DNA of 64,000 nucleotides. Source: Dipteronia dyeriana. Lineage: Eukaryota > Streptophyta > Magnoliopsida > Sapindales > Sapindaceae. Where the stretch lies: contig CM065299.1 in the NCBI GenBank assembly GCA_032871835.1, positions 98,090,652 through 98,154,651 on the forward strand, in the 5' to 3' direction. The first letter of the stretch is position 1. Every line of letters begins with the position of its first letter. The notes beneath the pieces are model-generated. The model did no database searches and had not been told where the DNA came from. It saw only the letters and a program-made list of their open reading frames with translations. The position numbers and the translations under genes were made by a program. Shown one piece after another: positions 1 through 64,000 of this stretch.

Positions 1-464
1 GGCTTTCTAAAGTTTCTCTCGTCCTAATCTTCAGACGGTTCTATGTCTGGAACTATGATTCTTCAAGATCACAGTATGCTCTATGCTTGCCTAGTATGAG
101 GACCCTGCATATCAGAACAGATTTTGTTTTCTGGTCTAGTATATCGGCTGGACACCCTTGACACATCCTGAACCAGAATATTGCTGGCTAGGATGAACTC
201 AGGTTTAACAATGCCACGTACTGACTAGTTTATGGCTTAAGATCTTCATCCATCTCTGTTTGTAAGTTCACTGTTAAGGCCGTTGAGGAAAGGCCGTCTG
301 TGTAAAAAACGATCTATGAGATGGTCATGGAGCTCTCTGCCGCCTACATTTATAATATTATGTATAATGTATTATAATATATAATATTATAATATATTAT
401 AATTATTATTGCATGAATGCTTTTAGTTATAGTTGGAAATAAATTATTCTGGAATATATACATA
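1..464. other. Intergenic DNA, no gene seen
   Basis: No open reading frame, RNA gene or clear element end is visible. The right part (about 350-420) is an AT-only stretch resembling the core of the AT-rich element at 52893-54281, so it may belong to the partial copy that follows. Confidence 0.4.
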
Positions 465-764
465 TAAGAGGGGCACTTTGGTCATTTAAAAATCTTGTCC
501 CGTCTTGTCCTAACTATATCAAACGCAGTACAATTAATAGTTTTAAAAAATAAATTTTTTATATAAAAAAATGTGAAAACCAAAATGAAAAATAAAAACA
601 AAAAACAAGTATTTTGTGTTTTTCAAATCTTTCATTTTTAACACTAGTTTTGTTTTTCATTTTTTTTCTGTTCTTCGAAAATAAAATGAAAAACGGTTAA
701 CGAAAGAGTTTTCGAAATTGTTTTAAAAAAACGAAAACGGATTGAAAAACACTTGCAGGACGGG
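465..764 (-). mobile_element. Partial copy of the AT-rich Harbinger/MITE-like family found complete at 52893-54281
   Basis: Read on the minus strand this segment follows the left 300 bases of the element at 52893 closely: the GTCCT end, the blocks rich in AAAACG and TTTTTC, the phrase about a GTCTTGTCC-type sequence, and the sequence just before the AT core all recur in order. The terminal cue GCAGGACGGG is at about 755-764. Only this end is clear; the opposite terminus was not found, so it may be truncated or reach left into the AT tract. It has no coding capacity. Confidence 0.55.
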
Positions 765-835
765 TATAAATTAGATTTAGTTGGGAGAGATTATTTTAAT
801 TTTACATTTTTTTTCCCTTCCTAGATGTATATATA

Positions 836-1391
836 GGCCCAGTTTGTTTTTGAAATTGCTGTGGGGGGAATTGTTTTTGAAATTGCTGTGGGAAGAATCA
901 ACTGAGTATTTGGTAAACTGATTTTCAAAAGTGCTGTGAGAACTAAAAGCAATTTAAATGTTTATTTGTATTTAGTGTTAAGTGTTATATAATTATAGTA
1001 CTTTATTGAATTAATTATTCCTATTTTTTATTCTACTTTATTTAATTAATTAGCCTCATTTATTTATTTATTTATTTATTTATTTTATTATATATTATTT
1101 CTTTATTTCATTTTTATTCTACTTTATTGAATTAATTATCCCAATTTTTTTTACAGTTATGACAACATTTTTTTTATACAAAAATATAAGTCCAATTTTT
1201 TTTGTTAAATTTCGTTAAAGGCAAGGACAAAGTTGGAAAGTTAGTAAAATTTCATTTTATATCACTGTAGCGCGTTTTCTAAAAACAGAAACTAAAATCC
1301 AAAAGCATGTATTTATAGCTTCTCAAAAACTCAGTTTAGAGAAACTAAAAGTGACCAAAAGCACTTCCACTCGATTTTACCAAACACCCTG
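836..1391. mobile_element. MITE-like element with degenerate inverted ends
   Basis: The left part (GGCCCAGTTTGTTTTTGAAA..., with CTGTGGGGG and TTTGGTAAAC) and the right part (ending TTTACCAAACACCCTG) are inverted relatives: both carry TTTGGTAAA, AAAAGC and a stretch resembling TTTAGTTTCTC. A short segment near the left end is duplicated (TTTGAAATTGCTGTGG twice). No coding frame. The size and the GGCCC/GGGTG ends suit a PIF/Harbinger or hAT MITE, but no target duplication was confirmed. Confidence 0.4.
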
Positions 1392-1636
1392 TCTTAGGTC
1401 CAGAATCACTTTTGGCCATAAAAGCAGTTGGGGTAGCAATACCAAACTGGACCTATAGATTGGTTCGTGGACTTTTAGGTTCTGTCAAGAGGGTCCATTT
1501 AGTCGATCAAGACATTAATAAATATATAATCAAGGATGTCCCCTTCGTTTCAATCTTGTTAGGATTGGAACATATCAAGAATTCAAGATTTTTGGTTACT
1601 TTTTTAAGATTAGTCAAGTATATGGTGGATAGAGAC

Positions 1637-2265
1637 TAGGGATGACAGCTGGTCGGGTTCAGATGGGTTTTATAAAATCCAAACCCTCACCCGTGAAAAT
1701 TTTCCTCACTCACGTCCGCCCTTGAACCCGCTCGAACCCGTGTAGGTAAGCGGGTTCGCTGGCGGGTTCGCTGGCGGGTTCGCTGGCGGGTTTGAATCCA
1801 CGGGTTATGGCTGCACTCATACCCTCACCCGTGAACCCGCAAAACAATGTTGGTTCATGGGTGGATGATTCACCCACGGGATACCCACAAACCCACAACC
1901 AACGAACCCGTGAACCCGTGATTTGTCATTTGTAAATTTCCACATGTAATCACCTATTGAATACTTAATTGAATTAAATTTTCATTTCTAATTTCTCATT
2001 GATACATTACAAAACAATAATTGCTATGAAAATAAAACGACCAAAAATAATTCAAATGTCTATGTATGTTTATATACAAATATTTTATTTATACGGATTC
2101 GCGGGTCTAACCCACGGGTTTGTTTTTCTAACCCATACCCGCCCGCGAACCCACTGAGTTTTTTATTAAACGGGTTCGCGGGTCGTAAATTCACCATCCA
2201 CACCCGACCCTACAGGGTCGAATTCGGGCAGGTGCCCTCGGGTGCGGGTCAAATTGTCATCCCTA
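1637..2265. mobile_element. Non-autonomous hAT transposon with 8-bp target duplication
   Basis: The element starts TAGGGATGACA and ends with its inverse TGTCATCCCTA. It is flanked by ATAGAGAC (1629-1636) and ATAGAGAT (2266-2273), an 8-bp duplication with one mismatch, the hAT signature. The subterminal regions are full of inverted GGGTT/AACCC motifs (many GAACCCG and CGGGTTC), typical transposase-binding repeats of hAT MITEs. No transposase frame is present. A 12-base unit GCGGGTTCGCTG is repeated at about 1749-1792. Confidence 0.85.
1749..1792. repeat. 12-bp tandem repeat inside the hAT element
   Basis: The unit GCGGGTTCGCTG occurs about three and a half times in a row, the last copy ending in GCGGGTTT. 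It looks like local expansion of the subterminal CGGGTTC motif of the surrounding hAT element. Confidence 0.85.
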
Positions 2266-2548
2266 ATAGAGATTGCAAAAGATTTGGGATAACACTTAAT
2301 CAACGACCCAAAACAATATAAGCAAAAGATTCAATGTGATAATGGAGTTGGATTCACTTCCACACAATCTCATAACATCTAAACATACAAAATTTTTAAG
2401 GTTAAATTTCATACAAACTCACTAATGTTTAAAAAAAATATAAAAAAATATAAAAAAATCTAGGTAACACTCAGAATAGGATGGGTTATGTTTCAGACCG
2501 ACTTTTTATATTGCGTCTAATTATATGTAAATATATATAGTCTTTTTT

Positions 2549-3054
2549 TCCTCGGTGTGCACTGATATAACTTACATCAGTGCACTGCATATGGATCATT
2601 AATTATGGAAAAGTTTTGATAAGTGCATACACTTTGAATCAACGTATGTAAATCTAACGGCTCACATCAAACGCACTGATGAAGTTATATTAGTGCGTAC
2701 TGACTTGAAATTTTGTGTTATGTACTTGTCAAAATTTCTTCATAATCAATGATCCACATGTAACACACTGATGTAACTTATATCAGTGTGCACTGATATA
2801 ACGTATATCAATGTGTACTGATATAACTTCATCAGTGCGTTGGATGTGAACCATTAGATTTACATACTTTGACTACATATATAGAAATTTTCAAGTCAGT
2901 ACACACTGATATAACTTTATCAATACATTGGATGTGAACCATTAGATTTACATACTTTGACTTAAAATGTATGCACTTATCAAAACTTTTCCATAAACAA
3001 TGATCCACATGCAATACACTGATATAACTTATATCAATGAACATCGATAAAAAA

Positions 3055-3101
<47 letters not shown>

Positions 3102-3262
3102 ATCAAAGTGTGCACTGATATATATTTATCAGCGCGTTGGATGTGGGTCATTAAATTTACATATTTTGACTCAAAATGTATGCACTTATCAAAACTTCTT
3201 CATAGTCAGTGGTATGGTCCACATGCAACGTATTGATGTAAATTATATCAGTACGCGCTGAA
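2549..3262. repeat. Fold-back cluster of a ~150-bp repeat (one inverted, several direct copies)
   Basis: A unit running CACTGATATAACTT..ATCAGTGCGTTGGATGTGAACC..TTTACATACTTTGAC..TGCACTTATCAAAACTT..ATGATCCACATGCAA..ACTGAT is present inverted at about 2549-2700. Direct copies, some partial, lie at about 2716-2880, 2890-3040 and 3104-3260. The unit has the palindromic motif CACTGATATAACTTATATCAGTG at its edges. No coding frame; it looks like a MITE that inserted into or beside its own copies, or a fold-back element. Confidence 0.7.
3059..3098. repeat. (TA)n microsatellite
   Basis: About 20 TA dinucleotides in a row, lying between two direct copies of the fold-back repeat unit. Confidence 0.9.
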
Positions 3263-4480
3263 GAGAAAAAGATTATACATATATATGTTCAGCTACTGAG
3301 CTACTATACAAGTATACAAGATTATTTGATTGCAGGGTAATATTTTAGATTAAAACAAAAACTAACTAACTCTCTCACATAACTGACCATTAACAAAACA
3401 TATTTCGTATTGTAACTAAACCATACATATATATACTACTTTAAATTTAAATTCACCCTCATAAAAGCTTTTCTCAAACCCTACATATGGTGGTCTCAAG
3501 TCTCAACATCTTAGCACTTGTTAGTTTTCTTTTGAGAGAAATAGGGAAGGGAATGAATGATTATGGGTTTGGCACATGGAAATGGACATGCAAAATGATG
3601 GATACCTTTGCTATCGAAGAGATAGGAATTGATAGACAACCCAATCCTCCACCAAATTCCCTTTCATCAATCAATCTCTCTCAATGTACCGAATTCTAGC
3701 AAGAGATAGAGGCACTTTAAAGTGGGTGGGACTGGGAGGTGCCACACTACTCACTAGAAAAAAAATAGAAAAAAATAGAGGCACCCCCACGTGATTCCAT
3801 GGAACTTGGTGTACTTCAATTTCAACCTTCGTTTGTACCGCCCCCATCATTAGTGGCTATCGTGTTCTAGTGTACAAGAAATGGCACTCACTAAATTCCC
3901 AAACTCAAATTGAATAACTTGCAAAACTTAGTGATAATAATCTATATCTATCTTTTTCTGATGGAAGCAAATTTTTAAATGGAACACGTACATCAACTCC
4001 ATATACTAACAACTAATAGAGGTCAACTAATTTGTCATTATTGTCAACAGGTTCATCATGTTTATTTCTTCTATCGGTGAAGTTCTTTGAAGCCAACCAA
4101 AAACTATCACGTTCGCATTAAAATGAGAGGAATCTTTAGATTCTCTCTTGTTGAAGAACCATATTAAGTCATCAAAGTCCTGGATTATCTGCTTTAAATT
4201 TCTAAGGCAGAACATGATATAGGGTTAAGGACGAGCCAGGTAAAAGAAACAGAGAGGCTGCTACAAACTTTTATTTAAAGAGAACTTTCATGCACATAGC
4301 ATGGGTGGGTCAATCATATACTGGATCTACACCATATGACGTGATATGAATGAACGACCACACTATGTCATCCCACACAAGTTTCTTTATTGTTTGTAAT
4401 GCCCTTTAAAATCCATAGCTATATAACAATATATAAATTTGAAAAGCAACTACAAGCTTTGTTCGAGATACCTGTAAAAC
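3263..4480. other. Intergenic DNA, no supported gene
   Basis: Moderately AT-rich sequence. Short open frames exist (for example 3487-3699 plus), but none shows a recognisable domain, splice structure or conserved motif. Nothing else could be supported. Confidence 0.4.
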
Positions 4481-5027
4481 GCCATGGCTATAGAGACGCT
4501 TAAACTTGGCTAGGGATGGTATCAACTGCAGACGGAAATTTTTATAAATTCGAAAACAAGAAACACATTACTTAATTCAAGAATGAGCCAGGCAATACAA
4601 CAAAATCACCCTTCAATGTTATTATTTTCTCCTAAAGAATATCATTTACAAAGGCAAACCCAGACATTAAGATGTTTCCAACTTCAATGATCAAAACAAA
4701 AACTGTCAACCAAATAACATAAATTAACCCTTAAAAAAATACAACTTAGCATCTTCCCATTCAAAAAAAATATATACACTCAAAAAGGGGAGAGAGGAAT
4801 AGGGAAAGAACTAGACAAGAAAACTATACCCGAATCTCTGCATGAAGATGAGCTCATTAGCTACACTCATTAAATTTAATCCCAACAGGTTTCTGAATTT
4901 GTCCCGATGCTACAATAACCATCCAACTTCAGCTGTCGGTCCTCTCACCGAACTATTATCTTAATGTGAGATGTCCAAGAAATGGGGAAGGTTAATTTCA
5001 TATCAGCATTCAGCAAGCAGTTTCGCA

Positions 5028-8000
5028 TCAGCTTGTAAATAAAGAGCTAAGCTTCGCCGCGAGCTTTGCACTCTTGTAGTCCTCTCTAAGTTGAATAAAC
5101 CTGAATTGGCAGCCAAATCAAAATTAAACTTCAAGAGAGATGCAACACAGGAGGAAGAGAAGTCCAGCAAAAAGTACAAAATGATCACAAAGGTTATGGA
5201 TAAACATTTTGCCATATACAGCGAGCAAAAACAACACTACTAGACAGGAAGTCCTTGTTGAATGTGTCAAGAAAAAGGTTCCCTTTCTGGTGTTTCTCTT
5301 AAGACTGATATTGTCATCTATCATTCTTCACTAGTGGTTAACCACACCTCATAATGAATGGAAAAGGCGTTTGTCCTTCTTATAACTTCAAAACTAACTG
5401 TTATAGTACATATTTTATAGAGTTTCTAGTGATGCATTAAAAGATAAAATGTATCCCAAGGATCTGCGTGTGATTAGCCTCTAAAAACTCATGTAATAAA
5501 TTGTAACCCAATACTCAGTTTTAATGCATAGGGAAAAAGAAGCAATAATAACAGTGATACCTTTGCGCATCTTTTCGGATACTAGGGGTACCCTCAAACA
5601 AAGTAGAGAGGCTTTCAGGAGCAACAATAAAGACATTGGCCATACTGAAGAGTTGAGATCAACATATCATTAGTGAATCAAGAAAGAAATACTAGAGTAA
5701 AATCTGGAATCCAAGGTAATCTTGCGCAACTTACATGCCCAACAATTCGAAATTCTCATCAACAGATGGAGCATTAAAGCTGCGCACAAATTCTCCATAT
5801 TCTGTTATGTCACGTTTCAGGCGCAATCCCCCACTACAAAAGAGTTTATAAAATAAAGTGAAGAAAAATATAAGTAAAGAAATGACTTGATGGTGCCTTC
5901 GAAGAACACATATAAATGATAAATGAAACGGAGAGAAGAAAAAAAAACAAAAACAAAAAATAAAAAGAGCACAACAGAAAACACAGTTCTGCATTGTTCA
6001 CCAAACAACAAATCAAATCTCCAGGAAATTTTCCAATAGACTTCACTTGATTATTAGGGATACAAAGAAAAAGTCACTTCCGGCAGTTTCTAAAATAAAT
6101 AAAACAGAAAGCCCATAAATAGTCACTCTTAAGTTGTATGAGCCTACCGGAACAAGAAACACAAAAAACTCATCTGCAAAATGTGTCTACTCAGCAGCAA
6201 CAGGTGATACACAGCTTTTTGGCCATTGGAAACCATTATAACAAGAAGGAAACAAAAGTTTACACTAGATAAGTGTACTAAAAGCAAAAACTGGGCAGTG
6301 AAAGAATCTGGAATTTGGGACTCCAAACAGTTTCATTCTTACTGAATGCTATAAGCTATGGTAAATAGTATTACAAACCATGTGGTCTAAATGTTTCATT
6401 GACTTTTTTTCTTGAAGATGGTTCTGATGTTTCATTTAGTGTTGATATAACCTAAATTTCTCATCATATTGGAAGAGACCTCCAGCAACACTTCCATACA
6501 TGGTTACCAAACAGAAACCGACTGCTTATTCACAAAAATAAGGCACGGCCTTAATAGTTTCTCAACAGCAATCTATTGTGTCACTGAAGGTGAACATAAA
6601 TTTAACAATAATTAAAAATTAGTGCAAGAAGAATTACCTAGGATTAAAGGTGAACTTCTGCCAATGATTTAGGAGGCCTTTATGCAAGCGGTTTCCCTAA
6701 AACAATAAACATCACCATGTTATCTTTTTAGAAGATACTGTCATTCTACTATAATAATAATAATAACAATAATAATAATAAATCGCTACATGCCTCCTCT
6801 TGAAAGACATAAAGTAACTGACATGTAATAAAGGAAATGTTCAAAACAACAAAGCAAATTGATAAGATGGATTTGGAGCAAGCAGTTACAATAGACATGA
6901 ATAGGTTGCATGATATTTTTATCGGTAAGAGGTTGCTTGATGTTGTTATTGCATCCTTGCACAAAAGAATTAATTTCAAAACAATATAAATTAAACATGC
7001 ACGTCACTTCAGTTTACATTCTATGTGCACGAGGGAACTCATTTGCACACACGCAACAATGTCCAGGGAGAATAGAGATGATGTTTAGTAAATATAGACG
7101 ATAAATAACACCATACCAATTCAGATAGAAATGCTTGTTTGTTAAGTCCTTCTAGTGCAGTGAATGCGGCCTCAAGCACACGGGAAAGGTATGCAACAAC
7201 TCTACACAAGAAAGAGAACATTTTTTGATATTAGTAAATAACTTGGAAACAATTCCTTCACCCAGAAAGATTGTCCTCATTATTTTTTTTTTTTAAATAA
7301 TAAAAATTTGTACTGAGGAAGTTCACAGATTAACAATATATATAACAAAAGTTGAACTACAAGTTTATCATAACAAGAGGGACAAAAAAAGCGGTACAAA
7401 AGAATTGAGAAAGAAAACATCAGTTAATGGGAGATATTAGAAAAAAATAATGCTTTGTCTATTAATAATAATAAATACACATTTGGGGTACCGTCTATGT
7501 GATGGAGACAGCATAATAACACAAGATGGGTAAAATTGGAAAGTAGGTATTACAAAATATCTTCAAAAATATATAACTTAGAAGTGCATCTTGAAAAATA
7601 TTCAAGAATAGTATAGACAAGTATCTACTGTTTCAGAATCAATAAACTTCAAATCCATGCAATTTCCAGAACCTCCTCAGGTATTAGCTCCATGATTGAA
7701 AGAACAAGTTCCAAGTTTTCCTAGCTGTACATACGTTTTAAAAATAAAAATAAAAAAGCTGCACAAACCTTGTGCAGGCATTAGTTGGACGATGATCAGG
7801 AGCCATTCCATCATCAGGTGATCTATAATCTGTTGCCTTTTGTTCAGCTGATAGCAACCGTTCCACCTGCATAGAGGATTTACAAAGAAAATATTTGATA
7901 TGAAAAGAAAAAGAGAGACTGCAAAGTAAATGTGTGGGATATAGAGGATTATAATTAGAATTCCAATGGGACAGGTACTCAGTCACCAGCAAAAAACTAG

Positions 8001-11000
8001 ATCAAAATCATTTACATACATGACCATAGTACAGTCATGCACTCATGCCTTGAGAACTGTTATGGTCTACTGAGAACTAAATAGCAGATGTAAAAATTTG
8101 TATCAGTCACCGACCTCTGCCATCACAGTTTCAATGCATTGTTGAAGCCCTTTATAAGCAGCAGCCTCTGCACTGGACATTGCTGTTGCCATTTCTTCAC
8201 ATGAAGCAGCATGCGCACCATCTACCGGTAGTAAGAGCCGAGATATGGAATTTGCAAAGAACTGCAGTTAAAAGTGCAATTCTTATCAATTTTTCACGAT
8301 AACAAAGCAGTCTCTCATGAGTTATTCGGTTAGAGTTAAATAGTATAATTGTGAATAAACATACTTGCTGAACTATCGCCACACTACTACCACACCGCTG
8401 TACTGCAACCATGAAAGATCTGAAACTACTTTCACCAGCAGCAGCAGCAGCTTCTGCCTACACATCAAACAATCAATCTCCATTATGTCTACTATTTTCC
8501 AGGTCAAATACATAAACTAATCTACAGTGCAGAAAATAAGCATAAAAGAGCATGTGATTAGGTAGTTACAGCCGAAGCAGCTGCAGCAGCCACCCTTCTA
8601 CTAACACTTGTGCCCAGCACAAACCTTTCCCTCAAAGCAGCAGCTTCAGTGAGGCTGTCTCTAGCCCGTTCAAGCCCATCCGTTATATATTGACTAACCT
8701 GTATAAAAACAATCTGAGTATTCTGATATATAAGTCCAACAAATCCGTGCATTTTGTTAACCAACTTACTTGGTCTAGCAGGCAAGTAAACACTGCTTTT
8801 ACATTTGCTGCAAGGGTTGCAGGCTGTACAAGACATGTAAAAATCAATTAGAAACAAGAGCATACAGTACTTGAAATTCAAAATACATAAAAACTGTTCT
8901 TCATATCTCATTTAACCTTAATTATACCACATATCATCAAATTCATTTTTTTTTTAATTTTACTACATTTGAAGAAACCAAGAAGAAATAAATACCATTG
9001 CTTCACTCTAACTCGTAATTATGTTGTTTAATAGATTATAATATACATCTTATATCCCATAACAGGTTCTTGATAGTTCATCAATAATATCTTATTTCTT
9101 CCACCCTAGGGACCGAACTTGGCAAATTCATAATCCCACTTTTTAAATGTTTCAATTTTCTGAAGAAAAAGGGGAGGCAATGCACAAGGGGTGTATGAAA
9201 GCTCAACCAAAATTGTGAATTTTCAAAGTGAGGTTCGTTGAAACATTGTAAATCCATCCTATTTTCAAACTAAATATAGTAACGAGAATCTCACATAGAA
9301 GTTTAAGTTATATTATGGATAATTATCAAAACTCTCAACAATAGAATAAATTCAATTCAAGGAGCAAACAATACTTGAGATGAAAACAAAGTGCATCTGG
9401 CTATCGCTTCTTCATTCCAGCGCACAAACTCTGTCACAATCGTTACAGATATCTGCTGGTGCGAAGAAGTAACTGAAGTGCCTCTAGAGCGCCCTATTGT
9501 TCCTGTTGATTCCTGCTGGCTTTCAGCACGCAATTCTTCCATCTGCACATCATTATTCCTCTTATTGATGCTGAAGAAAAAATGACTCTAGTAATTTTGA
9601 TCAAGAAACAAATGCAATTGATACAAACCTTTGCTTGATAAAGCTGTCTGAGAGAAGCCCGCTCATGTTCAGGATATTCGTCCTTGTGAGCAGAAAACAA
9701 GGACTCTGTGAGGCCTGTACCAACAGAATTTAGCTAAGCGTAATAAGTCCATTTGTTGGAGTTTCATCAACATTTGAATAAAGAGGATTAAGGAATTTAG
9801 TTTCTCAAATATAGTATCATCATATACAAACCACCTGGGCATGGATGTTATTAGAACTTTATAGAGTCAATTTAAAAATCCAACTAAAAATCAAATCAAG
9901 TGGTAAAACCTCCCCAGCTCCCCATATCTGCTAATAATTTTTACAAAGTGAAGCTCGTCATATCCACAAAACAGAAGTTCCTTGATCAGCAGTACCGGAA
10001 GCCAGAAATACCTAATTAGCTTCCTCAGAAGCATAGAGAAGTTCCTTCAACCATTCAAAGCTATAACTACCTTCATATAAAATCAAGGAAACCATTGTCC
10101 TGACATTTTTTTTTTCTTAATCAAAACGTTTCAGTAACACATTTTTGTTATAATTGCATAAGATTACATGTGATCATAATTGAAACGTTCTCCTTACAAG
10201 TAACAGTTATATCCAATGCAAAACAAATGTTTCACTTATTTAGGTGTTTGGAAGAAATTAAAGAAATATCCGGGAGGGAACTAGCATTGTAATAGTTTAT
10301 TCATTACCCTCAATATCCAAGTCACCGCATCCCACAGCTCGTAGGTCCCTAGCAAGTTCTTGTGTCTTCTCATATGCCACAGCTAGCATTCTAAGATACT
10401 GAAGCCTCAACCAAAAACGAAAAAAGTCAAGATCCAATTCATATTAAACTTGCATTTATGTAAGTAACACAACCCAAACAATTCTAAACTTCTACAGTTC
10501 TACTCACTAATAAAAGTCCGCCTTCATCCATAGGAGGTAAATTCACAAGAGATGGTGTGACTAACAATTTGTCCAGAATGGCTGTAACTCTTTGCTCTAA
10601 AACTCGCTGCATGCAACGTTTAGAAAAAACAGTCACTATTATCGAAAACTTATAGCAGTACATCATACGTAGATTTGAATGTAACTCACAAGATCCAAAA
10701 AACAACAAAAAAAAAATATGAAACAAATGAAGATCAATTTCCCTGCTTGGTACCTGAACTAAAATACTCATGACATAATTAGGAGAAGGGAATACTGCTG
10801 TAATAGTGGCTGATTCTTTACGCACGGTATCTGCAACACAAACAGCAAACATAAAAACAAATCCATTGAAGTTCAATCCCTGGCATTAAGATCAATTATT
10901 AACGTCCAAACCTGTAATTTCTTTGTACAAGGAAGAAAGGCCACGAGCAACATTACTGGGACTAGCTTGAGAACCCTGATCACCCAGAACTAGTCTGATG

Positions 11001-14000
11001 TCAGCACTCATGACTTCCACATCAATGAACATAGGGCGCGTAGCCACATAATGTTGCATGGCACTGGTACCTCTGTTAAACTGCATTGCAAATTGCAAAA
11101 GTAAGTTATAAGATGAAGAAAGAAAAAAGATTTAGCTAACAACCCATATATGGGTAATAGTTCAAAACTGGTTTCATAATTAGTGTTAAATAAGCAGAGC
11201 TGTTGATCTTAACCCATGTGTAAATATCCAAACTATTTTACTTAACTACCCACCAAACCATTTTAAGTTAACCATGATTGATTCTCTCTCACTAAGCTTA
11301 TCAAGAATTGGAGAAACAGAAGGAAATAGAAAGAGACTGCAACAGGGAGAGCAGAAAAAGAGAAAACAATCAGGGTTCTTAAAAGAAACACCTGGGACAA
11401 AATTTTAGCACATTCTGACATGGTAGACAACTCTCTTCTCTGCGATGCTGCATCAAACCGAGATAACAATCTGTTCTCCAGCTCTACACAGGGTAATAAA
11501 AACAAAACATCTTAAAAAACCAATCATCGGAAGGATAAGGATACCTGTAATAACAATTACAAATGGGACTCGCTCAATATCTTTTCATTCCCTATAAATT
11601 TCAAGAAAATAGGTATCCATTGAGAAGGAAACAATATTTAAAGGAAAAATGAAAGAGCATTAGGAGAAGTAATAATCCCATGGAAAAAAAAAACAGGCAA
11701 GGACCTTCATAGCAATGCACATATTATTCACTTTTCTATGATTTGTGTATCAAATAAGTCTTCCAACAGTAAAATTAATAAGTACATTATACAAGAGTTT
11801 CTGTACCATTGCAGTAATCCTGAAGATTAGCAACCGCAACTTCTAATCCTCTGCTGGCAGTTGCATTTCCCATTTCTATGCCTTGTCTTCCCATATCTTC
11901 TTCAGCAAAGGACCCTAAACTCAAGAGAAAAAACACAAAAAATATAATTTCAAATGGCTGAAAGATCCGTAATAACTTCTCCGTGAAATTTATAATGAAG
12001 GGAACAAGTTCTTCATTATTAAAACATATCAAATCTTTCATCTGTACTGTAGGAGCATCAACCGATATTAACACAAAAAAAAGTTCATTTCTGTCTCTCT
12101 TTGAGGGCTTCATTTGAGACATGAATTTATAAAAATACAAGTTATTAGTAAAGACCAGCAGAAAAATATCATTCCGACACTACCAGTTCCTTTTAACACT
12201 CCAGAAGCAGTCAGGTAGAGATGTGAAAAAAATAGAACTATGATAGCAGATGTACACAGATCAGCCTATACAGTTGACAAAGATGTTAACTCTAGAGAAG
12301 GAATCTTAAAATTTGTTAATGCTTAGTCCATATGCTTCTCACCTACCAATCCTAATAGAAAAATGGGACCATAAAAAGATATTTGCAGCGGATTCAGAGT
12401 TATCAAGCGCATCCATGTAAGACGATAAATGATTGGTTGTGTGAAAATGTACTCTACCGCATCTTATGGAAAAGTAATGTTATCTTACGCAATTTCTCTG
12501 CAATTGAAGCAGCCTCAGCAACACGGCTGTCATCAGAAAATAAAGGAGAAAGTTCCATCAGGTCCCCTGGGCTGCTATTAAATTCCATCAAGTACTGCAA
12601 ATTAGATTGAAACGGTGTTAAAGTAATCTAAGAAAAAGGTCAGCATAATCTTTATTTTTAATAAGTAATTTTATGACACAGAAAGAGGTAAGGCTCTAGT
12701 ACACAGGATGGGTAGAAGCAACCTTCCACGTCATGGCTACTTGAAAGTCTAAAACAAAGTTTACAAATAGATTGTACCTTTATGAGATCAATTGTTTGAC
12801 TAGCAGTTTCCCGCTGGGCATCTGCACTCTGACAAGAGAATAACCACACAAAATAAACACAGAATACCAATTGATCCGAAATAACCGATACAGTTCACAT
12901 ATACATTGTAACTAAACCCAACTGGCAACTGGTATCAAAAGCACAGTGTATTCAGTACGACAAGCTTACCTGCAAATGATCTCCAATCTTGGCAGCAGTC
13001 TGTCCAACACTTGATATACGTGAATCTAACCTTGCAAAGCTACCAAACAAGCCATCCACACCTTTTTCAAGCTGAAAAACAATATTTATTGTATTGTAAT
13101 AACAAAACCATGACTCTGTCGCACCTCGATATTAGATTTTCACACTGACAATTAGCAAAAATCCATGGTAAGAGAGACAAAAAAAAAGGGTGGACACAAG
13201 AAGCATTGACCTTAAATTCCATAGTTACTTCTCACATGGTCCTTATTGGGTCTCATTGGTCATCAATAGTTTTGATATATGTGATACTCATTGAACAAGG
13301 GTAGACAAAACCTATTGATGAAGTTTATAAATGTATTGAAAGATTTCAGTAGGAAAATGCAGTCAGATGTCTTGGTGTTAAGCAATCAAGCAAACTCATT
13401 CGGAGGATTAAATAACACCCAGATTCATTGGGCGTCTTTCATTCAGGGCATTTCTTGAAATGACTCAAAGGTAACTAACCTCAGCAAGTGTCTTACGATG
13501 CTTAGAATCTTGGACAGAAAGCTCCTTCTTGAGAGTGTAAAGTCTCCCGTCAATCTAAAACAGAAATCATGAAGAAGAAAAAAACCTCAGCATAAAATCT
13601 CAATGACCATGTTATCGTCAAAAAGCCTAAATTATACCTGTTTCCGAAGGTCTATCAACTCCCTAGAAGAATCCTTGAACAGTGTTAAAAGAGTATCTAC
13701 TTCTGGGAAATAAGGGGATGGCGGTCCTTGCGCAAATTTTGCTGCATCTGACGGGACTCTAAGATGCCCATTTGATAAAACATCGGTTCCACTTCCATCC
13801 ACTGAATCAGCTTCTTCATCTTGAAAAGATGGTAGGTGCTTATTTACCAAGTTCCCAAATAGTGCATCGAAAGAAAAGTCACCCTATACACAACGAAAGT
13901 TTTATCATGAAGTTTGTTTAAGCGCGTAACTTAACTAACAGTGTAAGCATAAAATGAACACCAACCCAATAGTTAAAAAGTAATGATGTAAGTCCAAGTA

Positions 14001-14101
14001 ATTACCTTAAAGTCGTCTATATCGAGAATAAGTGGAAGAGAGCTACCCGATGCTGATTTCGAAATCATATCTTTGCTGATTCCATCTCTACTCTCTTTCA
14101 T
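5028..14101 (-). CDS. SEC10: Exocyst complex component SEC10 (24 coding exons, complete)
   Basis: Sec10 is a subunit of the octameric exocyst, which tethers secretory vesicles to the plasma membrane before SNARE fusion. The spliced product is 828 residues and follows plant SEC10 from end to end: an N-terminal [16 protein letters not shown] block, a coiled-coil region with [43 protein letters not shown], and a C-terminal [26 protein letters not shown]. Exons, minus strand: 14101-14006, 13883-13638, 13554-13480, 13071-12970, 12828-12778, 12594-12489, 11914-11807, 11483-11392, 11080-10912, 10830-10754, 10606-10508, 10398-10308, 9714-9629, 9542-9375, 8823-8770, 8698-8570, 8457-8365, 8261-8115, 7866-7769, 7201-7117, 6696-6638, 5833-5735, 5644-5561, 5100-5028. 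All introns are GT-AG, the phases agree and no stop interrupts the frame. The ATG is preceded by CCAG, a likely acceptor, so a 5'UTR exon probably lies near 14650-14830. No known paralogue is visible nearby. Confidence 0.95.
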
Positions 14102-14198
14102 CTGGTTCACGACATTCACAATCAGCAGCATATAACAACAGTGTCAATGGTGCATTCAACAACAAGCTTGAAATTGCATCACATTGCGTGCGACTTTT

Positions 14199-14202
<4 letters not shown>

Positions 14203-14243
<41 letters not shown>
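14203..14243. repeat. Run of 41 consecutive G in the SEC10 leader region
   Basis: An uninterrupted G run on the plus strand, hence poly-C in the SEC10 transcript sense. It lies about 100 bases upstream of the SEC10 start codon, probably in a 5'UTR intron. The exact length is likely to be unstable or imprecise in sequencing. Confidence 0.9.
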
Positions 14244-14245
<2 letters not shown>

Positions 14246-14829
14246 ATTCAATGAATAAGAAGCCGAAAACGAGCTCGTCCAAGAATTTGTATTAACATGC
14301 ATCTATAAGTAAACTCTAACAATGAGCCCAACACAATTACCAACGAAATCAGAAATCAGAAATTAGCGTCTTGCCGTGTAAAGTTCAACCAGTAATAATT
14401 CACTTAATTGATATCTATATATGATCAAGAAACGCCAATCAAGAGATTTGATTAGAAAGTATCAGCTTAACTTCTAAATTCTACCGAATCAGTCCATTGC
14501 AAGATTGATTAATTACAGTAATATACCCCTCCATAGAACTAATTCAACTTTATTCCTAGCGAGAACACAAAAAAAAAGTCTATAAATATAAAAAACGAGA
14601 GAAGATAAAATATACTTTCTTGATGGATCTTGAGAGCAAGAATTCGCACCTCTTCGGAGAATGAATGAGCGAGGGAGAGATGAACAGAGACGATTGATTA
14701 CACAGGGCGTTTGCGCTTCTCCTTTTTTTTTTTCCCTTTTTTGTGTTTTTGTTAGCTTTGGTTGGGTAGATCGAACTCGAGCAAGCAAACGAAGACTACA
14801 AAGAATTCATTTTTATTTCTACCGTGACG

Positions 14830-15589
14830 ATTTTGACCTTCAGGTGAGGTGAATAAATGAACTGTAATATTAGAATATTTTAATATTTTCTTTGTCGAAA
14901 GTCGAAAACAAAGAAGCGAGACAAATATACTTTTTTATTTTTTTTCATTTTTCTTGTAAATGTGGTCCTCCTCGTCTTACACCTTAAACTATAGTTGGCA
15001 TTTGGCAACCGGTGACACTAAGACCCGTTTGATACGTGGGATTGGATTGAACTATTTTATAGGATTATATTATATTGAGATGAAGCTGAGATTAAATTGA
15101 ATTGGACTTGACTAAATTAATACTGTGCTGTGTTTAGAGAAACGTGAGACTGGACTGAATTAAGATCATGTTTTGTTTGATGAAAAATGGAATTTGACTA
15201 AATTTGATAATATTTTGAAATTGAATAATAAATTATTGAAATATTTACTTAAAGAAAATAAATTATTAAATAACAAGATCTCATGGTTTTTACCGATCAA
15301 AAACAAGTTTTTAAATTCTTTTTAAGTGCATAACTGTCTATCAATAGGACTTAAAAACGACCACCAAAGAGCTTTTATTATAAAACTATAAAATATTGTT
15401 TCAAATAAAAACGAACTCAACTAGACACTTTTAAATAATAGATTGCATAAAAGATCTTGTAAAAAACTATTATGACCTCAGTACTTTATACATTTTTTTA
15501 AAAAATTTAATGTTTTCATTAACTTTGCAAAACTCCTTGGTGGTTAATAAATAAATGATAGATTAAAGAAGAAATGCAAGAACGCTTAC
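14830..15589. other. Intergenic DNA between SEC10 and the pararetrovirus
   Basis: Holds the SEC10 promoter side (14830-15000, no clear TATA chosen) and AT-rich sequence. A segment from about 15021 (GACCCGTTTGATACGTGGGATTGG...) with repeated TTGGA/TTGAAT blocks to about 15200 resembles one end of a MITE, but no partner end was found. Confidence 0.4.
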
Positions 15590-15615
15590 TTGAATTCTGG
15601 AAGTATACATAGTTT

Positions 15616-15621
15616 TTTATT
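15616..15621 (-). terminator. Pararetroviral poly(A) signal candidate
   Basis: AATAAA on the minus strand, about 115 bases downstream of the TATA box in the same orientation. That close TATA-to-AATAAA spacing is usual in plant pararetroviruses, where the terminally redundant RNA reads past the signal once. Confidence 0.5.
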
Positions 15622-15732
15622 GATTGTTAAAGCAATACATGAAAAGATAGTTGTTTACAAAGGAGTGTATGGTGAATGATGGTTGTAGGATTGCGTGTGT
15701 AGGGTGTGTGTTACATATGAGAGGTAAGATTC

Positions 15733-15740
15733 TATTTATA
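15733..15740 (-). promoter_or_regulatory. Pararetroviral promoter TATA box candidate
   Basis: TATAAATA on the minus strand, followed by a CA/CT-rich leader start. Upstream (15770-15900 in plus coordinates) the phrase TTTTTGACTTTGTAAAA occurs twice, with TGAC cores like as-1-type elements of caulimovirid promoters. It sits at the genomic 3' end, after the last ORF, where such a promoter belongs. Confidence 0.5.
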
Positions 15741-15879
15741 CAAAAAGCAAGGCCTGAAACAATGGTCGACCAAAAACTTTTACAAAGTCAAAAAGAAAAA
15801 CAGAAACGACTGCTTACACTATTGTCTTTTTCTGCCGACACTATAACTGTATATTAAGAATTTTACAAAGTCAAAAAGG

Positions 15880-18123
15880 AAATAGTTATTGTTACCGACA
15901 GTTTTGTCCCTTTCTACCAACATTGTTGCTTTATATTGTTGATACTATTCTTGATGAGAGTTGTTTTATATCTCTATCTCTTCCTACATACAATATTCTT
16001 GATAAGAGTTTACGTATCTAGATTATGATAAGCTTATTCATCAAAATCATCAAATTCTTCTTCATCTTCTAAAAGGGGATCTTCTTGTCTGATTTCATCT
16101 ACCTCTTGGATTTCTCTAAGAAAATCATATGTCTTTAGACTGAGAAAAATCCATGTAATAGGATATTTAGACCAGACATCTTGAATTCTGATGAAATTGA
16201 CATGTCAGGAGTTTGCCGGATCAACTTAGGCATGTTAGCGTTTATGCAAATAAGGTATTTTTGTGCTCTATACCTCTGTAGATATTCAGGACATGAGTCT
16301 TGACAATCTATAAGAGGACTTTCTTCATGCACAACTTGTACAGGGACTTCATGATGAACTATCACTATGTAGTGATAAGCTGGGAGGTAATTTGTCATTT
16401 TGTAGGGCTGATTTATTATCCATTCACATGGTATTGAGTGTTGGAACCTCGTTCACCGGTCACGCAGCGGAAGTAAGGTTTTAAAAAAATTTATGCAGAT
16501 CGTAATCTGTATCTGGGACCAGTGATTTTTTAAAACTTTCAAATAAAAAATATCCCATATATTTGATTTGATTTTAATTTTTTGAATTCAAACTATTTAA
16601 ATTCAAAAATAAAATAAAATAATCATATTATCTTATTTTATTCAAAAATAAATATCAACATACACCCTTCATTTAGTGAGTAATAACATAATTAAATAAT
16701 CTCATTATTTAAGTTATTTAATCACTGTTATCTATTAATTAAATAATCTCATTATTCAATTAATTACCGAATAAATACGTGTCACTTTCGTAACACAATT
16801 AACTGGACAATCCAATTAATTAACCGTGACCCTTGTTACCTAAATCGATCGGGCTAGCAAGGGGACCTAATGGACCCACAGTATTTTGAGCTCCAATAAT
16901 CCTCGGAATATTAATTAAACTTGATTATTAACTTCGGTGTTATTCCACTAAAAATTCAAAGCTGCACTCTCTCAACTGCAGACGTTTTTACACAGACCGA
17001 TACAACTCGGTATCCATCGATATAGCTATTACATATGGTGTGATCATCCACAGTAGTTCATAATTAGAGTTGGGTCATAATGTATGTTATACCCCTCTAG
17101 TTACATATATCATTTAAGTATCATTGATTCTCTAATGGACAATAAATCTTATTTCCTCACCGAATTAGGAGAGCGCTCATATTGTCCAAGCCCCGAATCA
17201 ACCCTTAAAGGAACTACCATATACTTCTCACAAGAAGAAGTGGATTCCACTATTGTGTACAAACCTTCCCAGCCACAAGCCAAACCACAATCCCAACATA
17301 CGGAGTATATTGATCAGGAAATGCATCTGACCTCACCATGGTATATCAAAAACCACGATCTAACCTGAAGGAGTCGATAAGAAACTCAGGATTAAGATCA
17401 CCCATATATAGTCATCATTAGTTGATATATATGAATCTCATCGGTAAACGGATCTTTGTGTGAGATTCATATAGATCATGACCCAGTCCTATATGATCAC
17501 ATCATACAAGATGCCTCCATTCTCATATCTCATATGAATGATTCAGGATAGAATCACTGTATATTACGGAATAAACCGCAACTATAGATTAACCACAAAT
17601 AAAGTACCTAGCTTTATTTGCTATCTATGGACTCTTTATATTGCACGTCTCTTACTGTATCCATCCGTATATGACACTCATATACACAGTTCGAGATTAC
17701 ATCCGGCAATCCAGGATGTTAATATGTTCACAAGTTTATAAAATAAATAACGTAACAGAATGAATTGAACATTTCTTTTTATTTACTTCATAAATCCATT
17801 TACAAGTTACATGTTTAGGGCATAAACCCTAACATTGAGTCGATGTCTAGGAAAAAGCATATTTTCCTTCTAAACATTCGAATTGATTGCTGGAGTTTTT
17901 TTGGGAGAAATGAGATCTTTAAGATATCAGTTACACAAATGTTGTCGATGATCCCATAACTGAAAAGTTCTTCAATACCAACTTGCCCAAAATCTGAAAT
18001 GTCGAAATTCATTGGATAAACATCCAAATTTATTTGGATTGTAATTAACTTGTATAAAATTCTTTGATTTATATTTCTTTTATGGAAAAACCTAGTCATA
18101 CCAGTAGGTAATCTTACGTCCAA
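15880..18123 (-). pseudogene. Extra 3' ORF of the pararetrovirus, split by a solo LTR
   Basis: Two open pieces, 17835-18123 and 16135-16438, lie either side of the solo LTR at 16439-17834. They are in the same frame once the LTR and one target copy are ignored, so this was a single ORF of about 200 residues when the LTR landed. It lies downstream of RNase H, where tungroviruses and some other caulimovirids carry an additional ORF. I recognise no domain. It is the best preserved reading frame of the fossil, with no internal stop in either piece. The LTR insertion disrupts it now. Confidence 0.55.
16439..17834 (-). mobile_element. Solo LTR (1396 bp) with 5-bp target duplication TTGAG
   Basis: Begins TGTTGGAACCTCG and ends CCCTAACA (TG...CA on both strands). 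It is flanked by TTGAG at 16434-16438 and again at 17835-17839. There is no internal retrotransposon coding region or second LTR, so it is a solo LTR left by recombination. The orientation is tentative: read on the minus strand it starts TGTTAGGGTTTATGCCC, a typical LTR start. Family not assigned with certainty. It interrupts the 3' ORF of the pararetrovirus and is therefore younger. Confidence 0.85.
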
Positions 18124-18149
18124 GGAAGGAACTTTTGATTTTGTACAAA

Positions 18150-18790
18150 ACGCTTCAGATCATCATCTCTGTCATAGCTAAAAATGATATGTTTTATATC
18201 ATTATGTAGTTTTTCTACCGCTATATATATAATTTTATTTGATCTCTAATTAGGGTAATATTTATAAGATCAAGGGGCCATCTGAATATGTTTTAAAAAA
18301 TGCATCATTGTCAAAAAAAAATTCTTTATTCTTTTGACTTTTTGGCTTTTGAATATTTTTTTTTTGTTTTTCATCTATCTTTTTGATCTATTAGTTGTTC
18401 AGCCATCTCTAGCGAGATGGCTTTTGCTTTAGAACCGTAATTTCAGCTTGCATTTTGTCTAAAAGCTCACTCATTGTTTTTTTGCAGCTCTCTAATTATT
18501 TAGAAATTTTATTTTTTGCTTCATTAATATTTTTGAAATGATTCATAAAACTTTTTACTTGGTTTTGATCATAAGTAATTCCATTCAATTCTAAAATTGG
18601 TTTGAAACCATCTTGATTTTACAAAAACATGTTTAATAGCTTCATTTAAAGAGGAGAATCCTCTGAAAAGGGGATTAGAAAAATCTTCAACATAGCTAGC
18701 AGTTTACAGTCAAGTTGAATAGATTCCAACTTTTCTTCATCTGTAAACTACATAATAGGAAAACTTGTTGTTTTCTTTAAAGTATTGGCT
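18150..18790 (-). pseudogene. Short coiled-coil-like ORF remnant of the pararetrovirus
   Basis: Minus-strand frames here are rich in Lys, Glu, Leu and Asn. A start near 18473 reads MSELLDKMQAEITVLKQK, which looks like an amphipathic coiled coil, followed soon by a stop. It lies between RNase H and the extra 3' ORF and is broken by several stops. It may be the decayed C-terminus of the polyprotein or the beginning of the downstream ORF. Confidence 0.35.
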
Positions 18791-18959
18791 TAAAATATTC
18801 AACGAATTTAGAAAACATTTGTCATCATTTAAAAAAAAAACAAATGTTATTAAGTAAAGCTTGTTGAGGTTCAATCATTTTTTCTTTCAAATGATTTAGT
18901 GGTTAAAAAGGAACTTCGGGGCTATAATTATTAGTATAAGACCCTTTTCTAAGCTTTTT

Positions 18960-19469
18960 AACACTATTGGTTTGTACTGAATAAATAAAGCTTTTCTATA
19001 CATTTTTTGAGCTTCCTGTCATATCTGCAAATAATTTAGCAATCTATTAGTCTTGACAAGATATCCGATACTGTATTATCTTTCTCACTTATATGTTCAA
19101 ATTCTTCTTTATATCCTCTATCGATTAATGTTTCTAAAAAATTTAACCATATTTTACTAATAAAAGAATTTTTCTTTCTAAAATTTTTCTTATACACTTT
19201 TTTATAGAATTCTACAACATTATTACAATCAATTCTAACAGTAAAGTCTCATTTTGAATATATACATATATATATATATGAAATTGATTTAAAGAGTTTA
19301 TAATGCCTAGAATTTCTAATTCATTGCTTGATCTTCTACTTTTAGCTTTTGAAAACTTTCCACTAGTATACATGGCTATTTCTTCAGTATTTTTAAAACT
19401 TCATTTTGTAGGTTTTTGAATTAATATTCATGTCCATCCTTTACAACCAGCGTCTGTTTGTACTATTTT
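18960..19469 (-). pseudogene. Pararetroviral RNase H remnant
   Basis: Read on the minus strand from the hAT insertion point: QTDAG (first catalytic Asp), then a YTSGKFSKAK-like stretch with a conserved ..NELE (catalytic Glu), a VRIDC motif (Asp), and near the end ISEKDNTVSDILSRL, matching the caulimovirid RNase H pattern. Frameshifts and stops fall between these motifs. It is separated from the RT by the 3 kb hAT element at 19478-22514. Confidence 0.65.
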
Positions 19470-19477
19470 ATAATAAC

Positions 19478-22400
19478 TAGGGGTGGACACTAGGTTCGTA
19501 ACCGAACCGAACCAAAAAATAGGTGTTCTGTTCGGTTCATCGAATTAAATCGGTTCAAACCGGTTTAAAAAATGAAAAACCGAAAAAAAATTCGGTTCAA
19601 ACCAGTTTGGTTTATCAAAAACCAGATTGAACCGCTGAACCATATATATAAGTTAAAAAAAAAACCTAAATGACTAAATCCCTAACCCTAACATTTTTCA
19701 TTTCTTTCATTCTTCATTTCTTTGAGTCGACCACTACTCTCTGCTCTGCTCTGCTCAACACACTTCTCACTGACTCTCAATTCTCTTCCGATGGACGTCT
19801 GGACCGGTGCTCTTCTGTATCTCTTCCTCAACTCCTCCGTTGCTCATCTCTATCGGTCGTCTCCGCCGTCTCCGATCTGGCCCTCTTCTTCAGTTATCTC
19901 AGTTGCTCTGCTTCTCATCTCCATTGTTCAATAGCTGATTGTCTACCAGTCGATCTTCGCTAGTCATCTCAGCTGCTCATCTCAATCAGAGTGCCGCTCG
20001 TCTTCGATCTGGTCATTTTTTCCAACTGACTCTCTGCTCTTCTCAACTCAAACCTCAAAGAAGGTTTGTCACTACTCACTCGACTCACTCTCTTCTTATT
20101 TTCTTATTTTGCTAATTTTCTTATTCTTCAAACAACTGATTTTGTTTTTGTCTTCTTTTTTTCACATTCGATGACCACCGTCGACCGATGTGGTCTCTTC
20201 TCAATTGATCTGGTACTCTAGCCAAAGCTTCAATGTCAGCTCCTCCATTCTGCTCGTCTAACTAGTGTGAATCGTCTGAATCAGACGGTCTGATTGCTGA
20301 TTTGCTTATTTGGTTTGTTGTTGTCTTCTTCAGTTATTCTTTATTTATTTATTCTGGCTTCAGCCGAAGCTTTTTTGTTGTGGACTTGTCCTTTTGGATA
20401 TTACCTTTCTCTGATGTGTTGCTTGTTGCTGGTTAATTGGTTATACTGTTATTTATTATTTTTTTGAAAACAAAAATATGTGTTGTAGGCTGTATATGTG
20501 TTGTGGATGGTGGATAACTTGTTGAGTTTTTGATATATGTTGACGTCGATTTCTAGATGTATAATAAAAAGTTAACAAGATTGGATTTTAGCTGTGATTT
20601 CAAAGAGAAAGAGAAGGTAATCGGACGTAAGTTTTACGTGATAAAACTCTGATGACAGGAGAAACATCCACGGGTGGCTGAATAATCAACCGAGCCAAAT
20701 CCACTATTGAAAAGATTTACAACTCTCGATCTCTCTTTTTCTCTCTGTAGTTTTCTATATGTTTTCTATATATTTTTTGTGATGAGATTATGTGTCTATT
20801 TATATGTGCATATAACTATAATCCTTTTTGTACAATTAATAAAAGATCTTTGTATTTAATTATGATTGGTTACTTGTTCGAAGTAGTCTGTCTTCTTTCC
20901 TATTTCTGAGACTTGTCTAGAGATCGAATGAGACTCTAGTGATATAGTCCAGTTAGGACTTATTTCCTTATAAATGCGTAGTCTTTTTGAAGAAATAAAA
21001 GTGTTGCCTGATTTGGAACCCTTTCTGTTTGGTATTTTATTCTTCTTTGAATTATTCTTTGATATGGATATCTTCGCGTATTTTAACGACTCTTGACTCG
21101 TGTGGGTTACGCGTTGGGCTTCTTTATTCGGTCTTCTTCATGTTTGTCCCGAGTAGAACATGATATTAGATGGTCCCGAATGATGTCATCTGATCCAGGG
21201 TAGAACAAGTCATCAGCTAACCCCGAGCGTCGCTAACTGACCCCGAGTAGTATATGACGTAAGTTGACCCCGAGTAGGTTTTGTTCAATACTTGTTTACT
21301 CGGACTTCTCTTCTTTGGTGATGTCTTGCAGGATACTTTCTGAATGCTTATTCGGATGTCTACCTGGTAATTCTATCCTCTTTGTCAACAACGTGTACGT
21401 CTAATAAAATTTATATACGACAATATATATGTAATATGTGATGTAGGCTATGGATATGATATAAATTGGGTCGTGGTTCTTGTGGATAACCTGTTGAGTT
21501 GTTGATATAAATGTGTTGTGGACTGTGGATAAGGATTATGGTATAAATTGGGTTGTGGATAACTTGTTGATGTGTGGGGTAGTGATGTGTGGTAGCTTGA
21601 AATGTTTTAGTATAGTGGAATATTTATTTGTTTTGGGAAGATTTTCACAATGAGAGAATGAGTTATTGAGAGATACTTTGACATGGATAATTGATAAAAG
21701 TGGATTCTATTTGATATATGCTTAATTACATTATCTCACAATTAGTAAATATAATATTCTATTGGTTTTAATTATTTTACTTATTTTAGTTTTTATTTGT
21801 ACATAAAATTGTGGATAAATGGAGATTGATCATGTTGATTCAATAGAGGGGAGTAGTGACTCGAGTCCTGAGACCTTAGAGAATTCTAGTTCCATTGGAT
21901 AGATGGAGATTGATCATGTTATTTATCAAGCCTATCATCCTTTATTTGGATTTAGATTATAATTTTGATTTTAAGTTTGGTTTTGGATTGTAATATTTAT
22001 TTGGAATTTGTATTTTGATTGTAATATTTATTTGGAGTTTAGATTTAGATTGTAATTTTTATTTGGAGTTTGGATTTATGATTTAAAGTTTTTATGTTAG
22101 ACATTTAATTGTATGCCACTAATGTTTGTAGTATGTCTTTGAAAATTGAATTTCATTTTTATTTAATTTGTGATTTTTTTGAATGAAGTATAACTTGAAT
22201 ATTATTATTTATGTTTGATTTGGGCTTGGACTATTAAAATTTATGAAACTTTTATCCAAAATTAGAATCCAATAAGGTAACAACATTCCATTAAAGGTAA
22301 AAATATATTTAAAAAACTCATTTAGCCCATCAAGTAAAAAAGACCCATTAGGCCCAAAACAGAAATGAACCGAACCGATTCAAATCAGTTCAATTCAGTT

Positions 22401-22514
22401 CGATTATCATTTATTATTCGGTTTAAACCGATTCAATTTTAGGTAAACCGAAATATTTTTGGTTCAGTTCGGTTTTAGCCAAAACTGAACCGAACCGAAC
22501 CGTGCCCACCCCTA
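19478..22514. mobile_element. hAT-family element (3.0 kb, deleted) inserted in the pararetrovirus
   Basis: Starts TAGGGGTGGACAC and ends with the inverse GTGCCCACCCCTA. Both ends carry arrays of GGTTCGG/CCGAACC, the hAT subterminal pattern. The flanks ATAATAAC (19470-19477) and ATATTAAT (22515-22522) match at 6 of 8 positions, an aged 8-bp duplication. The interior has a long CT-rich leader (19680-20150) and a short Asp/Glu/Ser-rich coding-like piece near 21820, but no transposase core. A solo LTR sits inside at 20538-21422. Confidence 0.8.
20538..21422 (-). mobile_element. Solo LTR of the Tat family, with target duplication ATATA
   Basis: Read on the minus strand it starts TGTCGTATATAAATTTTAT and ends ..CGACGTCAACA. 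It parallels the LTRs at 30869 and 51490 along its length (ACAAAGAGGATA, GGTAGACATCCGAATA, the CTCGGGG repeats, the ATCCACGGGTGG block, CGTCAACA end). It is flanked by ATATA at 20533-20537 and 21423-21427. It is clearly diverged from those LTRs, so it is an older insertion or another subfamily. Confidence 0.88.
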
Positions 22515-22517
22515 ATA

Positions 22518-23400
22518 TTAATAACTATCTATTGGAAGTGCTATGAGGTTTAAGGTTTTTACTATTTCTTTTATTTTCTGAATTAATTTTACAGCTTCCC
22601 TATTAAAATATTTTTGACCATTTTTAATAATCTTACCGTGGAGTGATCTTACTAACGTACTTAAATTAAGGATGAATTTTCTTCCATAATTTAATAATTC
22701 TAAAAAACTTTTGTAGTTATTTAGTTTCTTATATCTTATCAAGAAAGCTTAAAATCTGTATTGCACGAGGTTGTAGTTCTATTTTTCCTTTATCTGTAAT
22801 TAATCCTATAAACTATATTTTATTCTTAAATAATTCTATTTTTCTTTTAGAAATTATTATATTATTCTTTTTAAAGACTTCCAGTACTTAACGAACATGA
22901 TTTGTATATATATATATCTAATATTACTAAAAACAAGATATCATCAATATATACTATACAGAAATTGGAAATTTGCTTAAATATTTTATTCATTCTTACT
23001 TTAAAAACTTGTGATGCATTCGTTAAACCAAATGGCATGACTAACCATTCAAAATGTCCTTCGTGACAACTAAACGTTGTCCAAGGTACCGACTCTTCAT
23101 CTAATTTTATTTGCCAAAATCCATTTTTACAATCAAAAATTGAAAATCAAGACGTTTTTTATATACAATTTACTAATTCGTCTTTATTAGGGAGTTTATA
23201 GCTTTTTCTTAAAGTATTATCATCTAATCTTTTGTAATTTATAATCATTTTACTTTGACCTCTTTTTCGTTCATTATGATTGAAAACAACAAATGTTAGA
23301 CTTCTATGTCCACTAGTGTTTTTTCTTATCACTTTTAATCTAAAAGATCTTTTATATGTATTTGACATTCTTTTAATTATTTTTATCTTGTAAACTATAG
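22518..23400 (-). pseudogene. Pararetroviral reverse transcriptase, broken
   Basis: Open pieces at 23159-23368 and 22518-22742 plus intervening frames show the caulimovirid RT pattern: an NHNERKRGQSKMIINYKRL start, PNKDELVN, the catalytic YIDD at 22940-22951, and an FLELLNYGRKFI..NLS..K connection region leading to RNase H. It would have copied viral RNA into DNA. Several stops and frameshifts separate the motifs, and the hAT element cuts it from RNase H. Confidence 0.8.
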
Positions 23401-23644
23401 GATAAGTCTCGTGTGATTATAGTAATATCAGAGTTTATTATTTATATTTTATATGTTCTTACACTACCTTTATTTAGGAGATTATTTCCTATAATATGTA
23501 AACTTTCTAATTCTTCTATTTTTTGCTTTATTTATATAAGCCAAATTTTGTAATCTTTTTTATTTTCAGTGTTTAAACAACCTTCTTTTCTAACATATTC
23601 ATTTAATTCGTCATTGCTTTAAACCCCTCTAAACTCTAATTTTG

Positions 23645-24055
23645 TATCTAAATTTTATACAGTGAATCAAAGTACTCTATGTTAACTGGTTCTTCTATGT
23701 TAGTTGATTTCTTTATATAAGGAATTTTTTTGGTTTCTAGCTTCGGTTGAACAAAAGTATACCTTTTAAAGAAATTAACATCACTTGGGGTAATTAACAT
23801 ATTTACATTATTTCCTAATATAAAGTTTAATCCTAACATGAATTTATAATTTCCCGGTTGCTTTATAACTAAAGTTTGGGGTAAGTTATAAGTTTCTCCA
23901 TTAATTATAATAGGTATATTTATCATACAATCATTTGATTGTATTAAACTTTCACTAAACGTTCTTAAACCTATATCAACTCTTAGTTTGGTTTTATGCT
24001 CGTCTAGAGCTAAACTTTCATGGATAATACATTTATTTGCACCGGTATTTATCAT
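23645..24055 (-). pseudogene. Pararetroviral aspartic protease region
   Basis: A 135-residue open stretch begins at the protease active site: INTGANKCII, where caulimovirids have D-T-G-A, so the catalytic Asp codon appears to be Asn. The downstream MLGLNFI is the usual second protease motif. It lies between the coat and RT as expected for the polyprotein. The upstream start is only the first Met in the frame. Confidence 0.7.
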
Positions 24056-24399
24056 GGCTTTAGTTTTTCATGGCTTTGATTTATAAATTAATTCTACATC
24101 TATTAATATAAGTTCACTACCAGCTCAATTTATTTTATCTTCATTTAAAAACTTTTTTACACAATCTTTACAATAATATTGTTTATTGTTTTCATATCCT
24201 TTATTAAATTATTTATTACAGTCTTGACAAAATTTCCCAAAAAAATATATTTTCTTCTACTATATTTATATCAGATTCAGAATTATAAATATCAACATCT
24301 TCATCTATTTCTTCATCAGATTCTGACTATTCTGAACTACTGTATTCTATTATGTAAATGCTTACATTATCTGATAAGTCATCTAAATTATTGATTTTC

Positions 24400-25620
24400 T
24401 AAATCTTATATCTCTACTAATTCTGCTAAGTTAGTTTTATTTTTAGTTTCTGGATAATTTGGTTCAATATGTCCCATCTTCCCATGTAAATAATATTTAC
24501 ATTTTTTATGATATTTTCGTTTATAGACTCTCTTTCTTTCTTTCTTTAAAATCTTTCTTAACTTTATCTTTGTTGTGACAATATTAAAAAAACTTTTATT
24601 TTTTTACGGTTTTTTATATTTCTTTATGTACCTTTTATCTTTCTCATATTTATGCTTATAGTTTTTTATTCTACCACAATCCAGTGTCGGTACTTCATAT
24701 AAATCTATACACATTTTACTAAATTGTTGTTGTGCATGTCTTCTAAGTTTTTCTTCATCACATAAATCTCTAATTCTTTGTCTAACGAATTCTACAACAT
24801 GTGTTAGAGAAACTTGCAAAAATAATCATTCATTCTTTTTAATTTTAAACCATTCTTCTAAATTTATATATAATTTTCCCCTATTTTACCTAGTAATTTT
24901 GTTATAAACTTCATTAGTATATTTGCATCATAAGATCTTCCTATTTGACTCTAGTATTTATAAAATAAATCTACATAATGATCAAAATATTGTAAATCAC
25001 ATATTTTTAGTTGTTCTAAGCTTCTTATTGCTATTGTTTGCTTTTGTGTATGATCTACTTCTCCCATTGATGATCATAATATACATTTTCTAATTACATA
25101 TATAAAACTTAATATTGTTATATTTATTTCAAATTATTCTAATTCTAATTTTCTTTTATCATCTTTTTTTCATATATTCTCTCCATCATAAAAAAAAAAT
25201 GTTTTTCATTATATTCTAAAGCACTTTCTATATATACTAGTTTTCATTTGTAATCTACTATATTATTCAAAGCCTCCATAAAATGTCTAATTAAGTTTCC
25301 TTCCCATTTATTAAATATTTGCTTCCATTCATTAGGTTTATGAATTATAGACTTCAAATTAATATATCTTTAGCTTCAGGTGCTTTCCTCCGGTTTTCTA
25401 ATTTGGTTTTAGCTTTATATATTATTTATTTATCTTATAATTTTTATATTGTTCTTTTGAATCATGTGTACCTTTTTTTTCTAAGTAATATTATTTTCTT
25501 GATATAGGGAGATCTTCAGTATCAAAAACTTTTGATTGGCTACTTTAGCCTTCCTCAATTTTCATTTTATCTTCTCCTACATATATTCTGTTTTCTATAT
25601 AATAAATACTTTGTAAACTA
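24400..25620 (-). pseudogene. Pararetroviral coat protein region with zinc-knuckle remnant
   Basis: The minus-strand frames are Lys/Arg rich. Around 24460-24520 a CKYYLHGKMGH stretch is what remains of a C-x2-C-x4-H-x4-C knuckle (some Cys replaced by Tyr), followed by an acidic Ser/Asp/Glu tail (about 24300-24400) ahead of the protease. The open piece 24604-24819 is upstream of the knuckle and is basic at its end. The assignment rests on order and the knuckle rather than on overall similarity. Confidence 0.55.
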
Positions 25621-25989
25621 TCAAATTTTAATTGTTCAAAGTTCATATTTTTTATCAGTAACTTATCTACTTCATTATCATCTAAATCAAGGTTATTACA
25701 AAGTTCTTCAAATATATCTTATGGTAAATAATCACTTGGTTTGTTAAATACTGATTTTATAATTAAATCGCTATTTCATGTTAATGTCTTTTCTTTATTA
25801 ATTCCTGGTTCTATATGTAACATATTTATTCCATCTTCAAAATCTTCTTCCATTATATATATTTACCATATTTCTTGTAGTCTTTAAACTTCTGAAACAT
25901 TTGATTCTTTTATCTATGTATTTATTACTACTTTTTGGTAATTCTAGATTTTGAACTTTTAGTTATGGTATTTTTCATTCTAAACCTTG

Positions 25990-26560
25990 TAATTCATTTT
26001 TGTTTAATTTATTTGGTACTTACATTTGTACATAATCGCTATGAAAATGTTTTAATGTCCTTTTATTTATAAATCTAAACTTTTTATGATATTTATTATA
26101 ACATCTTCCTAACACAAATATTTTTACTCTAAGATTTTTATATTCCACATTAATATTAAAATATTTTGTTTGTATACTTAATTTTATTTTACTAACAAAT
26201 TCACTTATGTCTACATCAATATCAGGGAGATATCCTACCACTGTTATTTTATTTTTAAAATCTACCTCAGTTGTTGCTAGTTGAACTTGTTCATGATCAT
26301 CAAATCTACCATCATATAAATAAAAACGTGTTTTAGTATCTAAACCATCTCTTGTTTAACTAAGAATCCCATAATTACTACTCCTAAATGTATGGTGGAA
26401 TATCCATTATTTTTAATTTCTTTTACACTTTAAGGGTTAATTAATGCAACTTATTCACGATTATTTACTACTGCTATTGTAAATTCATCTTTATAAACAT
26501 ATAAACTGCTTTTAAGACTATCTATGATACCTTCACTATAAATATTTTTCTTCTAAACAT
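25990..26560 (-). pseudogene. Pararetroviral movement protein region
   Basis: The frame at 26020-26241 has a PDIDVDISEFVSKIKLSIQT stretch like the conserved end of badnavirus movement proteins (30K superfamily), which build tubules through plasmodesmata. Frames just upstream (26250-26560) show the matching earlier blocks, an ..YSEGI(D)SLK..YVYKDEF and an IHLGVVIMG stretch, broken by stops. It lies N-terminal to the coat, as in badnavirus polyproteins. Confidence 0.6.
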
Positions 26561-26569
26561 TCTTAAATC

Positions 26570-27940
26570 CTACTTATAGCATTTTATTAACATCTTTTTC
26601 TTAAATTAAATCTTATATTTTTTGTATTATTTATTTTCCTTTATTACTATGGTTAGTAGTAGATTTCTTACTCTATTTGTTGTAGAATGTTTTACACAAA
26701 AGGTTATTATTTGGTATTAGATTCATTGCTTGTCCTAAAATATCTTTATTCCTACTTTAGGTTTATTGAATTTGAACTAAATTATATTAATTCTATTCTT
26801 TTTATTAACTAAGCTAGATATTTTGAATATATTTTATTACGATTTAATTTCTCTGACAGTTGTTTTAACTTTTTATTTTTTTTTAAAGCTTTTATAAGTA
26901 ACTTTATTATTGTATTACTTTGTCCTTAAGTAATAATATTGTTTTGTTTAGTAAACTTTACATCACTTGTACCAATTGGTGGGCTATTAAGGCTTTCTAC
27001 AGATTAATGTAATATTTCGGCTAAACTCTTATTCATTCAACATCTGTTTTTCTAATAATTTTTAATTGGTTTTTTAAACTCTTTTTGTGTATGTTTGATA
27101 TTTTATACTTCAAAATGAAGGCTTTTTACTAATTCTCTTATTTGTTTTTCGACAGGTTTAAGGTTTTTTAGTTCAATTAAATTATTTAATTCTGTTATTT
27201 CAGTCTTATCAGGGAATCTTTTAATTTGACTATTAAAGTTTGTTAATGATTCTCTTATATGATCTAAATTATTTTGTGGAGTTTTGACTTTACTATTTTC
27301 AAATAACGTAACTAGATCTGTAATATTCTTATTGGTTTTATCAATATTTTATTCTAAGCATTGTCCTAAATTAATTAATAAATCAACTATAAAAATTAGC
27401 TGACTATTGCTTGTATGTGAAATATGCTTGTATTGGTTTTTTAGATGTTTAACGTTACAATTAATTTTTATATTATTTTGTAAACTAAGCTTTGTCTTTT
27501 TAAAATCTGAGATTTCGAGATCTAAATATTATAATCTTTTAAAATTCATATATATGGTAAAATTATTCTTAAGTCTATTACTCTTTCTTCGATTAGATTT
27601 AAACAATATCTTTGAGCTATGCTTAATTTTTTAGGAACTAAAGGTTCTCTAATAATTAATTTATTGTTATGATTAATAGATTAAAAATCCATTAAGCTTC
27701 GAAAAAAGTTAATCTTTATAGTAATTTACTAAATTTCTCTACCGGTCATACAAAACAAATATTAAGAAATTAATTAAAAATATCACTCACTTCATACTTC
27801 AATATAAGACATTTAAAGTATAGTAAACAACTAAAATATAATATTAAACAATTAAAATATATTAAACAAATAAAGTATATCTAAAGATCATCATTCTTTC
27901 GTTCAAGTATACAACAAATATAAACTATTAATATAAATAA
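26570..27940 (-). pseudogene. Decayed N-terminal polyprotein / ORF2 region of the pararetrovirus
   Basis: Between ORF1 and the movement protein. The minus-strand frames are rich in Lys, Asn, Leu and Glu and show coiled-coil-like heptads (for example around 27180-27320). No recognisable domain; stops are frequent. Assigned by position only. Confidence 0.4.
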
Positions 27941-27959
27941 CTCATTCCTCACGCTTCAT

Positions 27960-28553
27960 ATATATAGTATGTATTTTTTCTTTCCAACTCTTTTTTCATA
28001 GTTTTAATCCACTTAGTCTAGCTATTAGATTATAACTTTCTGTTTTTGACTGAGCTTATTCTAATGATCTATTAATTTGATTTATTATATCTTTATAAGA
28101 ACTTAACTTTTGTATGATATGATCTTTTTCTGTATTATTCTGGTTCATTAAATGAACTTGACGCTTTAGATGTTGATCATGAAACTTTGCTACACTCTTT
28201 CATTAGTATAATTATTTCTTTTACTTTGTTTTTACTATTTATTTTTAAAGTTTCGAAATCTAATAATTCTTTTTTCAAAAATTAGGTAGTTTGCTATACT
28301 CTTTCAGTAGTAGATTTATTCATTTTACTTTGTTTTCACTATTTATTTTTCAAGTTTCTAAATCTAGTAATTATTTTTCAAAAATTGGGTAGCTTTCTCT
28401 AATACTAAGATAAACTTTATCAAAAACTATGTAATTTTCTACTAACTTTTTACCAACTCTTGTTATAAAATCTATATGTTAATTTTTTAATGATTCGAAA
28501 CTTGTTGGGTCATTTTCTGTTAAATTTATTAAAGCTTTATCTATAGAGTTCAT
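27960..28553 (-). pseudogene. Pararetroviral ORF1-like remnant
   Basis: Starts with an ATG at 28553 about 210 bases after the primer site and runs as a Lys/Glu/Ser-rich frame broken by stops. A stretch of about 100 bases is duplicated in tandem (about 28190-28280 and 28290-28390). ORF1 of badnaviruses is a small protein of this kind in this place. No specific motif. Confidence 0.45.
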
Positions 28554-28761
28554 AAGATTTATAACACCCACACTTTAAAGAGTTTTAAACTTAAAAGTAC
28601 ACAATAGAAAATTAATATCAATATGATAATATTCAATATAAAATTCAACAATATATATATATCATATGTTTTAAAAGTAAGAGATTTTCAGATGCTGTAA
28701 TTAGAAGTCCGTCTTTATGTAACTACTAATATGAGCAAACTATTAAATTTTAAAGTAACTA

Positions 28762-28774
28762 GGTTCTGATACCA
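28762..28774 (-). other. Primer binding site for tRNA-Met (pararetrovirus)
   Basis: On the minus strand TGGTATCAGAACC, one base different from the usual TGGTATCAGAGCC complement of initiator tRNA-Met used by caulimovirids. It marks nucleotide 1 of the viral genome map and fixes the orientation. Confidence 0.75.
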
Positions 28775-28780
28775 ATTCCA

Positions 28781-29136
28781 AGAGGGTTATACAAAATAAA
28801 CAGGTTTTTCAAGATCCCTTCATTTTTACAGTCCTCACTCCACATAAGGGGAAAGAAAGAGTTTTAGAAGGAAAATTTATTAAAGTAATTTTTCTATTTT
28901 GAAATTTTATAGTTTTAAAGTATAAAAAATACATAATTCATAGACAAAAATAAGGTTGCTTTCGTGGTATGTGTGAGGCATGTCTCTCACACTTATACCT
29001 TGAGGTTATAGGTTCTAGTATTCCGCTCTTCCAAAACCATCATTTCTTTCAAAACCACGAATTGTTATAATGTTGAAGGTTCAAGTACATTTTAAAAAGA
29101 CGTAAGTCCAACACTCCAACTTTATTCCATTTATAT
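28781..29136. other. Intergenic or flanking pararetroviral leader sequence
   Basis: No gene. The part up to about 28950 may be viral leader upstream of the primer site. Beyond that the sequence (including GTGTGAGGCATGTCTCTCACAC, a short palindrome near 28973-28994) is unassigned. Confidence 0.35.
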
Positions 29137-29483
29137 ATTTTTTATGGTTAATATCACCAATGTCCCTTTAATTATACATGAAATTGTATATTGTCCTATG
29201 ATTTTTTTTTCCTACCATTAAACCCCTAGAACTTTCATTTATTGACAATAGTCGACAGAAGTGAAATGAAAGTCAATGAAAAATTACACTTACATACCCC
29301 TGATTATATGAATAATTGCATTAAAACTAGAAAAATATAATAATATCACACAAACACCATTTGATTGTTTGACTAATGTCAAAAAAATTAAAAATATAAT
29401 TATATTAATTATATTAGTTATTATTATTTTTTAAAATATAGATAATATTAATAATAAACTTTAATAATAATAATAATAATAAT

Positions 29484-29526
<43 letters not shown>

Positions 29527-29829
29527 CTATAATAACAATAATAATAATAAACAATAAAAATTAAAAATTAGAATACATCCACAATAATAATAAAGAAAAA
29601 CTAAATTCAAAATATATGAAACCTAAATTTTCAAATTTAAATTAAACAATTAAACTACCTATACTTCCAATTAAACAAACTACCCGTATTTTTAATTTTT
29701 ATTATTATCGTTAATATATTATAATATATGGAACCCAAATTTCCAAATTTCCAATTAAACAATTAAACAACCCATATTTCCAATTAAAGAAAAGGTAATA
29801 TTAAAATAATTACCTCAACTCCGTCTATA

Positions 29830-30500
29830 GATTCAATCACAATAAAAATCCAGACCACATCATCCGCCAAATACAAATTCCAAAAACCATTCATCAAAAT
29901 TCAATCGTCGAACATAAAAAATCCACATAGCAAACCTAAACAGCCCCACCGAATCCAAACTAAAAAAACAAAAAACAAACACCCACACTGTCGACCACCA
30001 CCATATCGCACCCCGACCATAAACTAGACCGTCATCATCACGACCACACCCATACCCAGAACCTAAACTCGAACACCACAAAACCTAGAACCATAACCAA
30101 AACACCACACCACCATCATAACTAGACCGCCATCATCGCCACGAAAAGAACCCAAAACCAAGCCACACCATCAGAACCCATAATCAAACCACACCACCTC
30201 CACCAAATTAACCCCATTAACGCTCAATCTCACCGGTCGCCAAATCGACCTCGTAACAAAAAACATTTGTGATTCATGAGATAAAGAGATTTGCAAAAGA
30301 ATATAGAAAAGAGAATGAGTTTGATTCAACTGACGTTTGGTGGGTTTAATTCGGCCGCAGACTGTGGTTTGAGTGGGTTTGACAGTGAGAGTGTTTGGTG
30401 GGTGGAATTGATAATGGAGTTTGGTGATTTATGGGTTTGTGATGATGGCTGGGTTTCTGGAAAACAGATAAAAGGGTTTGGTGTTGTTGATTTCTTAGTT
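29830..30500. other. Loop of the Mutator-like element, possible captured sequence
   Basis: This 0.65 kb segment between the long inverted arms has a different base composition (many ACC/CCA and their complements) and holds opposing open frames (29860-30081 minus, 30291-30503 plus) with no recognised domain. Its parts on either side are partly inverted to each other (GGTTTTGG/CCAAAACC-type phrases). It could be a captured host fragment as in Pack-MULEs, or just the element's own spacer. Confidence 0.4.
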
Positions 30501-30688
30501 TGATTGGAAGCATGGGTATTTTAATTGTTTAATGGAAATTTGGAAATCTGGGTTCCATAAATTATAATACATTAACAATAATAATAAAGAAATATTAAAT
30601 TAAAAATACAGGTGGTTTAATTATTTTTTGTTTGATTGGAATTATGGGTAGTTTAATTGTTTAACTGGAATTTGAAAATCCGGGTTCC

Positions 30689-30720
<32 letters not shown>

Positions 30721-30747
30721 ATATTTTATATTTTATATTTTTTAAAG

Positions 30748-30788
<41 letters not shown>

Positions 30789-30868
30789 AGTTTATTATTA
30801 TAGTTATATTTACTTTTTAAATAATAATTAATATTATTAATATTAATATTTTTGTTGGACATTAGGTC

Positions 30869-31710
30869 TGTCATATGTGAATTTTATCGCATGAACACGT
30901 CACCAAACAAAGAGGATAAATTGCTAGGTGGACATCCGAATAGACACTCAGAAAATATTCTACAAGACATCATCGAATAAGAGAACCCGAGTAAATAGAT
31001 ATTGAACAAAACCCACTAAAGGTCAATCGATATCATATATTACACGGGATCAGCTAACGACACTCGGGACTGGTTAAATAACGCTTCTACTCTGGATCAA
31101 ATGACATTACTCGGGACCAGCGAAATTGTCCTTACTCGGGGCAAGCGTGAAGAAAACTGAATAAAAGCTCAGCACATAGCCCACGTGGATCATGTCATTA
31201 AGACGCACAAAGATATCCATAGGAATCCCAATAAAAGAGGAATATTAAATAGGAAAGGTTCCCAATCAGGCAACACTTTTATTTTTTCAAAAAGACAACT
31301 TCCCACGAAATAAGTCCTAATTGGACTACGTTACTAGAGTCTCACTCGATCTCAATAAAAGACTCCTAAACAGGAAAGAAGACAATCAGCTTCAAACAAG
31401 CAAATAATTGTAATTAAAGACACAGATCTACTATTACTTATATAAAGCAGATTAAGGTTCTATAAACATATAAATAGACCCATAATCTCGCCATACAACA
31501 CACACACAGAAAATCATAGAAGTTTTAACCACCCGTGGACGTCCACGGGTGATCATTCAACCACTCGTGGACGTTTCTCCGGTCATCGAAGTTTTACCAC
31601 GTAAAAAACTTGTATCTTGTTTGCTTTCTCCTTCTCTCTCTCTTTGAAATCTCAGTCGAAATCCAATCCTTGTTGGCTTTTCTGATACAATCCATAAATC
31701 AGCGTCAACA
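30869..31710 (+). repeat. 5' LTR of the Tat element
   Basis: 842 bp, TG...CA. It carries a series of CTCGGG motifs in the U3 part, a TATA box at 31469-31477 and a CCACGGGTGATCATTCAACCA block near the end. The 3' LTR is longer by an insertion near 52138-52180. Confidence 0.92.
31469..31477 (+). promoter_or_regulatory. TATA box of the Tat 5' LTR
   Basis: TATAAATAG about 240 bases before the LTR end, conserved in the 3' LTR (CATATAAATAGACTC). It is the likely promoter of the genomic transcript. Confidence 0.6.
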
Positions 31711-31731
31711 ATTGGCGCTAGAAGGAGGGGT
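31711..31731 (+). other. Primer binding site candidate of the Tat element
   Basis: Directly after the 5' LTR: ATTGGCGCTAGAAGGAGGGG. The TGGCGC start is complementary to a tRNA 3' end, as usual for this group; which tRNA was not determined. Confidence 0.55.
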
Positions 31732-31930
31732 TGAACCTCCAACTTGATCAAAAGCGATGGCATGAAGCAGAAACAATTCAAGAGATGTCCAAAAATCTTC
31801 GGATAACTTCCATGTTGGCAGTACCTCACGGGATCTCACTGCAACAACAGAAAACCAACCTACATTCCTGGCGGGGATCCAGCAAGTTCCTTCAACCAGT
31901 GGAGATCTGACTCAACATTTTCAGGAAGCG

Positions 31931-33163
31931 TTGCAACAACTGGTGGCAGACGCAGCAAAGGAAGGAGTTGATCTACTGGCTACAGAAGCACCAACTCCTA
32001 ACCTCCCACCTGCAAGGCTTCATTCAGTGGTAGTAGGGCCTGAAATAAATACACCAGAAGTTGGAAGGAACCCTATTCCAATCAAACAGGCTGGATGTGA
32101 AACTATTGAAGATGAACGACCACACCAGAAGCAGAACCAGGATCAGACATCCCGGGCTAGACACCGCAAACATGACCGGTTGTCTTCAGAAGACAACGAT
32201 CGACACTATCGCAAGCTCCATCACGGAATCATACGTGAAACCCAGCATCAGAGTGAAGAGCCAGAAAGAGGACTGACAATCACCCAGAGGTTTGACCATT
32301 GGGGAAGTCTAGTGGGAGGCAGAGACGTCGTAATCCAAAGCCTAACTCGAGAAGTCAAGAACAATAGACGACAGATGGATGCATTGGTCAGACGTTATGG
32401 GTATAACGATTTATCTAATGACGATACTGACAGTCCATTCACCAGGGAAATCTTACGGACCCCATTCCTAGAAAGGTTTAGGATGCCACACGTAGAGCAG
32501 TTTAAGAAAGATACAGATCCAAATGAGCACGTGAGACGCTATAAAAGTGCAATGGCTCAGTATGCCCACAGTGATCCCTTACTATGTCTAAATTTTCCAC
32601 AAACTCTGGAAGATATGGGCTCAAGGTGGTTCGGGAGATTGCCCCCAACAAGCATCAAAAGTTTTAGTAAACTGAGCAGGAGCTTCTCAATGCAATTTCT
32701 GAGTAATGTTCAAGGAAAAAAGTTAGTGGCTCACATTTCTCAAATAAAACAAGGGAAAGATGAGTCACTGAAGAAATACCTGAGGAGATTCGGCCAAACG
32801 GTATTAGAAATTGACAGTGTAAACAATGAAGTAATAATCGCTGCATTCATCAACAAACTGCAGAATGGACGACTATCTTTTGATTTAAGAATAGCTCGAT
32901 TGACAAGACATGCAGACATGATGGATATGGTGGGAGGATATGCACTGGCCGAGGAAGAAGAGTTAGCCACGGGAGGATGCTACATGCATGGGGGAAAACC
33001 TGAACAGAAGGACGCCGAGTCCAAGGTACAAAACCAAAAGGGAAAACAAAAAGGAAACGATAAAGAAAAGAGCAAGGACATGGGTAATGGGCGTAACATC
33101 GAACAGACCACAGAAAAATACCGAGGTAGGTACACCAATTACACCCTTCTTCAGAAAAAATAG
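31931..33163 (+). pseudogene. Tat Gag (main part)
   Basis: 410 residues from the first Met, though the frame is open further upstream without a Met, so the original start may be lost. The middle (about residues 170-330) is a retrotransposon Gag capsid domain: TPFLERFRMPHVEQF, DPNEHVRRYKSAMAQY, FPQTLEDMGSRWFGRLP, FSKLSRSFSMQF, and KQGKDESLKKYLRRF. The C-terminus is Lys/Glu rich. It ends at a stop at 33161-33163, just before the zinc-knuckle part that should be fused to it. It would form the virus-like particle. Confidence 0.85.
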
Positions 33164-33181
33164 GAGGAAATCCTGACCATT

Positions 33182-33401
33182 TTGGAAACAAAGAATATGG
33201 TACAAGAGCCACACTGTCAATCTCAGTTTGCTTGGCGAGACGTAACCAAATACTGCAGGTTCCATAAGGAAACCGGTCTTGAGACCTCCAAGTGTTACAA
33301 GCTCAAAGATTACATAGAAACCCTCATTTGGGAAGGACATCTACAGGATGTGATCTTGAAAAAGGATGAAAAATCAGAAGCAAAAAAAGAGATCAGGACC
33401 T
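33182..33401 (+). pseudogene. Tat Gag C-terminus, cut by the Athila insertion
   Basis: Contains YCRFHKETG..TSKCYKLKDYIE..I..GHL, the CHC-type knuckle region typical of Tat Gag. It is separated from the main gag frame by a stop and ends where the Athila LTR begins at 33402; the frame then runs into LTR sequence. The continuation is at 43219 (NTIFGEPSTGRSN). Confidence 0.8.
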
Positions 33402-34667
33402 TGACACGTCCTAAAGAAGTGTTCTTACTTTCAAGTATAAGAGTGTCAAAGTAATAAATTAACCGGTAAGACCGGGTCGAACCACATGGAGGTTGTTCAC
33501 TTGTCCTTGTAGAATTAATTTATAGATTAATTAATAAGCTTGTATAAAATGTAAATCAATTAAAATTAATACTTGGGCTAAGGGATCCACTGTTGGTATT
33601 TCGAATATGATCCAATTATTTATATTTAGTATAGATTAATGGGAGGGTATTCCACTCCACTGACCACTCTCTAATAAATATGGGTAAAAGTACTCACTGT
33701 GCTATACAATATCTGTCTATCTACAGTGAGTCAAAAACTCCACAAAGATTAGAGGGGATAAACCACTCTTTGATAAATATGGGTAAAAGTACTCACTGTG
33801 CTAGACAATATCTGTCTATCTACAGTGAGTCAAAAACTCCACAAAGATCAGAGGGGAGAAAGCATAAAAATAATAAACTTACCAAAATTGGATCATATTT
33901 TCCATACCAACAGTATCACCTTTGGCCCCAACTATATAAAATTAGCCAGACATAATTTAACTAGAAAATAACTATTTTATTTAAACTAAGAATTTGAGAA
34001 CAAAATAGAGAGAATTTCACAAATCTAACATCAGATTTGGATTCAGGACATCAAAATTAGGGGGGAGAGACTCCCTATTAATACAAAATACGGAGGAAAA
34101 TTGATCATCGGATGAATTTAGAATGAAGCGTCCAGATTTTGCCACGTCATCAGTGAACAGTAACTCATCCATGAGTGAATAGTAACCACATCAATGAGTG
34201 AACAGTGAAATTCAACTATGAACAGTGAATAGTTAAAATTATGAAAATGCCCTTCAGTGAACAGTGATAGTGAATAGTAACCCATCCATAAGTGTACAGT
34301 ACCGCATCCGAGAGTGAACAGTAACGCATCGTGAGTAAACAGTGAAAGTCAACTATGAACAGTAAAAGTCAACTATGAACAGTAAAAGTCAACTATGAAC
34401 AGTAAAAGTCGATTGTGAACAGTGAATGGTCAAAATTACGAAAATGCCCTTCGTGGTCTTCTTAAGATTTTTTGCCATCTGACATCTCCATGAATCTGAA
34501 TTGACCGAATTACCTCTGAAATACAAAGAAAAATACACTGATTACTACACGACACATTTATTTAAGCGAACAAACGAAATTATGTCTAAATTGAGGAATT
34601 AATCATATTGGAAGTGTAAAATGATGATATTATCCCATAGTAAACATACACTTTTCAGTGTTAATCA
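33402..34667 (-). repeat. 3' LTR of the Athila element
   Basis: 1266 bp. It shares with the 5' LTR a roughly 98-bp tandem duplication (33668-33766 and 33767-33860, each with GGGTAAAAGTACTCACTGTG) and a minisatellite built on GTGAACAGTGAAAGTCAACTAT (about 34150-34440), whose copy number differs between the two LTRs. The two LTRs show few differences by eye. Confidence 0.92.
34150..34440. repeat. AACAGT minisatellite in the Athila 3' LTR
   Basis: Irregular units of about 20-22 bases around GTGAACAGTAAAAGTCAACTAT, roughly a dozen. The matching block in the 5' LTR is 42670-42950 with a different unit count. Confidence 0.85.
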
Positions 34668-34682
34668 CACCCCCTAACCAAC
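34668..34682 (-). other. Polypurine tract of the Athila element
   Basis: On the minus strand GTTGGTTAGGGGGTG immediately before the 3' LTR start TGATTAACAC. It would prime plus-strand synthesis. Confidence 0.7.
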
Positions 34683-34974
34683 TTATTGTTAGTCTCTAGC
34701 AATTAAAGCGAAAATAGTAAAGACTCAAATTCAAATCTCTAAACTACCAAATAGACAAACTCTCCCATACATCTTTTCTCACCCTTTGACAACCAGTCAT
34801 CAATTGAGTTATTAGTCAAACTTTCTTGTGCTCAATAAAGATCAACACGATAACTATGAGATTCAATTGAAATCAGTCAACATTTTCATTCCAAAATCTC
34901 ACCAGGGCTTTTTCCTTAGGCAACGGTTTTTTTTTTTTTTCTTTTTTCTTTTTTAACTAGAAAATAACATTCCA

Positions 34975-35225
34975 TCTTTAATCCATGTAGCGAGCTTTAG
35001 GCCAATGACTCCTAAACCAGTTGGCTTTAGGGCATTAAGTGTTGAAATACTTCTACTGGCTTAATTACTCGGATTGCAGATGTTTTTTTTTTAGTACAAT
35101 TCACTTAAGCTTTCTCTTTAACCCGTGTAACGAGTTTTGGGTCAATGACTCCCAAACCAGTTGGTCTTAGGGCATTAGGTGTTAAAGCACCCCTCGGACT
35201 TAATTGCTCGAGTTAAAGAGGCTAC
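34975..35225 (-). repeat. Diverged tandem duplication in the Athila 3' untranslated region
   Basis: Two copies of a roughly 110-base stretch (about 34975-35085 and 35115-35225) share CAATGACTCC..AAACCAGTTGG..TTAGGGCATTA and GGTGTTAAAGCACCCC-type text. Non-coding. Confidence 0.7.
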
Positions 35226-35717
35226 GGAACTGTACTTTATTCTTATCTAGACTCCACCGTTTTACGCGAACACTCTATGCTTACTGAGGCATGAGGCCCG
35301 GTTACTAAGTAAGAGTTTTGGTCAACACACAAAATTATTATTATTATTATTACTATATAAAATTTTAAACAAGACCATTGCCTTCGGTTGCTACCCTTGA
35401 ATGATGTTTCAGAACTCAATATCGTAAAATCTCAACTTACTGCATATAATCACGTGTCAATGTGTTTGTGTGTCTAGAATAGTTCAAAAAATTTCTCAAG
35501 ATGACTTAATGAACAAAAGGATTAGTCAATGATATCACAATGGAGAGTTTATAAATTTGAATAGTCATAAGAGAGGAAAAGAGAAAAAAAAATGCATCAG
35601 AACTACAAAGATGCGTCTCAGAATTATCTAAATGATCTCCTTACTCGGCCATATTTACAAAAAAAAAGATCAAAAGTTTTTTTTTTTTTTGAAAAACAAA
35701 AGTTATTGAATCAACTA

Positions 35718-35760
35718 TCCCCTCCCCCCCAACCAGAATGAGACATTGTCCCCAATGTCT
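35718..35760 (-). other. Athila-type post-pol motif
   Basis: On the minus strand it reads as a GACATTGGGGACAATGTCTC sequence followed by GGTTGGGGGGGAGGGG. This GGACAATGT ... GGGGGG pattern normally follows pol in Athila-like elements. Here it lies just beyond the LOG-like ORF, placing that ORF inside the element. Confidence 0.6.
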
Positions 35761-35880
35761 TTAGAAGAGTTAAGGTTTAGAAGATATCACCTGAACAACT
35801 TGAAAGACAACAAAATCCTGCAAAACAACAAAAGAAATACAAAATAAAGGAAAATAAAATGCATAAAAACCATAGGACAA

Positions 35881-36534
35881 TCACAAACTGAGATTCAAAT
35901 CAATTCTGTGTTTCTTGTTCTCTTCATCAGTGGACCAATCAATTTTGGAGGTTGAAGGATCTGGCACATAATTGAAAGCTTGTAACTGGTCAATCAGCTC
36001 ATGAGGACTTGAAGCAGATATAAAGATTTTTCGGATTGAAGGTGGAATGTAATAATTTTTCTGAGCATGATCAAGAAATGAAAGCAAACCATCATAAAAT
36101 TTATTAACATTCAACAAACCGATGGGTTTCTCATGGATGTGTAGTTGCGTCCAAGATGCCATTGTAAAGATTTCTTCTAAGGTTCCAAAACCACCTGGCA
36201 AAGCTATAAACGCATCAGCATGATGTAACATAGCAGTCAATCTTTCAGGCATACCTGAAACAACTAGCTCTTCGCCGTTTGTCTTTCCGATGATGTTTGC
36301 TGCGACCATAGGTTTTGGGACAATACCCAGAACTTGACTACCTCCGTCTCGTGCAGCTCGTGAAACAAACCCTATTAATCCCAAGTTACCTCCTCCATAC
36401 ACTAGGTGTATTTTTCGCTCAGCCAAAACCTTACCAAGATGAGTTGCAGCATCAACAAACTCTCTGTACTCCCTATAATTGGTGTCACCAAACACACAAA
36501 TGTTTGTGAATCGTTTAGTTGAAGGTGACGCCAT
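35881..36534 (-). CDS. LOG-like cytokinin riboside 5'-monophosphate phosphoribohydrolase, intronless, inside a retrotransposon
   Basis: LOG enzymes release active cytokinin bases from their nucleoside monophosphates in the cytosol or nucleus. This 217-residue product has the normal family length and fold signature: GGGNLGLIG at 47-55 (nucleotide-binding loop), catalytic Arg98 in the MPERLTAM stretch, and PGGFGTLEE at 113-121 with catalytic Glu121. It then has WTQLHIHEKPIGLLN and a normal C-terminal helix region. The N-terminal CVFG lacks the usual CGSS serines, so it belongs to a divergent branch. I chose Met at 36534 because the upstream Met (36633) lies before the TATA box. Plant LOG genes normally have several introns; this frame has none, suggesting an RNA-derived copy. 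It sits between integrase and the 3' LTR of an Athila element, same strand. The open frame in a decayed host element suggests recent capture or selection. Confidence 0.85.
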   Translation of the reverse strand: MASPSTKRFTNICVFGDTNYREYREFVDAATHLGKVLAERKIHLVYGGGNLGLIGFVSRAARDGGSQVLGIVPKPMVAANIIGKTNGEELVVSGMPERLTAMLHHADAFIALPGGFGTLEEIFTMASWTQLHIHEKPIGLLNVNKFYDGLLSFLDHAQKNYYIPPSIRKIFISASSPHELIDQLQAFNYVPDPSTSKIDWSTDEENKKHRIDLNLSL

Positions 36535-36604
36535 TAATGCACTCTCTGAATTTTTCTTTTGAATGTTTATGAGTGCTTGAAGCAAAAAGGAAAACAAATG
36601 CTTG

Positions 36605-36612
36605 TATTTATA
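36605..36612 (-). promoter_or_regulatory. TATA box of the LOG-like gene
   Basis: TATAAATA on the minus strand, 71-78 bases upstream of the chosen ATG. It allows a start site about 30 bases downstream and a leader of about 40 bases rich in A and C. It implies a promoter separate from the LTR. Confidence 0.55.
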
Positions 36613-36839
36613 GATCCTGAAAAGGTAACACAATGATACACCTATATGTATAGGGCGACAAGTTTGTCAATGATATTAGATCCAAATGGTTCAAAAATCA
36701 AAAGCAAACAGCAATAATTACAAAAGACATTAAATGCGGAAGGAAAAAGATAATAAAAACAATATGATATTTATTGGTAGTTGTGATTGTGGCTCACATC
36801 TTCCTCTGGTTTTACGTCCAGAAACGGCTTCAACGCCCT

Positions 36840-37349
36840 CTATGGGTCGGGGATATGCTTCCCATCCAATTTTCTTATAATTTGGCAAACAGGGTCTTTT
36901 AAAGTCAAATTCCCAAGACTATATTGTGCATATTCTTTTTGAAATTGCGGCAATAATCGGTCAATTGCCATTTGCACATATCCACTAGGATGTGCATCAA
37001 GAGTCATTAGAATATTATCCAGTGACTCCCTACGCAAACCATGCCTAATGAATAAAATTTTATCTTCCCGATTATTATACACCATTCCTAAAGAACGACA
37101 ACGTGTGTTGCAAGTTGTACGTGCACATTTGTGACAAGTAACCCCTAACTTTTTAGCTCTTCGTTTTTTTGCAAGGTTACTTCTTCCAAAACCAGGCATG
37201 TAAGATATAAATGAATCAACATACTCACCTGCTAGACGTACCTTAACTTCGATCAACCAGCGAATTTCAACAGGAATGTTGTTTATCTTCAGTAAGCGTA
37301 ATCTTTCGGAACGTGCTTTGTAAATCTTTTTCAGAGCATTTTGGGGCAA
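36840..37349 (-). CDS. Unrecognised cysteine-cluster ORF carried by the Athila element
   Basis: 169 residues, intact. The N-terminal third is basic and helical (MPQNALKKIYKARSERLRLL). The middle has CHKCARTTCNTRC, a C-x2-C-x4-C-x3-C cluster preceded by a KKRRAKKLG basic patch, suggesting a metal-binding nucleic-acid-binding module. The C-terminal part is mixed helix/loop. A TATATAA-like box is on the same strand near 37485. It lies just after the integrase end and before the LOG-like ORF. It may be an element accessory protein or another captured fragment. I do not recognise the family. Confidence 0.55.
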   Translation of the reverse strand: MPQNALKKIYKARSERLRLLKINNIPVEIRWLIEVKVRLAGEYVDSFISYMPGFGRSNLAKKRRAKKLGVTCHKCARTTCNTRCRSLGMVYNNREDKILFIRHGLRRESLDNILMTLDAHPSGYVQMAIDRLLPQFQKEYAQYSLGNLTLKDPVCQIIRKLDGKHIPDP

Positions 37350-37610
37350 CGATGGGAAATGTTTTCACAGGTTTGTGAAAATTTCATCCATGCCTTGTTT
37401 TGGGGATCAGTTATTTGGAAAACTGAATTAAACCGACTGGAATTGTCACGGAGTACCGTTATCCGCCACTTAACCGGGGTTATATAGCAAAAACACACCA
37501 AGCAAAAACTGAACCTAAAAATTAATCCTGTAAAAATTCAAAACGTAAAAGCGAACAAAAACAAAAACAATAATTGCAAACACAAATAAAGTCAAAAGCA
37601 AAAGATTTGT

Positions 37611-38120
37611 TTACTCACCTTTGTAACAAGGGTCAAAAAGGACGGTAGAGTCTTTTTGAAAATCTGTATTTTCTAAGAATGGTTTCACACGTTGTCCATT
37701 TACTTTAAACACATTACCATTCATAGGATTCTCAATATCAAGGGCACCATATGGATAAATGTGTTTCACAACAAATGGACCACTCCATTTCGATTTCAAT
37801 TTATCAAGAAATATATGAAGTCGAGAATTATAAAGCAAAACCTTTTGATCAACTTCAAATGATCTTCTTAAAATTCATCTGTCATGAAAGGTTTTAGATT
37901 TTCCTTTAAGAATTTTTGCATTTTCATATGCATCATTTCTTAATTCTTCAAGTTCATTTAATTGCAACTTGCGCAATTCACCAACATCATTTAGGTTAGA
38001 ATTGAAAGCTTTAATGGCCCAATATGTTTTTTTCTCAAGTTCAACAGGTAAGTGGCAAGGTTTTCCATAAACTAAACGATAAGGAGACATACCCAAAGAT
38101 GTTTTGAATGTAGTGCGGTA
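37611..38120 (-). pseudogene. Athila integrase C-terminal part
   Basis: Frames at 37875-38096 ([20 protein letters not shown], then basic helices) and 37611-37838 (LKSKWSGPFVVKHIYPYGALDI, an SH3-like end domain) continue integrase after a stop near 38122 and another near 37870. There is no chromodomain, as expected for Athila. Confidence 0.8.
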
Positions 38121-38123
38121 AGC

Positions 38124-39305
38124 CTAAAGTGCATCATTTAGTTTAAGAGACCAATCTTTTCGATCAGGGTTAACCGTTTTTTGCAAGATATGTTTTATCT
38201 CCCTATTTGCTAACTCAACTTGACCACTTGTTTGAGGGTGGTATGGTGTGGCAATTTTATGTGTGACTCCATATTTCTTCATTAAAGACTCAAAAGGTTT
38301 GTTACAAAAGTGTTTGCCTCCATCACTGATAATGGCTCGAGGGATTCCAAATCGACTCAAAAGATTTTCCTTTAAAAACTTGATCACTGTTTTGTGATCA
38401 TTATTTCGACAAGGAATTGCCTCGACCCATTTTGACACATAATCAACAGCAACTAAAATGTACAAAAATCCAAATGACGGTGGAAATGGACCTATAAAAT
38501 CAATTCCCCAACAATCAAATATTTCAATGACAAGAATGAGGTTTAAAGGCATCATGTTTCGCTTGGAAATGGATCCTAACTTTTGACATTTTTCACAGGT
38601 TTTACAAAATGCATGTGCGTCTTTAAATAAGGTGGGCCAATAAAATCCACACTGCAAGAATTTTGCAGCCATTTTCTTTGACAAAAAATGACCACCACAT
38701 GCTTCAGAATGAAAAAATTCAATGACACTACTTACCTCATTGCTTGGAATACACCGTCGAACAATTTGATCAGGACAATACTTGAATAAGTACGGGTCAT
38801 CCCAGTAAAAATGTTTTACCTCAGTCAAAATTTTCTTTCTGTCCTGTGCATTCCAATCGAGTGGCATCATTCCTGTTGCAAGATAATTAACAATGTCAGC
38901 ATACCAAGGCAAAGTTGTGATAGAGAATAAAAGATCATCAGGAAAAGAATCATTGATGGGTGATTTTTCTTCTGGCTCGTCATCTTTCTTTTCCAATTTT
39001 TCAAAATATAAAGTGTCTCTTTCTTTTTCGGCAACCTGCAAACAATTATCTAGATGTGAATGCGAGCTTGACTCAGGTGAATTGATCAAACAAATTTCAG
39101 ATGGGTTAAAAGAATCCTTTTGAACATGATCTTCAACAATGGTTTCAACAATGTCTACATCTTTATCTTCATTTTCATCATCAAATGGTTCATTAGACAT
39201 GTTGAAAACATTAAGCTTAATTTCCATATTTCCAAAAGACATGCTCATTATTCCATTCCTGCAATTAATCAAGGCATTCGCAGTAGCCAAAAATGGTCGG
39301 CCCAA
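38124..39305 (-). CDS. Athila protease-end to integrase ORF with RT/RNase H missing
   Basis: 393 residues in one frame. Residues 1-38 are the usual end of the protease domain ([17 protein letters not shown]). After an acidic linker of about 90 residues, the frame goes straight to the pre-integrase block ([15 protein letters not shown]) and the HHCC zinc domain ([11 protein letters not shown]). The DDE core follows, with [13 protein letters not shown] and [14 protein letters not shown]. All RT and RNase H motifs (such as YxDD) are absent, without a frameshift. It could still make an integrase, but replication would need enzymes from another element. Confidence 0.85.
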
Positions 39306-39347
39306 TATAACAGGAATTGATTTGTGCTCATTAACAACAGGTTGTGT

Positions 39348-39653
39348 TTATAAGACAATAAAATCTACTGGGTAGATAAATTTATCGACTTGTACTAACA
39401 CATCTTCCACTATTCCTTTTGGTATTTTAATTGACCTATCAACAAGACAAAGTATGGTTGAAGTCGACTTTAACTCACCAAGTTTAAGTTGCTGATAAAA
39501 TGAGTATGGGAGCAAATTTACACTAGCACCTAGGTCAAGTAAAGCATGCTCAATTTTACAGTTACCAATTGTGTAGGAAATAGTGGGACAACCAGGATCT
39601 TTATATTTCAAAACATTTTTATTAGAAAGAATGGAACTTACCTGTTCAGCCAT
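39348..39653 (-). pseudogene. Athila aspartic protease
   Basis: 101 residues with the active-site DLGASVNLLPYSF (the Athila form of D-T/S-G) and VDKFIYPVDFIVL. A stop at about 39345 separates it from the GRPFLAT end in the next frame piece. It would process Gag-Pol. Confidence 0.8.
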
Positions 39654-39671
39654 AAAGACTTTATTTCTTAC

Positions 39672-40751
39672 CTAATGCTTCCTTTTCACAGTGCACAGAT
39701 CCTTCAAAAATTTGGCATAAGAAGGTATCTGTTTGATTGCGTTCAACAAAGGGATATTGATCTTTACCTGTTTGAAAATTTCAAAAATCTCTGGGGAATG
39801 CTTCGATTTATGTGAGTTTTTAAGAGCCTGAGGATATGGGAGTGTAAGTGGGGATTCAATTATTTCTTCGTCAACAGTGGTTTCATCAACCCCTTCCTTA
39901 CCCTTGGAAAGTGACTCGTCATCATTTTTACCAGATTCAAGAATAGGTTTTTCGATGACCTTACCACTACGAAGAGTGATAATTGATTTGACTTGATCTG
40001 GGCATTGGTTATTATCATAGAAACTTGACTGACTCTTGGGATTTGGTTGTGGTTGAGATGGAAACTTACCTTTTTCGTGTGTGGTGATTGTAGAAGCAAT
40101 CTTTGCCAAAGTATCTTTAACATCTATCAAGGTTTGTGCAGTTTGGCTGTTAATGGATTCTTGCTTCTCAATGAATGAGTGTAAAGTGTCTTTAAGGTTT
40201 TTCCTATATGGTGGGACATAAGGTGCATAACTTTGAGGGTTTTGGAAATTCTGATGTGTTTGTGGATGTGATGGACCTGGTGGTTGTGAAGACTTGGCTT
40301 GATTGTTGTTCCTCCAACTAAAATTTGGGTGATTTTTCCAACCAGGATTGTAGGTTTGTAAGTATGGGTTGGAATTTGGCTTGTTAAAAGTGTGCAAAAC
40401 ATTGGCTTGTTCATGAAGGCAATCTTTTATGGCTGGAAAAGTTGGACAACTATGAGTGATATGATTATCAGAATCACATACATGGCATGTGATTTCTTGT
40501 ACAGATTTTACATGTTCACTCTTTTTAGTTTCTAAAGCTTCAACTTTCCTAGCTAAGGATGCGAATATAGCTTGAAGGTCATGATCTTCCCTAAGATTGT
40601 AAATGCCTCCACTAGATGGAGATGGTTGTGATTTGCTCATGGACTCATAGGAACCAATGGTGTCCCAATTTTGAGCACTTTCGGTGATATGGTCAAGGTA
40701 TTCAAGTGCTTCTTCAAGACTTTTGTCACTGAACTCCCCATTACACATCAT
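39672..40751 (-). pseudogene. Athila Gag, C-terminal part with zinc knuckle
   Basis: 359 residues continuing gag after stops near 40765 and 40890. It has a CHVCDSDNHITHSC knuckle (C-x2-C-x4-H-x4-C, about residues 91-104), then a Pro/Asn/Gln-rich linker and an NIPLLNAIKQIPSYAKFLKDL stretch typical of the Gag-protease junction in Athila elements. Confidence 0.85.
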
Positions 40752-40979
40752 TTCAATAACTTGTCTACTTTAGGGTGTGAGTCCCTCATAGAAATGTGAC
40801 ACTATCCTCCATGTTTCAAAACCGTGATGTGGACAGACATTTAACAACTCTTTGAACCTATCCCAACATTGGTAAAGTGTTTCCCCAGGTTCTTAGGCAA
40901 ATGAAGTGATTTTTCTCTTAAGAGAGTTTGTTCTATGAGGTGGAAAAAATTTCTTTAAGAACTGTTGTTGCATATCATT

Positions 40980-41414
40980 CTAAGTTTGGATTGATCCTGA
41001 CCTAAGGTTTTGTAACCAAGTTTTAGCTTTATCTTTTAAGGAAGAAGGGAAAAACTCAAGCTTGATTATATCCATGCTAACATTTTGGTCAGTGCAAGTG
41101 TTACAGACTTCCTCAAACTCTCTAAGATGCAAATATGGATTTTCAGATTCAAGACCGTGAAAATTGGGTAAAAGTTGAATGATTCCTAGTTTAAAATTAA
41201 AGTGTGTTGCATTTGGTGGGAAAGATATGCATGAAGGTGCTCCAATACGTGTGGGATTCATGTAGTCTCTAAGAGTTCTAGGTGGATTTGGGTTAATGTG
41301 TTGGTCATGGTTAACATAAGGCGGATGGTTGCTGTGTTGAGACACGTTGTCAAGGTTGTCTAAAAGGTTCTCGGCTTGGTTTCCTACTGGATGTCTAAGT
41401 GGGTTTTCAGCCAC
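40980..41414 (-). pseudogene. Athila Gag, N-terminal part
   Basis: Starts at the first ATG after the primer site and leader. It contains the RTLRDYMNPTRIGAPSCI, FPPNATHFNFKLG, FHGLESENPYLHLREFEEV and SLKDKAKTWL blocks that define Athila Gag. It breaks off at a stop near 40979; the same protein continues through two stops into the next piece. Confidence 0.88.
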
Positions 41415-41902
41415 GTTGTTGGTAAATATGGGTTAATGGAGATGAAAAACACAAAAATGAAGAAAATAAAAGAAAAAGTGATAAAAATAACAAGATGCAA
41501 AATTCTAGGGGTATAAATACAAATATGTACAAGTATTGGGGTAAAAGCGTAAATAATTAAGAATATAGGGACTAAAGTAAAAATATGATAATTACAGGGA
41601 CTGGTATGTAAAAATAAAAAATAAAATGACCTATATGCAAATGCAAACTAGATATCAGCTAAAATGCAAAAGTACAAGGACTAAAATGCAAAAAATATGA
41701 TTAAAGATACCAAGTGTTTTTTTTTTAAGTGGATGAAGTTTATGATTGGTATAAGTGATGCAAAATTAAATACAAAATAAAAATAAAGAAGAAAAAAAAA
41801 TTAAAAAAATAGCAAAACAAAAATAAAATTAAAAAAATAGCAAAACAAAAATAAAATTAAAAAGAAATTACTACTACAAAGAAAATGCGGACTTACCTCC
41901 CC

Positions 41903-41921
41903 GGCAGCGGCGCCAAAAACT
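41903..41921 (-). other. Primer binding site of the Athila element
   Basis: On the minus strand directly after the 5' LTR: TTTTTGGCGCCGCTGCCGGGG. It matches the TGGCGCC..GCCGGGGA site (tRNA-Asp type) common in plant Ty3 elements. Confidence 0.75.
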
Positions 41922-43213
41922 TGACACGTCATAAAGAAGTGTTCCTACTCTCAAGTGTAAGAGTGTCAAAGTAATAAATTAACCAGTAAGACCGGGTCGA
42001 ACCACAGGGAGGTTGTTCACTTGTCCTTGTAGAATTGATTTATAGATTAATTAATAAGCTTGTATAAAATGTAAATCAATTAAAATTAATACTGGGGCTA
42101 AGGGATCCACTGTTGGTATTTCGAATATGATCCAATTATTTATATTTAGTATAGATTAATGGGAGGGTATTCCACTCCACTGACCACTCTCTAATAAATA
42201 TGGGTAAAAGTACTCACTGTGTTAGACAATATCTGTCTATCTACAGTGAGTCAAAAACTCCACAAAGATTAGAGGGGATAAACCACTATCTGATAAATAT
42301 GGGTAAAAGTACTCACTGTGCTAGACAATATCTGTCTATCTACAGTGAGTCAAAAACTCCACAGATATCAGAGGGGAGAAAATATAAAAATAATAAACTT
42401 ACCAAAATTGGATCATATTTTCCATACCAACGGTATCACCTTTGGCCCCAGCTATATAAAATTAGCCAGACATAATTTAACTAGAAAATAACTATTTTAT
42501 TTAAACTAAGAATTTGAGAACAAAATAGAGAGAATTTCACAAATCTAACATCAGATTTGGATTCAGGACATCAAAATTAGGGGGGAGAGACTCCCTATTA
42601 ATACAAAATACGGATGAAAATTGATCAACGGATGAATTTAGAATGAAGCGTCCAGATTTCGCCACGTCATCAGTGAACAGTAACCCATCCATGAGTGAAT
42701 AGTAACCGCATCAATGAGTGAACAATGAAATTCAACTGTGAACAGTGAAGGTCAACTGTGAACAGTGAATAGTTAAAATTACGAAAATGCCCTTCAATGA
42801 ACAGTGACAGTGAATAGTAACCCAGTCATAAGTGAACAGTACCGCATCTGTGAGTGAACAGTGAAAGTCAACTATGAACAGTAAAAGTCAAATGCGAACA
42901 GTAAGTCAAATGCGAACAGTAAGTCAACTGTGAACAATGAATGGTCAAAAATACGGAAATGCCCTTCGTGGCCTTCTTAAGGTTTTTTGACGTTCTAAAC
43001 TTGAAAACGATATTTGTTTTGCCATCTGACATCTCCATGAATCTGAATTGGCCGAATTACCTCTGAAATACAAAGAAAAATACACTGATTACTTTACAAC
43101 ACATTTATTTAAGCGAACGAATGAAATTATGTCTAAATTGAGGAATTAATCATATTGGAAGTGTAAAATGATGATATTATCCCTTAGTAAACATACATTT
43201 TCAGTGTTAATCA
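41922..43213 (-). repeat. 5' LTR of the Athila element
   Basis: 1292 bp with the same tandem duplication and AACAGT minisatellite as the 3' LTR, plus a 26-base stretch near 42990 absent or changed in the other copy. The end matches TGATTAACACTG (minus strand). Confidence 0.92.
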
Positions 43214-43218
43214 GACCT

Positions 43219-43860
43219 ATCACGGCTCTGGTCGAAATCAAAGGGCCAGTCCAGAGGCCAATCAAGTAATACATACGATATTTGGAGAACCATCCACTGG
43301 AAGAAGTAACCTAAAACGAATTCAGGAAATCAGAGAAGCAGTAGAAGCATGAAATAACTTTGATGTAAACTCGGTCGAGCCAGACCCGAAGAGGGTAAAG
43401 GAAGGATGAGACCCAATCACATTCACAGAAGTAGACTCATATGGCGTCGATGTTCGACCAAATGACGCCTTGGTTATAAGTGCCCGGATTGGTCATCGAG
43501 AAGTCAGGAGAATTCTAATAGATAATGGAAGCTCAACAAAAATTCTCAATGTAGCCATCTACGATCAACTCAGGTTAGACCGAAAGGACCTACAACCCTT
43601 CCATACCCCACTTAGAGGATTCAGGGGAATTGAGGTCAGATCACTCGAGACGGTAAAGCTACTTGTTAAGATTGGAGTATCACCTTGCCAGAGAACCGTG
43701 TTACTCGATTTCGTGGCGGTAGACTTGGACAATTGGCCATATAATGCATTACTGGGATGACCATTCTTGAATAAAACTAAGGTCGTAACCGCCACTTATG
43801 CCTTAATGATAAAATTCCCGACCGAACAAGGGGTCGGGGTAGTTAAGGGATCTTAAGATA
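43219..43860 (+). pseudogene. Tat Gag end and aspartic protease
   Basis: Starts with the target duplication copy and the Gag-end NTIFGEPSTGRSN motif. The protease follows: ARIGHREVRRILIDNGSST, with D-N-G as in Tat proteases, and FVAVDLDNWPYNALLG. A stop after LLG (TGA at about 43758) replaces an Arg codon of the usual LGRP. The part between 43330 and 43470 has stops. Confidence 0.82.
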
Positions 43861-44122
43861 TGGCCCGAAGAGCTAACCTGTCAGTATACAAGGACAAGAA
43901 TGAACAGGTTTGCACCATAACACAGCCGAGTTAGAACGAAAAGCCGTTATCATTCGAATTCGACCCAAGGGAAGAGTCGAATGAATCCAAAACTGAACCG
44001 GTCGAAGAAGTCACCTTGAAGGAAGATGAACCAGACAAAAAAGTCAAGATCGAGGCCAACCTGGATGGAAAAGTTAAACAAAGCCTTGTTGATCTGCTTA
44101 AAGAATACATGGATGTGTTCGT

Positions 44123-44960
44123 TTGGAGTCATGCATGATCGGGATAGATGCCCGAATAATATCTCACCATCTCACAGTAGACCTGAATGCAAAACCGGTA
44201 ATACAAAAGAGAAGGTCATTCAATCTTGAAAGAAGTCAGGCAATCAAACTGGAAGTAGAGAAACTACTCGTTATGGGATCGATTAGAGAGGTTAATTACC
44301 CTCAACGGGTGGCTATTGTAGTCCTCGTCCAAAAGAATAATGAATATTGAAGGATGTGCGTAGATTTCACATATCTGAACAAGGCATGCCTGAAAGATAG
44401 TTTTCCACTTTCGAGGATAGATCAGTTGGTGGACGCTATATCATGCCATGAGCTAATCAGTTTCATGGATGCTTACTCGGGGTATAACCAGATCAGGATG
44501 TACAAGGCTGAAGAAGAAAAAACAGCATTCACAACTGATCAAGGATTATACTGCTATACTGTGATGCCCTTCGGATTGAAAAATGCAGGAGCAACTTATC
44601 AAAGGTTGGTCAACAAAATCTTTTCACGGCAAATAGGAAGGAACATGGAAGTATACATTGATGACATGCTGACCAAGAGCATCACAGCAGACAAACATAC
44701 TTCAGATCTGCGGGAAACATTTGATGTCTTGAGGAGATACCAAATGAAGCTAAATATGAACAAGTGTTTATTCGGGGTTCCTTCAGGAAGATTCCTGGGT
44801 TTTCAAGTCCATCAAAGAGGAATCTAAGTCTACCCCGAGAAGATCCAGGCTCTACAGAAAATGACTTCACCGAGGACACTCAAAGAAGTACAACGCCTAA
44901 CAGGATGTTTGGCTTCCTTAGGAAGATTCATCTAAAAAGCCACAGATAGATGTGCACCAT
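44123..44960 (+). pseudogene. Tat reverse transcriptase, broken by stops
   Basis: Runs through VRIVVLVQK..NEY, then a stop at 44348 in place of the conserved Trp (TGG to TGA), then RMCVDFTYLNKAC, PLSRIDQLVDA, FMDAYSGYNQI, MPFGLKNAGATYQRLVN and the catalytic VYIDDML. It ends at a stop at 44825-44827 after LGFQVHQRGI. The thumb/connection continues to about 44960 with frame changes. The enzyme core is recognisable throughout, but it is not translatable as one protein. Confidence 0.9.
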
Positions 44961-45072
44961 TTTCAAAGTAATTAGAAAAGGGGAAGGACTTGAATCGAAT
45001 GAAGAGTGCGAGCACACATTCTTAAAAATTAAAGAATACTTAGGACAGACTCCCATCCTTTCAAAACCTTAG

Positions 45073-46059
45073 ATGTGGGAGACACTCCAACTGTACTTGT
45101 CAATTACAGAACTGACAGCAAGCTCAGTTCTAGTCAGAACAGAAGATGAAGTACAAAAGCAAGTGTACTACACCAACAAGACACTTCTACCAGCTGAGAC
45201 CAGATATTCACAGGTAGAAAAGATGGCTCTGGCACTAGTTTCAGCAGCAAGAAAGCTAAGGTCATACTTTCAGGCTCATACAATTCAGGTTCTCACCGAT
45301 TACCCATTGAAGCAGATTTTACAGAAGCCTGAGATTTCAGAGAGATTAACTAAATGGGTAAGCGAGCTAAGTGAATTCGATATCCACTACATTCCCAGGA
45401 CATCTCTCAAAGGGCAAGCAGTGACAAATTTAAAAGCAAAATTCATAGAACCGAACCTAGAAGCAAAAAAGATGTTGGGTAAAAGCTTCATATGGAAACT
45501 GTATGTTGATGGCTCTTCAAACACTCATGGTAGTGGGGCAGGGATTGTAGTATGCACTCCATAAGGAGACGATGTCGAGTGTGCCATGAGGTTCGACTTT
45601 AAAGCAACCAACAATCAAGCTGAGTACGAGGCGTTAATAGCTGGACTCAGAGTCTGCATAGCTCTCGGGGCAGATGAGGTTGAGATATTCAGTGATTCAC
45701 AGGTAGTTGTCAACCAAGTTCTGGACGAGTACCGAGCCAATGATGAAGGCATGATAATCTACAGTAACATTAAGAAACAGCTCATCCAGAAATTTAAAGA
45801 ATATAAGATTACCCAGATCCTCAGGGAGGAGAATGAAAAGGCAAACACATTGTCCAAGCTAGCATCAGCAACAACCACAATCAGGCCAAAGACTATTCTG
45901 GTTGCACATCTCCTTAAACCGAACACAACTGAACCAAGAAATTTAGAAAATTTAGAAATCCGAACACCTCCAGGCGGTTGGATGACTCAGCTAAAGAGGT
46001 TCCTGGAAGAAGGCATACTCCCAGAAGATCCTTTACAAGCAAAGCGCATCAGGTATTGA
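45073..46059 (+). pseudogene. Tat RNase H plus second (archaeal-type) RNase H
   Basis: The first frame (to 45564) carries the Ty3 RNase H (SSVLVRTE, YYTNKTLLPAETRYSQVEKMALAL, LTDYPLKQIL) and the first motif of the second RNase H (LYVDGSSNTHGSGAG). A stop at 45562-45564 (TAA where GAA is usual) interrupts it. The same frame resumes with FKATNNQAEYEALIAG and IFSDSQVVVNQV, giving the D-E-D set of the archaeal-type RNase H. Two RNases H in tandem are diagnostic of the Tat lineage. Confidence 0.9.
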
Positions 46060-46099
46060 TCGGCAAGGTACACCTTGATCGGAGGAGAATTATATAGAA

Positions 46100-47211
46100 G
46101 GGGTTTCCCAAACTCTCCAGAGATATGTACTAAAGGAAGATACACATCGAATACTTCAGGAGATCCACAGAGGAGTTTGTGGAAACCACATTGAGGGTAG
46201 AAGTTTAACACACAAGGTACTCAGGCAAGGCTATTACTGGCCTACGCTTTTCTCAGATGCACAACAATGTTCAGAGAGTTGCAATACTTGTCAAAGGATT
46301 GCCAACGATATCCGGCAGCCCCCTGAAAAACTCAAAAACCTCACATCCCCATGGCCATTTGCCATGTGGGGTTTAGATCTAATCGGCCAAATGCCAGCTG
46401 GAACATGCGTGGAGCAAAACATGTCATAGTAGCTGTTGATTATTTCACGAAGTGGGTAGAAGCTGAAGCACTAGTGCATATCACAGAAGCAAACACCATG
46501 TTTTTTATGAAAAAGAATATACTTTATAGGTTTGGAGTTCCAGACACTATAATCACTGATAACGGCACCCAGTTTGATAACTGGAAGTTCAGACAGTTGT
46601 GCAAAGAGTACCAGATTGCTAATTATTATGCCACACCTGCCCACCCTCAAACAAATGGACAGGTTGAAGCGGTGAATAAAATCATCAAACACACAATCAA
46701 AGCAAAGTTAGATGCCAAAAAAGGAAGCTGGGTTGAAAAGCTTCCTGAAGTACTGTGGGCATATTGGACAACAACGAGAACCTCAACAGGAGAAACTCCA
46801 TTCACTCTAGCGTTTGGAACAGAAGTTGTTATCCCTATATAAACGTCGTATGCATCACCTCGGGTCAGGCTATATGACGAAGATCAGAATGTTGATATGC
46901 TGTTACAAAGTCTAGATGAACTAGAAGAGAAAAGAGAGAAATCCCGAATACGAAATGTGGTATATCAGCACAGAGTATCTCGCCACTACAACTCTCATGT
47001 GCGGGTCAGGAAGTTCCAACTGGGCAACTTGGTTCTCATAAATGTGTCTTTGAACACGAAAGATAAAGCTGCAGGTTCACTAACTGATAAGTGGGAATGG
47101 CCGTACAAGATCGAGGGAGTAGCTGGCCATGGAGCATATTGGATTGCACGACCTAATGGAGGGGGTCCCCGTCCATGCATTGCCCTATATCTGAAAAATT
47201 TATATCCTTAA
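46100..47211 (+). pseudogene. Tat integrase, frameshifted
   Basis: The zinc domain (HRGVCGNH, YYWPTLF, C..CNTCQ) lies at 46150-46300 in another frame from the core at 46400-46842, which has VDYFTKWVEAE (Asp), ITDNGTQFDN (Asp) and HPQTNGQVEAVN (Glu). The end domain (VRVRKFQLGNLVLINVS, WPYKIEGV) is at 46897-47211. A stop at 46840-46842 and frame changes near 46380-46430 break the protein. Confidence 0.88.
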
Positions 47212-47629
47212 ATTATTTTTTGTTCTTTTTTCTAGACAAGACAATTTTTAGTTAGATCAGATATCAACTGTGGAATTTAAACCTTTGTTAATTTTGCAGT
47301 TATAAATAAAACTTGAGATTTTCGAAAGATAAAGCATATGATAATAAAAACATATGGAAGACGAGCATGATAAGAACATGCAAATAGAATTCTCGGGACC
47401 ATTAAATCTCGAATAGGCGGAGAAGCTCGAAGAAGCATGCCAATCGAGCAAGGTCAAATGATCTTCGTAAAAAGGTAAACCCGATGCACCAGCTCGGGAC
47501 GCTATCGGGAAACATTCCGGTGAAATGCGTAGCTGTGTTAAGCAATTCAAAAAACTTAACGATTCAGTAAACCTTTGCACATAAAAACTAGGAAGACGTC
47601 CTTGGTAATGTGTAAAGACTCGAACATAT

Positions 47630-47965
47630 GATCATGTTGAGCCTTGATGTAATATTCGGGTAGTAACTGGGTATGAAACACAAGTATAAACTTGCTTGTT
47701 TTAAGATGACTCGGTTAATAATTCCCAAAAGTCAGTTTAATGAGATACTTGGCATTTACAGTTATTCGGGTAACAACCGATTTAATAAGACACTCGGTGA
47801 AGTTACCCGAACATCAGAGTAAGCCAGTTTAATAAGATATTTGGCATGAAGATTATAAGAGCCAGTTTAATAAGATACTTAGCATTATTCGGGTGACAAC
47901 CGGTTTAATAAGATACTCGGTTAAGTACACGAACGACATAAATAACTGGTTTAATAAGATGATTA
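47630..47965. repeat. Tandem repeats downstream of Tat integrase
   Basis: Irregular units around ATTCGGGTAACAACCGGTTTAATAAGATACTCGG, with GGTTTAATAAGATA occurring about seven times at 25-60 base spacing. Minisatellites in this part of Tat elements are known and are thought to seed satellites. Confidence 0.8.
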
Positions 47966-48149
47966 ACAATTATAGTCAAGTTGAGATTCCGCGAGCAATA
48001 GAATCAAAACACCAGGTTCAGAAAATGCCACTTGGAATTTTTATTCATCTTTCAAAAGAATTATTACAAAGTATTCTTTACAAAGAATAAGTTAGTCTAC
48101 AAAAATCCTATCTACAAAATCAGGATTGTGAGGATTTGGAGCCCTTGCC

Positions 48150-50993
48150 AATACTCGGGTTTGTCACCATTTCGTATTCACGAAGCAGGCTCTCATTAGA
48201 AGGCCAATCAATTGTGTCGGCCGAATCATCCATCCATTGGCTATAACCCTCTCATGGGATCGGTCCAACATCAGGCAGCACACCATCTACGGTGGACTCT
48301 CCACTGGCATAAAGAGTCGATAGAGAATGCTCAGATGGAACCTTCAAATGTATGGGATAGGGATCCTTACCTCGGTTGTGGCAGTAAACCCTCCATTCCT
48401 TCATCTGAGTCCAGAGAGATTCCAAGGACCGATCCACATGATGTTTGATTGACAGCTCCCAATTAATTCGGGCCTTCTCAGTCGCCCTGTTTTTGACTTT
48501 GAAGAACTCGCCAGCTGAAACTCCCGAAGGAGAATGGTGTCGTAGGCAATGGATCTTTTAAAATGATCCACCCCTTGGACTTCAAGTTCCAGCCTGGCTT
48601 ATTTGGACAATGATTTAACTGTTAGAGCCTGGCATTCCAAATATTCGATTTTCTGCTCATACGCCGATTTGGACTGCTCCGCTTCCTGTTCGGCTTTAAG
48701 CATGGATTATTGGACAGAGGAAAACAAATCTTGAAGTGATGTTGCCTTCTCCTCTGCCAAAAAAGATTTCTCATCGGCTTCAACCTGCTTCTCCAAGCAA
48801 TGATCGGTAAAAACTTGGGCAGAACCAACCTCTTGTTGATAAGTTGTTTCGACCCGAGAACGTTGATCCTCACTTTCCTTCAACTGAGCTTTTAGACACT
48901 TTATTCTATTGGCTTGATGTTGCTGCGTCTGAACCAGCTCACTGAACTCAAACACCATCTACAAAAGAGGTTTGATTAAAAGTCTAAAAATTAGGGAAAT
49001 AAGCAAAACAATTAAAAGAGTGACTTACATAAGATGCACCGTTGAAAAAATTCTGAAGACAGTCAGTCAGAGAGCCATCTCGAAAACAACTCCAACGTTT
49101 GTCTCCGATGAAAGCCCGACCAGATGACATCTCCCGCAGTATATCCTGGGGAGAAGGATGTGAAGGAGCCCCCGAGGGTTCAACCCTAGATCTTTAAACT
49201 TTGGGGGAAAGGAACCCCTGTTCCGCTCCGAGACCTCCACATCCACCGATGCTCCAACATCAGCACTCGGGTAGGTCTCAGCCACAATATCTTCATCGCT
49301 AGAGTCGATGAAAGTGACCACCCGATGAACCTTGAAAGGACGAGTATGAGAGCTGGTTGCCTTCCGTTTCTCACCCCGATAACAGTGGAAACTAAGATCA
49401 GCTGCGGGATCCTCCTGAGTATCATCCTAGAAGGCTTCAAAAAATTAGGGACCCATGGGTACCTGTCTCGCAAAGGTATTACCTCCATCGCTGGCGTCAG
49501 TCCGCTAGGTAGGCTTTTCACCGAGACCTTCACTTTGCCCTTACTGGTCGACAGGCAACTGAGTATCGGTCGGGCCACTAGAACCACTAGTTTCCCCAGC
49601 CATTGGTTGAAAAACGTCCTCAGGGACATCTTTGGGAAATTATTCTTCAACCGCACCAGTCTCCTAGCCGGACTCAGGCGAGTAGATGTCTTCATTGCCT
49701 TGATGAGAAGCCTCTTTCTGACTCGCCTGAATAATTGACTTCACTTGTCGAGCCTGAAGATCGCAGACGATGTCCGTATCAAACACTTAAAGGAAAAAGG
49801 AACCGTGTCAGAATGCAAAACAAAAAATATAATGAAAGGAAAAGGTTACAAAAATCGCTTACATTGACTACGTTGGCCCGAAATCTTTTTGAAGAAGCCG
49901 AACTCAATCATCTTCGACTAAACGAATAGATAAGTCTTGCTCTTCTTCTCCAAAGTGTGAATCGTTGCCCGAGTAATTATGGTCAGCTCCGCATCACTGT
50001 ACTCGATTTTTTTCTTGTTCCAAATCTCGGGGGAACAGAAGAAACGAGGGACCTTCAACACCGTCCAAGTACCCCTAGCTGAAACAGTGACTTCTAGCCC
50101 GAGACTCCCTCCGGTAAAAAACCAACTATTCTTCCAGAACTTGTTGGAAGTTGGAAACCCCCATATAAAACACCTATTTTTAGGGTCATCGGAGATATCA
50201 GCTTCCCAACTCACTTTTGTCCCCTTAGGGACCCAACAATCTGGCGAATTAAACATGAGGAAGTAAGTCCCCGACTTGCCAGATTGCCTCAGCGTAAAGA
50301 AGTGTCTGATTTCATTCGGAGATGGCGGCGATAAGTTCATCAAGCTGAACATGTGCCACAGACACATCAAAATTTTGTAGCTATTCGGGGCCAGCTGAGC
50401 CGGAGCAATCCTTGCTTCAGCTAAAAACCAGACAATGAATGGCTGGAAGGGAAGAGTGACGCCGCAGCAGAGCATGGATCCGTAGATCGCCACCATACCC
50501 GGAATAGGGTTCCATGCAGCTCTATCACCCGCTGGAATCAGAGTGACCGAATTAGGCAAATCGAATCGGGAGTGATACTTCATTATCTCATCTGACCCGA
50601 CCACATTCGGCTTGGTGTCAAAACCACTCGGGCGTTCATCAGGAAAAGTAAGACGAGATGTCCTGAACGTCTCTTCAACGTCGTTCTAGTTGACAATATG
50701 CTCCCTGATCAGAATATCGCCCGAGTTATGTTTACTGACTGCACTTCTACTTTGATGTTTTCCCATCCTTCGAAGAGGTACTCTGTGGTCAGAAATATCA
50801 GAATCAGAACTAGATGAAGAACTCGATACAGGGCTAAAAGTGACGTCAGGGTGAAGTCCCGAAACATCAACTTCTAGAAATGGAGGTTCATCTACAGAGA
50901 TTTCCCCCAGTATTCTTCTAATACAAGAAACTAACTGAAAATCCCCACGTTCTAATGCATCAAGAGCGACATTAAAAAGACGATGACTCCATT
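48150..50993 (-). pseudogene. Antisense gene of the Tat element (PF04195-like 'gypsy-type transposon' protein)
   Basis: Opposite in strand to gag-pol and between integrase and the 3' LTR. The first part (about 50993-50690) is acidic and Ser-rich and ends at one stop near 50687. The core (49918-50604) is open and shows FDLPNSVTLIPAGDRAAW, LPFQPFIVWFLAEARIAPAQLAPNSYKILMCLW and FFTLRQSGKSGTYFLMF, the pattern of the putative gypsy-type transposon domain. Further pieces (49067-49321; 48707-48958 with a heptad-rich coiled coil) look like later exons. Antisense ORFs in this place are a known feature of Tat elements; their function is unknown. Confidence 0.75.
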
Positions 50994-51477
50994 AAAAACT
51001 AACATTGAATAAAGTCTGGTGCAAGATCTTCAATGAAAAGTCACGACCTTTTGCGTAAGGAAATTTGGGTTCAGGAATTTTTTTTTTCTGCTGAGAAATC
51101 TGGGTTTAAGAAATTCCTTCTGCTGAGTGAAGAATTTAAAGAAATAAAAGCATGAAACCCTAGATCTCAAGGCGGGAAAAAACAATGATAATGATTGATG
51201 ACGTAGGCGGCGCACGGGGAAGCGAGCATGTCGTTTCTCGTAAATGATATCGAAAACGAAAAGGCAAGAGACATGTGTCAGAAGGAGAACTAGCTTTCAC
51301 CGTCAGAACTCCAAAACGTCGCCGTCATTAAAGATCTCGCGTAAGGAGGCAAATCGAATTTACAGGATCGTCATTAAAACACGTCAATATGACAAGATAT
51401 TTACTCTGATACTGAAAGGATATTGATAACTAATTAAAATATTTATGCCCGAACAAACCTTGTTCAACAAAAATATT

Positions 51478-51489
51478 TTAAGGGGGTAT
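51478..51489 (+). other. Polypurine tract of the Tat element
   Basis: TTAAGGGGGTAT immediately before the 3' LTR start TGTCATATG. Confidence 0.75.
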
Positions 51490-52368
51490 TGTCATATGTG
51501 AATTTTATCGCATGAACACCAAACAAAGAGGATAAATTGCTAGGTGGACATCCGAATAGGCACTCAGAAAATATCCTACAAGACATCATCGAAGAAGAGA
51601 ACTCGAGTAAGCAGATATTGAACAAAACCCACTAAGGGTAAATCGATATCATATATTACACGAGATCAGCTAATGACACTCGGGGAATGGTTAAATGACG
51701 CTTCTACTCGGGATCAAATGACATTACTCGGGACCAGCGAAATTGTCCTTACTCAGGACAAGCGTGAAGAAAACTGAATAAAAGCCCAACATATAGCCCG
51801 CGTGGATCACGTCATTAAGACGCTCGAAGATATCCATAGGAATCCCAATAAAAGCAGAATATTAAACAAAAAAGGTTCCCAATCAGGCAACATTTCTATT
51901 TTTCAAAAAGACAACTTCCCACGAAATAAGTCCTAATTGGACTACGTTACTAGAGTCCCACTCGATCTCAATAAAAGACTCCTAAACAGGAAAGAAGACA
52001 ATCAGTTTCAAACAATCAAATAATTGTAATTAAAGACACGGATCTACTATTACTTATACAAAGCAGATTAGGGTTCTATAAACATATAAATAGACTCATA
52101 ATCTCGCCATACAACACACACATAGAAAATCATAGCAAAATACAGAGAAGAAAGAGAGATCGAGAGCTTGTAGCATTCCAAATTCATAGTGGATTTTGGC
52201 TAGGTTGATCATTCAATCACCAGTGGACGTTTCTCCGGTCATTGGAGTTTTACCACGTAAAAAACTCGTGTCTTGTTTACTTTCTCCTTCTTTCTCTCTC
52301 TTTGAAATCTCAGCCGAAATCCAATCATTGTTGGCTTTTCTGATACAATCCAGAAATCAACGTCAACA
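51490..52368 (+). repeat. 3' LTR of the Tat element
   Basis: 879 bp, same ends as the 5' LTR. It contains AGAGAAGAAAGAGAGATCGAG and following sequence (about 52138-52190) where the 5' LTR has a shorter, rearranged CCACCCGTGGACG block. Confidence 0.92.
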
Positions 52369-52599
52369 AGGTCAAATGGAGTTTGTGTGATATTATTATA
52401 TTTTTTCAGTGTTAATGCAATTATTCATATAATCAAGGTGTGTAAGTGTAAATTTTTCTTAACGTCCGTTTCACTTCTGTTAGTTATTGCCAATAAATGA
52501 AAGTTAAGGGGGTTTAATGACAGGGGGAAAAAAAAGGGGACAACATGCGATTTCACATATAATTCAGGGGACATTAATGCTATTGGCCCTATTTTTTAT

Positions 52600-52889
52600 A
52601 TACCACCTAGTAGCGATGGGAAATTCAAACCTTGGACATTCTAGATCTGATGAGAATAAGGAGTTTTAATTATTGTTTTTTTGAAGAAGTTTTATTTCAA
52701 TTTCAAACAAAGGGAATCAATCCTTATCTCTAATTAACAACTTAATAGATAATAGTTATGACAATGCGAAGTTGGTCAAGTGATATACCTCTTTACGCAT
52801 GCACTATGAGATTATGTGTTTGAGTCATCCCTCCTCATAAAACCGAATTTATGTAATATTTGTTAAATAATAATAATAATAATAATAAG
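52600..52889. other. Intergenic DNA, no gene seen
   Basis: Short AT-rich spacer ending in an (AAT)n tract at about 52865-52888, directly before the Harbinger-like element. Confidence 0.4.
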
Positions 52890-52892
52890 TTA

Positions 52893-53215
52893 GGCCCCGT
52901 CCTACAACTATTTTTTAGTCCGTTTTTATTTTTATTTTTTAAAAACGATTTCGAAAACGCGTTCATTAACCGTTTTTCTTTTTATTTTCAAAAAAAGAAA
53001 AAGAAAAAAGAAAAAGAAAAAAGAAAAACAAAACCAATGTTAAAAGTGAAAGATTTGAAAAACATAAAATACATATTTTTCGTTTTTTGTTTTTCAACTT
53101 TTTTATATTAAAAAAAATCTTAAACTATTAATTGTACTATTATACGTTTGATATGACTAGGATAAGACGGAACATGATTTTTAAATTACCAAAGTGTCCC
53201 TCATATATATATATT

Positions 53216-53260
<45 letters not shown>

Positions 53261-54281
53261 TAATACTATTATAATATTATTTATATATAATATAATATAA
53301 TATAACAAAATATTATATATTATAATATTTACATAATTAGTAAATTAATATGATAAATATTAAATATTTATATCATATTATATATATAATATTATAATAT
53401 AGTTTATATATATTATATATAATATATGATATATATATATATATATATTATAGAATATTATTTCACAATATTTACATAATTATAAAATATTCTATATTAT
53501 AATATATAATAATATAGAATATTGATATATAATATATATTATATACAATATTATTTATTACAATATAGAATATTTTATAATTATGTAAATATTATGAAAT
53601 AATATTCTATAATATATATATATATTATTATATATTATTATTATAAATATATTAATACTATATATATTATGATATATATATATATATATTTATGAATATA
53701 TAATAATATATTATTTAATATTATATATATATATATATATAATATCAAATATTATATATTTATATAGGGTATAATGTGATATATTATGTATTATTATATA
53801 TAAAAAATATAATAATTTTTAATATATAAAATAATATATATTATATTATAATTTATACATATTAATATAATATATACAATTATATTTTTATTATATAATA
53901 ATATATATATAAATTATAATTAATTATTTATAATTTAAGAGTTTAGTTTTGATTAATTCATTTTTTTGAATTAATTTTTGGTGTGTTACTTTTGTTTAAT
54001 TTAAAAATTACAATACAAAAATTATATTGGTTAATTATTTAATCAATTTGTTTATAATTGTAATAATATTAAACAAAATACTAAAATTGATATTTCAATT
54101 TTTTATAGTGTTCGGTTAACCTACCAAACGCGTTTTTTCCGTTTTCATTTTCAAAATACAGCTTTCAGTATTTGCTACCAGAAGTGTTTTCAGAATTCAA
54201 AAATGAAACCAAAAATACTGTTTTCATTTTCATTTTTATTTTTAAAAAACAGTAACTGAAAAACGTTTACAGGACAGACTC
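52893..54281. mobile_element. AT-rich Harbinger/Tourist-like element with TTA target duplication
   Basis: Inverted ends: left GGCCCCGTCCTACAAC.. and, inverted, the right end GAGTCTGTCCTGTAAACG, both followed by TTTTTATTTTTAAAA..ACG motifs. TTA flanks it at 52890-52892 and 54282-54284, as in PIF/Harbinger elements. The middle 750 bases are almost pure A/T with a long hairpin (53445-53613). No transposase. A partial copy is at 465-764. Confidence 0.65.
53445..53613. repeat. Long hairpin in the AT-rich element
   Basis: Arms 53445-53496 and 53562-53613 are inverted copies of about 52 bases with one or a few differences, each containing ATTATTTCA[C/T]AATATTTACATAATTA. The loop is about 65 bases. 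It could give a small-RNA-type precursor if transcribed. Confidence 0.75.
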
Positions 54282-54554
54282 TTAGTACATCTATTTTTAA
54301 AATTCTGAATTGTATAGTTGAGCCTAGATGGCAAAAATCGAGCCCAATGAACTCAAATGATGATGGCCCATGTACAAGGAAGTTACGAGAGACAACTTGA
54401 CCCAGCCCAGTCTCATAGTTTAAACTTTGAACTTTCACATATCACAACAACCGTTTCATTTTCCCCAAAAACAATGATGAAAAATATAAACCGTCAACAA
54501 TTCAAAAGTTCAAAACCCAAAAGCCAGATCAATCTCATTTTTGATTCTTTTTAA

Positions 54555-54726
54555 TCACAGGTGATAACCGATAAACGCCGCAGATGGCGACTTGATGCTG
54601 CCGTTCTTTTTCGTCTTAGATTCGCCATCGAAATTCATGCTCATCATTCCAATGCAAGCAATGTTGAATTTCTCGCCTTAACTCACCAAATTGATCCGAA
54701 ATCTTTGCATACAGAGGCTTGATCAT
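54555..54726 (-). other. Two small divergent ORFs upstream of the TRAIP-like gene
   Basis: On the minus strand an ATG at 54726 opens a 36-residue frame starting MIKPLYAKISDQFGELRREI. Another ATG at 54647 opens a 31-residue frame starting MMSMNFDGESKTKKNGS. Both have protein-like composition in an AT-rich neighbourhood. Either could be the first exon of a divergent gene sharing this promoter or a fragment. No homologue recognised. Confidence 0.3.
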
Positions 54727-54992
54727 ACAAAGAATCTAAATTATCTAACGTTTCCGGCGTATTAGTTTTTTTTTTTCTGGAAATCATGAATACATGAGTA
54801 TCACGTGATTTGCACGTGGTACTGAACACGTGTCCTTGCTAAGTTCCAAAATAAATTTTTAGCTTTTCCCTCTCGTTCCCGCGCTTCTATTTATTTATTT
54901 ATTTATTTTTCAAAACTCGCTCCAAGAGAATCAGTGTAAAAAGAGGGAGAGAGAAAGAGGAAAAGGCAAACGAGAGAAAAGAAAAATTAGAA

Positions 54993-57900
54993 ATGCAGGC
55001 CGACAACAAATTTGGCAAGACCATTTGTTCGATTTGCTATGAAGATCTCAAGCCTATCGTCGAAGACCTCCAAGTTATCTCCATTTGCGGCCATGTCTTC
55101 CACGAGCTCTGGTAAGTTCCTGTCCATTGTATCAACACGAATGTATGTTTATTTTGAATCAATTTATTTTTATTTATTTATTAATTTTTTTTCTTCAAAC
55201 CCTAGCTTGCAGCAGTGGTTTGAGTATTGTTCAGGCACGAAGAAGTGCACGTGTCCTGTGTGCAAGCAAGGTTGTTCAGCGAAGAATGTCAGTCGACTTT
55301 ATTTTCAGTCGGTCGGGGATCAATCGGATTCGGTTATTCCACAGAAGGTTAAAGATCGCCAAGCGGAAGATCCGGGGTTTTTGCGCGGTGAAGTAAACAG
55401 ATTGGAGGTCAAGGTTTCGAGGCTCGATTCGGTTTTGGAGAGTCAAGCAAAGGAACTTCAAGAAGTCAATGAGGAGGTATTTTGTCGATTTTCATTATAA
55501 CTATTTGGTGATTGAATTAGCAACGGTAAAGAGAGAGTAATGATAATAAAAATAAAAGATTTAGTTCTTTCTTTTTCAACTTCCATGATTGTTATATATA
55601 TCGGATTCTGGATTCTCAACAATCAAATACAAAGTTATATACTGAGTGATTGTTTAAAGCTAGGCAATTCTTGTATTAGTTGTGTCATTGCAGGGAGCGG
55701 ACAAGGGAGGAAGTAGCTTCGAAGAATGAAGCCTTGAGACAAAAAACATCCATTCAACAGCTGCTTCATTCAAAATCACAGGTGAATTAATATCGTGCTA
55801 GGCACAATTGCATTGACTAGCGGTATATATAATTTATTTTGAGTCGAGCAATGCTTTGGTCGGTTTTGTTATAGGAGCTTGATAAATTGATATCAGAGGG
55901 CTTGAGGTTAAAAGAAAGGAATATGGCCTTGGCCAAGGAGCTCGCAGCATTCAAATTGTGAGTGTAGTTTGACTTATTGGATTCTTGGTATGAATGTAGA
56001 CTATGTAGTATGTTTGTTACTGACTTAGTTGTCTGGTGATGAATTTAGGGTATCAGATTTGAACCTCGAGGAAGATGACATTTTAAAGTTTGCCTCTTTG
56101 GGTAATGAAGCTAACAACAAAGATACAATAGATATTCTAAGAAAGTCATTGGTCATTCGTAACAGGTGAGTTGTGTTTTATGTTACTTTTATAATTTATC
56201 AGCAAATGTTGGACACAGCAAATTGTTAATGATATCACCATGTGTTTTGATCTCAACAGAATATAACAGCCAGCCCTAATTATTGAAACTTCTCAATATA
56301 TAGCATGTGCGCTAGATAAGAATATATATGGTGTTTACCATGCCCTGTAGCATTTGATTTTATCATTATGTTCTAAGATTCCCTCGTGCGCCACGGAAGG
56401 TTAACTGTTGCAGCATGCCATCTATTAATGAATTTCTCCATTTTGTTTACTTTTCTTTCATGTATTATTTATTTATTAAGATTTGATATCGATCACACTT
56501 TATGGCGGCATAATTTTAAACAGGAATTACACAGAATTGATGGCCAAGTGCAATCTTCTTGGAAGAGAAAAGGCCCATTCCTGTAAGAAACTTGAGAAAG
56601 CTAAAGGCAAGATAAATAAACTAAAGGTAAGTCTCTGAAGTCAGTATTAAATCATGTCTACATCGAGGATTGTTCTTAATCTGACCCAATTAAACCTTTT
56701 TATTACATGTACATCATTAGACAAGGGTCCAAGAACTGGAAACAGCTGTAGAAGTAAAAGATAATGAAGCTTTGAGGTATTTGAAAGCTTCAAAGAAAAC
56801 TAGTCGGAAACGGGATATTCTGATTGGCATTGACGAAAACGCTAATCCTTTGTTTACCAATAGTATTTTATCAGAGGGTCAAATGGAACAATGTTCTGCT
56901 CCAAAGGATGATTTGGAATGGACTAGAAGAGGGACCGCTGATTTATCGTGCTCCTCAAAATTAGAAAACTTCAAGTCTGTTCAGAACATGGATGCCAATC
57001 ATACTAAAAACGCTGCAAGTACCATGGCTTGTAAAAAAGAGAGAAATGCTATGGTAAATGAGGATATTTCGAGATGTTACAAAGCTACACCTTTAAGTTC
57101 CGACTCCAAACATCAAGCTGATAAGGATATGGGTATGAGGTCTCCTCTGCCAAGATTAGGTGCAATCGCCAGTGACAACAAAGATGTTGAAGTGAATAGG
57201 CACGCTAGTCTGCATGGGTTTCTGGGTTTAGGAGCTGGTATAAGTAGTGATAAGGGCATCTCCCCCGTTGTTACTATGGATGAGGATGTGATATTGATTG
57301 ATGATGACAGTGCACCAGTTCAGCCCACTCTCAACATTAGAAACGAGGCTTCATCACCATTTCCACTTTCCAAACCAGGTATTTCTTTATTGGTGCAATT
57401 TGAGTTCCTGAGATTTTGAGGGAGTGGATTGATTTGAAAATTGTCATGTAATTGCATTATCCAAATGCTCATTTTATCCTTGCGAAATTTCCTGCGAGTG
57501 GATTGAGTTGGAAATCTGTCATATTGCATTAGCCAAATTCCCCTCATGTAATATTCTAATATCATTGCTATATTCATTTACAAAAAACTAACAGGGAATG
57601 TATGTTTTTCTGGTGGATTGCTTGGTCCTGACGGGACAACCCGGTATTTGGGGAAATGGTGCAAGCGTGGTCAGAACAATTCAACAACAAAAGGTGGTGA
57701 TTTGATTGCTGTTGGAGCTGATGGGAGAGGTGGTAGAATCAAAGTTCTGAGATCTTCTAACCATTCTTCACTGGTGGGTTCAAACAGTCATTCCTGTGTT
57801 AAATGCATGTCTATAACATTTTATTTGAACTGTTATTAAAAATTTTCATCAGTTTGATAGTAGTTACTCCTAACCGTTCTTGCTGGTTTTGAGAATATAT

Positions 57901-58318
57901 ACAAACTGCTAGTCACATTTCATTTTTAGAATATCATTATTACTGTTTTCAATTCTTGTATACAGAACTAATGAATTATTTGACAATTTTGTCCATAGAC
58001 GTTGTTATCGTGTGCTGAACCTTGTATCTTGGTTTGGGTTTTTAAACCCTTTTCTATTTAAAAAAAAAAAGGTTTATGTGTGGTTCTTTTTGCTGTTGTT
58101 CATTTATCATTCTTGGATGCCAGTTTGTCTAGGAATAAATTTGCACAGTCAATGACCTTAAAGGTTTAAGAATGTGAGTTGTATGTATCTCTTCTATGCA
58201 GGATGGGAAGGAGAATTTGTCATCTGCAAAGAGGTTAAAGTATGGAGAGAAAACAAGCAGTTTGCAATCTAAAGGCTGCTTGCAAATAGAACACTTCTTT
58301 GGAAGGGTCAGTCACTAA
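54993..58318 (+). CDS. TRAIP: TRAIP-like RING-type E3 ubiquitin ligase (9 exons, complete)
   Basis: TRAIP-type ligases act in the nucleus in replication-stress and interstrand-crosslink responses in animals; the plant role is inferred. The spliced product is 576 residues. The RING-H2 finger has ligands C12, C15, C32, H34, H37, C40, C56, C59 and is followed by NVSRLYFQS as in TRAIP. A long coiled coil occupies about residues 115-290. A SUMO-interaction-like VILIDDD lies near 449-455. The C-terminus IEHFF resembles a weak PIP-box end. Exons: 54993-55111, 55206-55476, 55698-55781, 55875-55957, 56049-56165, 56524-56626, 56721-57378, 57595-57773, 58202-58318. Phases agree and no stop is met. Exon 3 needs the acceptor GGGAG rather than the nearer TGCAG, which would hit a stop. 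Confidence 0.9.
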
Positions 58319-61300
58319 TTATAAGTACAATGGTTTTCACATTAATAGGACTCAATTTTTCAATTACAATGATATTTTGTGGCCAAAAAGAAAAGGCCTA
58401 AGCTCATTTGTTTTGAGCTGTCAATATGAGGACATGGAGATTATTTATCTATGTACGTAGTTTTGTTGTCTAATTTAAAAGTATTTCAGTGATAGAGCTC
58501 ATGTAGCCTTTCGTGGATCTGGCAGCAAGTGATCATACACCATTAGGTTGCACTCAAGTAATGCCATTTTTTGATCGTCGGTGGCACCAAAATTACAATA
58601 TGATATTTATTTGTACTTGTATAACATAAAAAGATAAGTTAGTGATTGGATGACAGTTAAGAAGCCTTTGTTTCTTGACTAATTCTATTTGCAATCTTAT
58701 TTTGCAAGTAAAGTTTCTCAGGCAAAAGACATAATGTCTCTCATTCGTTGTCATGTCTGTGATGATATTGATGCTCTGGGTTTTCCAGCTAGGCAGGTAA
58801 TTTAGATGTAGCTAACTGCACCATCACAGGTTGATATGGATTTTTTTAAAGTCAGGTACCACACGTATGATGCATAACATTTTTTGATCTGATAGTGAAT
58901 AATTTGATTTTTTTTTAAGTACTGTGCAACATATGAAGATGCATTAATTTGTATTACGTATTTTATCATAAACATTTGATGTCAATTTAATAATTATTTC
59001 GTCTCTTATAGTATCATCATGATTGTGGTCAGCCTGTGGCTCCACTTCATGTTAAAAATGTGCTGTTGCTGTTGCTTTTGTGCACTGTAAAAAAAAAAAA
59101 CCTTTATGATATGTGGCAAATTGAATGATGTCAATTACTCATTTTCTTTTGGTTTGGCTAGGAGGAGAAGTAACTTTTTCTACACCGTTGTGTTTGAAAA
59201 AAAAAGGTTCTAGTACAGTCTTAAATTCGAACTTTTCTACACCCTTTGTGTTTGGAAAAAAAAAAGGTTATATAGTAGAGTCAATTTGTGATTTAATCCT
59301 CTTACCATGCAAAAAGTACATGATGGTGTGAGGAATGAAAGTTTCAAACCACATGAGTAGTTGGTGGATTAGAAATTAGAATGCTTGATGTTGTTTTCTT
59401 GCAATGGAATATTGAATCTTCTTGAAGATACATCTTTGATTTTTCTTTATATTTATCCTACTAGAGACTTTGCTGGTTTCCTGCCTGGTGCCTGGATATA
59501 ACCTTGAAGTAAATAGGTTGAATTGACTCACGATTGGTTTGCACGATGGTAAGAATAATGCTTTGCTCTTACAAGGTTTGAGGTTCATATTCGCTCATGG
59601 GTACCTACATTGTCAAAAGACGTCTCCTTTTTCCCAAAGTTTGTAGGGTTTGGTGGAGTCTTAAATTCGAACTTGAATCCTGTGTGGGTTTGAATTACTA
59701 ACCAAACTGTTGAATTGATTTTGAATATTGTCTGCAGAACTGAAACAGATGAGGATTAGAACATGCTGATAGCATACTATTAAAATTATTAGTTAGTAAA
59801 TTTAGATGACCAGACTTTTAAAATTGTTAGTTAAGAAACTTGGATGATCAGATTTTTAAAATTATTAGTTGGGAAAAATGGATGATTGAGTTGAGAGTAA
59901 AAAAACCAAAATGTTACTATTGCTTAAAGTATAAATTTTGAAGAAGACTTAACATATTTACTTCAAAGAAAATTGAAAATCTACCTGCCAATTAGACTAG
60001 AGTTTAACATTGTATTTGAATAGGATATTGAATTGGCTAGTGGTGTATCCGTCTGGCCACTGTTATCATAATGTGTCATGAGCTTTTGTCTTACTATCAT
60101 AAACTTTAACAATAGTTACAAGAGAGTCATTATCTGTTTTATTCTTTTATTTTTTAAATTCCTCATTTATTCAAGCTATTGAATTAAATTCTAATGGATA
60201 TTAAACGATCCTCATTTTTTTCTATTTAAAATTTAATGGGTTTGAATTGAATTTATTAAGTTTTTTTTAAATGGTTAAATAATTTAAAAATACCAACAAC
60301 AAAAAAGTTAAAAAAAATCTAAAATAAAAAATAATATATATTGAATTTTAACTTAATTTCAAATATGGATTGCATTTAATATATTTATTCCTTGGTTATC
60401 CTTCTAAAGATAATATACTTTCAATTTTATCATAATTTTATATTAAACACAATTATTTCTCTAACCTATTACTTAGGATTTAAATCATTTGTTAAAAATA
60501 GTGTTTTAACTTGTATTTAACATATCAAATTGGGTTATATGTACACAATCATATCTGTATTTAACTAACCGAATTAGGCTATGTATATACAATCACTTAT
60601 ATGTAATTGTTTTTTAAAAAACCGTGTACATATGATTCAATTTGGGTTGGTCAGACATAAATTCAGACATTATTTTTTGATAGGTGATTTAAATCCTATT
60701 ATTTAGGATAAGCATAAAAAAAAACATTAACCACATTGTTACTTTCAACATATTGTTGAACTAATTCTAATTTTTTATTTTTATAAAATCAAAACAAATT
60801 CTAAATCATTATTTATCATTTAAAAATAATTATTATTATCGTATTTTAATCATGAATAATATCTTATCATTATTATATAAAAATGATTTAAGATTTATTA
60901 AAATATATAACTAAAATCTGTAACAATTGTATAAATGTTAAATAAGAATAGTTAACTTATCCTTTTGAAAGTATAGTTAACTTATCCCTTTGAGCATACG
61001 TTAACGACTAAAAATTTACTAAAAAAGAAAAATATTTATTATTTTAATCGATGTAATAAATATATGTTTATAATAACTGTGCTATTAGCACACCCTACTA
61101 ATCTATTTATATTTTTCTTTTTAAAATTTGATTTAATTAAATAAAATTAAATGTTTTTATTGGTTATTTTGATTTATTCCTAAAATTACCATTTTACTTT
61201 TTTTTTTAAGTTAATACACTCTATCTCTAATATTTATATACGTCTACAGAAAAAGTAAACTTCAAATTTACTTCTGAGAATAAATTATTTCTAAATACTT

Positions 61301-61525
61301 GATATAATTTTCACAATTCTTATAGATGCATGATATCATTGTTAAACAATTCTTACAGATGTTTATATTATTTTTAAATAATTCTTCCATATATTTGATA
61401 TTTTTCTCGAACTCTTTTATAATATTTTATATGTGTGTAAGAAGAAAATTTTAGGATTTTAAGAGTTAAAGATTTTTTTTTAAGATACAGAATATGAGAA
61501 CATTGTTTTTTTTTTTGTTGAAAAG
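58319..61525. other. Intergenic DNA downstream of the TRAIP-like gene
   Basis: Presumably begins with the 3'UTR. A possible exon-like stretch at about 58722-58796 (TCTCTCATTCGTTGTCATGTC..) was not assignable to a gene. A roughly 70-base tandem repeat with AACTTTTCTACACC..GTGTTTG(A)n GGTT is at about 59170-59275, and its TCTTAAATTCGAACTT phrase recurs near 59660. The rest is AT-rich without features. Confidence 0.4.
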
Positions 61526-62197
61526 GAATGTAGAGTTTAATAGATTTACTTTATAGAAGATTTTTTTCTCTTTAAATTATATGTCTAATTTCGATGAAAG
61601 AAAAAAATATTACTGTATAATTAAAAAAATGGTTCATAAATAGATCGGTATAAATATGCCAATAACACCACTCATAGGGTACGTTTGTTTTTGTACCTCA
61701 TGTTTGAAAGTTCGCTTTTTAATTTTTTTTGTTTGTTTTTTTCTCGAATGTAAAACATCTGAAGAAAAAAAAGAAAGTCCAAGAACCTGACTTTTTTCTA
61801 AATGTATGTGCCACTTGTATATATTCAATCCTTTTCTTCCAAAAATATCCTTAGCAAGCTTAACAATTACATGAATATATTTGTAAAAGCAAAACAAACC
61901 CAATAAATTTACCTGTCAACTTTTCCAATTTCCTTCATTTGACAAAGAGGAAGGGGCACAACTCCTCCTCCTTGATTTTTAATATATAATTTTATTGTTT
62001 TTGAATTGTTTATTCTTTAACCATATTTTTAATTGTAAATTTAAGTAATAATAATTCATATTTTTACAATTTTAAAGCATACTTTCAAATATTAATATAA
62101 TTAATTAACATTAAAAATATTTTAAATATATAAACAAAAATAATTATATTAGATACAAATACATAAAACCATTAATAGTAACGAGGGTATTTATGTC
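61526..62197. repeat. Direct duplication, copy A
   Basis: About 670 bases that recur at 62672-63345 in the same order and orientation: GTTTAATAGATTTACTTTAT.., CAATAACACCA, GTATGTGCCACTTGTATAT, CCTGTCAACTTTTCCAATTT, GAAGGGGCACAACT, AAGTAATAATAATTCATA.. and ATAAAACCA near the end. Non-coding. Confidence 0.85.
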
Positions 62198-62671
62198 TTA
62201 TTACCTGTTTTTTGATTTTGATATTTAGACATCATAGATAAAAAACAAACACATCCTTTAGATTTCATATTTCAGTTACTATTCAGACTTCAGATCTATT
62301 CAGACAAAAAAAAAACACCACTTTAGAATAATTGCTTTCACTTTTTAGTAATTTTTTAACACTACCTATGTTAAATTACTTATTTTAAAACCATTTTATC
62401 TTTCAAAAAATAAACAAGTTAACACTTTTTTTAGATGTGATAAAAATAAAAAACAAGTGTGATTCAGTTTTATATTTTAGTAAAATTCAAGACCTTTCTC
62501 CTTAGTCTCAGACTCTCATTGCAAAACTATACAACACTAGATGGTTGATGGTCGATTATAGGTTTGATAGCATGTTATAAAGCGTCACAAGTTGTAACTG
62601 ACTGGATCCAGTAATTTTAATAAGGTGGAGCACTTGAATAAAATAATAATTATATATAAAAAAATAATAAA
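62198..62671. other. Spacer between duplication copies
   Basis: Unique AT-rich sequence of 474 bases; no gene seen. Confidence 0.5.
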
Positions 62672-63345
62672 TAGAATGTGGGGTTTAATAGATTTACTTT
62701 ATGGAAGACTTTTTTTTCTTAAATTGTATGTCTAACTTTGATGAAAGAAAAAAAGAATACTAAATAATTAAAAAAATAAGATATAAATAGATCAGTATGG
62801 ATATACCAATAACACCATTCTTAGGATCCGTTGAAAAGTCTAAAAGACCGCTTTTAAGGTTTTGTTTGTTTTTTCTCAGACGTTGAGATATGAAAACGGG
62901 CCAAAAACATCTGGAAAAAAAGTCCAAGAACCTAACTTTTATCTGAAAGTATGTGCCACTTGTATATATTCAATCCTTTTCTTCCAAAATTATCCTTCGC
63001 AAACTTAACAATTACATGAATATATTTGTAAAAGCAAAACAAACTCAAAAAATTTACCTGTCAACTTTTCCAATTTCCTTCATTTGACAAAGAGCAAGGG
63101 GCACAACTACCCCTCCTTGATTTTTAATATATAATTTTATTGTTTTTGAATTGTTTATTCTTTAACCATATTTTTATAAATGTAAATTTAAGTAATAATA
63201 ATTCATATTTTTAAATCTTTAAAGCATACTTTCAAATATTAATATACTTAATTAATATTAACAAATATTTTAAATATATAAACAAAAATAATTATATTAG
63301 ATACAAATACATAAAACCAATAATAATAATAAGAGTATTTATGTC
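62672..63345. repeat. Direct duplication, copy B
   Basis: Second copy of the unit at 61526-62197, with substitutions and small indels (for example a changed stretch around 62825-62935). Confidence 0.85.
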
Positions 63346-63715
63346 GTGGAAATTATAAGATGTCACATTTTTTTTTGTCTTTTGTGATGATGTCACCAGT
63401 TTAATAACTTAAGTTTAAAAGACACATATTATGGTGAATTACGGAAGTTGCCCCTAAACTTTTATTTGTAAAAGGTAAGTTTCTGAATTCATCTGTATCT
63501 TCCCAAAAAGGTTGTCTGAAAACTTGTATCTCTCTCCAAAAAAGTTGTCTCGTTCCACAACCTGCACAATAAGGTAACTAATATTTATGATCTCATTTAT
63601 GATCTTTTTTGTTTTCATACATTTCCTATTTTTTGCATGCATTTCTGTATTGTAAGAACATGTATGAACATTTAATAGATCCGCATATTTTTCATGTGTG
63701 ACCGAGAATATTTAA
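63346..63715. other. Intergenic DNA, no gene seen
   Basis: A short duplicated phrase with TCTCTCCAAAA..GTTGTCT is near 63500-63560. Nothing else supported. Confidence 0.4.
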
Positions 63716-63719
63716 ATAA

Positions 63720-63930
63720 GAATCGAGCATATTTGTTATTGGATCAATGTTTTATAAATTTTGAAAAAAGCTCGATTATTTCAAAAAAATGCTCGATAAT
63801 TTGAAGAATATTCTCGATCCCTTGAAAAAGTTCTCGATCCCTTAAAAAATGTCTCGATCAATTTGGAATAAGCTCGATCCCTTATAATAAGTTCTTGATC
63901 CGTTTCCAAAAAGCTCGATATTTTATACTT
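63720..63930. repeat. Degenerate tandem repeat around CTCGATCCCTT
   Basis: About nine units of 20-24 bases with core CTCGAT(CCCTT), spaced by A/T-rich text such as GAAAAAGTT. It runs up to near the window end, where one unit reads CTTGATCCG. Confidence 0.75.
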
Positions 63931-64000
63931 AATAAATATTTTTAATTCTTAATAATTATAAACTTAATTTAATTTTTTAATTTGTTAATAATGACTTATG

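What the first reader, a model, noticed from the sequence alone, without database searches (positions are those of the whole stretch)
33402..43213. LTR retrotransposon carrying an intact LOG-type cytokinin-activating enzyme gene
The frame at 35881-36534 has a complete LOG signature (GGGNLGLIG, Arg98, PGGFGTLEE with Glu121) and normal family length, yet no intron. It lies between integrase and the 3' LTR of an Athila element, same strand, before the Athila post-pol GGACAATGT..GGGGGG motif and polypurine tract. The target duplication GACCT borders the outer LTRs, so the ORF is inside the unit. Gene transduction by plant LTR elements is known, but I know of no described case of a LOG gene. A mobile cytokinin-activation gene could alter hormone levels wherever it lands. 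The ORF is open while neighbouring gag and protease are broken.
Basis: partly seen in the sequence, partly recalled or inferred. Interest (0 to 1): 0.93.

Follow-up and report, generated by a model that had tools for sequence, protein, structure and literature searches.

The report
Retrotransposon with hormone and virus-like genes
A plant jumping-gene family, present in more than a hundred copies in this genome, carries an intron-free gene predicted to make an enzyme that switches on the growth hormone cytokinin, right beside a gene that resembles a plant-virus protein; such a hormone gene in this kind of element had been reported before, but the pairing, also seen in Citrus gene models, is likely undescribed.

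Summary
An Athila-type Ty3 element (33402-43213, minus strand, 5-bp target duplication) carries an open, intronless 217-codon LOG gene between integrase and the 3' LTR. It is cargo, not a single-locus retrogene: the genome gives 671 LOG-domain candidates (150 scored, all above cut-off), and 20 of 20 loci sampled through the neighbouring gene carry LOG (10) or a deletion scar of it (10). Eight loci look like intron-bearing host LOG genes; a tree splits element-type from host LOGs with 100/100 support.

(1) LOG in such elements is not new: a 2022 survey reports it for Citrus and Populus. (2) A second extra gene, about 182 codons, sits upstream of LOG; its core matches carlavirus nucleic-acid-binding proteins above Pfam cut-offs, and it is under purifying selection between element lineages (dN/dS 0.24). 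Thirty of 30 fused gene models, 29 named Citrus, show NABP then LOG. (3) This copy lacks reverse transcriptase and belongs to an amplified RT-less subfamily.

Function is untested. Only 11 of 45 copies examined have a full LOG frame, and none of 86 Citrus-search proteins matches the catalytic motif, so enzyme activity is not a constant of the lineage.

The parts
33402..43213 (-). Athila-type Ty3 LTR retrotransposon, RT-less subfamily, nested in another LTR element
33397..33401 (.). target-site duplication GACCT (left copy)
43214..43218 (.). target-site duplication GACCT (right copy)
41922..43213 (-). 5' LTR, 1292 bp
33402..34667 (-). 3' LTR, 1266 bp, 95.7% identical to the 5' LTR
41898..41915 (-). 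primer-binding site TGGCGCCGCTGCCGGGGA (tRNA-Asp type by recall)
   Evidence: for the letters; tRNA assignment recalled, not tested
40980..41432 (-). gag, first piece
   Evidence: PF03732 only 15.3 bits, below cut-off
39672..40769 (-). gag, second piece, same frame as the first, parted by in-frame stops
39348..39671 (-). protease region, followed by an in-frame stop
   Evidence: PF13650 only 15.1 bits, below cut-off
38959..38969 (-). 11-bp junction where RT and RNase H are absent; RT-bearing copies have this stretch on both sides of the RT block
38124..38969 (-). integrase (H2C2 and rve core)
   Evidence: PF00665 1.5e-17, PF17921 2.2e-11
37611..38123 (-). integrase C-terminal part, two pieces of the same frame parted by a stop
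37400..37480 (-). non-coding block before the NABP gene, 87.7% identical over 73 bp to an element of another plant (L029)
36840..37391 (-). extra gene 1: carlavirus-type nucleic-acid-binding protein (NABP) homologue; frame open from 37364, in-frame stop at codon 9 in this copy
36535..36640 (-). LOG leader with a TATAAATA box
   Evidence: motif TATAAATAyAAG counted 23 times in the fetched loci
35881..36534 (-). extra gene 2: intronless LOG gene, 217 codons, catalytic motifs kept
35716..35759 (-). post-pol GGACAATGT..GGGGGG motif, also in L029 (76% over 42 bp); typical of Athila by recall

Best explanation
This is one copy of a large Athila-type Ty3 retrotransposon family that carries two extra genes between integrase and the 3' LTR: a gene for a zinc-finger-like protein whose core matches carlavirus nucleic-acid-binding proteins, and an intronless LOG gene that was likely captured long ago from a spliced host LOG messenger RNA and is predicted to encode a cytokinin-activating enzyme. 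Shown here: both genes lie in the same place and order in many copies; element-type LOGs form one clade apart from the genome's own intron-bearing LOG genes; the same order occurs in Citrus gene models; two LOG-deleted subfamilies and one RT-deleted subfamily have also spread. Inferred: the virus-type protein would blunt RNA silencing of the element, as carlavirus proteins do for the virus, and the LOG enzyme would raise active cytokinin in the cells where the element is transcribed, keeping them dividing or meristem-like so that new insertions are passed on. Copies lacking RT or LOG would be moved in trans by complete relatives.
For: Cargo: 671 LOG-domain candidates, 150 scored, 150 over cut-off. 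Of 24 other copies reached through LOG, 22 have all or part of the NABP gene upstream and 20 have integrase sequence. Of 20 loci sampled through NABP (about every seventh of the 150 listed of 1544 candidates), 10 have LOG, 5 a type-A scar (LOG residues 170-217), 5 a type-B scar (last codons only). Ten copies have readable, different flanks beyond the 3' LTR. Capture from mRNA: 8 loci whose last exon is 67-94% identical to Arabidopsis LOG3 have exons parted by introns at places the element LOG reads through. Single clade: 100/100, stem 0.69, 24 element-type rows against 5 host and 2 Arabidopsis LOGs. NABP: PF01623 in 36 of 46 and PF05515 in 33 of 46 relatives, best 1.1e-8; six NABP proteins scanned again all pass both cut-offs. 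NABP dN/dS against L029 0.24 (dS 0.86), integrase 0.10. Citrus: 30 of 30 fused gene models put NABP before the best LOG match; P0265 adds the integrase C-terminus, P0335 carries PF00078. Fold: AF2 pLDDT 87; best match Arabidopsis 2a33, TM 0.95 by target. Viral proteins of this type suppress silencing, and chrysanthemum virus B p12 induces hyperplasia (PMC12172455, passages).
Against: No expression or enzyme data. Within this genome the selection signal for LOG is weak: relative to expectation, nonsynonymous-to-synonymous counts are 1.17 for private differences, 1.67 for those shared by two copies, 0.64 for those shared by three or more; for NABP the last figure is 1.14. Mean pairwise dN/dS 0.68 for LOG, 0.80 for NABP, 0.67 for integrase. 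11 of 45 copies have a full LOG frame, 7 of these with all three motif strings tested; of the 25 copies with enough upstream sequence, 2 have a full NABP frame. LOG-deleted subfamilies spread, so LOG is not needed in cis. 0 of 86 proteins first listed in the Citrus search match PGGxGTxEE. The NABP model is poor (pLDDT 58) and its best viral fold match is not significant (E 0.63). P0211, a fused Citrus model, did not reach PF01623. L029 has NABP but no LOG in its 3.3 kb.
Confidence: 0.8

Rival explanations
1. LOG is passenger cargo: a host gene captured once, carried along without benefit, decaying neutrally in each host and repeatedly lost.
For: Private changes look neutral; most copies broken; two LOG-deleted subfamilies; Citrus-search proteins lack the catalytic motif.
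Against: Outside Dipteronia the 40 other aligned relatives are 56-63% identical, mostly of similar length, with catalytic residues nearly invariant; 94 of the 120 proteins listed match the motif string. A passenger would hardly stay open at that distance.
Confidence: 0.3
2. LOG works without catalysis: as a nucleotide-binding or oligomer-poisoning pseudoenzyme that interferes with host LOG.
For: Citrus LOG-type proteins lose the motif yet form large clusters, one of 705 member sequences.
Against: The Dipteronia window copy, the Populus proteins and most of the list keep the motif.
Confidence: 0.12
3. An independent LOG retrogene that landed in this one element.
For: The ORF is intronless.
Against: Same place in the other copies; 20 of 20 NABP-sampled loci have LOG or a scar of it. 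A target duplication around LOG itself was not searched for.
Confidence: 0.01
4. The NABP similarity is convergence of a short basic zinc-finger stretch, not kinship with viral proteins.
For: The match covers about 30-90 residues, 22-36 bits; fold comparison inconclusive.
Against: Two separate Pfam viral families match at E 0.001 or better in 36 and 33 of 46 relatives.
Confidence: 0.2

Closest known systems
Ty3 elements with a LOG-type (YgdH) domain: Alvarado-Marchena 2022 (PMC9289625) and Steinbauerova 2011 (Athila-like with LOGL4 similarity, recalled)
   Same: LOG-type domain in Ty3 elements of Citrus and Populus; probably the same lineage
   Different: In the parts read it is a domain hit only; no NABP partner, copy anatomy, LOG-deleted or RT-less subfamilies, or motif comparison there. 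Its supplementary domain chart was not seen.
Carlavirus and related cysteine-rich / nucleic-acid-binding proteins (PF01623, PF05515)
   Same: Basic stretch and cysteine core match the Pfam profiles
   Different: Here about 182 aa, encoded by a retrotransposon downstream of integrase, with conserved N- and C-terminal parts outside the Pfam match
Plant LOG cytokinin riboside 5'-monophosphate phosphoribohydrolases
   Same: Fold, length, catalytic motifs
   Different: Intronless, mobile, mostly 40-62% identical to host LOG exons, separate clade
Cytokinin genes on bacterial mobile DNA: Agrobacterium T-DNA ipt, Rhodococcus fascians plasmid fas genes (recalled, no call)
   Same: Mobile DNA that carries a cytokinin-producing gene
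   Different: Bacterial plasmid DNA of a pathogen, not a resident plant retrotransposon
Phalaenopsis Ty3 elements with an AlkB-like demethylase (PMC9289625)
   Same: Ty3 element that gained an extra enzyme domain
   Different: Different enzyme; no paired virus-type gene mentioned in the parts read

Membership tests
Ty3/gypsy LTR retrotransposon | Two LTRs, target duplication, gag-PR-RT-RH-INT order | tested here: met
   LTRs and TSD; order in RT-bearing copies L011, L013, L015, L020; PF00078 and PF17917 in L015. The window copy itself lacks RT and RH.
Athila lineage | No chromodomain, extra ORF 3' of integrase, tRNA-Asp-type PBS, GGACAATG..GGGGGG motif, RT in the Athila clade | tested here: inconclusive
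   No chromodomain hit; PBS and motif present, but their assignment to Athila is recalled; no RT tree against named elements was made; PF03078 not among the hits.
LOG phosphoribohydrolase | PF03641 domain and fold | tested here: met
   E 6.9e-37; fold match 2a33
LOG phosphoribohydrolase | PGGxGTxxE motif and Arg98 | tested here: met
   Window copy and 94 of 120 proteins for the motif; 0 of 86 in the Citrus search
LOG phosphoribohydrolase | Cleaves cytokinin riboside monophosphate | not testable with these tools
   needs an enzyme assay
Carlavirus NABP / cysteine-rich protein | PF01623 or PF05515 above curated cut-off | tested here: met
   Window copy PF01623 22.4 bits vs 20.9, PF05515 13.7 vs 23 not met; 36 and 33 of 46 relatives at E 0.001
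Carlavirus NABP / cysteine-rich protein | Same fold | tested here: inconclusive
   Model pLDDT 58; best viral match E 0.63
Carlavirus NABP / cysteine-rich protein | RNA-silencing suppression | not testable with these tools
   needs a silencing assay
Host LOG gene | Intron-bearing locus in the host LOG clade | tested here: not met
   Intronless, multi-copy, outside the host clade at 100/100

The most novel reading that the evidence does not exclude
A lineage of plant retrotransposons has built and kept, across rosid families, a two-gene host-manipulation module: a virus-type silencing suppressor plus a cytokinin-making enzyme, so that it both hides from RNA silencing and keeps its host cells dividing. 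In Citrus the enzyme has turned into a pseudoenzyme. It would be the first retrotransposon known to steer plant hormone levels for its own spread.
Probability: 0.3. Interest if true: 0.88.

Novelty: new variant of a known kind. Interest (0 to 1): 0.66.

Why it matters
Extra ORFs of plant Ty3 elements are mostly of unknown origin and function. Here two of them get a concrete identity: one resembles an RNA-virus protein, the other a hormone-activating enzyme, and both hold the same place in many copies, with the same order in Citrus gene models. That makes the question whether plant retrotransposons manipulate silencing and hormones directly testable with two small proteins. It also warns annotators: many Citrus, and possibly Populus, 'LOG' gene models are likely retrotransposon genes, so LOG family counts there may be inflated. 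The 2019 reference survey looked for extra ORFs of at least 250 codons (PMC6317226, passages), which would pass over both genes (about 182 and 217 codons).

Tried and rejected
Rejected: single-locus retrogene; a LOG-free ancestral state among the sampled loci of this genome (all 10 LOG-poor loci keep a LOG scar). Led nowhere: viral-contig scans with the window NABP protein and with alignments A1 and A2 gave 0 loci; the NABP fold search gave no significant match; Rfam gave two matches at E up to 1, both below gathering scores. Literature searches whose listings (titles, abstract starts) showed no paper on a carlavirus-type protein in plant LTR elements; the library holds open-licence papers only. 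One error: an NABP dN/dS run in the wrong frame was redone. LOG was left without a between-species DNA comparison: a search of this genome with a Xanthoceras LOG did not complete.

The host is probably Dipteronia dyeriana: the best near-identical LOG hits come from that species and its contig lengths (116951285, 115350299, 82664400) nearly equal C6, C3 and C7 here; this is inference.
Full report
The element. On the minus strand the window holds an LTR element at 33402-43213 with LTRs of 1266 and 1292 bp, 95.7% identical (K2P 0.044), ends TG..CA and a GACCT target duplication. At assumed rates of 4e-9 to 1.3e-8 that is about 5.5 to 1.7 million years (rates recalled). It sits inside another LTR element whose gag (31766-33163) and RT (44351-44827) lie on either side. 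Gag, protease and integrase are recognisable and lie in one frame with 7 in-frame stops, but the frame runs from protease straight to integrase: RT and RNase H are missing. Copies L011, L013, L015 and L020 have RT between two 11-bp stretches that are one stretch here; 7 other copies (L009, L010, L017, L021, L024, L025, L028) run across the window's junction without a break. So 8 of the 12 copies that show both sides, the window included, belong to an RT-less subfamily that has spread, presumably moved in trans (inference). L022 and L027 begin to match at the junction and were not counted.

LOG. The frame 35881-36534 encodes 217 aa with PF03641 (E 6.9e-37), 46-47% identity to the Arabidopsis LOG structures and a confident model with the same fold (pLDDT 87, TM 0.95 by target). 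Arg98, Gly114, Gly115, Thr118 and Glu121 are invariant or nearly so in 44 aligned proteins (44 chosen from 121).

Cargo, not a lone insertion. The genome gives 671 LOG-domain candidates; the 150 scored all pass the Pfam cut-off. I read 24 further copies reached through LOG (20 nine-kb loci and 4 of 8 short ones; the other 4 short loci are the same places as long ones and were dropped): 22 have all or part of the NABP gene upstream, 20 have integrase sequence; L016 and L018 have no NABP match and break off before it. This sample is biased to good LOGs, so I took 20 loci through NABP, about every seventh row of the 150 listed of 1544 candidates; that list is itself biased to NABPs like the window's. 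Ten have LOG (at least 80% of its length, some with frame breaks), five keep only LOG residues 170-217 and five only the last codons, with shared breakpoints within each group. Hence LOG is likely ancestral in this family, and two LOG-deleted subfamilies have amplified. In 17 of the 20 nine-kb loci the script found an LTR end; 10 gave different flanks, 7 hit the 5' LTR instead.

Host LOG genes. A search with a last-exon piece of Arabidopsis LOG3 puts 8 loci at 67-94% identity ahead of all other listed places, which reach 41-64% (not all of those were checked to be element copies). Two of the eight (L051, L057) show a stop in the scored match. All eight have exons parted by introns, two or three exons found in L050-L052 and five in L053-L057. 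The element LOG reads through those places, so it likely came from a spliced mRNA. In a tree of 31 sequences, 24 element-type LOGs of Dipteronia, Citrus, Xanthoceras, Populus and unnamed plants form one group against five host LOGs and two Arabidopsis LOGs, 100/100, stem 0.69. That the Populus, Xanthoceras and unnamed members lie in elements was not shown here; P0017 (LOG) and P0141 (NABP) share a contig length of 4511, and P0001 from Xanthoceras holds a stretch that by eye resembles the window's gag next to LOG, though BLAST at E 1e-5 did not flag it.

The neighbour. The ORF 36840-37364 belongs to a family of about 182-aa proteins; 312 of 395 candidates score at E up to 10, the 120 listed all below 1e-51. 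PF01623 (carlavirus nucleic acid binding) matches 36 of 46 and PF05515 (viral nucleic acid binding) 33 of 46 of those aligned, best E 1.1e-8. The match covers the basic stretch and cysteine core only. A contig in a bacterial MAG record, plant by content, has the same integrase-NABP arrangement without LOG in its 3.3 kb (L029). Against it, NABP dN/dS is 0.24 for the window copy and 0.22-0.30 for the 29 other gap-free rows of 41; integrase gives 0.10. So NABP is a selected gene of the element lineage, and LOG is found in part of it. The direction of transfer between virus and element is unknown.

Other plants. A search with a Citrus gene model that fuses NABP and LOG returned 331 proteins, 120 listed; the query biases the list to Citrus. 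Of the 343 proteins then held, 30 contain both parts, and all 30 have NABP before the best LOG match (P0241 has a further LOG piece ahead); 29 bear Citrus x changshan-huyou names, P0329 has none. P0265 adds an integrase C-terminus; P0335 carries an RT domain. Of 86 proteins first listed there that pass a YGG/YEG filter, 0 match PGGxGTxEE; 69 show a D-L-A-type variant such as PGDLATLEA, and some models skip the stretch. In the first list 94 of 120 match (88 of the 112 that pass the same filter).

Selection within this genome. Mean pairwise dN/dS: LOG 0.68 (25 copies), NABP 0.80, integrase 0.67, protease 0.75, gag pieces 0.58 and 0.84; 55 pairs of intact LOGs 0.65. Splitting differences by sharing (35 LOG copies), relative to expectation: private 1.17, shared by two 1.67, shared by three or more 0.64. 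The last class gives 0.60 for integrase and the second gag piece, 0.59 for protease, 1.16 for the first gag piece and 1.14 for NABP. So LOG behaves like most core genes, but the signal is weak and neutral decay dominates. Full LOG frames: 8 of 25 LOG-anchored copies (window included) and 3 of 20 NABP-anchored loci; full NABP frames: 2 of the 25 (the NABP-anchored stretches start too late to judge).

Conserved non-coding stretches. 73 bp before and 98 bp after NABP are 88-89% identical between window and L029, more than integrase DNA (76-79%). They may control expression of the extra genes (inference).

Known and new. LOG-type (YgdH) domains in Ty3 elements of Citrus and, with a filter off, Populus were reported in 2022, in line with a 2011 report (PMC9289625, passages and section 12; supplement not seen). 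From recall, the 2011 Genetica abstract names two Athila-like elements with similarity to LOGL4; that paper was not held. [quoted passage not shown] The listings of my searches showed no paper on a carlavirus-type protein in plant LTR elements or on its pairing with LOG. The 2019 survey looked for extra ORFs of at least 250 codons (PMC6317226, passages). PMC8616336 (passages) lists other ways in which transposons counter silencing.

Mechanism. Shown: position, order, copy number, separate LOG clade, selection on NABP between lineages. Inferred: silencing suppression by NABP, by analogy to carlavirus proteins (PMC12172455, passages); cytokinin release by LOG; benefit through dividing, meristem-like cells. 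I give the functional part about 0.35 and the structural part above 0.95.

Noticed in passing
window 30901-33454 and 43219-52369: Outer LTR element: gag 31766-33163 and RT 44351-44827 with direct repeats about 20.6 kb apart (30901-31711 / 51517-52369), split by the Athila-type insertion; Ty3-type by gene order as read by eye.
   Followed up: partly
window 37400-37480 and 36750-36850: Non-coding stretches flanking NABP are more conserved between window and L029 than the integrase DNA; a possible RNA or splice-control element.
   Followed up: partly
window 38959-38969; L009, L010, L017, L021, L024, L025, L028: RT-less subfamily with one shared junction at an 11-bp stretch that is doubled in RT-bearing copies.
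   Followed up: partly
L030, L032, L033, L037, L046 and L039, L041, L043, L044, L049: Two LOG-deleted subfamilies, each with its own shared breakpoints.
   Followed up: partly
window 40819-40927 (+): Sub-threshold Rfam hit to plant snoR71 (36.2 bits, gathering 40) antisense to gag; the Rfam family may contain retrotransposon sequence.
   Followed up: no
P0280, P0093 and other Citrus proteins: Citrus element-type LOG proteins lack the catalytic motif yet some are annotated as cytokinin phosphoribohydrolases; one cluster has 705 members.
   Followed up: partly
window 54991-57419 (+): Frames that look like exons of a RING-finger protein, probably an ordinary host gene (by eye only).
   Followed up: no
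window 33663-33864 and 42183-42384: About 100-bp tandem duplication inside each LTR, and short repeats with the core GTGAACAGT further on.
   Followed up: no
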